IMG/VR virus record: IMGVR_UViG_3300032242_001030
Span: 1 to 39,978 of that record
Origin: a virus
Strand: one strand, 5' to 3'
DNA length: 39,978 nt
Shown here: in pieces, positions 1 through 39,978 of the stretch
How the letters are laid out: every line of letters begins with the position of its first letter
Position numbering within the stretch: position 1 is the stretch's first letter
The notes under the pieces: generated by a model
Told to the model about the DNA's origin: nothing
Databases searched by the model: none
Seen by the model: the letters and a program-made list of their open reading frames with translations, nothing else
Position numbers and translations under genes: made by a program

Positions 1-111
1 CCACCGCCGCCACCTCCACCGCCGCCACCTCCACCGCCGCCACCTCCACCGCCGCCACCTCCACCGCCGCCACCTCCACCGCCGCCACCTCCACCGCCGC
101 CACCGCCGCCA
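1..111 (+). repeat. 15-bp tandem repeat encoding polyproline
   Basis: Six exact copies of the 15-mer CCACCGCCGCCACCT are followed by a degenerate seventh (last base G instead of T) and two more proline codons. In the reading frame of the gene that continues to position 447, every codon is CCN, giving 37 consecutive prolines. The array is cut by the window edge, so its true copy number is unknown. Exact 15-bp copies suggest recent expansion by slippage or unequal recombination. They also make this a likely point of assembly collapse or contig breakage. Confidence 0.95.
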
Positions 112-447
112 AAGGTAGTAACGCCTACGCCTCCAACAAATCCGTTACAACCAGGGCCAAATGGTGTAAACTGGAACCAGGCGGTTTCTATAGCTGCGGC
201 ATCGGGTTTGCCAGGACTAGCAAATGTTTTTTACTACGGTAAAAACTTTGAATCAATGCGCCAAAAATTGGGTAAAAAAGGCCAGTTGGAAGAAGAATAT
301 AAACCTTTGAGCGTTACAAAAGCAGGCCCAGAACCTGAAGAGCAACCCAAAGAAGATGCGTTTACAGAATATTTAAACCAGCATCATGGCGCAGAAGAAG
401 TAACTATGGATGATATTTTAGGAATACTAGGAGTAAATAAACAATGA
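1..447 (+). CDS. Virion-associated protein with polyproline tract, 5' truncated
   Basis: The frame is open from base 1, so the N-terminus lies outside the window. Visible are 37 prolines, a short Thr/Pro linker, an Asn/Gln-containing stretch, then about 80 residues of charged sequence ending in an acidic tail. An internal TTG near 208 could be mistaken for a start, but the frame runs through it without a break and there is no ribosome site there. The stop overlaps the next start as ATGA, which implies translational coupling with the structural gene downstream. No family was recognised. Polyproline linkers are usually extended spacers, so a tail- or head-associated protein is the likely role, inferred only from its place in the late operon. 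Confidence 0.75.
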   Translation, partial: PPPPPPPPPPPPPPPPPPPPPPPPPPPPPPPPPPPPPKVVTPTPPTNPLQPGPNGVNWNQAVSIAAASGLPGLANVFYYGKNFESMRQKLGKKGQLEEEYKPLSVTKAGPEPEEQPKEDAFTEYLNQHHGAEEVTMDDILGILGVNKQ

Positions 448-1556
448 CTACTCAAGTTTTAAATGCAAATGGCGATCCAATTGATTATTGGACAGTAAAT
501 CCTAGCACGGATAATGTTAATGCTATTGTACCTACTCCAAATGCTGGCCCTACAGTTGATCCGTATTATGCGACTTCAACAACTTATTCTGGTACTCCCA
601 GAATTATTGACCAGCGAGATAATGGTGATGGCACTGTAACCAACTATTTATCTAATGGTACGACTACAACTACAACTGTTACTAATGGGGCGCAAAACGT
701 ACAAACTCCAGATGTAATAAGCCAATATTTGACTAAGTTTGGTAATGCTGTTTCAGGTCAGTCTGGTACTGGCGCGCAATTAGCAAGCTTAGCAGGTATC
801 TATACTTTACTAAATTCACTAGGTGGCGGCTTGGGTCAAAGCGGTCAAGGTGTTTATAAAGGATATACAGGTGGTATACCCCACTATACGGCTACTCGTG
901 CCCAATACGGAGTACCTCAACAGCAAATCGGTACATTTGGCGCAACGCCAGGCACTAAGGGTTTACCCAATGTTACATCCCAGCAGTTTGCTAATTATGT
1001 AAATAATCCTAATATCAATGACGCCCAAATTGCCAATGCCATGAATAGGTATGGTATTAACACAGATCAAGCAGCCGCTGCGCTTGGCGCTCCTCAAAGC
1101 ACTGTACAGAACAGATATAACGCAGTCATGGGCCCTAACGCACAACTTGGCCCTTATCGCCCAGGTCAGGGTGGAATTACTTACTTCACACCTATGCAAT
1201 ATAGTGCTGCTCCTGCAACAACTACTACGGCAGCTTCTGGAGGGTTGATGGGCTATGCTGCTGGTGGTGGCATTGGTTCTTTGGGTTCATATTCTGATGG
1301 CGGCAGGTTGCTTAAAGGCCCAGGAGATGGTGTATCTGACTCTATCCCCGCTACGATTGGCGGACACCAAAAAGCTGCATTAGCTGATGGAGAATTTGTA
1401 GTTCCTGCTAGAATTGTTTCTGAGATTGGCAACGGCTCAACTGATGCAGGGGCAAGAAAGTTATACGCGATGATGGATCGTATCCAGCATGCTCGTAAAA
1501 AGACAACTAAAAATGTAGCTGCTGATACAAAAGCAGAGAAATACCTTCCCGCATAA
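444..1556 (+). CDS. Virion structural protein with C-terminal DGEFVVPA motif
   Basis: This is a 370-residue, Thr/Asn/Gly-rich protein of low complexity. The first two thirds (about 1-260) look like a fibrous or disordered virion protein with Thr runs. The C-terminal part (about 265-350) holds a glycine cluster (GGLMGYAAGGGIG), then GPGDGVSDSIPATIGG and ALADGEFVVPARIVSEIG. This GDG.SDSIPA...DGEFV.PA signature recurs at the ends of tail or virion proteins in many environmental phages, but its function is not established to my knowledge. An AGGAG ribosome site precedes the ATG, which overlaps the upstream stop. A structural role is inferred from composition, motif and operon position. Confidence 0.75.
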   Translation: MTTQVLNANGDPIDYWTVNPSTDNVNAIVPTPNAGPTVDPYYATSTTYSGTPRIIDQRDNGDGTVTNYLSNGTTTTTTVTNGAQNVQTPDVISQYLTKFGNAVSGQSGTGAQLASLAGIYTLLNSLGGGLGQSGQGVYKGYTGGIPHYTATRAQYGVPQQQIGTFGATPGTKGLPNVTSQQFANYVNNPNINDAQIANAMNRYGINTDQAAAALGAPQSTVQNRYNAVMGPNAQLGPYRPGQGGITYFTPMQYSAAPATTTTAASGGLMGYAAGGGIGSLGSYSDGGRLLKGPGDGVSDSIPATIGGHQKAALADGEFVVPARIVSEIGNGSTDAGARKLYAMMDRIQHARKKTTKNVAADTKAEKYLPA

Positions 1557-1565
1557 GGAACTATT

Positions 1566-2540
1566 ATGGCAGACGCAACAACCCCAGGTTCACAAGGCTC
1601 TCCTTACGCAGGATCAGCCAACGCATCTACGCTTTCTGAATGGGCAGGCCCCTACGTAACAAACATGCTGGGTCAGGCGCAAGCGCTTGCTCAACAACCT
1701 TATCAAACTTATCAAGGCCCTCTTACTGCTGGGCCTTCTGATCTACAACAGAATCTGTTTCAAGGTTTAGGGAACATCAATATTCCTCAGAACTATGGTC
1801 AGAGCATTAGCAATCAAGGCGCATACGCACCTCCTAATCTAGATGTGCCAAGCCAAACTTCTTTGACTACACAAGCAGGTCAAGCTAATCAAACAGGTCA
1901 AGGCATTGGTAGTTTAGGCGGCAACAATGCTACTTTAGGCGCTCCAAATGCAAATACTACTGGCACTGGGACAATGGGACAACAGCCAGCCAATAGCCTA
2001 ATTAACCAATACATGAACCCATACTTGCAAGCTTCTTTGCAACCGCAATTAGATGCTTTGACTCGTCAACAACAAATTAATACTCAAGGCGATTTGTCTA
2101 AATTGACTCAAGCTGGTGGCTATGGCGGTTCTAGACAAGCCGTAATGCAGGGTGCTAATAACTATAACTTGTTGGCTCAACAAGCTGGACTAATTGGTCA
2201 AGGCTACTACAACGCCTACAATAACGCACAGAATCAGTTTAATACTGAACAGACTCAAGGTCAGAATCTGACTAATACATTGGCTAATATTGGGGGTCAA
2301 CAACAAGCTCTCAATCAAGCTGGTGTTACTGCTGACTACAATGAGTTTGCACAACAACGTGACTACCCACAAAAGCAGTTGCAATTTGAACAGTCTATGT
2401 TGCAGGGCTTGCCATTATCTACTGTATATAACGTACCACAGGCTTCTACGCCTGCACAAAACCTTGTGGGTGGACTTACTGGAATTAATCAATTACTACA
2501 GAATCTTGGTGTAGTACCAGCAGCAACGACCACAAAGTAA
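1566..2540 (+). CDS. Gln/Asn-rich virion protein (possible internal or ejection protein)
   Basis: The protein has 324 residues and is very rich in Gln, Asn, Gly and Ala. Its middle (about 150-250) reads as a long amphipathic helix: MNPYLQASLQPQLDALTRQQ, a GGYGGSRQAVMQ turn, then a long Gln/Asn-rich helix. The (F/Y)GGSRQA turn between two long helices is a pattern I associate with phage internal or pilot-type proteins that help DNA cross the host envelope, though this is pattern recognition and not a firm family assignment. Start ATG follows AAGGA closely. It sits between two other low-complexity virion genes with short gaps, so it is probably co-transcribed and co-packaged with them. A tail fibre or connector component is an alternative. 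Confidence 0.65.
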   Translation: MADATTPGSQGSPYAGSANASTLSEWAGPYVTNMLGQAQALAQQPYQTYQGPLTAGPSDLQQNLFQGLGNINIPQNYGQSISNQGAYAPPNLDVPSQTSLTTQAGQANQTGQGIGSLGGNNATLGAPNANTTGTGTMGQQPANSLINQYMNPYLQASLQPQLDALTRQQQINTQGDLSKLTQAGGYGGSRQAVMQGANNYNLLAQQAGLIGQGYYNAYNNAQNQFNTEQTQGQNLTNTLANIGGQQQALNQAGVTADYNEFAQQRDYPQKQLQFEQSMLQGLPLSTVYNVPQASTPAQNLVGGLTGINQLLQNLGVVPAATTTK

Positions 2541-2549
2541 GGATTTATT

Positions 2550-4544
2550 ATGATGACTCCAATCCACGCTGGAAGTGAAGATTATTTCAAACAATTGAAT
2601 GGGCTTAAGTCTTTGCCTAGTGATCCAGCTACGCTTCAATATTTGAATCAACTTTTAAATAATCCTAACTCACCTTTTGAAAAGTTTTTGGTGGGTGGAA
2701 AAATTCAGCAGATCGAAAAAGATTTAGCCGCACAAAAAGGCATGCAGGCTCAAGGACAAGTGGGTGGCGGTTTACCAACTATTAAGGATAAATTACAACA
2801 AACAGCAGCTCTTCTTGCAGCACAAAGCGCCGCGCAGGGGAGAGGCCCAATGCCTGTACCCCAACATATGGCAACTGTGACCCCCGAAGAGGAAGCGCAA
2901 ATGGGTCAGCAACAGATGCCTGACGAAGCTGCTCCCACTATGCAAGCCGCACATGGTGGAATTATGCATGCGCCTATGAGAGATGATATGTTTAGCTTTG
3001 CCCCTGGTGGCATAGTTGCGTTTGCTGATGAAGGATTAGTAAATGACCCTGAATATGACCGCGCTGTAAAAGAAAAAGCCGCTGAATATGATAAAGATTT
3101 TGAAGCTCAAAAAGATAAAACAAAGAGAAAAATAAAAGGCGAAGAACCCGCTGAAATAATTGCTAATACAGTTTCTGCATTACCACGGGGCCAACAAGCT
3201 GCGTCAAATCAATTACAAGGTATTTTGGATTATCTTAATAAAGGTAGTTATCAGACATTAAATAGCAAACCAGCTTCTACATTGGTTCCTACACCAACTG
3301 AAACTAAAGTTGATCCTAGAACGGCACTAGCTGCAATACAAGCTAATCCTGCATCAGGTGGTAACCCACAAGGTGCATATGTACCTCCTGAGTTGAATAG
3401 AAGTATGATTCCTCCTCAAGGCACTGCCAAAATGTTGGCTGCTGCTGGCCCTGCCGCGGCTCCTCAAACTAATGTAGCAGGTAGCCCGTTGCCTCCAGGT
3501 GGTACAGGATTTCCTGGTAATCAAAATGATTTAATGCAATTGGTTAGTATGCTAGGTGGCAACGCAAATGGCAAGCCTGGTCTTCCTAGCGGTGCTCCTG
3601 GAATGATGCATACTGCTATGCCTACCGCTGCGGGTATGCCTGGTCAAGCTGAATTTGACGCCGCTAATAAACGTCTAGAAACAATGTTGGCAGGGCAAAA
3701 TAAAACTGATGATGAATTAATTAAAGAACGTCAGACATTGGCTGATAAATTTGGTATTGGTACGTATGCTACTGAAGCTAAAGCTATGGCTAAAGAACGC
3801 CAAAAACGTCAAGATGAATTGGCTAAAGGTCGTGGTTATCAAGATGCTATGGCTCAGCTTGCTGCTTATGCAACTCCAGGCGCTAAATGGAGTGACGTAG
3901 TAAAAACTGATCTTAGAAACAAAGCCGCACACATGGAAGAGGATCGTGCTTTCCAAACTGCCCAAGACAATTATCTTGACTCTGTTAATAAGATGCTTGA
4001 AGAGCAACGTGTTGGCAATCTAAAAGGTGTAGAGAAAAATAAAGACGATATAGAAAAAACAAAGATAGAGTTGGCTAAACAAATTAGCCATAACTTAGGT
4101 GTTAGTATGCAGACCGCTGAGCGTTATATTGCTGCTAAGCTTGCCGCTGATTCTCGTGCAGAAGTTGCTGCTATGCGTTTACAAGCTACTGGTTTAAGTA
4201 ATGAACTAAGGGCCGCACAACTTCAACATCAAATAGAAAAAGATGCGGCTGCCCTTGCAGAAAAACAAAGGCAGTTTAATGAAAAGCCAGGGCAAGCAGA
4301 GCGTCAAAAACAAATTGATGTTTTAGAAAAGAAACTGTTGGAGTTCTCTAAGCCTACATCAATGGCTATGATTGCGCCTAACACTGAACTAGGTAAAAAA
4401 GCTCTTGCTGATAAAGCATTGATTGAACAGCAACTACAAGCATTGCGTAGCGGAGGCGGTGGAATAGGTTCGTTGCCAACAGAAACAGGCGCGCCTAAAC
4501 CTTCTTACAGATATGAAAACGGTAAACTAGTACCTGTTAAATAA
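2550..4544 (+). CDS. Large virion protein with GGIVAFADEG motif
   Basis: The protein has 664 residues. Residues 1-120 are helical and Gln/Ala-rich. Around 132-160 lies a glycine/aromatic cluster (HGGIMHAP, then FAPGGIVAFADEG), recalling the glycine cluster of the 370-residue protein upstream. Residues 240-370 are Pro/Ala/Gly-rich linker, and about 370-630 are predicted long charged helices with coiled-coil character (many K/E/Q/A). The Pro/Gly segment ends with MPTAAGMPGQAEFDAANKRL leading into the helices. No enzyme motif was seen. It directly precedes the giant polyvalent-type gene, separated from its ATG by two bases, so the two are likely made and packaged together. A structural or internal virion role is inferred. 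Confidence 0.7.
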   Translation: MMTPIHAGSEDYFKQLNGLKSLPSDPATLQYLNQLLNNPNSPFEKFLVGGKIQQIEKDLAAQKGMQAQGQVGGGLPTIKDKLQQTAALLAAQSAAQGRGPMPVPQHMATVTPEEEAQMGQQQMPDEAAPTMQAAHGGIMHAPMRDDMFSFAPGGIVAFADEGLVNDPEYDRAVKEKAAEYDKDFEAQKDKTKRKIKGEEPAEIIANTVSALPRGQQAASNQLQGILDYLNKGSYQTLNSKPASTLVPTPTETKVDPRTALAAIQANPASGGNPQGAYVPPELNRSMIPPQGTAKMLAAAGPAAAPQTNVAGSPLPPGGTGFPGNQNDLMQLVSMLGGNANGKPGLPSGAPGMMHTAMPTAAGMPGQAEFDAANKRLETMLAGQNKTDDELIKERQTLADKFGIGTYATEAKAMAKERQKRQDELAKGRGYQDAMAQLAAYATPGAKWSDVVKTDLRNKAAHMEEDRAFQTAQDNYLDSVNKMLEEQRVGNLKGVEKNKDDIEKTKIELAKQISHNLGVSMQTAERYIAAKLAADSRAEVAAMRLQATGLSNELRAAQLQHQIEKDAAALAEKQRQFNEKPGQAERQKQIDVLEKKLLEFSKPTSMAMIAPNTELGKKALADKALIEQQLQALRSGGGGIGSLPTETGAPKPSYRYENGKLVPVK

Positions 4545-4546
4545 TC

Positions 4547-7500
4547 ATGGCATATACAATTGCACTCCCCGACGGCAATACGGTTGAGTTTCCAGACTCA
4601 GTAACACCTGATAAAGCCTCTGAAATACTTAAAAAACAGTTTCCAGAATTTGGCGCAAAAGAAGTAGGAATAGGTGATTACCCTAGGGTTTTAGGGTCTA
4701 GTTTGTTATCAGGTATAGGTGGGCTTGCTCAATTTCCTGGGCAAGTTAAAGGTCTTATTCAAGGTGACTTTTCTAGTAATCCTCTATGGGTTAATCAGGC
4801 GCAAAAGCTTCAAGAGTATGGGCAAAGTCTCAAGCCAGAGGGCCTAAAAACTCGTGAGGCTATACGTAATAAAGCCATAGAAGAAGCGTCTAAAAAAGGT
4901 TTTGTTTCTGAACTTACCACTGCGGCTGGTCAAACTCTTACAGACCCAGCATTGGCTACTAGCTTCTTTGCAGAACAACTACCAGAACAACTGCCTGCCA
5001 TCTTAGCTGGAATACTTGGCCCAGAAGCATCTGGAAGCGTAGCGTTAGCTCGTGCGGCAGCTAAGAAAGCAGTGGGCGAAGCAGCTAAAAAGAAAGCTGA
5101 AGAAGAGGCTATCAAACAAGGTGTTAAAGTTGGCGCACGCGCCGCTGTCGGTACAGGGGCTATTCAACAAGGTGCTGATGTTGGCGCACAAACATACAAA
5201 GATTTATACGATGCTTTAATAGAGCAAGGCGCAAGCCCAGAAAAAGCGGCTGCTGGTGCTATCAATGCAGCTCGTGCTGCTGGTGCATCTGGTGCGATCA
5301 TATCTGTCTTGGCGCAAAACCTTCCAGGCGCACAGGCTATGGAGAAAGCCATCATCGGTAAAGTTTTAGGGAAAGAAGGAACTGGCATCGGTCGCATAGC
5401 TGGGGCTGGTTTAAGTGCGCTTAAAGAAATTCCTAGTGAGATGGTTGAAGAAGGTGGTGGTAAGTTTACCCAGAACCTTGCTATGCGAGAAGTTAATCCG
5501 CAGCAACCATTAATGCAAGGTGTTGGAACTGCGGCAGGTTTAGCCGCGGCTGGTGCTGGACTGATGGGCGGTACGGTTGGCGCTTTGACAAGTGGTAAGA
5601 AAACTCCTCCAACTAATATTAATTTACCTAACGCACCTAACACTGAAGAAACTCCTACAACAACTGAACCAGCAGGGCCACCTAGAACAACTGCTGAACT
5701 ATTAGCAGAAGAGGCGGCTCCCGCAGCTAAAGAAGAAGCAGCTCCTATAGAGGAAGTTAAAAAAGAAGCTCCTGCCAAAGGTTCTGTTGAAGAACTGCAA
5801 TCCATAATTGAGAAGACTAAACAAGATTTAGCCAAACAACAAGATGATATTGCTAAAGGCGCATATAAATCGCCAGCACATTTAGCTAGTAAACAAAAAA
5901 TAGTAAATGACCTTACCAGAGACCTTACCTCATATGAAGAGACGCTTGCCAAAAGGCTTGCGACAGGAGAAACAAATGTTCGAGAACCTATCGCTGGAGA
6001 AGGTGGAGCAGGCGCTGGAGTACCTAGCGGAACCAGTACAAATGTTCCCAGTGCCGAAGGAACTACAGGAACTGAAACCGCAGGAATGGTTTCTGCTGGA
6101 GAGGCTGTACCAAGCGCTATTGCAGGAAAAGAAGAACCATCCGTTGCATTAACACCCCCTAAAGAAGGAGAAGCCACAAGTGTCATTGAAACCACTCAAG
6201 CCAAGCAAACAGAAGAAAAAGGACAAAAAACTACCCCTGCCCCTGCCCCCTCAATAAATCCTCCTAAAGCTGAAATTAACAAAGAGATTAGGGATCAAGA
6301 GTCTGCAATAGGTAAGCGTTACGATGAAGAGCGTGATCTATCTAAATTTGCCGATGACCAATCTATCAACTTGTATGAGGCTACAAGTAAAGGCACGTTA
6401 CCTCCTGACCAACAACTTGGGTCTGCGCGGTTAAATGCTACATTAAAAGCCAACGGTTTAACAGAACCAGAGCTATCAGATGATTATGATGACATGTCTC
6501 CAGCAGATCAGGAGAAAGATAGAAAAAGAGTTATTGATGAAATAGCTACTCAGCTTGAATCTAAACGCAGTGTATTGCCTGATTGGACAAGTTTAACAAG
6601 AGATGCCAAAGATGTGTTCTTGGCTAATTTAAAAAATAATACCCCTGCTCAACGTGAAAAGGCACGGGAGGCTTTATCTAGTTACTTAAAGAAAATTAAA
6701 GAAGTACAAGGTACGCCTACTGAAGTTAAAGCTGCGCCCGAAGCAGGTATCTATGAGCGTAACCGCCAAACATATAAATCAAAAGATAGGCTTGAGTATC
6801 CAACTTGGGATCAATTGACTGATGCCCAAAGAAAAATATATACAGACAAACTACTAGAGCTTGCGCCTAAAAATAAAAAAGGCAAGCCTGATATAAAGAA
6901 AACTACTGCCGAGCACCATGACGCTGCGTTTAAAGCCGTAGCTGATAACTTGCTTACAGAAGGTTACATACCAAAGCCAGGTATGACTTACGCAGATGTG
7001 CGTAGCATGCAGTTGAAGCAGTCTGAAAAAACTTCTCTTGAGAGAGCGCAAAAAGAAATCGAAGAGGAATCGGATACCAAAGCAGTGCAAGAAGAGATGC
7101 GTAAGGAATCTGAGGTTGCGCTAAACAAAACAATACCTAGCCAAAAACCTAAATTCTTGCCAGAATCTTTGATTAAAAATATTAAAGCAGGTAAGTTTGA
7201 TGCGTTGCTGAACTATCTTACTAGCGTTGTAAAAGATAAATCATATAGAGCAATCGCAAAAGAAATACAAAAGCTAGGTCTCAAAACAAAAATTAAGGTT
7301 GTAGATAAATTGCCTCATGGCGATATTGCTGTCTATGATCCTAAGATAGATACTATTCTGACAACGCCTGAAGGCTTGCAAGATGAAACAATGATGCATG
7401 AGGTAGTTCATGCAGCTACTACAAATGTCATCTATAAATATCTTAACTATGTTAAGAAAGGCAAAAAGACAGGTGGCCTTACACTAGAGCAGATAGATGC

Positions 7501-10500
7501 CGCTGAGCATTTAGAAGACATTATGGAAGCCGCCAAAGAAGAGCTTGGCGCAATCTATCCCGAAGCGTTCAAAGATTTGTATGAGTTTGTTAGTTATGCC
7601 ATGACAAACAAGTCCTTCCAAGATATGCTTAGAGAACACGATACAAGTGCGCTTAGCTCTACAATGATTCCTGAGTCTAAGTCTTTATGGTCAGAATTCA
7701 TGACCAGTGTAATTAAAACACTTGGGCTGCTAAAAGATTTCTTCAAAGGCAACAAGCCTCTTGAGACAGTAGATAATTTATTTATTGAGACTACTGCGGC
7801 ATTTGAAAAGATTTTATCTCCCCCGCCAGAAGAAGGACTTAATCTAAAACGATTGCCAACGGCGCAAGTTAAGCAAGCGCCTCCTACTGTTGAACGTAAT
7901 TTCGATCAACTTGTAGAGCAACAAATACTGCCTGAGAAAGCTAATGTAAGTAAGATAAAAAATTACTTAACTTCTACTACGGGCATGGTAAAACTTGTTT
8001 CTGTATTTCAGAATAGCCGTTATGCAATTAAGTTTTGGCAAGATGCCCTAGATCGTGCGGGTAAAATTATTGTGGATGGCCCAAAACTAAATAACATTTA
8101 TACGCAGATTGCGTTGGCTGGTGGCACATCTAAGTTCTTGTATTCAAAGTTTATAAGCAACCCGTATGGTGATTTGCAAAATTCTATTGGGGAATATGTA
8201 GACGCTACAGGTGGGGATGTAGACGTTGCTTTGAAGAAGTTAAATTTGTTTATGAGTGCTTTCCATGAGGGAGAGCGCCGTGATGTTAAGTATATGATGA
8301 ACGTGCCATTGAGCACTGACACTGTACAGAACTTGGCTGGCACTGGATTAAATATTAGTCCTGCTAATTTCCGTGATGCTGTACTTAAAAAAATAGACTC
8401 AGGCACTTTAAAAAGTAGCCAAGAAGCCGTCAATCTACGTAAAGATTTAGATGTAGTCGTGGCAAAATATGCTGACCCTACTGGGCATAGTCCTGCTGGA
8501 TACAAGTCTGTAGATAGAAACAGTACTGATTACAATGTAATTGGTAAGATGACTTCTAATGAAGTTGAGACTGTTAAAAAGAATATAGACAATCCAGAAA
8601 TTGTAAATAAGATTAGAAAAGCCGTTCAAGAGTTACATAGATCAACTATTGAACTTAATAAGCAGTCTAACTATTGGTCTAAGCCTGTACAAGATGTTGT
8701 TGATTTTTACGGCTGGAAAGACTACGTGCCTTTTAAAGGTAAGGCAAATGCTCCTGTTGGGGCAAATGATGATTTGCTTAATTTTGATAGTAAGCGCCGA
8801 GGTGGGGACTTACAAGAAGGACAGAATCCTTTTGGAGGCCGTGAATCATTCTCTGAAAATGTATTGATTCAAACTTTAAGCGATGCAGTTAGATCAGCAA
8901 CTAGGGCTGGTAGAAAAAATCTAACCCTAGCAATTAAGAATGCCGTAACTCCTGATGAAAAAGGTAATAAGCTTTTGCACGGAGAAGTATATAAAACAAT
9001 ACTATTCTCTGAGCGCGCTACTGTTAACCTTGATGAACTAAAAGGACAGAATGTTATATTCCATTACAACGAAAATGGAACAATTGATATTATTAAAGTA
9101 GATGATACTGCTAAACTTGAAGCTATCCGTAAAACTTATAAAGATACCAATCCAATTGTTCAGCAACTAAATAATCTTACAAGTGGTGTTGGTATGTACC
9201 ATACTCGGTACAACATGGCATTTGCGCCAGTAAACTTCGTAAGGGATGCATTAACTAATGCTTTCTATATTGGTATTAGTAAAGGTGCTGGGGCTTCTGC
9301 TGATTATTTAGGCAACATCGCCATGAAAGTTGCTAATGGTGGTTTGTATAAAGCCAATCAAATTGCCCGCATGTATAACAACGGAGATGTAAAAGGCATA
9401 GAAGCACTTGCCAAGAGTGACAAGTCAGGATATGTTAAAGACATGCTTGAGTATTTAGAGCGTGGTGGTATGGTTTCATTCCTAGATGGCTTGACTGTCA
9501 AAGGAGGCTATAACAACTTAAAGACTGAATTAACTTCAAGCAATACCAAAATAGCTTTGAATGCTTTTAATAAATTCTTTGATGGGTACATGGATACGTT
9601 TGAATTGGCAAGTAGGGTTGCCGCATACAAAACCATGAAAGACCAATACCTCAGAGAAAATATGTCGCAAGAAGCGGCAAAGACACGGGCAACGGATTAT
9701 GTGAAAGGTCTAGCTAACTTTGAACAAGTTGGTGAATGGGGCAAAGAAATGGGTGCGGTATTCATGTTCTTTAGGCCCGCGGCTACAGGCGCTGTACGTG
9801 CTATTGAAGCATTAGGCCCTATGTTGCGTAGTACTGAAACTGCTATTAATGATTTGCCTGAGCATATAAGAAATGATAAAGATGCCGTGGCTATCTTCCG
9901 TCAATCACATGAAAGACAACGTGAAGCGGCAAGGGCTATGTCTATGGGTTTGGCTGGTGTTGGCGTAGCGTTCTACATGTTGGCATTTGCTGGTGCTGGT
10001 GATGACGATTTAGGACGTAATAAAGTAGCAACAGATGATATTAATCGTTGGACTCGCTATGGTCGTATCTTTATTCCTGGAATGAAAGAGCCTCTTCAGT
10101 TGCCTTGGGGTTATGGTATGGGTTCTTTTGCTGCCTCTGGAGCGCAAGTGGCTGCCATGATGATGGGGCACGCTTCATTCAAAGATGGATTTAACAACAT
10201 CTTAGAGATCGGCATGGATTCTTTCCTACCATTGCCACAGTCTCGTATCAACAAGTTCGACAACTTCCCTGCATGGTTGATGGATTCTGCAACACCATCT
10301 CTTTTGCGCCCTTTCTTTGAATACCAGATGAACATGGATGGATTGGGTAGAAAGATCTATAGTGACAGACGTTCTAGAATGGCAGATGCATACTCTGCTG
10401 GTAACAACATTCCTGAACTGTGGAAAGATGCGGCAAGAATTTTATATAACATAACAGACGGAGCAATTGATTGGACTCCTAACACGATGTACTTTTTTGC

Positions 10501-10957
10501 CAATAATTATGCAGATGGTTTAACTCGCTTGGCGCAAGATGGTCATGGGTTTGCTATGTGGGCAACTGGGGAGAAAGACTTTAATCCTCGCACAGATACA
10601 ATTGCGTTTGATAGTTTCTTTGGCGCACCATCTAATTATGACTCACGTCAATTTAGTGCCCTTGAGGGTAAGGTAGAGGAGATGTCTAAGATAATATCTA
10701 CACTACCAAAAGCTAACCCAGAAATGTTTGGACGTTTAGTTGAGGCTAGGCCAGAGATGCTGGCAATAGTGGATGACTACAATAAAACTATAGGTGGCGA
10801 TCTGAAGGATCTAAGGGAGCTTGCAAAGCAAATTAATATTATGCCTGGCCTCTCATATAAAGAGCGTAAAGAAATAATAGATAACATTACACAGGCAGAG
10901 AATTTAGAGAAGTATGCGTTTATTCAACGCATGAAAGCATACGGACTAGAGCCCTAG
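4547..10957 (+). CDS. Giant internal virion / polyvalent-type protein with HEXXH peptidase motif
   Basis: The protein has 2136 residues. The N-terminal 30 (ALPDGNTVEFPDSVTPDKA) match the 'LPDG..VEFPD' opening common in large phage internal proteins. About 130-350 is Ala/Gly-rich and hydrophobic and could interact with membrane. About 360-600 is a Pro/Glu/Thr-rich linker. Residues 951-955 are HEVVH, with E1013 in YEFVSYAMTN as a plausible third zinc ligand, as in the metallopeptidase domains of large polyvalent proteins. From about 1540 onwards the sequence (GMYHTRYNMAFAPVNFVRDA...) resembles the C-terminal LPD38-type region of those proteins. Such proteins are thought to be injected with the DNA and to protect or process the incoming genome. 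No clear ribosome site precedes the ATG, which lies two bases after the upstream stop, so coupled translation is likely. Role inferred; peptidase motif seen directly. Confidence 0.8.
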   Translation: MAYTIALPDGNTVEFPDSVTPDKASEILKKQFPEFGAKEVGIGDYPRVLGSSLLSGIGGLAQFPGQVKGLIQGDFSSNPLWVNQAQKLQEYGQSLKPEGLKTREAIRNKAIEEASKKGFVSELTTAAGQTLTDPALATSFFAEQLPEQLPAILAGILGPEASGSVALARAAAKKAVGEAAKKKAEEEAIKQGVKVGARAAVGTGAIQQGADVGAQTYKDLYDALIEQGASPEKAAAGAINAARAAGASGAIISVLAQNLPGAQAMEKAIIGKVLGKEGTGIGRIAGAGLSALKEIPSEMVEEGGGKFTQNLAMREVNPQQPLMQGVGTAAGLAAAGAGLMGGTVGALTSGKKTPPTNINLPNAPNTEETPTTTEPAGPPRTTAELLAEEAAPAAKEEAAPIEEVKKEAPAKGSVEELQSIIEKTKQDLAKQQDDIAKGAYKSPAHLASKQKIVNDLTRDLTSYEETLAKRLATGETNVREPIAGEGGAGAGVPSGTSTNVPSAEGTTGTETAGMVSAGEAVPSAIAGKEEPSVALTPPKEGEATSVIETTQAKQTEEKGQKTTPAPAPSINPPKAEINKEIRDQESAIGKRYDEERDLSKFADDQSINLYEATSKGTLPPDQQLGSARLNATLKANGLTEPELSDDYDDMSPADQEKDRKRVIDEIATQLESKRSVLPDWTSLTRDAKDVFLANLKNNTPAQREKAREALSSYLKKIKEVQGTPTEVKAAPEAGIYERNRQTYKSKDRLEYPTWDQLTDAQRKIYTDKLLELAPKNKKGKPDIKKTTAEHHDAAFKAVADNLLTEGYIPKPGMTYADVRSMQLKQSEKTSLERAQKEIEEESDTKAVQEEMRKESEVALNKTIPSQKPKFLPESLIKNIKAGKFDALLNYLTSVVKDKSYRAIAKEIQKLGLKTKIKVVDKLPHGDIAVYDPKIDTILTTPEGLQDETMMHEVVHAATTNVIYKYLNYVKKGKKTGGLTLEQIDAAEHLEDIMEAAKEELGAIYPEAFKDLYEFVSYAMTNKSFQDMLREHDTSALSSTMIPESKSLWSEFMTSVIKTLGLLKDFFKGNKPLETVDNLFIETTAAFEKILSPPPEEGLNLKRLPTAQVKQAPPTVERNFDQLVEQQILPEKANVSKIKNYLTSTTGMVKLVSVFQNSRYAIKFWQDALDRAGKIIVDGPKLNNIYTQIALAGGTSKFLYSKFISNPYGDLQNSIGEYVDATGGDVDVALKKLNLFMSAFHEGERRDVKYMMNVPLSTDTVQNLAGTGLNISPANFRDAVLKKIDSGTLKSSQEAVNLRKDLDVVVAKYADPTGHSPAGYKSVDRNSTDYNVIGKMTSNEVETVKKNIDNPEIVNKIRKAVQELHRSTIELNKQSNYWSKPVQDVVDFYGWKDYVPFKGKANAPVGANDDLLNFDSKRRGGDLQEGQNPFGGRESFSENVLIQTLSDAVRSATRAGRKNLTLAIKNAVTPDEKGNKLLHGEVYKTILFSERATVNLDELKGQNVIFHYNENGTIDIIKVDDTAKLEAIRKTYKDTNPIVQQLNNLTSGVGMYHTRYNMAFAPVNFVRDALTNAFYIGISKGAGASADYLGNIAMKVANGGLYKANQIARMYNNGDVKGIEALAKSDKSGYVKDMLEYLERGGMVSFLDGLTVKGGYNNLKTELTSSNTKIALNAFNKFFDGYMDTFELASRVAAYKTMKDQYLRENMSQEAAKTRATDYVKGLANFEQVGEWGKEMGAVFMFFRPAATGAVRAIEALGPMLRSTETAINDLPEHIRNDKDAVAIFRQSHERQREAARAMSMGLAGVGVAFYMLAFAGAGDDDLGRNKVATDDINRWTRYGRIFIPGMKEPLQLPWGYGMGSFAASGAQVAAMMMGHASFKDGFNNILEIGMDSFLPLPQSRINKFDNFPAWLMDSATPSLLRPFFEYQMNMDGLGRKIYSDRRSRMADAYSAGNNIPELWKDAARILYNITDGAIDWTPNTMYFFANNYADGLTRLAQDGHGFAMWATGEKDFNPRTDTIAFDSFFGAPSNYDSRQFSALEGKVEEMSKIISTLPKANPEMFGRLVEARPEMLAIVDDYNKTIGGDLKDLRELAKQINIMPGLSYKERKEIIDNITQAENLEKYAFIQRMKAYGLEP

Positions 10958-11169
10958 CCAACGCGCCAAGTACGTAGACCGAGGAAGCCTTCCTCGGTCG
11001 TTATGTATGACTTAACTCTTATGCCGTGTTTCTTAGCGCTAGTATCTATAACATACATTAACTTAGCAGGGCGCATGGTAGGGATGAAGAAACTATCACC
11101 CACTTCCATCGCCACATAAGGAAACACCCAGTCAGGTTCGTCAGGCAAGTAGTTCTGGGGGTTTTTCAT
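10954..11169 (-). CDS. Small conserved-looking phage protein, unknown function
   Basis: The protein has 71 residues. Its core reads VFPYVAMEVGDSFFIPT, followed by a short helix and a basic beta-like C-terminus. The 'MEVGDSFF.P' phrase recurs in small phage replication-region proteins of unknown function. It overlaps the end of the primase-helicase gene by 29 bp in another frame and ends convergent with the giant virion gene, their stop codons overlapping by two bases. The ATG lacks a strong ribosome site, so translation is probably coupled to the upstream gene. The last third is constrained by a perfect hairpin in the DNA. Confidence 0.7.
   Translation of the reverse strand: MKNPQNYLPDEPDWVFPYVAMEVGDSFFIPTMRPAKLMYVIDTSAKKHGIRVKSYITTEEGFLGLRTWRVG
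10977..10999. terminator. Perfect inverted repeat at convergent gene junction
   Basis: GACCGAGGA - AGCCT - TCCTCGGTC forms a nine-pair GC-rich hairpin, extendable to 11-bp arms around one base. It starts 20 bp after the stop of the giant plus-strand gene and lies inside the 3' end of the opposing minus-strand gene, where it encodes part of its C-terminus. There is no T-run on either side, so a classical intrinsic terminator is not proven. Its place where two long operons collide makes a bidirectional transcription block the most natural reading. Confidence 0.45.
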
Positions 11170-13960
11170 TATTAAATAAATGCGCTATCGGCATCTCTAT
11201 CCTATAAGCATAAACATTAGTAGAACCAAATGCAGTCTTCCAACCTGCCGCCATCTGCTTTTTAACTTTCTCTTTTAGTATCCCTTGCTTTTGCAACTCT
11301 TGCTCAAACCACTTGGGCGCGAGCCTTTGTAATTTAAGATGGTCTTTGATAGCGCTACAAGAAATCCACATGACGTTATCATCTACGTTGGCAGTAATGT
11401 ACAAGGCAAAGTTAGGTTCTGATACCCACTTGTTGTCTCTCATAATCAATGCGTTCTTAATGTTTTTGTTAATGAAATCTCCCAACATGCTCTCAGCTTT
11501 GTTGTCTTGCTCATAAGTTTTTCCAGCAATAAACTTCTCGTACTCTTTGCCGACTGCATTCATGATGCGGTCTAAGTCCCAATCTAGTAGTCCCAACTGT
11601 TTGCAAATAAGTCCAGCTTCTTCGCATCCTGCAAGCATATTTGAAAGGTATCTATACTCAGCATTCTGCGTATACTTTTGCGCCATGTTAAGATACCTAC
11701 CTTTAATACGATTAGGGAAATGCTTTGGGCCTATTTTTAACAACTCTTTGACGAAGATTGGGCCTGCATGACCGTAGTGAGATTTCAAACTCTCAAACAT
11801 ATTCATACCGCGTTCAGCAGTCAACTCATATCCTGGAACCATTGGCTTGACAATATCAGGCTGGAAGTATCTTAGCTGTTCTGCATTGGTATCGCCCTTG
11901 AACATCTCCATCAAATCGCGTGGGTCTGTATTAGTAGTGATAATACCAATGAGTTTTGTGATAAATGCTTGCTCACGTTCCTGACCAGATACGTTCAGTC
12001 TAAGCCTAGGCTGACCATTTGACATGTTATACATCAAATGAGAGAGTACTTTGCCATCAGTATTTGACTGCTCATCTAAGCCATATGGGTTGTTCTTAGA
12101 TATGACCATCCTGTTCATCATCGCGCCCGATGTGGCATCAAACACAGATAAGTTTTCGGGATGCCCCCATATACTCATCGCGCCAAATAACGCACCTGAC
12201 TTACCTGCTCCTGATCCGCCGCACAATACTAAAGCCATACCATTGACGTTCATAAACTCAACCAAGGGAGAGGCGAACCCGCATAAAACAGTAAACGCAT
12301 GTATCTCATACCCAGGGTCTCCAAAGAGTTTCATAATTTTCTTCCACTCTTCTAAGCTGCCTTTCTGTCCAATATGCCTTACGACATTCTTAGCTAAAGG
12401 AGATGATGGGGAATACTGTTCTGTCCCATCTTTGCAGTATTCAGTTGTACCAATAACGTAAGACTCACAGTCCTCAGTTGTCCATCCTTGTTGGTGTCTC
12501 ATAACGTCTGCCCTTTTTATGTTGGTTAAATAAGTTGCCCATTTCATAAGATAACTCGCTAGTTTTGGTGCATGTACTGGTTCAAACTTTAATCCTTGAG
12601 AAAAAAGAACTGCCTTTAGTTTATCGATCGCGCCTATTTCTTTCATAGGCAGTAGGAATTCTCGTGAAGAATCTTTTGGAAAGTCTATTTGCATCAACAT
12701 ACACTCGCCGTCATGCGTACTATATACACGCTGAGTAGGGTATATATCGAATGGTGTTATCAACTCAGGATCATCTTGAATAGTTTTACCGCCTTTAACA
12801 TGCCTTGGTGGTGGCATGTAATAGATGCCTCCATTTACTCCTCTGAAGTAGGGTTGTAAGAAGTCGGGGAAGAATATCTCGTCTTTTCCCTCTTCCCGTA
12901 CTGTGTCCGTCTCGTTTGTTGCGGTGGGTTGTTCTGCCACTCTAAGTACTTTGCCAAGGACGATAGGCCCTGAGATCTGGCCTTTGAAGGGACAGTTTCC
13001 GCAAATTCCTGGGTTAGCTTTGTCAAAGGACTCGCATCCAAATGCCCAGTTCGCGGCGGTGCGAGCTTGTTCGGCCTTTCGTTCTGTGTTGTCGTAGTCG
13101 TAGTCTGGGTGGTCTTCGGATAATAAATGTATGGCTGAAGCGCCATCATTACACCTAACGGCGACAGATAATCCAGCGTACCACAACGGCTCTGGCAAAC
13201 TAGCCGCGTTGACGATGATGTGTTTAATTTGTTCACATCCATTCCCCTCTAAACTTTTTTCCGCAATCGTTGCGAAATTGTATTCAAAATTGTTGTTATA
13301 CTTTTCGTATATGGCTTTAGTGTCAGGGTCTAAACCCTTTTCTACATTAGCTAGATTAAATGCTTGTTTAACTTCACCAAGCGATTTAATTAGTTCATCA
13401 AACTCAGTAGGTTCTGCATCTTGTATGACTGCAACAGGCAACGGCTCACCTTTAAGGTTACGACTGCCAGGGACTCTAAGCACTCGTGCCGCGTCGTTTG
13501 TAACCACAGGATCAACATTAAAATTATGCTCGATGCATAGTTCTAAGAATTTCTCTGCATAAGGTTTCCATATATCAGTTGGTACTTCTTCAGTAAAAGG
13601 CCAGTAGGCATGAATGCCATTACCTGAGTTAACAATAATAGGTTTAGGTAGTACTGTGTCGTCTACAAATTTATGTAGCGCAAGCAGTCCGTCTTCCCAT
13701 TTTTCGTATGGCTTGTTCTCGCCACAATCAACATCAACAAAGAATGAACGCATAAAAATACATTCACCAGCTTTACGTTGTAGTCCCTCAAATGTGCCTA
13801 ACGCAAAAAATGTGTTCCAATTATCAGCATCAAACTCTTCCATAAGTTCAATAGCTTCATCAATAGTCTCAGCCCATTTAGGCTTTGGCCCTTGCTTCAA
13901 ACCGAATACACATATGTTGCCCTGCGTTGGCAATACTTTCTCAAAAAATTGTTTATTCAT
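11141..13960 (-). CDS. Primase-helicase (AEP-type primase plus P-loop helicase)
   Basis: The protein has 939 residues. The N-terminal half carries the archaeo-eukaryotic primase pattern: FFVDVD (D76, D78) as metal-binding acids, SGNGIHAYW (S112-H117) as the nucleotide-binding motif, and NDAARVLRVPGSRN (155-168). About residues 290-335 hold a CGNCPF cysteine pair, possibly a zinc site. The C-terminal half has a Walker A GGSGAGKSG (K587), a DEQS motif and an ITTNTDPR sensor-like segment, resembling DUF927-type replicative helicases. Together these give RNA or DNA primer synthesis and fork unwinding. The start lacks a good Shine-Dalgarno and lies only 12 bp beyond an intrinsic terminator. Primase and NTPase assignments are seen from motifs; the exact family is inferred. 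Confidence 0.88.
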   Translation of the reverse strand: MNKQFFEKVLPTQGNICVFGLKQGPKPKWAETIDEAIELMEEFDADNWNTFFALGTFEGLQRKAGECIFMRSFFVDVDCGENKPYEKWEDGLLALHKFVDDTVLPKPIIVNSGNGIHAYWPFTEEVPTDIWKPYAEKFLELCIEHNFNVDPVVTNDAARVLRVPGSRNLKGEPLPVAVIQDAEPTEFDELIKSLGEVKQAFNLANVEKGLDPDTKAIYEKYNNNFEYNFATIAEKSLEGNGCEQIKHIIVNAASLPEPLWYAGLSVAVRCNDGASAIHLLSEDHPDYDYDNTERKAEQARTAANWAFGCESFDKANPGICGNCPFKGQISGPIVLGKVLRVAEQPTATNETDTVREEGKDEIFFPDFLQPYFRGVNGGIYYMPPPRHVKGGKTIQDDPELITPFDIYPTQRVYSTHDGECMLMQIDFPKDSSREFLLPMKEIGAIDKLKAVLFSQGLKFEPVHAPKLASYLMKWATYLTNIKRADVMRHQQGWTTEDCESYVIGTTEYCKDGTEQYSPSSPLAKNVVRHIGQKGSLEEWKKIMKLFGDPGYEIHAFTVLCGFASPLVEFMNVNGMALVLCGGSGAGKSGALFGAMSIWGHPENLSVFDATSGAMMNRMVISKNNPYGLDEQSNTDGKVLSHLMYNMSNGQPRLRLNVSGQEREQAFITKLIGIITTNTDPRDLMEMFKGDTNAEQLRYFQPDIVKPMVPGYELTAERGMNMFESLKSHYGHAGPIFVKELLKIGPKHFPNRIKGRYLNMAQKYTQNAEYRYLSNMLAGCEEAGLICKQLGLLDWDLDRIMNAVGKEYEKFIAGKTYEQDNKAESMLGDFINKNIKNALIMRDNKWVSEPNFALYITANVDDNVMWISCSAIKDHLKLQRLAPKWFEQELQKQGILKEKVKKQMAAGWKTAFGSTNVYAYRIEMPIAHLFNNEKPPELLA

Positions 13961-13972
13961 AATCGCAGAGAC

Positions 13973-13997
13973 AAAAAGGGCGCGATCCAGTCGCGCC
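13973..13997 (-). terminator. Intrinsic terminator between HTH gene and primase-helicase gene
   Basis: On the minus strand, GGCGCGA - CTGGA - TCGCGCC forms a seven-pair GC stem, followed by CTTTTTG. It lies 14 bp after the HTH gene stop and just before the primase ATG. Transcripts from upstream should largely end here, making primase expression depend on read-through, antitermination or a promoter within the upstream gene. Confidence 0.8.
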
Positions 13998-14010
13998 TCG
14001 ACAATAAAAA

Positions 14011-14325
14011 TTACTTAATTGGACGACCGATCATGTCTTCCACATAAGTACGCGCTTCTTTAAGAGTCTTAGCTGGCAAGACCCCCTTATTTAAATCTTC
14101 CTCCAAAAGTTCAATAAAGACTTCAATCTTTCTACGCTTGCTTGAACGTATAACCCCGCCTCTAAACCACGTATGAATTGTCATACGTGTGGTATCAAAT
14201 ACCTCTGCTACATAAGTAGCTGGCAAGTTAGCAGTTATGCATGTCTTGCCTAAATCAATACCTAACGTGTAGTCCTTAGAAGTTTCTACAAGTTTTTTAT
14301 ACTTGGGGCTATACGGTCTCGACAT
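14011..14325 (-). CDS. Small helix-turn-helix DNA-binding protein
   Basis: The protein has 104 residues. About residues 36-60 read LPATYVAEVFDTTRMTIHTWFRGG, a good helix-turn-helix with a recognition helix ending in W-F-R-G-G and followed by basic residues (RSSKRRK). The C-terminus is helical and charged. A transcriptional regulator of the replication operon is the likely role, although a replication accessory is possible. The gene starts at the stop of the ssDNA-binding candidate and is followed at once by an intrinsic terminator, so it closes this operon. Confidence 0.7.
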   Translation of the reverse strand: MSRPYSPKYKKLVETSKDYTLGIDLGKTCITANLPATYVAEVFDTTRMTIHTWFRGGVIRSSKRRKIEVFIELLEEDLNKGVLPAKTLKEARTYVEDMIGRPIK

Positions 14326-15161
14326 TACTTCTTAGTCCACTTTTTAACAATGTTACTAACGTCTTCCGCTTTCTCAAGCATAGGCTTCTTCACATCACGT
14401 TTTGTGGGCTCAGACATTTCCTCCTGTGCCACATCATCGATAGGCGCATCTGACTGGTAAACAGTTAACTTAACTGCATTCTCAGCGGCTTGTGATTTGC
14501 TTTGTCTAATAATGATAGGTTTAATATCATCGTCTACTGCGCTAACGGCAGAAAACAACAACTTAGGAGTTGATGAATTAATATCAAACTCCATCTTGGT
14601 CACAACGCGCCCAGCGGATACGTTATTGTTTGCAAGCATCTGCACATAAGGTCTGAATGGACGCTTTCCATTTACTTCCTCACCGAAAGCACTTGTCCCA
14701 GGAAGTACCAACTGATGCACTTGTCCTGCTGGATCATTAGGCAATACAACTGCGGTTCTCCATGATAGACGGCATGCTGATCCGATACCGCCTTGGCCTG
14801 ATCCTTTTACAGAATTGGGACATGACTCGCATGAATGTGCGATCGGATTCTTTACCTCGGGGTCAGGATTTTTAGAATCGTTAGACCAACAAGCTGGGGA
14901 CACTCTCACACCTTTCTTATAAACAGAGTTATAAAAAGTACGTGATGGGGTATGTGACATCTTAACAAAGATGACATTCATGTTGTTGTCTGTATTGACG
15001 CTAATCTCTTTACCGCCTACAAACTTACGAAATACTCTACCATCGATAGAAATACGTACATTACCTTTGGTTGCGCCACCTGCAACAGCAAGCGTGTCTT
15101 CGTCAAGACCAAGTTCTACCAAATTACCGTTACCTAAAATGTTTGCGAGTTCGTTACTCAT
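14325..15161 (-). CDS. Candidate ssDNA-binding protein with four-cysteine motif
   Basis: The protein has 278 residues. The N-terminal half is beta-rich (VRISIDGRVFRKFVGGKEI, then NMNVIFVKM). Four cysteines, C91, C111, C114 and C130, in PACW...SCESCP...SACR could bind zinc, as in some phage ssDNA-binding proteins. The last 60 residues are acidic and then lysine-rich (VKKWTKK at the end), resembling a flexible tail. Its position between an AEP primase and a SNF2 helicase, beside the DNA polymerase, fits a single-strand-binding protein. The name is inferred from context and architecture, not from a motif unique to that family. An AAGGA site precedes the ATG. Confidence 0.55.
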   Translation of the reverse strand: MSNELANILGNGNLVELGLDEDTLAVAGGATKGNVRISIDGRVFRKFVGGKEISVNTDNNMNVIFVKMSHTPSRTFYNSVYKKGVRVSPACWSNDSKNPDPEVKNPIAHSCESCPNSVKGSGQGGIGSACRLSWRTAVVLPNDPAGQVHQLVLPGTSAFGEEVNGKRPFRPYVQMLANNNVSAGRVVTKMEFDINSSTPKLLFSAVSAVDDDIKPIIIRQSKSQAAENAVKLTVYQSDAPIDDVAQEEMSEPTKRDVKKPMLEKAEDVSNIVKKWTKK

Positions 15162-15173
15162 TTTTACTATTCC

Positions 15174-15590
15174 TTAAACTAATGTTTCACTGGTTGTTGA
15201 TGCCTTACGTACTACAATGTCGTACTCACGTAAGTTATTTATTCCTGGAGGTAGGCCATCGCTTTCTCTCTCAGTTATAAATTCTTTAAAGTTCTTTTGA
15301 TGGATGCGTCTTTCAAGCAAATCAATTGAACCTTCTTGTTCTATAAACTTTTTAAAGTTATCCCAATCTGTACAGTAGTATCGATCCTTGACTTGGCGCG
15401 TTACTGTACCGCTATCTGTTTTAAAACCATTTTGATTGTTCTCGTTGCATATTGCTAAAAGGGCAACCTTTATGGCTTCCATTGCTTCTTTAAACTCATC
15501 ATCTTTAGATTCATACTCAGCTTTTAAATGCTCTCGTATTTTTCTTATTTGAAGATAGTCTCTTACTAACTCTTCTGTGTTATTCATCAT
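15174..15590 (-). CDS. Coiled-coil replication-region protein, unknown function
   Basis: The protein has 138 residues. Residues 5-45 form a charged helix likely to be coiled coil. The middle reads KTDSGTVTRQVKDRYYCTDWDNFKKF, and the end contains LLERRIHQKNFKEF and LPPGINNLREYDIVVRK. I have seen this organisation in phage genes next to ssDNA-binding proteins and helicases, but no function is established. GGAGTTAG precedes the ATG, and the start overlaps the end of the helicase gene by 11 bp, so the two are translationally coupled. Confidence 0.7.
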   Translation of the reverse strand: MMNNTEELVRDYLQIRKIREHLKAEYESKDDEFKEAMEAIKVALLAICNENNQNGFKTDSGTVTRQVKDRYYCTDWDNFKKFIEQEGSIDLLERRIHQKNFKEFITERESDGLPPGINNLREYDIVVRKASTTSETLV

Positions 15591-17148
15591 CTAACTCCTG
15601 TTTGTATAGGTCTACCAATTTTGCGTGCATATCGACCTTGCCTTGTAGCATGCGATACATACGTCTTTCCACCTCAGACCCTTGAAGGTGAATTACTGTC
15701 ATCTTGTTCTTCTGTCCAACTCGATCAATTCGAGCTATGCATTGTAAATAAGTTTCTACCGACATTACAGGCGACCAAAAAATAACTGTGTCGGCGGCTG
15801 TTAGGGTTACCCCGTGAGATGCAGACTGAGGCTGAATCAATAGCACGTGGGGATTCTCTGCCGTTTGAAAACTATTGAAGATCCGAGCCCGTTCGCTAGC
15901 TGGTACATCTCCAGAGATAATCGCATTGGATACATGGTTCTTCACCAAGTGCTTCTGAACTACTTCGATCGTATGCTTATATGGAATGAAAATGATTACT
16001 TTGTTAAGCGCCTCGTCCAATACTTCTTGTAATACATTTAGTCTAGGTGATATATCAAACTCAATAATGTTGCGATCGTCTGTATATACTGCGCCACCTG
16101 ACAGTTGTAATAATTTAGTTAAAGCCGCCGCCGCGTTGACAGTACTAATTGTTTCTCCCGCCGCTTCGATCTGCATTTCTTTAACTAATTCTTTGTAATA
16201 GGCAGTTGCTTGTCCTGTTAATGGAACTTCTCTTGTTTGATAAATGACTTCTGGTAAGTCTAAGCATTGTGCTTTCTCATAGCGTATGGCGGGTTGAAGC
16301 GCCTTGAATACTGCATCCTTTGCATTTGGTTTGGGATGCCATTTAAATGGGGTAATTTGGGTCATCACAGTATCTTTCCAAGCAGTTACATACTTGGGTA
16401 CTCCTGACGGATTGATGATCCTAGCGAGGCCAAAAGCATCTACTGGAGATTGAGATGCGGGTGTTCCTGTCATCATCCATACATAGGTGCTCGGTCGGAT
16501 AAGTTTGCTGAGAGATTTCCAACGCAGGGTCGTTGCGTTCTTGTAAGCGTTTGCCTCATCAACAATGATTAGATCAAACTCTGCTTGATGAAGTGTGGCC
16601 AGCTCCGAATTGACTCCATCGTAGTTTATAACTACAAATTCATAAGTCCCTTGAATAACTTTCTTGCGTTTTTTAGAAGAACCATGTGCAATTGCACATG
16701 TCCTATGCATCGCAGTTTTAAAAAGGTCTGCTTGCCACGCGCTCTGCATAATTGATAATGGGCAAATGACCAATACTCTTTTTACTAAGCCTTGGTTCAT
16801 TAGATAGTCCGCCGCCCATATAGCCGCCGATGTTTTGCCTGTACCCGCTTCGTTGAAACAGAACGCGCGTTTATGAATCGTGAGAAATCGAGCCGTATCT
16901 TTTTGATGGTTGAATGGCTGAAACATCCCAGGCCATGAGTAGTCACGTTCGATAGGAGATGGAATCTTAAAGGTTGTATCAAGCAAGCGCGCTAGCCGTT
17001 GCATCTCTTGGATGCCCCAGTAAACAACCACTTCAGAATGGTTGTCCTTTGCGCCGATGATTTCACTTTTCTCAATATGAGTTGTGATGTATTGCGCCAC
17101 GTCATGTGAGCAATGGAAATGAATCGCGGTGTCGTCTACAATTTGCAT
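15580..17148 (-). CDS. SNF2-type superfamily 2 helicase/ATPase
   Basis: The protein has 522 residues. Motif I is NEAGTGKT (K105), motif II is IVDEANAYKN (DEAN at 197-200 where DEAH is usual), motif III is MMTGTPAS (about 226-232), and motif VI is QCIARIDRVGQKNK near residue 470. 'LTAADTVIFWSP' and the RIDRVGQ signature are typical of SNF2/RapA-like ATPases. It probably translocates along duplex DNA to remodel forks, branched intermediates or bound proteins. It is the first gene after a strong promoter and a leader of about 190 nt. Phage proteins of this type are common in replication operons. Confidence 0.9.
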   Translation of the reverse strand: MQIVDDTAIHFHCSHDVAQYITTHIEKSEIIGAKDNHSEVVVYWGIQEMQRLARLLDTTFKIPSPIERDYSWPGMFQPFNHQKDTARFLTIHKRAFCFNEAGTGKTSAAIWAADYLMNQGLVKRVLVICPLSIMQSAWQADLFKTAMHRTCAIAHGSSKKRKKVIQGTYEFVVINYDGVNSELATLHQAEFDLIIVDEANAYKNATTLRWKSLSKLIRPSTYVWMMTGTPASQSPVDAFGLARIINPSGVPKYVTAWKDTVMTQITPFKWHPKPNAKDAVFKALQPAIRYEKAQCLDLPEVIYQTREVPLTGQATAYYKELVKEMQIEAAGETISTVNAAAALTKLLQLSGGAVYTDDRNIIEFDISPRLNVLQEVLDEALNKVIIFIPYKHTIEVVQKHLVKNHVSNAIISGDVPASERARIFNSFQTAENPHVLLIQPQSASHGVTLTAADTVIFWSPVMSVETYLQCIARIDRVGQKNKMTVIHLQGSEVERRMYRMLQGKVDMHAKLVDLYKQELDDE

Positions 17149-17340
17149 ACTGCCCTTAACTGGATTTAAAACTTTTAACGAATAGGGAGCACGCTCCCTA
17201 TACGGCTAATCCTGACGTGATAACTAAAACTGGAGGAGAAAGTTCACCGATTAACTGATGCGGTTTTGGGAGAAAGCAACTGCAAGCCCTGACGATCCAC
17301 TCACACCTTATGACCGATCGGTTTAAGTCCGATAACTGAT
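17149..17340 (-). promoter_or_regulatory. Long, possibly structured 5' leader of the SNF2 operon
   Basis: About 190 nt separate the predicted transcription start from the SNF2 ATG, with no open frame of interest. Read on the minus strand, ATCAGTTATCGG is repeated later as ATCAGTTAATCGG about 80 nt downstream. CGTCAGG occurs twice and CTTTCTCC twice, so the leader looks like two diverged copies of one unit. A palindrome CCGATCGG lies in the first unit. Near the gene is the perfect dyad ATAGGGAGC-N2-GCTCCCTAT (17182-17201). It could act as an attenuator, an RNA switch or an operator. No known riboswitch class was recognised. Confidence 0.45.
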
Positions 17341-17347
17341 ATTTCTT

Positions 17348-17375
17348 ATTATAAGGACTAAATCCTATTTGTCAA
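17348..17375 (-). promoter_or_regulatory. Near-perfect sigma70 promoter for the SNF2 operon
   Basis: TTGACA (17370-17375, minus strand), a 16-bp spacer, then TATAAT (17348-17353) match both consensus hexamers exactly. The TGA inside the -35 box is also the stop codon of the HNH-like gene. The spacer contains AGGA-N5-TCCT, a small dyad that could be an operator between the two hexamers. Expected start is about 17341. Confidence 0.85.
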
Positions 17376-17683
17376 GTTCTACTTCGTTCTTTTTTGCTAG
17401 TTTCTGATAAGAGGTTACCCTTAGAGTCTCGTTTAAATGAACGATTCTTTGATGCGCTCTCAATACGCAGACCATCTTTATTTGATCCACCCTTGTCTAG
17501 CGCCAAGACATGGGCAACATCTCTGCCTTTACGTTTGGGAGATTCTTTAGTGACTGTGCCTGTGTCACGCTTATCTATTGCACGTCTTGCGCGTTGACGT
17601 TCCATACGGCGCTCATGTTCGCCACGTTCTTTCTCTTGCTGATATTCTTTTTTATAAGGTCTTGGTTTATTTACATAAGGCAC
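17372..17683 (-). CDS. Small basic HNH-like protein
   Basis: The protein has 103 residues from a GTG start. AAGGAGAG lies nine bases upstream, inside the end of the nuclease gene, so the longer frame starting at 17776 is rejected. The first half is a strongly charged K/R/E helix. The second half reads GRDVAHVLALDKGGSNKDGL, then RIESASKNRSFKRD, which resembles the D/H...GG.N..L....NR pattern of small HNH nucleases. One of the usual paired histidines appears as A-H, so activity is uncertain. It may be a nuclease or a DNA-binding relic of one. It starts one base after the Cas4-like gene stop. Confidence 0.65.
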   Translation of the reverse strand: MPYVNKPRPYKKEYQQEKERGEHERRMERQRARRAIDKRDTGTVTKESPKRKGRDVAHVLALDKGGSNKDGLRIESASKNRSFKRDSKGNLLSETSKKERSRT

Positions 17684-17684
17684 G

Positions 17685-18344
17685 TTATCTCTCCTTGTGA
17701 AAGGCGCATGTTCTGACTGGACACCACCCACATAAAAATGTTGGATTCTCTTGCCAAGTGTCATTCTCATACGCAAGGCTGAGTCTTGTTAAATCTCTAT
17801 CGAAATTTGTCCACAACTCGTCCATTTCTGAACGATCATATTCTTCTGTAATGAAGTGACTGTGTGCTACAAACAGCAAGCCCGCGCGGATGTTTTCTAG
17901 CTGGGGAAAGTGCGCGAATGCCATAAGAGCCATTAACTGTAACTGTCTTGTATCAGCGTACTTGTTACTGCCTGTCTTGTAGTCAACAATAAAACCTTGT
18001 TCTTCGTTGATGACCAGCAAGTCTGCAATACCTCTGACCCAATACTCTTTCGCTCCATACCTACATGGATTTCTGTCAAAGTCCAAAGCCATGCGGTGTT
18101 CGGGATATTTAATCCCTTCCATATCACGCAAGGGATCTATTTGTGGCTGATAGCGTTCATAGTTTTTATCAAGTGGCGTACCATCTTTAACATAATTCTC
18201 TAACGCTTTGTGGACTACATTGCCGTAGGTTGTTTCCTTAGTCGGTGCTTTTACAAACCTTTTAAGTACTTTTACTTCGTGATATTGTTTGGGGCAATTG
18301 ACGAAATCTTTTAGACCTGAGTATGACCATTTGAGGTTTTGCAT
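17685..18344 (-). CDS. Cas4/RecB-like PD-(D/E)XK nuclease with probable Fe-S cluster
   Basis: The protein has 219 residues. It opens with WSYSGLKDFVNCPKQYH, the entry motif of Cas4/RecB-type nucleases. H45 in GNVVHKALE, D108 in GIADLL, D121-Y-K123 in FIVDYKTG and QLQLMAL (about 134-140) supply the catalytic site. C17, with C205, C208 and C213 (CGWCPVRTC) at the end, has the one-plus-three spacing of the 4Fe-4S cluster in Cas4 and AddB nucleases. It likely degrades or resects DNA ends during replication and recombination. It lies between the DNA polymerase and the HNH-like gene. No CRISPR array is present, so a Cas role is not implied. Confidence 0.9.
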   Translation of the reverse strand: MQNLKWSYSGLKDFVNCPKQYHEVKVLKRFVKAPTKETTYGNVVHKALENYVKDGTPLDKNYERYQPQIDPLRDMEGIKYPEHRMALDFDRNPCRYGAKEYWVRGIADLLVINEEQGFIVDYKTGSNKYADTRQLQLMALMAFAHFPQLENIRAGLLFVAHSHFITEEYDRSEMDELWTNFDRDLTRLSLAYENDTWQENPTFLCGWCPVRTCAFHKER

Positions 18345-18379
18345 GACTGAATTTAACTGAGTTTTGATGCGTTATCTTA

Positions 18380-20245
18380 TCAGCAATCGCCGTAAGTTGC
18401 ACCAACTTTTGCTTCGCATGCTACTGGTAAACCATTAGCCCACGCTGGAGGCTTGGACATGATGCCAGTTATTATCTCTATTGCCTTGTCTACTTCGTCA
18501 TCGGGTGCAATCACAACCGCAGCGTCATGGACTGTCAATGCTACTTTATATGTATCATTGATCTCGATCATTTGGGCCCCTACGATAATGCGCGCTAATG
18601 CCTGAACAATGTTTTCTACAACTCCACCGCCCCATATACTTACAGGCCCCTTACGTGAGTCATACATCACCCTAGACTTGCCATCGATCTCTTCTTTTCG
18701 TAGATTTGGATACCTTATTCGTAAACTATTGGGTAATATGATGCCTTCTTTATCATAGGACACGCAAGAGTACTCACCAAAACCGATAGGTTCTTTGATG
18801 TCGTTGCCCATCATGGCATCTAACATGCGGTCGGCTTCTCCCCAAAGGTCGATGATCTTATTGTTTTTGTCTCGGTAAACCTTGACAATCCTCTTGGCTT
18901 CTTCCTCATCAATCTTAACCCCAGGCGGTGTGGTACTCAGTGTGTGCTGTAACTTTAACGCTCCAGTGCCATACCCTAGACCCAGAATACAAGTTTTTCC
19001 CACAAAACGCTCGATTGGGTCAGCCTTGGTAATCTTTCGGGCATAGACCTCAGAAGCGAAAATGGAATAAACATCCTCTCCATTGGCAAACTGCTCGACC
19101 ACATCATCCTGACCAGCCAACCACGCGAGCACGCGCGCCTCGATTTGGGAGGAATCTGAATTAATAATTTTAAATCCCTCGGGCGGGATGATAGCTTTCT
19201 TCAAAGCTTTTTTCTTGACATCCCTGCTCGGTAGGTTCTGAAAGTTAACCTTATCTGTGCCAGACCATCTGCCTGTGTGTGCGCCATAATACTTTAATGG
19301 AATAGGCATCATGCCCTTGTTGCGCTCGGCAATCCCCATGAAGCGCTCGATCCGTTTTTCTTCTAGGGTTGACTTTGTGCCAAGGCGAACGGCACACAAA
19401 TGTTGAATGAAAGTATCTTCATGCTCGGTTAGAGCAATAAATCCCTCATCTTTTTTAGCAAGTGCCCACGTTTCCTTGCCAGTAGTCGGGCTAATTTTCC
19501 TAGGCGCTTCTACACCGAAATCTTTAAGGACTTCGGCAAACTTAGGATTACTAGAGAGTTTCTTACGCACCTCTTCCTCAGTTGCCAAGCTCATCGAGCT
19601 CATGAGAGATCGCAATAGACTGTTCTTTTCTTCAACCAAGTCTGTCAGTCGTTCCTTCAGCGCCATGCTATCGAGGTATAAAGTTGGGGCAATGAACATC
19701 CGCAAGGTCATGTCGATCAGACGTATCTCATCGAATGGAAAGTCCTTGGACATCAAGTTGAACAAGTCGTAAGTAAGTCTTACGTCATTTTTGCAGTATT
19801 CCCCGTACTGCGCCAAATCTTCGGGTGTGAAATCATTACGACATTTACCCTTGGCGTCTTCCACCTCTGTGCCTTTGATCCCGACCTTGTATTTATCAGC
19901 GAGTTTGGCAAGTGATCCACCAACCTCAACACCATGTATTGCTCTCGCCATACATAGGGTATCAAGATAGATCTTAGGGTTTATACCAAAGATCCATTTA
20001 AGGATAGATCCATCAAAGAGGGTGTTATGTGCAAGCACCATACTGTTCTTCCAGTCGAACTGTCGTAGGAACTTGCGTGTTTCTTCTTTAGTTCCTGAGA
20101 ACCAAATAGGCGTGCCGTCATCTACCTGTACGGCAACACCTATAACTTCAAAGCGTGGATCTCGTATGTACTCCTCGGTTGTCAGCTTGCTAAAGCCAAA
20201 GTCCTTGGAGTAATACGATTCAAAGTCGATTGTAATAAGGCTCAT
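18380..20245 (-). CDS. Family A DNA polymerase with 3'-5' exonuclease domain
   Basis: The protein has 621 residues. Exonuclease motifs are D7/E9 in TIDFESYY, AHNTLFDGS (72-80) and EYCKNDVRLTYD with Y150/D154. Polymerase motif A is INSDSSQIEAR with catalytic D364. Motif B is RFVGKTCILGLGYG (R413, K417, Y425). Motif C is TVHDAAVV with D574. Motif C has HDA where pol I and T7 have HDE, while both catalytic aspartates remain. There is no 5'-3' nuclease domain, as expected of phage replicases. It is the phage's own replicative polymerase. The start overlaps the previous gene's stop (ATGA). Confidence 0.95.
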   Translation of the reverse strand: MSLITIDFESYYSKDFGFSKLTTEEYIRDPRFEVIGVAVQVDDGTPIWFSGTKEETRKFLRQFDWKNSMVLAHNTLFDGSILKWIFGINPKIYLDTLCMARAIHGVEVGGSLAKLADKYKVGIKGTEVEDAKGKCRNDFTPEDLAQYGEYCKNDVRLTYDLFNLMSKDFPFDEIRLIDMTLRMFIAPTLYLDSMALKERLTDLVEEKNSLLRSLMSSMSLATEEEVRKKLSSNPKFAEVLKDFGVEAPRKISPTTGKETWALAKKDEGFIALTEHEDTFIQHLCAVRLGTKSTLEEKRIERFMGIAERNKGMMPIPLKYYGAHTGRWSGTDKVNFQNLPSRDVKKKALKKAIIPPEGFKIINSDSSQIEARVLAWLAGQDDVVEQFANGEDVYSIFASEVYARKITKADPIERFVGKTCILGLGYGTGALKLQHTLSTTPPGVKIDEEEAKRIVKVYRDKNNKIIDLWGEADRMLDAMMGNDIKEPIGFGEYSCVSYDKEGIILPNSLRIRYPNLRKEEIDGKSRVMYDSRKGPVSIWGGGVVENIVQALARIIVGAQMIEINDTYKVALTVHDAAVVIAPDDEVDKAIEIITGIMSKPPAWANGLPVACEAKVGATYGDC

Positions 20246-20568
20246 TTAGTATGTTGGTAGGGGTTAAAGTCATCTCGTTGCCTCGCCATCCTTGGATCAG
20301 CCCACCCTGTTGCATAAATTACTGGTTGACCTTCAACTTGAATTTGCGCTTGGGCAAATCCTTTAGATATTTGCGGTTCATTAAGCATATCCAGTACGCG
20401 CGCGTTGAAGTCTTGCCTAAAATGTTCTTTCAATGCTTCTTTAATACATTCATGCTCTTCGTCAGTTAGCATGTCTGTGAGTTGTGTGTTCATAAAGTGT
20501 TTCCATTTTGGCACTTCCTCAGGGAAAGCACGAATACGCTCACATATAATTTTTACACCTTCTAGCAT
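20242..20568 (-). CDS. Unknown small protein upstream of DNA polymerase
   Basis: The protein has 108 residues from ATG, preceded by GGAGA five bases upstream. A longer version from an in-frame TTG is less likely. The sequence is mostly helical (MLEGVKIICERIRAF..., LTDEEHECIKEALKEHF), and the end reads GWADPRMARQRDDFNPYQ. No family was recognised. ATGA overlap with the polymerase start suggests coupled translation and perhaps a replisome-related job. Confidence 0.7.
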   Translation of the reverse strand: MLEGVKIICERIRAFPEEVPKWKHFMNTQLTDMLTDEEHECIKEALKEHFRQDFNARVLDMLNEPQISKGFAQAQIQVEGQPVIYATGWADPRMARQRDDFNPYQHTK

Positions 20569-20569
20569 T

Positions 20570-20761
20570 TTATTCTCCAATTGGTTCAATTGTTACTCGG
20601 ACTTTTACTACCTTGTACATACTCTTGCGTTCCATGACTAAAGTAGATTCAGCATCTTTCATTCGTTTAAACAACAGATAAGGCGAGTCATCTATGTAGG
20701 GTTTAACGTACTGTCCACCCTTCTTCATAATTGCAAACCTATTTGTGCTTACTTTTCGCAT
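20570..20761 (-). CDS. Small hypothetical protein
   Basis: The protein has 63 residues, basic, with beta-like C-terminus (YKVVKVRVTIEPIGE). No family was recognised. It ends one base before the next ATG and overlaps the upstream HTH gene by 13 bp, so it belongs to the tightly coupled chain of minus-strand genes. Confidence 0.55.
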   Translation of the reverse strand: MRKVSTNRFAIMKKGGQYVKPYIDDSPYLLFKRMKDAESTLVMERKSMYKVVKVRVTIEPIGE

Positions 20762-21024
20762 TTCTTATCCTCCGATAAGTTGTCCCACCATTCCTTAAAC
20801 TCATCTTTGTCATAATAATTTAATACATAACTTCTGTTTCTAGCTTTAACTGATGCCTTCGGTGCGGGATTACTCTGAACAAGAATTTTTAATCTTTTCT
20901 CACTAATACCTAACATCTCTGCTATCTCAGCAAATGTTTTCTGTGGCTTTCGGTAAGGTACTCCAAGTTTACGTCTTTCAGCTCGTTCCCTCGCTTGATT
21001 AAAAAATATGTCTTTTGTCTTCAT
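20749..21024 (-). CDS. Small HTH DNA-binding protein
   Basis: The protein has 91 residues. KTFAEIAEMLGISEKRLKILVQSN (about 29-52) is a clear helix-turn-helix, flanked by basic segments (ARERAERRK, KASVKARNR). The C-terminus is acidic and tryptophan-containing (DEFKEWWDNLSED). A regulator of the phage program or a DNA-binding accessory is likely. It overlaps both neighbours by a few bases. Confidence 0.7.
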   Translation of the reverse strand: MKTKDIFFNQARERAERRKLGVPYRKPQKTFAEIAEMLGISEKRLKILVQSNPAPKASVKARNRSYVLNYYDKDEFKEWWDNLSEDKKCEK

Positions 21025-21263
21025 GTGTTGCGCTCCTTGAGCTTGGCTTCAAACGCTTGGTATAAAGTTGTGGGAAACATCAAGATTGTTCCTCCACCAT
21101 CCCAATGCTCGCCAACTAATTTCTCAGTCGCTTCATATATCTCATAGACTTCATCTTCAGTCAGCCCATGCCACTCCTTCCACCGAGGCTCTTGTGTTTG
21201 TCTCTTACGCCATCCTGATTCTCTCTCGATGCGCTCGAACTCATTGTCTTCGGGATCTTTCAT
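21021..21263 (-). CDS. Small charged hypothetical protein
   Basis: The protein has 80 residues. The first 30 are strongly charged (EFERIERESGWRKRQTQEP). The middle (LTEDEVYEIYEATEKLVGEHWDGGG) looks helical, and the end is TLYQAFEAKLKER. 'LTEDEVYEIYE' recalls short phage proteins of unknown function. ATGA overlaps join it to both neighbours. Confidence 0.65.
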   Translation of the reverse strand: MKDPEDNEFERIERESGWRKRQTQEPRWKEWHGLTEDEVYEIYEATEKLVGEHWDGGGTILMFPTTLYQAFEAKLKERNT

Positions 21264-21400
21264 AATAACGCTTCTCCTATATCATCGATTGTTTGTTGCT
21301 TATCTCTTCGCATAACCTCTTCGAGTATCTTGGGATCAACACGATCAAAAGGCCACCATTGGTTAGCCTGTATCTTCGCTATGATCTCCTCGTCAGTCAT
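21260..21400 (-). CDS. 46-residue protein in the coupled small-gene chain
   Basis: Below common ORF length cut-offs. It starts ATG-ACT-GAC-GAG and ends in a TGA that overlaps the next ATG, while its own ATG overlaps the upstream stop. The protein reads MTDEEIIAKIQANQWWPFDR at its start and ends in DDIGEAL-type acidic helix. Its perfect tiling between two coupled genes is the main support. Function is unknown. Confidence 0.7.
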   Translation of the reverse strand: MTDEEIIAKIQANQWWPFDRVDPKILEEVMRRDKQQTIDDIGEALL

Positions 21401-21591
21401 GCTCGTCTTTCCTCTTCTGCAATGTGCTCATCCATCTTCACAAAGAAGTCATCTCTTAATTCTTTATTGTGGATCAATGAACGCACAAACATATTGTGTC
21501 CTCGTTCTTTCGCATAGAAGTGGCAAGCCAATCCAGTTGCGATACCGCCCCATGCAATAAACAATACATCAGTTAAAGATAGTTCAATCAT
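21397..21591 (-). CDS. Small single-pass membrane protein
   Basis: The protein has 64 residues. Residues 6-27 (LTDVLFIAWGGIATGLACHFYA) form one probable transmembrane helix, followed by a charged soluble tail (KELRDDFFVKMDEHIAEEER). It could sit in the inner membrane with the tail in the cytoplasm. A lysis or host-membrane role is possible but unsupported. It overlaps both neighbours by four bases. Confidence 0.65.
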   Translation of the reverse strand: MIELSLTDVLFIAWGGIATGLACHFYAKERGHNMFVRSLIHNKELRDDFFVKMDEHIAEEERRA

Positions 21592-21875
21592 TCCAACCCC
21601 TTGAAGTGAGATAATCCTTTCTTAGTAGGTACTAAGTACTTGGTGCGTTGATTGCCATCCATGAAGAATACCTTCACATATTTGTTAGCCTTCAACCATG
21701 AGATGGAACGATGGTTAGTCGCTGGCGAACCTAACTTGTTATCTGTTGCATGATCTAGTAAACCCATTATGGTTATACCCTTCTCACTTTTGACAATCAC
21801 CATAGCAAGTAACACTTCAGCTACGGGACTCATACCTGTCTTAGCTCTTCTCTTGTGCATCTTAATTGCAATCAT
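21588..21875 (-). CDS. Winged-helix DNA-binding protein
   Basis: The protein has 95 residues. After a basic N-terminus it follows winged-helix order: VAEVLLAMVIVKSEKGITIMG (helix 1), SPATNHRSISWLKANKYVKV (recognition helix and start of wing), DGNQRTKYLVPTKKGLSHF (wing and last helix). The '...YLVPTKKG' ending is common in MarR/PadR-like modules. A phage transcription regulator is likely. It overlaps a membrane gene on each side, an unusual pairing. Confidence 0.7.
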   Translation of the reverse strand: MIAIKMHKRRAKTGMSPVAEVLLAMVIVKSEKGITIMGLLDHATDNKLGSPATNHRSISWLKANKYVKVFFMDGNQRTKYLVPTKKGLSHFKGLE

Positions 21876-21988
21876 TTGTTCATCTCCTCATTGATTAACC
21901 AAAAACATAAGCCGATCATGGTTGCCATGCCGACCATACCAAATAAAATAAATACCCATGCCATGATGTTGTAGAAAGAATCAGTCAT
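21872..21988 (-). CDS. 38-residue membrane peptide
   Basis: Below common ORF length cut-offs. GGAGAATCATT precedes the ATG, and the TGA overlaps the next gene's ATG. After a short polar N-terminus (MTDSFYN) the rest is almost wholly hydrophobic (IMAWVFILFGMVGMATMIGL), then NEEMNK. It is one transmembrane helix with small charged ends. It could be a holin-like or inner-membrane regulatory peptide; no direct evidence separates these. Confidence 0.7.
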   Translation of the reverse strand: MTDSFYNIMAWVFILFGMVGMATMIGLCFWLINEEMNK

Positions 21989-22203
21989 AATGATTCTCCA
22001 AATGCAATATCTAATTCTGTTTCAATAGAAGTTAACATGAATAACATATTCGCATCTCCATTTATAATTTTTCGAATTCGTTCAAGCGCTATCCTATACT
22101 TTTCGCCATTTATTGCATCTTTTAATTTTAGTTCGTCATCAGGATACACAAATGACAATGTTGCGTGCATATTTTTTCCTTTATGTATTACTGTGGTTTC
22201 CAC
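21985..22203 (-). CDS. Small hypothetical protein
   Basis: The protein has 72 residues from a GTG start preceded by GAGGAG. The core (SFVYPDDELKLKDAINGEKYRIALERIRKIING) has the form 'beta strand, P-D/E-E, helix with A-I-N-G..Y' seen in several small phage proteins of unknown role. It ends in an ATGA overlap with the membrane peptide gene. Confidence 0.65.
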   Translation of the reverse strand: METTVIHKGKNMHATLSFVYPDDELKLKDAINGEKYRIALERIRKIINGDANMLFMLTSIETELDIAFGESL

Positions 22204-22363
22204 TTTTATTCTCCTCTCGTTTGTCGTTATTGATTAGAAGCCAGTTATCACCGACCATTCTTATTGCTCTGATCCATGCGCGGATGTTCGCGCGTTGTTG
22301 ATGGTAAGGTATGTAATCCAAACACCATAATTCCCTTGCGCGTTTAAGCATTACTGTATTCAT
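22181..22363 (-). CDS. Small basic hypothetical protein
   Basis: The protein has 60 residues, rich in Arg and Trp (KRARELWCLDY, RANIRAWIRAIRMVGDNWLL). No family was recognised. It overlaps the nuclease gene upstream by four bases and the next gene by 23 bp, which leaves some doubt whether the whole frame is translated. Confidence 0.5.
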   Translation of the reverse strand: MNTVMLKRARELWCLDYIPYHQQRANIRAWIRAIRMVGDNWLLINNDKREENKSGNHSNT

Positions 22364-22656
22364 TTTGCTTTCTCCAGTATGAGTTGTTTAAGTATTCCTA
22401 CATTGTGTTCATCAATGAGTAGTGCTATGCCACCCTGACGCTCTATATCGTCTAAGTGCATTTGTTGTAGTCGAGTAGGCTTGCCACCTTTTGCCTTGCA
22501 CTCGATGCCTATGAACCATCCGTTGTAACAACATAATATATCGGGTACACCCGAGTTTCCGAATCCACCTGTTAGTGGACTCGTATAGTACGCGCCTAGT
22601 TGCGCCAAGACTAATTTAACTTTGTCTTTTACTTTTGACTCGGGTGTTTGCGCCAT
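22360..22656 (-). CDS. VRR-NUC family nuclease
   Basis: The protein has 98 residues from the ATG at MAQTPESK. The longer frame that runs into the upstream gene is rejected. The VRR-NUC pattern is complete: G-V-P-D39-I, a short strand, then G-I-E52-C-K54, with S/T-PLTGGFGNSG before it and a terminal helix after. Stand-alone VRR-NUC proteins of this size occur in many phages and cut branched or flapped DNA. It is likely a replication or recombination endonuclease, possibly a Holliday-junction resolvase. No strong ribosome site is visible. Confidence 0.88.
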   Translation of the reverse strand: MAQTPESKVKDKVKLVLAQLGAYYTSPLTGGFGNSGVPDILCCYNGWFIGIECKAKGGKPTRLQQMHLDDIERQGGIALLIDEHNVGILKQLILEKAK

Positions 22657-22660
22657 GATG

Positions 22661-23587
22661 TTATTCTGCGTGTAAGGGAATGAGGGTGACCAATGCACTA
22701 TTCCTAGATGCCATTGATACATCTATATCGGGATAGAAACGATCTCTAACCATTATGCCTAACGCATTTTCTTCATCATAGTAATTCTTGTTACTCTGAA
22801 AGTATGTACGGATCATTGATGCGACCCCTGCAATAGGACTATCTGAAATAGAGTTATAACGCTCTAATGGTTTGGTGAATGTAATATCGTTGGGCATAGA
22901 TCTATATGTGTCGAATGTCGCTTCACCGATCAACAGTCCATCATTAGCTTGATTGATACTTGAGTATCTGTATGGCATCTTCACTACTATGCAACCCTTT
23001 GAGTATCGTTCCAATGTTTTCTTGCCATTGTCAAGTTCGCCCAATCCTTTAAGATACTTATGATAAGTATTTTGTACATCATCTATATTGAATGGTGTTG
23101 TTGTAGGTACTTTGAGTATGTATTCAATCATGCCAAGTGCCTCGTCACTACTGCAAGATATTTGAGGTTTACGCTTTTCATTCACATTATTGAACGCGTC
23201 TCTAATTGCGCCTTTGTATGAGTCAAATATTTTTGATTCATCGGGACTCTCACTATTTTTCTTTATAGTTTTTATAAGAGATGTTATCTTGTTTGAATCC
23301 CTTGAATTAGAATCAGAGTTTGCGCTTGCCTTCTCTTTAGTGATGATTCCATCACATCGATATACATAGATGGGATCACCATCCTTGTGCTTAATTAGCA
23401 ATTCACCAAGTGGTATTCCACGCTTAGATAGAACATTGATTTTCTTTGATGAATTATCATACGCGATAGCTTTAACATCGAATGTATGACAGAACTCCAT
23501 TGTGAGTACCTTCAGATCATTGTTTGATTCCAATACTTCTGATAAGTATTCCATGTTAGCAAATTGTGATGCTACTTTTTCAATCAT
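22661..23587 (-). CDS. Unknown 308-residue protein of the MoxR/VWA region
   Basis: The N-terminal 90 residues are mixed alpha/beta. About 88-110 is a Ser/Asn/Asp-rich linker, and the C-terminal 150 look globular (KGCIVVKMPYRYSSINQAND..., GVASMIRTYFQSNKNYYDEE). No catalytic motif was seen and no family is recognised. It is the last gene of the segment that also encodes the MoxR ATPase and the metallopeptidase/VWA protein, separated by short gaps, so a link to that machinery is plausible but only by neighbourhood. Confidence 0.7.
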   Translation of the reverse strand: MIEKVASQFANMEYLSEVLESNNDLKVLTMEFCHTFDVKAIAYDNSSKKINVLSKRGIPLGELLIKHKDGDPIYVYRCDGIITKEKASANSDSNSRDSNKITSLIKTIKKNSESPDESKIFDSYKGAIRDAFNNVNEKRKPQISCSSDEALGMIEYILKVPTTTPFNIDDVQNTYHKYLKGLGELDNGKKTLERYSKGCIVVKMPYRYSSINQANDGLLIGEATFDTYRSMPNDITFTKPLERYNSISDSPIAGVASMIRTYFQSNKNYYDEENALGIMVRDRFYPDIDVSMASRNSALVTLIPLHAE

Positions 23588-23607
23588 TACTTTTCTCCTT
23601 AACTAAA

Positions 23608-24519
23608 TTAATAACGCGTTTTAACTTCATTGTCTTGAACTATGGTGTATCCCCATTTACTCGTTGGAAAATACTTACCACCTTCGTGGGGCTCAAGTAT
23701 AAACGGAATATCTGTGCCTTGCAATATGACATCATTTAATTTTGTATGAATTTTCTCAAACAGAGTAACTTTGAAACTACGCCCCAATACCATATTACTA
23801 TGATCCCAATTTATATAATTGATATTCTGTTGGGTTGCAAACATAATCGCAGCATCTACAATTCTTCTCTGATCTAGAAGATCAACAACCAATGAGGGCT
23901 TCCTCCACATCTCATCCTTAAACTCTTTATTGAGATCTATTAGGGTTTCCTTTATACCTTCATCTGACATAGGATCAATCATCACCTTGGCTAAGGATTT
24001 CAAGTCACCATACTGGGCAAGATATTCTTTAGCCAGTTTCTGATTTAATCTCCTCGCGTTGATGACATATGGTTTGGTGCTTTGTCGTGTCGATAGATCA
24101 AGTAACAATCCATTGAATACTGGATGCATAATCATCTCTTCGTTATTCAGCTGATAAGAATATACAGTACCACCTCTTGCCTTTTCGTGGTAAAAGTTAC
24201 CACCGAGCATCCGTCTGAGGATCATGTTCTCACCCATGTGTGTCGTTGGTCTGTCGAACTCAATCGTATTGTCGGCATAGATGGTTGCGAACTTCTCGTA
24301 CCATGTTCTCTCTTTTACTGTGCCTTCAATGACTGCATCAACTTGTTTTCTGTTAGCGTAGTAACAGACTAATGTTCCATCCCCTTGTAGACGGAAATGT
24401 CTTTCTGAATACTCTCTTGCGCCAAGCGGATACGCATTTGTCGTACCCGCATATGGTTTGTTTGTGTTGACCACATCCATTAATGATGCGTAACTTGTTC
24501 TTCTAATATCGTAAAACAT
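23608..24519 (-). CDS. Unknown 303-residue protein downstream of VWA gene
   Basis: Start chosen at MFYDIRRTSY, which has TAAGGAG upstream and begins 11 bp after the VWA stop. A longer frame overlaps the VWA gene and is rejected. The protein is rich in aromatic residues (SERHFRLQGDGTLVCYYANR, YEKFATIYADNTIEF). It could be a beta-rich N-terminal domain with a helical middle (KSLAKVMIDPMSDEGIKETL). No catalytic motif was recognised. Tight spacing suggests it works with the MoxR-VWA pair, for example as its substrate, adaptor or effector; this is inference. Confidence 0.7.
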   Translation of the reverse strand: MFYDIRRTSYASLMDVVNTNKPYAGTTNAYPLGAREYSERHFRLQGDGTLVCYYANRKQVDAVIEGTVKERTWYEKFATIYADNTIEFDRPTTHMGENMILRRMLGGNFYHEKARGGTVYSYQLNNEEMIMHPVFNGLLLDLSTRQSTKPYVINARRLNQKLAKEYLAQYGDLKSLAKVMIDPMSDEGIKETLIDLNKEFKDEMWRKPSLVVDLLDQRRIVDAAIMFATQQNINYINWDHSNMVLGRSFKVTLFEKIHTKLNDVILQGTDIPFILEPHEGGKYFPTSKWGYTIVQDNEVKTRY

Positions 24520-24529
24520 TGCTTTCTCC

Positions 24530-25729
24530 TTAGTTGTTGAATATAACTTTCTTACCACTTGGAACATCCCAATCCTTGTTCTCTGTAACGAACCACAGAG
24601 TAGGTGCGCTGATTTTCCATTCCACTTCGCGCTCGACATAACCATCTGTGAATACAATCACGCATTCCGCGTTGATCTTCTTCTCATTGATATATTCCGA
24701 TACACACCCAACTTTCGTTCCACCCCCACCTAGAGGCTTGAGCATACCTCCGATGTTCTGATAATTGTTAGTAAAGATTTGCTCACCATGAACCATTGTG
24801 TCCCACCACAGAACCCGAACCGAATCGGGCTCAACCAATTCACAGATAGATACCAGTTCTGTTGCGAACTCATTGATCTGTTCCTGTCCAATAGAACCTG
24901 ATGTGTCGATGGCAACCACCACCTCGCCAATGGTCTCGTTCTCAACTGTCGGCAGATAGATGTCGCTAGGCAACAGTCTCCTATTGAACCTTCTCCATGT
25001 AAACTCATCCTTGCCCTTACATGATGCAGTTACAAAGTCTCTTAACGCTTCGCGCCAATTAACCTGTGGTGTAAGAATATCTGTAATGGCTCGTGGCAAG
25101 TCGACCCCTAAACGCCCTGCGAGTAGTGCGCCTTCGCGTAATGCTCTATCTACCTTGTCGTTCATATCTTTCATGTCTTCAGAGCTTGCATCGCCATCGA
25201 TGTCATGGTCATCGAACTGATACTCTCCATCGTTTGATTGTCCACCCTTGCGTGGATTACCTCCGCTACCTCCACCTCCATTCTTCTCCTCTTCCTCAAG
25301 GAGTTTGTATACCTGTCTCATAGACATGTTATGGTACTTGGGGTCATAGCATCCACCTTCAGGGAGCTTGCATAAGGTTTTGTCCTGTAAAGAAACTATT
25401 ATGTCATTGACCACATAGTCGGCGGCTTTATTGGCACGCGCTCGATCTTCCTTGAACATATCCATGCCATGTATCATGTGTCGCAATGCCACATGAAGAT
25501 TCTCGTGCAACACCAAAGCATTGATCTCACTATCATCCTTGCAATGTGTCTCCAAGAACTTTCTACCATACATCTTGTTACCCTTGGTATCGGCGCATGC
25601 AGTCATGCCCTCCTCGTCTACTACTTTCGTAGTTCCCATCATCATCACACCCGAATAGAGTGCGGTCTCGGGATGCTTCATCATCTTGATGTGTGCGCGT
25701 TTGATGCGCTCTTCTTGCGTTAATGCCAT
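24530..25729 (-). CDS. Metallopeptidase-like plus VWA domain protein (MoxR partner)
   Basis: The protein has 399 residues from ATG at MALTQEER, with GGAG nine bases upstream; the longer frame is less likely. Residues 75-79 are HENLH, an HEXXH zinc motif, in an N-terminal domain like the DUF2201 putative metallopeptidase. About 145-190 is a Gly/Asp-rich linker. The C-terminal VWA-like domain has VVVAIDTSGSIG (MIDAS D275, S277, S279) and a later IVFTDGY. This pairing of peptidase-like and VWA domains is regularly found beside MoxR ATPases. The VWA domain would bind a target while the ATPase remodels it. Often annotated as CobT-like chelatase; no cobalamin role is indicated here. Confidence 0.88.
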   Translation of the reverse strand: MALTQEERIKRAHIKMMKHPETALYSGVMMMGTTKVVDEEGMTACADTKGNKMYGRKFLETHCKDDSEINALVLHENLHVALRHMIHGMDMFKEDRARANKAADYVVNDIIVSLQDKTLCKLPEGGCYDPKYHNMSMRQVYKLLEEEEKNGGGGSGGNPRKGGQSNDGEYQFDDHDIDGDASSEDMKDMNDKVDRALREGALLAGRLGVDLPRAITDILTPQVNWREALRDFVTASCKGKDEFTWRRFNRRLLPSDIYLPTVENETIGEVVVAIDTSGSIGQEQINEFATELVSICELVEPDSVRVLWWDTMVHGEQIFTNNYQNIGGMLKPLGGGGTKVGCVSEYINEKKINAECVIVFTDGYVEREVEWKISAPTLWFVTENKDWDVPSGKKVIFNN

Positions 25730-25730
25730 G

Positions 25731-25832
25731 TTACTTTCTCCATACAAATAAATCTAAAATCAAAACTACAAATGCTAGTATGTACACAATAGCAAAGTAG
25801 CACCTTACTGGGTCATATTTCATATACTTCAT
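25731..25832 (-). CDS. 33-residue membrane peptide between MoxR and VWA genes
   Basis: Below common ORF length cut-offs. The MoxR stop TAA is followed by GGTGGAACA-ATG, an excellent ribosome site, and the TAA of this peptide ends one base before the VWA ATG. The protein starts MKYMKYDPVRCYF, followed by a hydrophobic helix (AIVYILAFVVLILDLFV) and ends WRK. Its 3' end supplies the GGAG ribosome site of the VWA gene. One transmembrane helix with positive ends could anchor or regulate the module at the inner membrane. Translation is well supported by the start context; function is unknown. Confidence 0.75.
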   Translation of the reverse strand: MKYMKYDPVRCYFAIVYILAFVVLILDLFVWRK

Positions 25833-25841
25833 TGTTCCACC

Positions 25842-26948
25842 TTATGATAGAAGAATGTGGTTCTCTGTTGCCCACTTCATGATTGCATTGTTATACCTAC
25901 CGAGCTTGGGCTTGGTGTGCATAATCATTGTGAAGAATATCGCTTGCACCTCGGCTTGGGGAATGCGTTCCACGAACTCCATATACTTGTTTAACTCATC
26001 CTGTGTGTCGAGCTTGTCTACCGCCTCGAACATCATCATGATAAGAGCTGATACTTCATCAGGTACTTTGACTTGCTTGGGGTTAGCCAAAATAGTCTTG
26101 AATTCCATCAGCTTACCTTCTAATTGAATAAACGCTGACATTGATCTCGCACCCGCTTCGCCGATAGTACCCGCCAATGCAACCATCAATGCGTGTTCGG
26201 AGATCTGATCCTTGCGGTCAACAAGTACAGATGCTTTCGCTAATGATCTTGGAGACACGAATTGTTTTACAGTTGACGATGGCTTAAAGATAAACTCATT
26301 GTCTGCCTGATTCGGATCAAGATAAGACTTGAATGCCTTGGTGTTCATCGATGCCCATGCCCTGACTGCCCTTGCGAGCTTGTTCTTGGTTGCCCAAATG
26401 TTCCACTCTTCATGGTTCGGCTTACGCATATTGATTACAGTCACACGATTACCCACATGACCTAGCATTGAATCGCCCACACCATCCGATGCATTATTAG
26501 ATGTAGCGAATAGTTTCGATCCACCTTGTAGTGGACGATCACCTGCTGTTCTTTCTAAGATCAACCTAGTGAAGATGATCTGCAAGAGCTTAGGTGCTTT
26601 CATAAACTCATCGAGCATGATGACCTTGGGCTTATTACTATTCATCTTGAACAAGTCTGATACATAGTACTCGAGAGTGCGTGTCTGATGGTTCGGGATA
26701 CTCGCCGCGACATCCATCATATCTTTAACAGGACAGTCTACATAGATGTAGTCGTACTTGTCATCCTCACACACATCGCCTACTTTGCGCCATGCGTCCC
26801 CATGCATAGATGCAATCATAGACAATAGCGAGCTCTTGCCAACACCAGGTTCAGAGACTACGATAGGTGTGATTGAATCACCCATTGCATGAATCAATTG
26901 TGCAGTCTCATCGATAGAGACATTCATTGTGAAATTTACTTGTGACAT
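25842..26948 (-). CDS. MoxR-type AAA+ ATPase
   Basis: The protein has 368 residues. Walker A is VVSEPGVGKSS (K38), Walker B is KVIMLDEFMKA (D113, E114), and FATSNNASDG follows as sensor 1 with an arginine-rich segment (GHVGNRVTVINMRKP) after it. The C-terminal half is helical. This fits the MoxR/CobS-like AAA+ group, which works as a hexameric remodelling ATPase with VWA-domain partners. The VWA partner is the next large gene. The leader before the ATG contains a 16-bp sequence repeated before another gene at 29386. Phage roles of such pairs are largely unknown. Confidence 0.9.
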   Translation of the reverse strand: MSQVNFTMNVSIDETAQLIHAMGDSITPIVVSEPGVGKSSLLSMIASMHGDAWRKVGDVCEDDKYDYIYVDCPVKDMMDVAASIPNHQTRTLEYYVSDLFKMNSNKPKVIMLDEFMKAPKLLQIIFTRLILERTAGDRPLQGGSKLFATSNNASDGVGDSMLGHVGNRVTVINMRKPNHEEWNIWATKNKLARAVRAWASMNTKAFKSYLDPNQADNEFIFKPSSTVKQFVSPRSLAKASVLVDRKDQISEHALMVALAGTIGEAGARSMSAFIQLEGKLMEFKTILANPKQVKVPDEVSALIMMMFEAVDKLDTQDELNKYMEFVERIPQAEVQAIFFTMIMHTKPKLGRYNNAIMKWATENHILLS

Positions 26949-26972
26949 ATTAATACTCCAGTTGGTTAAGGT

Positions 26973-27881
26973 TTAGTTGAATGATTTAAGGGGTGCAAAC
27001 TTACTCAGCATATCGTCCACATTGTCTTTAACAACACTACGAACATATGCACTCTCGCGTAGATCCTCTACGCTTATGTCCTTCAACGCACTCTCTAGTT
27101 GTGCGCGTGCTTCCTCCAGTTGAGGATTGTTTGTTAGATTAAAGTCTCTCAGGGTGTTACATAACTCCTTTGCTTGGCTAATGGTTGTGTCATAGATCTT
27201 CTTACGCTTTACCTTTCCATCCTCCTGTGGATCGCTCTCAGTACAAGCATTACTGATTCGGCTTGCAATCTCAATGAGTCGCTCACTCGCATCGCCCATC
27301 ACTTGATCGATGATCTCTGTGACTTGCTTCTCATAATGCTTCTTTAGATCTTCTGCAATTACATCGCTGATGTTGGATCTAAAGTCGTTTGTTGGTACTT
27401 GAGTCACGAATAACTTAATTCTGAACTTACTACGAACCTGAGATACATCGGGATATTCCGATCTATCAAACATATCTCCCTGTTTAAAAGCGGAGTTGCT
27501 GACGATGTTGGGGTACTCGTTGCAAAAGTTGTCCAATAACTTGTCAAACTCAACTTCATGTTGTCTAAACTCATTTGTGAACTTCTCGATGTTGCACGAT
27601 GGAAGCAATCTCATGTTGCCACTCCAGTCATAGGTGGAACGCTGAAGCCAGTTATAGACTGTCTGACGATAGTTGAGCAATGACTTATGCTCGGGAGAAT
27701 TGGACAATAAATTCTTGGTGAACTTGCCCGCATCGACATCAGCTTTCTTCATGGTTGTTACTTCATTAGAGATCGCTTTGTCTTGCTTGGTAGCAGTCCA
27801 CACATTTGTTTCTACATTAACTATTAATGCAGAGGTTGAGAGGGATATGATCTGGTTCGGTTGTGTTAGTTCAAAATTCAT
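26973..27881 (-). CDS. Unknown helical protein at head of MoxR/VWA group (DUF3150-like)
   Basis: The protein has 302 residues, mostly helical and charged, with LLNYRQTVYNWLQRSTYDWSG in the first third and long K/E-rich helices after residue 170. Its size, helical nature and position just before a MoxR ATPase and VWA protein match the DUF3150 proteins found in similar three-gene sets on mobile elements. I cannot confirm the family from sequence alone. It probably forms part of the same complex. It ends 24 bp before the MoxR start. Confidence 0.65.
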   Translation of the reverse strand: MNFELTQPNQIISLSTSALIVNVETNVWTATKQDKAISNEVTTMKKADVDAGKFTKNLLSNSPEHKSLLNYRQTVYNWLQRSTYDWSGNMRLLPSCNIEKFTNEFRQHEVEFDKLLDNFCNEYPNIVSNSAFKQGDMFDRSEYPDVSQVRSKFRIKLFVTQVPTNDFRSNISDVIAEDLKKHYEKQVTEIIDQVMGDASERLIEIASRISNACTESDPQEDGKVKRKKIYDTTISQAKELCNTLRDFNLTNNPQLEEARAQLESALKDISVEDLRESAYVRSVVKDNVDDMLSKFAPLKSFN

Positions 27882-27905
27882 AGTATGACTCCATTGGTTG
27901 ATAGA

Positions 27906-28133
27906 TTAGTGTTTAGTCTCTTCAGCGTTTTCTAGTTCGATCAAGTCCCATATCTCGCTACACAGTTTCATGTAGTTTTCCTTGGGGTTGCCCGATTCCA
28001 TAGATACAATTACAAACAGTCTTCCTAAGACCATGTGTACAACTTCCATCGGGTTATCGTCTAAGACCTCACCCACTTGCGCGAGCAGTTCGTTTGCCTG
28101 ATCTCGATACTCGTTTATTTTGTCATCGTTCAT
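27906..28133 (-). CDS. Small acidic hypothetical protein
   Basis: The protein has 75 residues, acidic, all helical (DKINEYRDQANELLAQVGEV, MKLCSEIWDLIELENAEE). The start has GGGAGG upstream, inside the end of the zinc-ribbon gene, and overlaps its stop by four bases. No family was recognised. Confidence 0.65.
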   Translation of the reverse strand: MNDDKINEYRDQANELLAQVGEVLDDNPMEVVHMVLGRLFVIVSMESGNPKENYMKLCSEIWDLIELENAEETKH

Positions 28134-28345
28134 TTGTAATATCCTCCCTTGTTGTTGATACCTTTAAGATCTTCTCGGTTTGTGATGAGCATATAGTTGC
28201 TCTTGTGCATAGGCACGATGGTGTGTTTGCGTGTGCGTGCTTCCTCCTCCCCACACCACAGACACAGGTGATAACCCGCGTTTGCTCGTTTCGGTGAGAA
28301 TGTGTCGCCACATCGCACACACATAGGCTTCATGCGTTGAGACAT
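28130..28345 (-). CDS. Small zinc-ribbon protein
   Basis: The protein has 71 residues. CVRCGDTF near residue 9 and LCLWCGEEE near residue 28 give two CXXC pairs about 17 residues apart, the layout of a four-cysteine zinc ribbon. The rest is basic and soluble. A DNA- or RNA-binding or protein-interaction role is likely. An overlapping frame of similar length on the same strand was rejected because it lacks the paired-cysteine pattern. Confidence 0.7.
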   Translation of the reverse strand: MSQRMKPMCVRCGDTFSPKRANAGYHLCLWCGEEEARTRKHTIVPMHKSNYMLITNREDLKGINNKGGYYK

Positions 28346-28347
28346 GA

Positions 28348-28587
28348 TTAATCCAATCTGTGAGTTGATAGATCTAATGTGAGTAATTCGTAAGAGTGGG
28401 ATTGCCCAAGCTCTTGCTCATCGCCTTGGATGCAGAGATGCATCTCATACTCGGCAGTTGGTAAGTCCACATAGGCATGGACTGGTTTGCCGTTGCACAT
28501 GAGTACATGTACTGTTGGAGTTATTACTGGGGGCTCAACGCCATCGGCATCAAGCATCTCCTCCCAAAACCTTTTCATCTTTCCCAT
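28348..28587 (-). CDS. Small hypothetical protein
   Basis: The protein has 79 residues. The middle (VHVLMCNGKPVHAYVDLPTAEYEMHLC) is beta-rich, resembling short phage proteins with unknown roles. AAAGGAAATAGT precedes the ATG, and a copy of the dispersed inverted repeat lies 32 bp upstream, in its leader. No family was recognised. Confidence 0.65.
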   Translation of the reverse strand: MGKMKRFWEEMLDADGVEPPVITPTVHVLMCNGKPVHAYVDLPTAEYEMHLCIQGDEQELGQSHSYELLTLDLSTHRLD

Positions 28588-28618
28588 ACTATTTCCTTTA
28601 CTGAATGTTTAACTGATA

Positions 28619-28636
28619 TTCCACTATGGCGTGGAA
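28619..28636. repeat. Dispersed inverted-repeat element, copy 1
   Basis: TTCCAC-TATGGC-GTGGAA: perfect 6-bp arms and a 6-bp centre, identical in the whole 18 bp to copy 2. It is followed on the plus strand by CG, then diverges from the other copies. It lies in the leader of the 79-residue gene. Confidence 0.85.
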
Positions 28637-28680
28637 CGATTAAGTAACTGTGTTGAAAGATTGCTCTCCCAACAGATTCA

Positions 28681-28691
28681 ATTGTACCATA
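28681..28691 (-). promoter_or_regulatory. Possible extended -10 promoter
   Basis: On the minus strand TATGGTACAAT contains TACAAT with an upstream TGG, matching the extended -10 form. No good -35 hexamer is at the right distance. It would start transcription near 28674, placing inverted-repeat copy 1 within the 5' leader of the 79-residue gene. Weak evidence. Confidence 0.35.
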
Positions 28692-28714
28692 ACTTTACTA
28701 ATAAACATAGGGAT

Positions 28715-28921
28715 TTACCCTAACTTTGTTAAGGTATCAACCCACTCTGATATTTTATTGGCTATTTCTTTTTCTCTTTCACCCGCGTAATCTCTGAACA
28801 GAGTTAGCAGTAGTTGTGATTCTTCTAACCTACCATTTAATACCCATTTGAGCGCAACCCTACATACTGCCGTAAATTCTTCTTCTAACTCTAGATGGGC
28901 TTGATACTGTTCGTAGTTCAT
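28715..28921 (-). CDS. Small helical hypothetical protein
   Basis: The protein has 68 residues, helical and charged (YQAHLELEEEFTAVCRVALK, GEREKEIANKISEWVDTLTK). AAAGGAAACAAC precedes the ATG. Its stop sits inside the small dyad TAGGG-N5-CCCTA (28708-28722), which might serve as a weak terminator. No family was recognised. Confidence 0.6.
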   Translation of the reverse strand: MNYEQYQAHLELEEEFTAVCRVALKWVLNGRLEESQLLLTLFRDYAGEREKEIANKISEWVDTLTKLG

Positions 28922-28985
28922 GTTGTTTCCTTTAAAAAGTTTATTGAATTGTTTGGCAAGTCTGGCAAGGGATTCGTCTCGCCTG

Positions 28986-29381
28986 TTAATTGTTTAGTTG
29001 ATACTCAAGCTCACAGAGGATCGCATCTTGCATCTCGTCATCCTCATCGCTGATGTTGCCATCGATATAGTCCCTGACCTGTGCATGAACATATGAATAC
29101 TCGTCCACCTCATCGTGGAACACATCCTCACCAAACTCATGCTCGACTGTGTTGAGCGCGTAGTAGTCCGCATCGCCATCAAATGATGCAGTAGCAAACG
29201 CATCGCTGATGAAGTTGTCCACATCGCCGAATCTGATTGACTCTGCATTTCTTGCCTGTGATATGTATTTCGTACGATGTTTTCTTAGTACAGATAGTTT
29301 GCATGTAGATCCGACTTGCTTGCCTTGCGCCAAGTCACTCGCAAGGAATGGCAGTTGAGGACAGAGGAAAAAAGCTTTCAT
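28986..29381 (-). CDS. Acidic hypothetical protein
   Basis: The protein has 131 residues. The first 45 are neutral to basic (MKAFFLCPQLPFLASDLAQG, KLSVLRKHRTKY). The rest is extremely acidic, with many Asp/Glu (FISDAFATASFDGDADYY, ISDEDDEMQDAILCELE). Strongly acidic small phage proteins sometimes mimic DNA, but there is no further evidence. ACTGGAGTATCACA precedes the ATG, a leader shared with the MoxR gene. A copy of the inverted repeat lies 47 bp upstream. Confidence 0.65.
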   Translation of the reverse strand: MKAFFLCPQLPFLASDLAQGKQVGSTCKLSVLRKHRTKYISQARNAESIRFGDVDNFISDAFATASFDGDADYYALNTVEHEFGEDVFHDEVDEYSYVHAQVRDYIDGNISDEDDEMQDAILCELEYQLNN

Positions 29382-29385
29382 TGTG

Positions 29386-29401
29386 ATACTCCAGTTGGTT
29401 A
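29386..29401 (-). repeat. Repeated 16-bp translation leader (second copy at 26953-26968)
   Basis: TAACCAACTGGAGTAT is identical ahead of this acidic-protein gene and ahead of the MoxR gene. A related version (AACCAATGGAGTCAT) precedes the 302-residue gene at 27884. It contains the GGAG ribosome site, so the conserved part extends well beyond what ribosome binding needs. Confidence 0.7.
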
Positions 29402-29427
29402 GTTAGTTGATAAAATGATGAGATAGA

Positions 29428-29445
29428 TTCCACTATGGCGTGGAA
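29428..29445. repeat. Dispersed inverted-repeat element, copy 2
   Basis: TTCCAC-TATGGC-GTGGAA, preceded by GA and followed by CGCTGACCCAAGGGCTAG on the plus strand. The flanks match copies 3 and 4 for over 20 bp. A second dyad TAGGCAA-N8-TTGCCTA follows at 29461-29482. Confidence 0.9.
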
Positions 29446-29882
29446 CGCTGACCCAAGGGCTAGGCAAAGTGCTAATTGCCTAACCAAATTGAATTTTAGC
29501 AGAATAGCCACTTCATGGGTATGGTTTTGGGTAAGTTTGTTGGGGGAAGGGTAGAGAGTTTGTATAGTTTGGTGAAAAAAGGTGGAATTTTAGGTGATTT
29601 TTGGAATTGGAGTAGAATTTCAATTTTGTGTTGAAAGTAATACTAGAGTACACATAGTGGTATATATTTAGTATATAAACTAATAATAATATAATATATT
29701 ATTTAAGAAGAAAAGAGAGAGTATTACTGCAATTCCAAAATTCCATAATTCTAGTGGGTTTTGGTTTTGGAAAGGGAAGTAAAAATGATGTGGGGTTTTG
29801 CACTTGCTAAAAGACTCTTGGTCTTTAAAATATTACTTCTTTCCCTGAGTGCTGAAAAAAATTGGAATTTTGGAATTAACAT

Positions 29883-29891
29883 TGTGGATAA
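29883..29891 (-). promoter_or_regulatory. DnaA box (perfect TTATCCACA)
   Basis: TGTGGATAA on the plus strand is the exact complement of the strongest E. coli-type DnaA box. It lies 49 bp from a second perfect box in opposite orientation. Confidence 0.7.
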
Positions 29892-29940
29892 CCTTGTTTT
29901 ATCTTTGTAAATCAATAGGTTACATCAGTTCCAAAATGAG

Positions 29941-29949
29941 TTATCCACA
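29941..29949 (+). promoter_or_regulatory. DnaA box (perfect TTATCCACA)
   Basis: Exact match to TTATCCACA, facing the box at 29883. Two perfect boxes this close in a gene-free AT-rich region are unlikely by chance. Confidence 0.7.
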
Positions 29950-30079
29950 AGCTAAAAATAGAATTTCGTTGGAATTATAGAATTTTATGGAATTTATACT
30001 TTGATTACCCAATGATGCGTAATTCTAAAATTCTAAAACCAATTCCAAAATTCTATTCGCTTTGGAATTATGGAATTGA

Positions 30080-30155
30080 TTCCACTATACCGTGGAACGC
30101 TGGGTCAAGCTCTAGCTCACGCGTTGGCGCGCGGGGACACATAACTGGTTTCAAA
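30080..30155. repeat. Dispersed inverted-repeat element, copy 3 (long form)
   Basis: The core TTCCAC-TATACC-GTGGAA is followed by CGCTGGGTCAAGCTCTAGCT, a GC-rich segment and GCGGGGACACATAACTGGTT. The whole 75-80 bp block aligns with copy 4. It lies between the candidate origin and the terminator of the next minus-strand gene. Confidence 0.85.
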
Positions 30156-30167
30156 AAGTCTGGACGC

Positions 30168-30202
30168 AAAAAAACCCCGCCAGACCAAAGCCTGACGGGG
30201 TT
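30168..30202 (-). terminator. Intrinsic terminator of the 211-residue gene
   Basis: Minus strand: AACCCCG-T-CAG, an 8-base loop, CTG-G-CGGGGTT, then five further T residues (seven in the full T-run), 11 bp after the stop. It is a strong GC stem with a T-run, a textbook rho-independent terminator, isolating the candidate origin from transcription coming from the right. Confidence 0.9.
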
Positions 30203-30212
30203 GAGTTAGTAA

Positions 30213-30848
30213 TTACTTACTATTCTTAGCTAGTGCATCATTAAATGCATCAATTGCCATTCTTAAAGCCAATTCACTAGGTGCTGTTGTGTCACCGCGC
30301 TGTTCCGCTGTCTTACGGCGCGCTTTAACTGTCACCCAGATACCCTTTTCTTTGTTGCTCATAAAGTCAAAGAACTCAGCGGGAGGCACTTTAGACTTAG
30401 AGGTTTTGTCCAAGTCACGAATTGACTTTTTAATGTCAGCGATTCTATTAGAAACATAGGTACTGAAGTCATTCCTGATTTTCCCAATGATTCCCTTTTT
30501 TACTGGGTCATCAATAGCGCCGAATGCTTGTTGTGTGTAAGACATACAATAGGCGAGAGTCGCATTGTGCAAGCCGTTTTTACCATCCTTGGTGGGAATC
30601 CAATCGGCGGTGTACATTACGGCGGGGTTCAATTCTTGCCATCTAAGAGCAAAACCATCCTTTAACTCATTCTTAACTTCATCGGGTATACCCTTAGGGT
30701 CTAAAAATGATGGGCAATTTTCAATTACATATTGGGCAATTGTCGCGCCTCTCTCTTTGTTTAACGCGGTCTGATAACCCGCTGATTTAAAAGAGGTAAT
30801 TTCAATTGAAGGGATAGCGTTAGCTATTGGGGTCTTAGTTACTTTCAT
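30213..30848 (-). CDS. Unknown 211-residue protein with own promoter and terminator
   Basis: Start ATG follows TTGGAGTATTTT; an in-frame TTG 12 bases earlier is part of the ribosome site. The protein is mostly helical with a globular look (GYQTALNKERGATIAQYVIE; IRNDFSTYVSNRIADIKKSI; WVTVKARRKTAEQRGDT). No family was recognised. It forms a single-gene unit: promoter, gene, strong terminator. This arrangement suggests early, separately controlled expression. Confidence 0.7.
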   Translation of the reverse strand: MKVTKTPIANAIPSIEITSFKSAGYQTALNKERGATIAQYVIENCPSFLDPKGIPDEVKNELKDGFALRWQELNPAVMYTADWIPTKDGKNGLHNATLAYCMSYTQQAFGAIDDPVKKGIIGKIRNDFSTYVSNRIADIKKSIRDLDKTSKSKVPPAEFFDFMSNKEKGIWVTVKARRKTAEQRGDTTAPSELALRMAIDAFNDALAKNSK

Positions 30849-30903
30849 AAAATACTCCAAAAAAAGATTAATAAAACACTGATTATTGCTAACCAGTGAT
30901 TCG

Positions 30904-30932
30904 TTTATACTTGATCTATAACTTTAAAACAA
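30904..30932 (-). promoter_or_regulatory. Sigma70-like promoter of the 211-residue gene
   Basis: TTGTTT (30927-30932), a 17-bp spacer, then TATAAA (30904-30909) on the minus strand. Inverted-repeat copy 4 ends two bases upstream of the -35 box, in position to act as an activator or repressor site. Confidence 0.65.
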
Positions 30933-30934
30933 GA

Positions 30935-31012
30935 TTCCACGGGGTAGTGGAACGCTGACTCACGCGCTAGCTCAACGCGCGGGCTTCGCGAGCGGGGACA
31001 AATAACTGGTAT
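30935..31012. repeat. Dispersed inverted-repeat element, copy 4 (long form)
   Basis: The core TTCCAC-GGGGTA-GTGGAA is followed by CGCTGACTCACGCGCTAGCT, a GC-rich palindromic segment (GCTTCGCGAGC) and GCGGGGACAAATAACTGGTA. It matches copy 3 over almost the whole block, although the six central bases differ completely. It lies between a terminator and the promoter of the next gene. Confidence 0.88.
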
Positions 31013-31034
31013 CAAAAGGGCCGAAGCCCTTTTG
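31013..31034 (-). terminator. Intrinsic terminator of the 74-residue gene
   Basis: Minus strand CAAAAGGGC-TTCG-GCCCTTTTG: nine-pair stem with a UUCG tetraloop, one base after the stop codon. The T-tract lies in the stem's 3' arm and there is no further T-run. It could work on both strands. Confidence 0.75.
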
Positions 31035-31035
31035 G

Positions 31036-31260
31036 TTATCGATCAGTCCTACCAATCCAATCAGCGCCGATTACATGTGGATAGTATTCCGTTTTCCACT
31101 TGTTCTCAACAAACATAATGCCAACCCGCCCAGTCGATGCGCGTGTGTGTGGCTCTGTGATGTACTCAACAACAGCTTTGCCAACAGAATGTCTGTCACT
31201 GATGTGTACAATATCACCTGTCTCTACAGGCTTGAGGGTATCCAAATAAACTAATTGCAT
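31036..31260 (-). CDS. Small hypothetical protein
   Basis: The protein has 74 residues, mostly beta-like: LKPVETGDIVHISDRHSVGK, then GRVGIMFVENKWKTEYYPH. The 'GDIV' entry and short strands suggest a small barrel (SH3- or KOW-like), but no family was confirmed. CTGGAGATTGCT precedes the ATG. It lies between two intrinsic terminators and no clear promoter was found, so it may be expressed by read-through. Confidence 0.65.
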   Translation of the reverse strand: MQLVYLDTLKPVETGDIVHISDRHSVGKAVVEYITEPHTRASTGRVGIMFVENKWKTEYYPHVIGADWIGRTDR

Positions 31261-31279
31261 AGCAATCTCCAGTTAAGTT

Positions 31280-31304
31280 AAAAAAAGGGAGCTGTCACCT
31301 CCCT
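31280..31304 (-). terminator. Intrinsic terminator of the 149-residue gene
   Basis: Minus strand AGGGAG-GTGACAG-CTCCCT followed by six to seven T residues, ten bases after the stop. A convincing rho-independent terminator. Confidence 0.85.
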
Positions 31305-31313
31305 GTCGACTTA

Positions 31314-31763
31314 TTAGTCGCAGACTATTTCGTATTTCTCAACAGTCTGTAGCTCCGTACCAACCAACACCTTACGGCAGGTTGGACTGTCATCTCTTAC
31401 ATAAGCGCTGATTGCCCCTGAGTAAGTAGCAGACTTGAACCTGTAATCCCTGTTAACGGCTTGGGCCCAGTCTTGGGTGTTCATGTTATCCATTGTTTCC
31501 GAGAGATAACCTAACACCTTCATTAACCTTTCATCTTTGAAAGAGTCTAGGTTGTACATAGCAACATACACATGGGGCATGTTGTTGTTCTCCATCAGGT
31601 ACATACGATCCTGGGCGTCAAGCATCTTGTCTAATGCTCTCAACACCTTACCGATCATCTTGCGGTTAGCTTTGATGGTGTTTAAACGCTTAGTAGCTTG
31701 TGCTACTGAGTACGATGCACTTTCAATTGCCTGTGCGTAGGCTTGTGTTGCTCTGCTTTGCAT
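31314..31763 (-). CDS. Unknown 149-residue early protein
   Basis: The protein has 149 residues. The N-terminal 50 form a helical, Ala/Gln-rich and then basic segment (AYAQAIESASYSVAQATKRL); the rest is mixed alpha/beta. No family was recognised. It is the first minus-strand gene from the divergent region, with a good promoter, AGGAGG ribosome site and its own terminator. The layout suggests strong early expression, as for host-takeover proteins. Confidence 0.7.
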   Translation of the reverse strand: MQSRATQAYAQAIESASYSVAQATKRLNTIKANRKMIGKVLRALDKMLDAQDRMYLMENNNMPHVYVAMYNLDSFKDERLMKVLGYLSETMDNMNTQDWAQAVNRDYRFKSATYSGAISAYVRDDSPTCRKVLVGTELQTVEKYEIVCD

Positions 31764-31808
31764 AGCATCCTCCTGTTAATCGGTTGCACTATTGCTTCCG
31801 ATGATTAA

Positions 31809-31837
31809 GTTATAGCTGATGGCGCTATGAAAATCAA
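31809..31837 (-). promoter_or_regulatory. Sigma70-like promoter of the 149-residue gene
   Basis: TTGATT (31832-31837), a 17-bp spacer and TATAAC (31809-31814) on the minus strand. A damaged copy of the inverted repeat lies two bases upstream of the -35 box, the same distance as at the 30904 promoter. Confidence 0.7.
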
Positions 31838-31839
31838 AT

Positions 31840-31861
31840 TTCCACGGGGAGCTGACCCACC
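31840..31861. repeat. Dispersed inverted-repeat element, copy 5 (degenerate)
   Basis: TTCCACGGGG is followed directly by AGCTGACCCAC. Compared with copy 4 (TTCCACGGGGTAGTGGAACGCTGACTCAC with the middle bridging), the right arm TAGTGGAAC is missing. It looks like a deletion of one arm. Confidence 0.7.
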
Positions 31862-32050
31862 GCACCCGCACCCCCCAAGATCTATCAAGGGACTCCTGCG
31901 CGTCGCTACACTCTAATCCACACAAACCACCACCAAATTTTCAAATATAATAATTTCGTTGGCGAAGCGGATTAGCCCCGTGGGATTTAGATAGAAGTGT
32001 TACCCTACCCTGCTTTATGGGAGCGCCAACACCCCCCCATGCAAAATACT

Positions 32051-32078
32051 TTGCCCAATCAAAAAATATTTATATAAA
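32051..32078 (+). promoter_or_regulatory. Candidate promoter of the packaging/head operon
   Basis: TTGCCC, a 16-bp AT-rich spacer and TATAAA, about 110 bp before the small terminase start. The -35 box is only fair, so a late-phase activator may be needed. Confidence 0.5.
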
Positions 32079-32188
32079 AAATGCCATAACTCATTAGTAA
32101 AGTTTACAACACCAAACCCCACCCTTTGAGATGTACAGAATTTAATGTATACTCAGGCCATATTCAACGGAGTGCCCACTTTCCTCCT

Positions 32189-32746
32189 ATGGAACATATA
32201 CCAGACATAGACTTAGATGTCCCCCTACCTGCTTCTGCAAAAGAAGCAATGCCTGAACTTTCAGCTCGTGAAGAGCTAGAGATGCGTGCCCGTACAGTAA
32301 AACTAATTGCTGACTTAAACGGAACACCTATTGAAGTTACATCAGAGCATAGAGGCCAAGCCCTTGAGCTTGCAGAACAGATTACTCAAAACAAATCCAA
32401 CCCTGACTTAACTCAGTACCCGAATGAAACAATTGCTTATCTTGCTGGCATGGTCGCTCAGTATGACGGTCTTGTTGTACGCGAACTTGTTGATCTCAAA
32501 AAATATGTTGTAAATAAACTGATTGCCGAAACAGATCATCCTGATGGCAAGGTCAGATTAGGTGCGCTAAAAGCGCTAGGCGAAGTAGATGGAGTAGATG
32601 CATTTAAGAAACGTACTGAAGTTACACACAAGGTTCAGCCTATTGAAGAAGTGGAACAAGAGTTACTAGAGACTCTTAACAAATTAAAGAATAGGATGGC
32701 TATTGATGTAACGGCAAAGGTGGTTGGAAATGCAACTGACGCTTGA
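32189..32746 (+). CDS. terS: Small terminase subunit
   Basis: The protein has 185 residues from the first ATG in frame; an upstream TTG would add 21 residues and neither start has a good ribosome site. The sequence is acidic and helical. The C-terminal part, GKVRLGALKALGEVDGVDAF followed by KKRTEVTHKVQPIEEVEQEL, is typical of small terminases that come just before a large terminase with a PRHGKS Walker A. It recognises the viral DNA and delivers it to the motor. It overlaps the large terminase gene by 17 bp. Confidence 0.8.
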   Translation: MEHIPDIDLDVPLPASAKEAMPELSAREELEMRARTVKLIADLNGTPIEVTSEHRGQALELAEQITQNKSNPDLTQYPNETIAYLAGMVAQYDGLVVRELVDLKKYVVNKLIAETDHPDGKVRLGALKALGEVDGVDAFKKRTEVTHKVQPIEEVEQELLETLNKLKNRMAIDVTAKVVGNATDA

Positions 32747-34235
32747 ACAAATACAAGAGCTGCAACAGCTTGCACCTACACTGCCTGACGAAGAAAAGCG
32801 TAGGATTAATGATTTAATAAAAACGTGGTATGCTGACTCAACAAAAAGATTAGGCAAAGATGAATTTCTCACGTTCATTGACCACGTATACCCAGGCTAT
32901 AAAGTCGGCCCCCACCACAAGCGTTTGGCAAAGATATTTGAGGAAATCGCGGCGGGAAAAAAGAAAAGGGTTATCGTTAATATTGCTCCAAGGCATGGCA
33001 AATCAGAAATGATTTCTTATCTTGCCCCAGCGTGGTTCTTAGGTAAGTACCCTCACAAGAAAGTTATTATGTCTTCACACACTGCTGATCTGGCAGTGAA
33101 TTTTGGCAGGCGTGTGAGGAACTTGGTTGGATCAGATGCATATAAAGACATCTTTCCACAAGTTGAACTGCAGGCTGATAGTAAGTCAGCATCACGCTGG
33201 GGGACAAATTTTAATGGAGAATATTTTGCTATTGGTGTTGGCGGTGCTCTTGCTGGTCGTGGCGCTGACCTATTCATTATTGATGACCCACATTCAGAAC
33301 AAGAAGCTAAGACAGGAAGGCCCGATGTTTTTCTTCCTGCTTGGGAGTGGTTTCAGTCTGGCCCTTTACAGCGTCTTATGCCAGGTGGTGCAATTATTGT
33401 TGTAATGACTCGTTGGAGTAAGCTGGATTTGACTGGTCAGATCATCAGTCAGATGGAAAGAGAAGATGATGTAGACCCTTGGGAGATCGTAGAGTTCCCA
33501 GCCATCTTAAATGACAAGCCTTTATGGGGAGACTTCTGGCAGTTAGAAGAATTGCTGTCTAAAAAGGCGGGTATGGATCCTAGATACTGGCAGGCCCAGT
33601 ACATGCAGAACCCCGTATCGGAAGAAGGTGCTCTAATTAAGCGGGAATGGTGGAAAATCTGGGAGAAAGAAGACCCACCTAACTGTGAATTCACAATTAT
33701 GAGCTTGGATGCGGCTCAAGAAGCTACAAATCGGGCTGACTTTAACGCTCTAACGACTTGGGGCGTGTTTTTTAATGAGGAATCAAACAATTTCAACATA
33801 ATTTTGTTGAATTCAATCAAAAAGCGGTTGGAATTCCCCGAGCTAAAGAAGTTGGTGCTTGAAGAATACAAAGAATGGGAGCCAGATGCGTTTGTTGTAG
33901 AGAAAAAATCCAATGGATCTGCCCTATATCAAGAGTTTAGGCGTATGGGTGTGCCCGTGGGTGAGTTTACACCAGGTAAAGGACAAGATAAGATCTCTAG
34001 GGTGAACGCTGTATCAGATCTTTTTAGGTCAGGTATTGTTTGGGCGCCTGATAGAAGGTGGGCAAAGGAAGTTATTGAGGAATGTAATGACTTTCCCAGC
34101 GGTACAAACGATGACTTGGTAGATTCGACCACACAAGCATTGATGAGATTTAGACAAGGTGGGTTTATTAGGCTTCCGAGCGATGAACCCGATGAAATTC
34201 AATACTTTAGACGCAGAAGTAACGCATATTACTAA
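32730..34235 (+). CDS. terL: Large terminase subunit (packaging ATPase-nuclease)
   Basis: The protein has 501 residues from ATG, with AAGGTGG upstream. The ATPase domain has Walker A IAPRHGKSEM (K91), Walker B LFIIDDPHS (D185, D186) and the coupling segment VMTRWSKLDLTG. The nuclease domain starts at MSLDAAQEA (D327), with DAFVVEKKSNG and NDDLVDSTTQALMRF as later metal-binding motifs. All parts are complete and in order. It cuts the concatemer and pumps DNA into the prohead through the portal, which is encoded next. Confidence 0.97.
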   Translation: MQLTLEQIQELQQLAPTLPDEEKRRINDLIKTWYADSTKRLGKDEFLTFIDHVYPGYKVGPHHKRLAKIFEEIAAGKKKRVIVNIAPRHGKSEMISYLAPAWFLGKYPHKKVIMSSHTADLAVNFGRRVRNLVGSDAYKDIFPQVELQADSKSASRWGTNFNGEYFAIGVGGALAGRGADLFIIDDPHSEQEAKTGRPDVFLPAWEWFQSGPLQRLMPGGAIIVVMTRWSKLDLTGQIISQMEREDDVDPWEIVEFPAILNDKPLWGDFWQLEELLSKKAGMDPRYWQAQYMQNPVSEEGALIKREWWKIWEKEDPPNCEFTIMSLDAAQEATNRADFNALTTWGVFFNEESNNFNIILLNSIKKRLEFPELKKLVLEEYKEWEPDAFVVEKKSNGSALYQEFRRMGVPVGEFTPGKGQDKISRVNAVSDLFRSGIVWAPDRRWAKEVIEECNDFPSGTNDDLVDSTTQALMRFRQGGFIRLPSDEPDEIQYFRRRSNAYY

Positions 34236-34244
34236 GGATATATC

Positions 34245-36788
34245 ATGGCAACAAACATGGACAAGTCACTTTACACCCAATTAATGCCTGATTTGGTGGG
34301 TGAAGAACCAGATTTACAGATAGAGATAGCAACAGATGAGGAGCCAGCCCTAGCAGATGGCTCAATTGAGGTCATTTTAGAGGAAGAAAAGGGTGAAATG
34401 ACCAGTAAAAATCTTGCTGAAGACATGGATGAGAGCGAGTTAATGAGCATAGCGAGTGAGCTAGTTGGGCTTGTAGATGCCGATATTTCCTCTAGAAAAG
34501 ACTGGGTTGAGGCTTATGTCAAGGGTTTAGAGGTCTTAGGTCTGAGATATGAAGAAAGAACCGAGCCTTGGAATGGGGCATGCGGTGTTTATTCAACTGT
34601 ATTGACAGAAGCTGCGATCAGATTCCAGGCGGAGTCTATTATGGAGACATTTCCTCCAGCAGGCCCAGTCAAAACTGAGATCATTGGCGCGATAGATAAA
34701 CTGAAAGAGCAAGCAGCCAAGCGGGTTCAAGACGATATGAACTACGAGCTGACTGAAGTCATGCCTGAGTACAGACCCGAGCATGAGAGGATGCTGTTTA
34801 ATTTGGGACTGGCTGGATCGGCGTTTAAGAAAGTATATTTTGATCCAAGTTTGGGCAGACAAGTATCGATGTTTGTACCCGCAGAAGATGTGATTATTCC
34901 TTATGGATCGAGTGGCGTGAGAACCGCAGAGCGCGTGACTCATGTGATGAGAAAAACAAAGAATGACATCAAGAAGCTACAAGCTGCTGGATTCTATAGA
35001 GAGATTGAGTTAGGCGAGCCCATACAAATCCACACAGATGTGGAGAAAAAGAAAGCAGAAGAGCAAGGCTATTCGCTCACAGACGATGATCGTTATCAAA
35101 TCCTTGAGATTCAAGTGGACTGGATACTTGATAAAGCTGACAGAGAAGAAGACGAAGAAGTTGCTGAGCCTTACATCATTACGATTGAGAGAGGATCTAA
35201 TAAGGTCTTGTCGATTTATGAGAACGATAAGAAAGAAAGCAAGGGTGAGTTTAAGCAGAAGAGAAATCACTTTATAGACTATTGCTACATCCCAGGCTTT
35301 GGTGCTTATGGTATGGGTCTGATCCACATCATCGGTGGATACGCCCGCGCGGGAACGTCACTTATCAGACAGTTGGTTGACTGCGGCACGCTGTCTAATT
35401 TGCCAGGTGGTCTGAAGTCTAGAGGACTCAGAGTAAAAGGGGATGACACACCCATCGCCCCAGGCGAGTTCAGAGACGTTGATGTTCCAAGCGGATCGAT
35501 AAAAGACAACATCATGGCGTTGCCATACAAAGAGCCATCACAGGTTCTGTTGGCGTTGTTAAACCAGATCACGGACGAGGCAAGAAGGCTTGGATCAATA
35601 GCTGATATGAAAGTTAGCGACATGTCTAGCCAGGCCCCAGTCGGTACAACATTGGCTCTCCTTGAGAGGCAGTTGAAGGTAATGGGCGCGGTGCAAGCGC
35701 GGGTACACAACTCAATGAAAGAAGAGTTTAAGTTACTCAAAGAAATCATCAGAGACCACACCCCCAGCCAGTATGACTACGAGCCAGTAGACGGTAAAAA
35801 GTCGGCTAAGCGTGAAGACTACGACATGGTAGAGGTTATACCTGTCAGTGATCCGAACACATCCACGATGGCACAGAGAATTATGCAGTATCAGGCTGTG
35901 ATGCAGCTCTCACAACAGGCTCCTCAGATCTATAATTTACCACAGTTACATCGCCAGATGATTGACGTCTTGGGTATACCGAACGCGGAAAAGCTTGTAC
36001 CGATAGAGGACGATGAGTTGCCTAAAGATCCGATCAGTGAGAACATGGGCTTTCTCAATGGTTCTCCGAACAAGGCGTTTATATATCAGGATCACGATGC
36101 ACACATCGCAGTGCATACAACATTTTTACAAGACCCGATGATTGCTCAACAAATGGGGCAGAACCCGATGGCTCAACAGATGGCGTCAGCCGTTCAAGCG
36201 CATATCGCATCACACTTGGCCTTTTTGTACAGACAGAAGATTCAGGATCAGTTGGGCATGCCCTTACCTGCACCCGACCAGCAGCTTCCCGAAGAGGCAG
36301 AAGTACAGTTGTCTCAGTTGGTGGCACAGGCCAGTACACAGTTGCTACAGCTTAACTTGGCGCAAGCTCAACAGCAAAAAGCCCAACAACAAGCACAAGA
36401 TCCGATCATCCAGATGCAGCAGCAAGAGTTGCAGATTAAAGCGCAGGATGCTCAGACTAAAGCTAAAAAGGTTGATGGTGACTTGGCACTTAAAGCACAA
36501 GAGATTCAGCTCAAGGCTCAAGAAATGCAAAGTAAACAACAGGGCGAGAATCCTGAAGTGATGAAAGCGCGTCATGCGATAGAGCTTGCTAAAGCTCATC
36601 AACAGATGAACCATGCACAAGAGCAACACAACATGAACTTGATGCAGAACGAGCAAGCAGCGCAACAGCAGTTAAAGCATGGCAGACAAAAACATGTGAC
36701 TGACCTTGTGACTCAAGCGGAGAGAGCTAAAGTTCAGATGGAGTTGGCTAAACAACAAGCGGCTAATAAACCTAAAGGTAACGTATGA
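34245..36788 (+). CDS. Portal protein
   Basis: The protein has 847 residues. After an acidic N-terminus comes SRKDWVEAYVKGLEVLGLRY, then EPWNGACGVYSTVLTEAAIR and RFQAESIMETFPPAGPVKTE, as in large P22-like portals of environmental podoviruses. A clip/wing region follows, then a core with GAYGMGLIHIIGGYARAGTS and PVGTTLALLERQLKVMG. The last 200 residues are a very Gln/Ala-rich coiled coil that may form the barrel reaching into the capsid. It forms the ring through which DNA enters. Position after the large terminase supports this. The end overlaps the next ATG. Confidence 0.93.
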   Translation: MATNMDKSLYTQLMPDLVGEEPDLQIEIATDEEPALADGSIEVILEEEKGEMTSKNLAEDMDESELMSIASELVGLVDADISSRKDWVEAYVKGLEVLGLRYEERTEPWNGACGVYSTVLTEAAIRFQAESIMETFPPAGPVKTEIIGAIDKLKEQAAKRVQDDMNYELTEVMPEYRPEHERMLFNLGLAGSAFKKVYFDPSLGRQVSMFVPAEDVIIPYGSSGVRTAERVTHVMRKTKNDIKKLQAAGFYREIELGEPIQIHTDVEKKKAEEQGYSLTDDDRYQILEIQVDWILDKADREEDEEVAEPYIITIERGSNKVLSIYENDKKESKGEFKQKRNHFIDYCYIPGFGAYGMGLIHIIGGYARAGTSLIRQLVDCGTLSNLPGGLKSRGLRVKGDDTPIAPGEFRDVDVPSGSIKDNIMALPYKEPSQVLLALLNQITDEARRLGSIADMKVSDMSSQAPVGTTLALLERQLKVMGAVQARVHNSMKEEFKLLKEIIRDHTPSQYDYEPVDGKKSAKREDYDMVEVIPVSDPNTSTMAQRIMQYQAVMQLSQQAPQIYNLPQLHRQMIDVLGIPNAEKLVPIEDDELPKDPISENMGFLNGSPNKAFIYQDHDAHIAVHTTFLQDPMIAQQMGQNPMAQQMASAVQAHIASHLAFLYRQKIQDQLGMPLPAPDQQLPEEAEVQLSQLVAQASTQLLQLNLAQAQQQKAQQQAQDPIIQMQQQELQIKAQDAQTKAKKVDGDLALKAQEIQLKAQEMQSKQQGENPEVMKARHAIELAKAHQQMNHAQEQHNMNLMQNEQAAQQQLKHGRQKHVTDLVTQAERAKVQMELAKQQAANKPKGNV

Positions 36789-36973
36789 CACAGCTAGAAC
36801 TATTAAAGAAAAACAATGACGAGTATCGCCAGCAGGCGTTAGATAAATTGATAGGAGGCGGAGTTAAAGACTACGCTGAGTATCGAGAGTTGGTGGGGGT
36901 TATTAGGGGTCTTGCCTTCGCCAATTTAACAATCCAAGACCTTGAACAACGACTAGAAAGTGATAACGAATGA
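36785..36973 (+). CDS. Small helical protein between portal and GroES-like genes
   Basis: The protein has 62 residues, a helical hairpin (LELLKKNNDEYRQQALDKLI, YRELVGVIRGLAFANLTIQD) ending in acidic residues. ATGA overlaps on both sides tie it to its neighbours. Its size and place fit a small head-assembly factor, but nothing specific supports it. Confidence 0.7.
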   Translation: MTQLELLKKNNDEYRQQALDKLIGGGVKDYAEYRELVGVIRGLAFANLTIQDLEQRLESDNE

Positions 36974-37374
36974 GTGAATTACTCGTAAGCCAAGACGGTG
37001 CCACAGCGACTGTACTTCCCGAGACGGCTGAAGAGAAGGCAAAGCAATTGCCCGAACCAGTTAGATTTCAGATCCTCACGGTCTTACCAGAGATCGATGA
37101 AGAGTATGAAAGTGGGTTGATAAAGTCTAGCCAATCTATCCACTATGAAGAAGTACTGACCCCAGTATTATTTGTAGTTAAGCTTGGCCCCGATGCGTAC
37201 AAAGATCCAACAAGATTCCCTTCTGGGCCATCTTGTAAAGTTGGAGATTTTGTAATTGTTAGACCCAATACTGGGACGCGACTCAAAATACACGGTAAAG
37301 AATTCAGAATCATCAATGATGACTCCGTTGAAGCTGTTGTACAAGATCCTCGCGGTATTTCTCGTGCAGCATAA
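36970..37374 (+). CDS. GroES-like co-chaperonin
   Basis: The protein has 134 residues. After a 60-residue leader, LTPVLFVVKLGPDAYKDPTR, CKVGDFVIVRPNTGTRLKIH and GKEFRIINDDSVEAVV follow the GroES fold order (mobile loop, barrel with VGD.V, then the I..D.V.AVV ending). Compare GroES 'VGDIV...ILIM.ESDILAIV'. Phage T4 gp31 plays this role with host GroEL in capsid folding, and this gene sits directly before the scaffold and capsid genes. The fold is inferred from pattern; the mobile loop is unlike that of host GroES. Confidence 0.72.
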   Translation: MSELLVSQDGATATVLPETAEEKAKQLPEPVRFQILTVLPEIDEEYESGLIKSSQSIHYEEVLTPVLFVVKLGPDAYKDPTRFPSGPSCKVGDFVIVRPNTGTRLKIHGKEFRIINDDSVEAVVQDPRGISRAA

Positions 37375-37383
37375 GGAGTAAAC

Positions 37384-38313
37384 ATGTCTGAATACCAAGA
37401 TGAATTTAAATTTCCTGACGAAAAAACAACAGAAGTTAAGGACGAAAGTAACGAATTTGAGATAGAAATCGTTGACGATACGCCCCCTGAAGACAAAGGA
37501 ATGCAGCCCGCAACTCCTCCAGAAGAAGTAACAGATGACGAATTAAACAAGTACTCTGACAAACGACTGAAGGAAAGATTGGCGCATTTAGGCAGGGGAT
37601 ACCACGATGAGAGACGCGCTAAAGAAGCTGCATTCCGTGAGAAGGAAGAAGCTCTACGCTTGGCTCAATCGGTAGTTGAAGAAAACAAAAAGCTTAAAGG
37701 TTCGCTTAACAGTAATCAAGAAGTATTACTTGAGCAGGCTAAGCAGGTTGTTGAGAACCAACTAGAAAAGGCCAGACAAAAATATAAGGATGCTTATACG
37801 TCTGGAGACCCTGACGCACTTGTAGCGGCGCAAGAAGAATTGACGCAAGTCAAAATGAACGCTGAAAAAGTTAGCAGATTTAAGCCCGCTTTACAAGATA
37901 CGGAAAATGTAGTACAAACTAGTCAACCCGCGCAAGAAAACGCGATTGATCCCAAAGCTCGTGCATGGCAGAGCCAAAATCCTTGGTTTGGGAAAGATCG
38001 TGAAATGACTGGCTATGCTCTTGCGTTGCACGAAAAGCTAGTCTTGGAAGATGGACTTAATCCGCAATCAGATGAGTACTATGACCGTCTGAATAAGAGA
38101 GTCCGTCAAGTATTTTCAGATAAGTTTTCGTCTGAAAGTCCCGCTGATGCACCTTCATCTCAACGGAAAAAAGAAAATGTAGTTGCTCCAGCAACGCGCA
38201 GTACTGCACCCAAGAAAATCGTACTCAACGCAACGCAGGTTCAATTAGCAAAACGGCTTGGTGTTCCATTGGAACTCTATGCTCGTAAAGTCGCAGAAGA
38301 AATGAGGAAATAA
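37384..38313 (+). CDS. Scaffolding protein
   Basis: The protein has 309 residues. Residues 1-60 are acidic and disordered. About 75-170 are a long coiled coil (DERRAKEAAFREKEEALRLA and on). A middle segment (RAWQSQNPWFGKDREMTGYA) is typical of scaffolds from environmental phages. The end is basic and helical (VQLAKRLGVPLELYARKVAE), likely the capsid-binding tip. It guides capsid assembly and leaves before DNA filling. AAGGAGTAAAC precedes the ATG. Confidence 0.87.
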   Translation: MSEYQDEFKFPDEKTTEVKDESNEFEIEIVDDTPPEDKGMQPATPPEEVTDDELNKYSDKRLKERLAHLGRGYHDERRAKEAAFREKEEALRLAQSVVEENKKLKGSLNSNQEVLLEQAKQVVENQLEKARQKYKDAYTSGDPDALVAAQEELTQVKMNAEKVSRFKPALQDTENVVQTSQPAQENAIDPKARAWQSQNPWFGKDREMTGYALALHEKLVLEDGLNPQSDEYYDRLNKRVRQVFSDKFSSESPADAPSSQRKKENVVAPATRSTAPKKIVLNATQVQLAKRLGVPLELYARKVAEEMRK

Positions 38314-38314
38314 A

Positions 38315-38770
38315 ATGGCTGAAACACAAAATAGATTAAGTCGTGAGTTAGATACCCGCAAGCAATTTGAAAGGCCAAAAGCTTGGCAATTGCCCGAGAC
38401 ACTTCCTTTCCCGAACGAAAGACCAGGATGGAAGCATCGATATATTCGTCTTAGCACTATGGGTGTAGCAGACCCAAGCAATATTTCTTCAAAACTCCGC
38501 GAAGGATATGAACCCTGCAAAGCAGAAGAGTATCCAGAAATGATGATGCATGCCACAACAGAAGGCCGCTTTAAAGGTGGTATTGAAGTTGGTGGTTTGT
38601 TGTTATGTCGAATTCCAGCTGAGTTTATGGAACAGCGTGCCGCTTATTACGACAAGCAGAACCGTGCCCAAATGGAATCCGTAGATAACGCTTTTATGTC
38701 AGACAACGACCCTCGTATGTCTAAGTTCTCTGAGAGAAAATCTCAGGTAACTTTCGGTACAGGTAATTAA
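38315..38770 (+). CDS. Head-region protein of unknown function
   Basis: The protein has 151 residues. WQLPETLPFPNERPGWKHRY and RIPAEFMEQRAAYYDKQNRA are its clearest segments. The pattern is familiar from phage genes lying between scaffold and capsid, but the function is not established. It may be a minor head protein. It follows the scaffold stop directly. Confidence 0.75.
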   Translation: MAETQNRLSRELDTRKQFERPKAWQLPETLPFPNERPGWKHRYIRLSTMGVADPSNISSKLREGYEPCKAEEYPEMMMHATTEGRFKGGIEVGGLLLCRIPAEFMEQRAAYYDKQNRAQMESVDNAFMSDNDPRMSKFSERKSQVTFGTGN

Positions 38771-38790
38771 CTTTTTATAGGAGTCCTTAA

Positions 38791-39618
38791 ATGGCTGCTT
38801 ATCCAACTGTCTCAGCCCCTTACGGCGCAAAGCCCGTAAACCTGATCGGTGGTCAAGTATTTGCTGGATCGACAAGAAATTTGCCAATCCAATACAACTA
38901 CGGTACTGCCCTCTATTACGGCGATCTCGTTACTACGTCTGCAGGTTATGTTGTTATTGCAACTTATCCCGTTAGCACTACCAATACAACGGTTGGTGTT
39001 TTCTTGGGTTGCTATTACACAAACCCCACGACTAAGCAACGTCAATACTCACAGTACTATCCTGGTAGCGTAACTGCTGGCGATATCACTGCGATCATCG
39101 GTGACGATCCTGACCAAGTTATGCGTATGGCGGTTACTACAACTGCTGGTGGCACAACTATCGGTTCAGCTTCTTCAATCCTCGTTGGTGTTAACATGGC
39201 TGGTGGTACACAAACTGGCTCTGCATCTACTGGTAACAGTAGCTTGTCAGTAGTCGGTGCATCTGCTACTACTTCTGGTGGTGGCTTCCGTGTACTAAAC
39301 TTGGTTCCTGATACACAAGTTAGCTACTCAAGCACATATGTGTCTGGTGGCGCTGCTTCTGCAACTTCTGTTGTGGTTTCAGGCTTGGCAGTAGGTACAT
39401 ATTTGCCAATTGGTACAGACGTATTCAATTTGGTAAATGGTCAGTTGCAGTTCACAGGTTCTACCTTGAGCGCTGCATCTACTGTATCAACCACAGGTAA
39501 TACAACTCTTACTGTTACTTCGGTCACAACCGCAGTTGCTGGTACTGTTGTATTGGTCGTAACCCCCGAAGTGTTGGTTAAGTTCAACTTCGGCGCACAT
39601 CGCTATTACGTAGCATAA
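38791..39618 (+). CDS. Capsid decoration or stabilising protein (probable)
   Basis: The protein has 275 residues, extremely rich in Thr, Ser, Gly, Val and Ala, with almost no charged residues after position 125. The N-terminal 110 residues (LPIQYNYGTALYYGDLVTTS, VGVFLGCYYTNPTTKQRQYS) and the end (VLVKFNFGAHRYYVA) look like one beta-sandwich domain. The Ser/Thr/Gly-rich middle (about 125-250) appears as an inserted repetitive beta module. Its place immediately before the capsid gene fits a decoration protein. TAGGAG precedes the ATG. Confidence 0.65.
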   Translation: MAAYPTVSAPYGAKPVNLIGGQVFAGSTRNLPIQYNYGTALYYGDLVTTSAGYVVIATYPVSTTNTTVGVFLGCYYTNPTTKQRQYSQYYPGSVTAGDITAIIGDDPDQVMRMAVTTTAGGTTIGSASSILVGVNMAGGTQTGSASTGNSSLSVVGASATTSGGGFRVLNLVPDTQVSYSSTYVSGGAASATSVVVSGLAVGTYLPIGTDVFNLVNGQLQFTGSTLSAASTVSTTGNTTLTVTSVTTAVAGTVVLVVTPEVLVKFNFGAHRYYVA

Positions 39619-39631
39619 AGGAGCTTAAATC

Positions 39632-39978
39632 ATGGCTATTTCACGCGCACAACTATTGAAAGAGCTGCTCCCAGGCTTGAACGCATTGTTCGGTTTAGAG
39701 TATGCACGTTACGGCGAAGAGCACAAAGAGATCTACGAAACAGAGACCTCTGAGCGTTCATTTGAAGAAGAGACTAAATTGTCTGGCTTCTCAGCAGCAC
39801 CAGTCAAAAACGAGGGTTCAGCCATCGCTTATGACAATGCTCAAGAGGCATGGACAACTCGCTATAACCACGAAACCATTGCTTTGGGTTTCTCAATCAC
39901 TGAAGAAGCGATTGAAGATAACTTGTACGACAGCTTGTCTGCTCGCTACACCAAAGGTTTGGCTCGCGCTATGGCTTA
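39632..39978 (+). CDS. Major capsid protein, 3' truncated by window
   Basis: The first 115 residues are present. AAGGAGCTTAAATC precedes the ATG. The N-terminus (ISRAQLLKELLPGLNALFGL, ARYGEEHKEIYETETSERSF, then EEETKLSGFSAAPVKNEGSA) and the phrase HETIALGFSITEEAIEDN are those of HK97-fold capsid proteins from environmental tailed phages. The 'PGLNALFG' opening resembles proteins called Mu gpT-like major head subunits. The rest of the fold is beyond the edge. Confidence 0.85.
   Translation, partial: MAISRAQLLKELLPGLNALFGLEYARYGEEHKEIYETETSERSFEEETKLSGFSAAPVKNEGSAIAYDNAQEAWTTRYNHETIALGFSITEEAIEDNLYDSLSARYTKGLARAMA

Follow-up and report, generated by a model that had tools for sequence, protein, structure and literature searches.

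The minus-strand early region of the window (the whole stretch of viral DNA that was analyzed, a 39,978-b record) carries the palindrome TTCCAC-N6-GTGGAA in four perfect copies, read on the minus strand at 28619..28636 (site 1), 29428..29445 (site 2), 30080..30097 (site 3) and 30935..30952 (site 4). An earlier note on this DNA had located these copies at 28619, 29428, 30080 and 30935 with the centers TATGGC, TATGGC, TATACC and GGGGTA, which proved exact in each case, and no further exact copy was found in the 39,978-b record. The four perfect copies stood, but the total that it gave was too low, as the core TCCAC-N6-GTGGA occurs nine times in the window (0.05 expected); when up to two mismatches to TTCCAC-N6-GTGGAA were allowed, the record yielded 14 matches compared to 1.4 expected. 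Only the spacing of six stands out: among the remaining spacings between 0 and 15, none gave more than a single match in the window. The palindromes are genuine, with numbers that far exceed chance. Besides the four perfect copies, the nine core 18-mers comprise a site with one mismatch inside the gene at 28986-29381 (29103..29120) and sites within the gene at 22360-22722 (22563..22580), the VWA gene (25240..25257, around residue 167) and the MoxR-type ATPase gene (26519..26536), all on the minus strand, as well as a plus-strand site at 35028..35045 within the portal gene (34245-36788). No other core site lies beyond the minus-strand early region, and the function of this one is doubtful.

Site 1 lies 32 nt before the gene at 28348-28587, and site 2 lies 47 nt before the gene at 28986-29381 at one border of an AT-rich stretch, the other border of which is formed by site 3. 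This AT-rich stretch holds two consensus DnaA boxes, at 29883 and 29941. Sites 3 and 4 flank the p215 gene (30213..30848, minus strand; ATG at 30848, with the open reading frame listed from a TTG at 30860). Site 4 belongs to the p215 leader, its end separated by 2 nt from the -35 box of the predicted p215 promoter (TTGTTT-17-TATAAA, 30904..30932, minus strand), this box being located inside the right outer arm of the site. The two-base distance to a -35 box reported earlier was confirmed here and at 31840, where the predicted minus-strand promoter of a 149-aa gene (TTGATT-17-TATAAC, 31809..31837) follows; the supposed damaged copy at 31840 has one arm but lacks the second and is thus a half-site (31840..31845, minus strand). 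A location after terminators applies to site 3, which is preceded by a good terminator at 30173-30202, that of p215. The claim that the copies sit before minus-strand genes fails at this site, where about 600 bp of AT-rich noncoding DNA comes next, and for the five of the nine core sites that are intragenic. The additional sequence noticed in copies 3 and 4 does exist and extends, with gaps, to ACCAGTTAT-N-TGTCCCCGC; a conserved ACCAGTTAT-N-TGTCC element is found on the minus strand at 30992..31010, upstream of site 4, and recurs upstream of site 3, at about 30130-30149.

Most related contigs possess a multicopy 6-N6-6 palindrome of their own, with up to 10 copies, whereas shuffled sequence gave no more than 2. 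These palindromes occupy similar places in dozens of related phages, in a spelling particular to each, and about 20 arm types occur among the relatives (TTCCAC, TCCCAC, TTTCAC, CTTCAG, TATCGG, TGTCGA, TGTAGT and others). Each genome has 3 to 10 sites, which in long contigs are mostly confined to one early segment. The arms are uniform within a genome; between phages, all copies switch arms together while the positions stay. The site in the VWA gene is found at the identical place in 24 phages of ten arm types, and further recurrent places lie inside and before the DUF3150 gene. The earlier note had held that missing conservation of the arms in relatives would speak against its reading. The arm sequence is indeed not conserved, whereas the sites and the 6-N6-6 architecture are, and taking the former as a refutation would have misled. 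A scan of the collection with TTCCAC-N6-GTGGAACGCTG returned one true relative (L009) and four further matches, which we took as chance hits because they lie in GC-rich, coding-looking DNA. DNA comparison of positions 30060-31060 with annotated phages gave short chance matches alone. Sites are enriched 10 to 40 nt ahead of start codons. Beyond the 6-bp arms, by about one helical turn, lies a conserved, weaker, A/T-rich outer arm (TTAwwTArCG) that is stronger on the upstream side and mostly points sense upstream (120 versus 31 sites outside leaders and triad genes). The palindrome of p215 leaders covers part of the -35 or spacer region, at distances that differ between leaders.

The suggestion that one regulator controls several small early genes is supported by the constancy of the arms within a genome, the conserved sites and the concerted change. 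Fixed sites with arms that change in concert argue for a protein-DNA code rather than an RNA stem or a mobile cassette, and sites that overlap the promoter of one early gene, lie ahead of ribosome sites and are also found within genes are best explained by a repressor or roadblock of early transcription. We give an even chance to the reading, drawn from sequence comparison, that one phage-encoded repressor or roadblock of early transcription uses the palindromes as its operators, with p215 as the likely reader. The operators of every phage type (two 6-bp arms, a 6-bp spacer and the outer arm) would then be spelled in a way of their own and matched by a cognate reading protein, most likely the p215 product. 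This protein would regulate the promoter of its own gene and, by binding at promoters, ahead of ribosome sites and within early genes, would halt early transcription or set its pace. The regulator should act within its own phage type, since the arms differ even among close relatives, and would resemble immunity repressors in acting on that type alone; no integrase was found here. Somewhat more tentatively, we propose that these apparently virulent phages have an immunity-like, self-specific operator code read by the p215 family, which would be a new family of DNA-binding proteins, and that the protein and all of its sites switch together, giving about twenty types that would be expected not to cross-regulate.

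p215 is the leading candidate for the cognate site-reading protein, as its divergence follows the arms more closely than that of its neighbors. At 75 to 90% DUF3150 identity, p215 proteins were 65% identical between phages with equal core arms and 27% identical between those with different core arms (8 pairs for the latter), while MoxR (80 and 79%), VWA (66 and 71%) and p71 (63 and 76%) showed no fall. After DUF3150 and MoxR were controlled for, p215 and the arms showed a partial correlation of 0.25, a value reached by 0 of 1,000 permutations. A second clade has a distinct family of first early gene for every arm type. Arm parsimony required 14 steps on the p215 tree and 15 on both the DUF3150 and the MoxR tree, which barely separates the gene trees, and a genome-wide test of 34 orthogroups singled out neither p215 nor DUF3150. 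L032 and L091 share the arms TTTCAG, yet their p215 proteins are 38% identical, which can be accommodated only on the assumption that the two variants recognize one and the same core; generally fast evolution of p215 could also make up part of the signal. Searches of p215 against Pfam, PHROG, PDB sequences and folds gave no meaningful match, and its confidently predicted model showed no recognizable DNA-binding fold and no match to a known fold; the p215 family is without known relatives by sequence or fold. The helix-turn-helix genes proposed earlier as regulators are unlikely candidates, as the one at 20749 has no homolog in the other contigs compared, the one at 21588 has homologs in two of them, and the widespread one at 14011 does not track the arms. 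There is a lesser likelihood that these operators are read by some phage protein other than p215, either the DUF3150 protein, which would form a remodeling machine with its partners MoxR ATPase and VWA, or another early protein. The DUF3150 protein is 95% identical in two TGTAGT phages and 72 to 74% identical to those of CGTCGT or TCCCGT phages, without such a drop in MoxR and VWA; its partial correlation with the arms, given MoxR, is 0.38 to 0.40; repeated palindromes are absent from kin lacking DUF3150; and the phage MinM2 combines the MoxR-DUF3150-VWA triad with a palindrome of its own. This correlation falls to 0.01 once both MoxR and p215 are given, however, and the DUF3150 protein of the window is closest to those of TATCGG phages, the core arms of which are different. 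DUF3150 was therefore rejected as the reader, having looked strong in one clade, with its correlation gone after p215 was accounted for, and not being singled out genome-wide. Its single-sequence model was poor and was left out of the evidence.

Some site positions would also suit a sigma-70 activator. The palindrome ends 0 to 3 nt before a weak -35 box in many p215 leaders, as at 30935 and 31840 in the window, so that a phage protein might turn on early or middle promoters from just upstream of this box. In other leaders, however, the -10 box lies 5 to 8 or 14 to 18 nt past the palindrome, where a bound protein would occupy the RNA polymerase site, and many sites are intragenic or lie between genes 10 to 40 nt before start codons, with no room for a promoter. 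Since the overlap with the -35 or spacer region in p215 leaders occurs at varied distances, occlusion suits better than activation, which we consider improbable. A role in replication, partition or packaging (parS-like or origin-linked sites, for example) is suggested by the two sites bordering the stretch with the DnaA boxes and by the intragenic sites but is harder to reconcile with the bias toward start codons, the overlap with p215 promoters and the orientation of the outer arm, and it appears quite improbable.

RNA hairpins acting in early mRNAs (in processing, translation control or as N4-like hairpin promoters) have very little probability. The palindrome is foldable on the transcribed strand (z of about -2 to -2.6), but a stem alone does not need constant arms within a genome. 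This candidate was rejected for the lack of a G.U excess, with 20 sense G.U compared to 46 A.C among one-mismatch sites, and of any Rfam family at gathering score; regarding N4-like promoters, the 2136-aa protein of this partial contig shows LPD38 alone and no RNA polymerase match. Least credible of all is a recently moving repeat, the second option of the earlier note (a recombining mobile regulatory cassette), for which the flanks common to copies 3 and 4 would speak. This shared stretch turned out to be a composite of ACCAGTTAT, a GC-rich spacer and the palindrome that is found at the same places in many relatives and is therefore not the product of recent transposition; it lies ahead of p215 in numerous relatives whose arms differ, and the intragenic positions are conserved as well. 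Places kept with changed spelling led us to reject the cassette.

If the operator reading with p215 is true, some twenty related protein-operator pairs would be available for learning how DNA specificity evolves under the demand that many scattered sites change in step, and p215 would represent a new DNA-binding fold. It would also raise the question of why phages without evident lysogeny need type-specific repression, be it for early-gene timing or for the exclusion of coinfecting relatives. No tyrosine or serine recombinase was detected in 20 related, possibly partial contigs, and a search of 84,980 genomes gave one hit, a metagenome-assembled genome; plasmid-like lysogeny may occur in these phages. 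The arm code may help to type these uncultured phages.

Open-licence papers yielded no account of this palindrome, of MinM2 or of Pag-Yong1, and none of them linked DUF3150 to phage. The annotated phage MinM2 (OQ594354) resembles the phages studied here in having MoxR-DUF3150-VWA genes and its own repeated palindrome near start codons (18 copies of GTTCAG-N-CTGAAC, many about 20 to 25 nt before them), a family that extends to Pag-Yong1 and Pra-JY27. Its site is 15 bp long with a spacer of 1, however, its genome is GC-rich, and its first early protein is not recognizably related to p215. The SAS and extended-SAS repeats of Cluster K mycobacteriophages are likewise linked to start codons, some with inverted repeats upstream, but the SAS is asymmetric and overlaps the ribosome site, and the inverted repeats measure 17 bp each and enclose a variable spacer (PMC3203893). 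Cluster O mycobacteriophages (Corndog) carry more than 30 17-bp palindromes, TGTTCGG-N3-CCGAACA, with invariant arms and a variable center, many before or inside genes as here; the authors suggested a dimeric regulator, with the function unknown (PMC4351075). Arms and spacing differ from ours, one arm type serves five phages, and neither concerted arm change between relatives nor a candidate reader was reported there. In working, the palindromes appear most like the stoperators of Cluster A mycobacteriophages, though no integrases are detectable here. In L5, Bxb1 and Trixie, one phage repressor reads many short operator and stoperator sites, mostly oriented with transcription; these are 13 bp long and asymmetric, number about 30 per genome and are bound by a monomer with a helix-turn-helix and a second domain (PMC6550527, PMC9283540). 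Our phages differ in their 18-bp palindrome with outer arms, in their 3 to 10 sites per genome and in p215, which matches neither a helix-turn-helix nor the stoperator domain. Both have numerous short sites, located at promoters as well as between and within genes and oriented with transcription (here by the outer arm alone). In both, the site sequence varies between phage types; the repressor differs as well in Cluster A, and p215 tracks the arms here, with gene trees unseparated by parsimony.

The record, a 39,978-b portion of a larger phage genome from IMG/VR, contained four perfect TTCCAC-N6-GTGGAA palindromes, at 28619, 29428, 30080 and 30935, exactly where the earlier note had placed them, and no others. 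Its count of five copies was too low, as nine copies of the inner core TCCAC-N6-GTGGA are present (0.05 expected under a Markov model of the window), and the supposed damaged copy at 31840 proved to be a half-site. Six was the only spacer length at which the TCCAC/GTGGA core was repeated. All core copies beyond the perfect palindromes lie within coding sequence: at 22563 (gene 22360-22722), 25240 (VWA gene), 26519 (MoxR gene), 29103 (131-aa gene) and 35028 (portal gene). The two promoters said to have a -35 box two bases from a palindrome were present in the sequence.

A total of 160 related loci were retrieved with two window proteins. TTCCAC was present in few of these; many instead had multiple copies of a private arm, six being the commonest spacer in an arm-blind count. 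Among the 82 loci around DUF3150 (including the window and L009), 76 could be assigned an arm type, present in three to ten copies when up to one mismatch was allowed, whereas shuffled versions of the same loci gave two at most; four weak loci (L060 and L064-L066) were set aside. About twenty arm types were found in total, among them TTCCAC, TCCCAC, TTTCAC, TTTCAG, GTTCAG, CTTCAG, CGTCAG, CTTCCG, GTTCAA, TATCGG, ATTCGG, AGTCGG, TGTCGA, TGTCGT, CGTCGT, TGTAGT and TCCCGT. Long contigs on which exact copies are numerous (G013-G015, G024, G025 and G029) had them within one segment of ~8 to 10 kb, and other contigs had a few outlying copies. No repeated palindrome was found in DSL-LC04, HTVC027P and HTVC023P, kin that lack DUF3150.

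Across phages, the positions of the sites were kept and the spelling of the arms differed. Ten arm types are represented among the 24 phages that share a site within the VWA gene, at window residues 157 to 173. Within the DUF3150 gene, sites recurred at residues 115, 143, 148, 175 and 213, and 22 phages had one 25 to 34 nt before DUF3150. Kept places with changed spelling are the pattern that a trans-acting reader of shifting specificity would leave; DNA copying would not produce it.

In the larger clade, the site logo reads TTAwwTArCG, a six-base arm, G N4 C, a six-base arm and a weaker mirrored outer arm; the window's own sites keep the outer arm only in part (TCAGCG). The three best positions of the upstream outer arm scored 2.8 of 3 in leaders of p215 (product of the minus-strand gene 30213-30848), 2.4 at other sites and 2.1 inside genes, compared to 0.8 at random; therefore, this arm is not merely the stop codon of the preceding gene. 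The centers of inner and outer arm lie about ten bases, or one helical turn, apart. Sites with one changed base showed no G.U preference on the transcribed strand (20 G.U, 46 A.C); this suggests that the putative target is double-stranded DNA. Sites were concentrated 10 to 40 nt ahead of a Shine-Dalgarno sequence and start codon. In nearly all p215 leaders, the -10 box of the best promoter match began 23 to 28, 14 to 18 or 5 to 8 nt past the palindrome, so the full site touches the -35 box, the spacer or both. Judged by position, a repressor and roadblock would fit these varied placements and the inter- and intragenic sites better than an activator.

Other repeated elements were seen nearby. 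The element ACCAGTTAT-N-TGTCC occurs on the minus strand at 30992-31010 and about 30130-30149; in relatives, ACCAGTTAT is strand specific (109 sense and 10 antisense occurrences; ~4 expected), usually lying 40 to 70 nt upstream of a palindrome, directly past a terminator. A second palindrome, CTTGAC-N6-GTCAAG, was found in the TCCCAC/TTCCAC group of relatives (L009 at 11300-11345, L100 and L049-L063); it precedes early genes and overlaps the -35 box of their strong sigma-70 promoters. Phage MinM2 (L178, OQ594354) carries ~18 copies of GTTCAG-N-CTGAAC, many directly before start codons; its stated host may be doubtful, since three records with different cyanobacterial host names share their length (65,014 b) and matches.

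The helix-turn-helix (HTH) proteins proposed as regulators failed on conservation or arm tracking: that at 20749 was absent from every other contig compared, that at 21588 occurred in only two others, and that at 14011 was common, yet did not track the arms. DUF3150 showed promise in one clade, but once MoxR and p215 were accounted for, no partial correlation between it and arm distance was left (0.01). By sequence comparison, p215, encoded between the sites at 30935 and 30080 and with homologs in 56 of the 82 loci, does better and is somewhat favored as the reader. Given DUF3150 and MoxR, its partial correlation with arm distance was 0.25, a value reached in 0 of 1,000 permutations. At 75 to 90% DUF3150 identity, p215 identity was 65% across the 45 pairs sharing core arms and 27% across the 8 pairs whose core arms differ; MoxR, VWA and p71 showed no such drop. 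In a second clade (L070-L089), the gene at the p215 position belonged to one family in TGTAGT phages and to another in TGTCGA phages, the latter with a TGTCGT member at 41%; in CGTCGT and TCCCGT phages, it was an unrelated singleton. The window p215 clusters with TTTCAC/TTTCAG/GTTCAG phages, one core step from the window's arms, while the nearest relatives of its DUF3150, TerL and p71 are TATCGG phages. Against p215 stand a tree parsimony of 14 steps on its own tree versus 15 on others, the dominance of ancestry in a genome-wide orthogroup test and its generally fast evolution. The combined proposal, that phage-specific operators are read by p215 as a repressor or roadblock of early genes, is evenly balanced. 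The protein had no notable sequence match in Pfam, PHROG or PDB; its predicted model, built from 44 sequences, has high confidence (mean pLDDT, 88.8) and is mainly helical, with no structural neighbor at an E value of <0.001 among PDB entries and viral models.

The minus strand carries early and replication genes from ~31.8 to 11 kb, and the terminase is nearest to those of phage DSL-LC04 and HMO-2011-like pelagiphages, e.g., HTVC027P and HTVC023P (49 to 53% identity). Between two sites, the AT-rich, noncoding stretch 29446-30079 contains consensus DnaA boxes at 29883 (minus) and 29941 (plus) and numerous ATTCCA/TGGAAT repeats and is a probable replication origin; in several relatives, similar TTCCAA-rich stretches follow a palindrome. 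A 15-nt tandem repeat, CCACCGCCGCCACCT, at the extreme left contig end (1-110) probably marks where assembly stopped. LPD38, near the C terminus, was the only domain of a 2,136-aa protein (4547-10957) without a match in PHROG or PDB. The DUF3150, MoxR-type ATPase and VWA triad (24530-27881) is conserved in these phages; we found no mention of DUF3150 together with phage in open-license papers. Neither a tyrosine integrase nor a serine recombinase domain was found in 20 related contigs, and among 84,980 genomes of bacteria and archaea, a single scan gave one DUF3150 relative, on a short MAG contig; because records may be partial, this is only suggestive as to life style.

The window system is not classed with Cluster A stoperators or Corndog palindromes, since its site has outer arms and is symmetric, p215 as the candidate reader is not recognizable as an HTH homolog and lysogeny is not evident. 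In appearance, it is closest to the Corndog palindromes, themselves unexplained (PMC4351075). In its way of working, it would come closest to the Cluster A mycobacteriophages, in which both the repressor and its stoperators vary from one phage type to another (PMC6550527, PMC9283540).

Follow-up and report, generated by a model that had tools for sequence, protein, structure and literature searches.

A candidate iteron-type replication origin with optional DnaA boxes, and its candidate initiator, in an abundant group of uncultured phages

Introduction

Does a gene-free stretch of 831 bp in an environmental phage genome mark the place where its replication starts, and which protein would recognize it? 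The question is raised by virus record IMGVR_UViG_3300032242_001030, analysed here over positions 1–39,978 (39,978 bases; hereafter, the window), in which a sequence-only reading had proposed a replication origin with facing DnaA boxes and short iterons. By TerL, the nearest named relatives are HTVC023P/HTVC027P/DSL-LC04-type phages at ~49–53% identity, and a terL scan of IMG/VR returned at least 600 matches. Two relatives could be closed into circles via overlapping ends, giving genomes of 63,877 and 62,363 bases (63.9 and 62.4 kb), which puts the window at ~63% of a genome of this kind. By far the best reading of the region, to which we assign a probability of about 0.82 from sequence comparison, is that it is the phage's main iteron-type replication origin with optional host DnaA boxes.

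Results

Genomic context

The region lies at a junction, with replication genes running away from it to the left and packaging genes to the right (Table 1). The leftward genes (~11–31.8 kb) include PolA, an SNF2-type helicase, a nuclease and a 939-aa primase-helicase, and the rightward genes, from 32.1 kb on, include TerL and portal. The region had been described as ~830 bp without a gene, and it holds no ORF of ≥70 aa and one of 65 aa, at 30012–30209. A DNA search of annotated phages with 29382–30212 found no match, and Rfam recognized no family in the window. The strong right-hand terminator reported earlier is present; it lies on the minus strand and belongs to the leftward gene 30213–30860, so that what it shields the origin-like region against is readthrough coming leftward.

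Table 1 Coordinates of features in the window
Feature	Position	Strand	Remark
Window, record IMGVR_UViG_3300032242_001030	1..39978		39,978 bases
AEP primase fused to DUF927 SaPI-Rep/Cch-like helicase with C-terminal winged helix	11141..13960	(-)	939 aa
Family A DNA polymerase (PolA)	18380..20245	(-)	Tracks iteron class
Origin-like intergenic region	29382..30212	.	831 bp without ORF of ≥70 aa; array at constant place
Palindrome TTCCACTATGGCGTGGAA	29428..29445	.	Left end of region; 47 bp upstream of leftward gene 28986–29381
Iteron array	29584..30077	.	18 RGAATT/AATTCY sites, 11 being GGAATT/AATTCC
AT-rich stretch, candidate DNA unwinding element	29659..29708	.	8% GC
DnaA box TTATCCACA, exact	29883..29891	(-)	Enrichment across relatives
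DnaA box TTATCCACA, exact	29941..29949	(+)	Enrichment across relatives
Module beside array	30080..30150	(-)	Palindrome TTCCAC-N6-GTGGAA, GC-rich stretch, then GACACATAACTGGTTTCA
Intrinsic terminator of leftward gene 30213–30860	30173..30202	(-)	13-bp stem, then T run

Several neighbouring genes have features of their own. The 215-aa product of 30213–30860 (-) evolves fast and, by iterated profiles, is coded directly beside the array in ten relatives; a pattern search of IMG/VR gave no relative for it, and family searches gave no match. At 24530–26948, a MoxR-like ATPase (PHROG ATPase) adjoins a DUF2201 metallopeptidase/VWA-like protein that PHROGs labels as an HNH endonuclease, and every genome compared keeps the pair in its replication module.

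A cumulative GC-skew minimum had been named as a check on the proposed origin. In the two complete genomes a minimum does lie near the array, at −0.3 and −0.5 kb from terL, the arrays starting at −3.6 and −3.9 kb. This is weak evidence, because genes run away from the junction on both sides and skew is confounded by gene orientation.

The iteron array

The repeats described in the sequence-only reading are real and concentrated. Of the 22 GGAATT/AATTCC hexamers in the window, 11 fall in the array (about ten had been claimed), against 0.99 expected and a maximum of 6 in 2,000 shuffles of the region. The 8-bp-spaced pairs number seven (RGAATTnnRGAATT); all those of the window lie in the region, where 0.0025 are expected. 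The reverse-complement copies at 29731 and 29863/29864 form a 15-nt perfect inverted pair. Overall, the iterons occur in direct runs of 2–3 with 8-bp spacing and in both orientations. The very AT-rich block is likewise confirmed, as the lowest-GC 50 bp of the window, with the left iterons on one side of it and the first tandem iteron triplet on the other.

We compared 50 non-redundant loci, the window included, gathered by terL and ATPase scans. Arrays occur at a constant place, ~2.5–4.5 kb upstream of terL, in nearly every relative having enough upstream coverage, and carry roughly 11–37 core words in 500 bp. Each of the two complete circular genomes has one array, and in these and in other long records each array is the sole dense one of its class that was found. 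In nearly all relatives, the lowest-GC 50 bp of the locus falls in the array region.

The arrays fall into classes by core word. Class A, to which the window belongs, has RTTCCAR and class B has TGTTCTA; the few loci of class C carry TGTTCYA or GGTTCCAA. Tandem direct spacing is predominantly 8 bp in class A and 8–9 bp in class B. The word is uniform inside a genome and switches between lineages, as expected for co-evolution with a protein.

Spacing of this kind would also suit a partition site, or centromere, for plasmid-like maintenance, at which a small dimeric protein binds tandem 8-bp boxes; ribbon-helix-helix proteins bind tandem 8-bp sites, MetJ boxes being an example. We regard this as extremely unlikely, since DnaA boxes and an AT-rich minimum are features of origins, not centromeres, and no ParA/ParM-type gene was recognized among the window proteins scanned, which are part of the genes of a window covering ~63% of the genome.

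Among cultured phages, HTVC023P, HTVC027P and DSL-LC04 showed no comparable array and no exact DnaA box. A k-mer cluster in HTVC027P was considered as an array and rejected, as it looks like a repetitive open reading frame. A term search of PMC9599517 turned up no origin for HTVC023P-type phages. The cultured relative Synechococcus phage MinM2 carries an array of GTCATAC repeats (L209:17140–17560; ~57.14–57.56 kb of the record) in the gap upstream of terL and without an exact DnaA box; this is probably an origin that uses a further iteron word.

DnaA boxes

Two perfect boxes facing each other had been claimed, and TTATCCACA indeed occurs exactly twice in the window, within 67 bp end to end. 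Chance gives 0.35 copies per shuffled window. Of 500 whole-window shuffles 31 reached at least two copies, and of 5,000 shuffles of the region none did; judged over the whole window, the two boxes alone are less impressive than inside the region. The relatives are more informative. Far from being absent in them, the outcome named beforehand as damaging to the proposal, exact boxes number 27 in 45.8 kb of array regions versus 4 in the other 625 kb, a 92-fold enrichment, and dinucleotide shuffling of the array regions yields 0.39 expected boxes and a maximum of 2. Together with the recurrence of arrays at the same spot, this enrichment supports the candidate origin.

Exact boxes are nevertheless not general. 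They occur in 22 of 50 arrays (class A, 19/38; class B, 2/8; class C, 1/4), at positions that vary between arrays, and 8 of the 27 are preceded on their own strand by an imperfect second box, 11 bp upstream. One-mismatch boxes are slightly enriched in arrays that lack an exact one (0.32 vs 0.22 per kb). Because the boxes are not general, the primary role probably belongs to an iteron-binding protein of the phage itself, with DnaA as a probable auxiliary. Where boxes exist, host DnaA is likely to be functionally relevant.

The arrays also contain (TAG)n runs (for example L011:3263 and L028:4168), which are ~63-fold commoner in array regions than elsewhere and resemble DnaA-trios in sequence, not in geometry. 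They bear on the proposal that the region mimics oriC, with host DnaA as the primary initiator, TAG repeats serving as DnaA-trios and iterons only modulating. Of the 50 arrays, 23 contain such runs where 0.39 would be expected, 22 of the 23 on one strand and beside AT-rich DNA, and some arrays have tandem 11-bp boxes. However, the nearest boxes lie ~55 bp or more from the TAG runs, often on the 5′ side, whereas in Bacillus subtilis, by a geometry that we derived from PMC10201434, DnaA boxes directly follow the 3′ end of the trios, read along the TAG strand. Moreover, the window itself has no (TAG)3 run, and in class B most arrays lack boxes and trios alike, which leaves an oriC mimic very unlikely.

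Covariation with replication genes

If the iterons are read by a phage protein, their class should follow that protein, and we compared whole proteins in 13 genomes and domains of the candidate initiator in 17 non-redundant genomes. PolA identity is 69–99% within class A versus 58–63% between A and B, and identity of the whole initiator is 51–99% versus 36–40%. The 138-aa protein of 15174–15590 also separates by class, and the MoxR-like ATPase barely does; since these proteins and PolA separate too, covariation does not pick the 939-aa protein out from among them. In TerL the classes overlap, with A–B identity up to 90% and A–A identity down to 76%, as they do in portal (A–B up to 87%, A–A down to 52%), and other virion proteins are mosaic and do not match iteron class. 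Within the initiator, residues 831–930, the C-terminal winged helix, separate the classes completely (46–72% within A; 20–42% for A versus B/C), whereas the AEP domain overlaps (35–69% vs 35–66%). This combination of AEP overlap and C-terminal separation argues against simple whole-genome phylogeny as the explanation, although it is no proof of binding.

Mosaicism is visible in the window itself, where the virion genes at 32724–36788 are equally close to class-B and class-A phages and the replication genes at 11141–20245 are mainly closest to class A. The gene at 22661–23587 was considered as class-A specific and rejected, being general and fast-evolving.

The same comparison bears on packaging. 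With terL only ~3 kb downstream of the array, and with small terminases able to bind repeated sites, the repeats might be the small-terminase recognition site of a pac or cos packaging start. Yet iteron class follows the replication genes and not terL, portal or a 206-aa gene immediately preceding terL, which by position only is a small-terminase candidate; no small terminase was identified. A packaging start would also leave the DnaA boxes and the AT-rich stretch unexplained, and we consider it very unlikely.

The candidate initiator

PHROGs, Pfam and NCBIfam annotate the 939-aa protein as a primase/helicase with DUF927, the DUF927 match scoring 94.9 bits against a cut-off of 22.6. Its match to NF047345 (SCCmet_Cch1) reaches 24 bits against a cut-off of 700 and is therefore that of a distant relative, not a member, of the Cch1 family. 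An AF2 model of the whole protein (mean pLDDT 72.5, moderate confidence) matches AEP primases over residues 1–195 (Z 16.5), and SCCmec Cch (Z 29.1) and SaPIBov1 Rep (Z 27.3) over residues 362–935. When modelled alone (mean pLDDT 72.3), the C-terminal part matches Cch, SaPIBov1 Rep and winged-helix DNA-binding proteins. The DUF927/AAA+ core and C-terminal winged helix of the SaPI Rep/Cch fold are thus both present. In SaPI Rep, iterons are recognised by the C-terminal domain (PMC7581432). From the predicted fold and the class separation at residues 831–930, we judge it fairly likely that the 939-aa protein reads the iterons.

Modules beside the array

A second kind of element, missed by the sequence-only reading, flanks the array. 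The palindrome TTCCAC-N6-GTGGAA occurs at 28619, 29428, 30080 and 30935, and a conserved GC-rich block of ~70 bp at ~30080–30150 is repeated at ~30935–31017. Across relatives, the element is a ~100-bp module made up of the palindrome, an alternating GC-rich stretch and a near-invariant GACAnATAACTGGTATCA. Searching for its core with up to three mismatches located it in 47 of 50 array loci, mostly as 2–4 copies in a single orientation; one copy usually lies ~40–215 bp right of the array, and in complete genomes modules were found only between array and terL. Consensus folding of the GC-rich module gave no common structure on either strand and thus no support for a structured RNA.

Because modules follow leftward terminators and stand upstream of leftward genes, their placement suggests leftward promoter/operator modules of early genes. 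Palindrome arms agree at 3.5 of 7 positions within genomes and 3.2 between them, a weakly higher value, and the operator reading is therefore kept as a suggestion. Recurrence of these modules upstream of leftward genes, and the position of the array beside them, would also fit a control region without origin function, in which iterons and palindromes are early-gene operators and the DnaA boxes regulate transcription. An operator, though, would need neither such a density of core words, nor the AT-rich minimum, nor class separation with the initiator C-terminus, and regulatory and origin roles can coexist through autoregulation. A purely regulatory region is accordingly a distinctly improbable explanation.

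Discussion

An iteron-type origin accommodates what the locus displays: a single array, under selection, whose short asymmetric iterons form tandem pairs and triplets, adjoining the most AT-rich DNA of the locus. In the mechanism we propose, the 939-aa AEP-primase/SaPI-Rep-like helicase would bind the iterons through its C-terminal winged helix, assemble as hexamers, melt the AT-rich stretch, load itself and prime, and PolA would then extend the primed DNA. Where boxes exist, host DnaA would bind and either help opening or tune it to the state of the host, as at P1 oriR or in lambda. The most speculative element is that leftward transcription entering the array may come from the module on its right.

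More broadly, origin and initiator might be exchanged together as a replication module while the virion module recombines freely, in a widespread uncultured podophage lineage that would use a single fused primase/SaPI-Rep-type initiator, have switched iteron specificity repeatedly, and have gained and lost DnaA boxes as an optional link to the state of initiation in the host. We put this wider evolutionary picture at slightly short of even odds.

For a very abundant group of uncultured phages, the locus offers a candidate origin, a candidate cognate initiator and natural specificity variants. The A, B and C variants are a ready set for asking by what means a 7-bp word is read by a SaPI-Rep-like winged helix. 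The DnaA boxes, being patchy, give a chance to ask if host DnaA serves phages as an optional sensor.

Known replication systems share parts with this one in different combinations. Iteron plasmids and P1 oriR bring together RepA iterons, DnaA boxes and AT-rich DNA, the same parts as here; their units, however, are roughly 17–22 bp long, compared with 7–8 bp in these phages. No Pfam match to a Rep_3/RepA-type initiator was obtained among the scanned proteins, which are part of the genes in a window spanning ~63% of the genome. The alpha protein of satellite phage P4 is primase, helicase and origin binder at once and reads octamer repeats; the 939-aa protein is predicted to resemble it in uniting these functions, and the P4 primase family differs.

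The lambda origin has four 19-bp O iterons, with DnaA sites near pO (PMC3985674). It is like the present locus in combining a phage initiator (a candidate here) with iterons, nearby DnaA sites and transcription close to the origin. In lambda, P loads host DnaB, whereas the initiator candidate here is itself a helicase, and its array lies outside genes.

Close parallels are also found in SaPI Rep and SCCmec Cch, DUF927 initiator helicases that load themselves and share with the 939-aa protein a helicase fold with a C-terminal winged helix (Z 27–29), short iterons, and the pairing by class of iteron word and C-terminal domain. They differ in that the protein here is fused to an N-terminal AEP primase and that DnaA boxes are present, and whereas the SaPI origin lies directly downstream of rep, the array of this phage is ~16 kb from the gene at 11141–13960.
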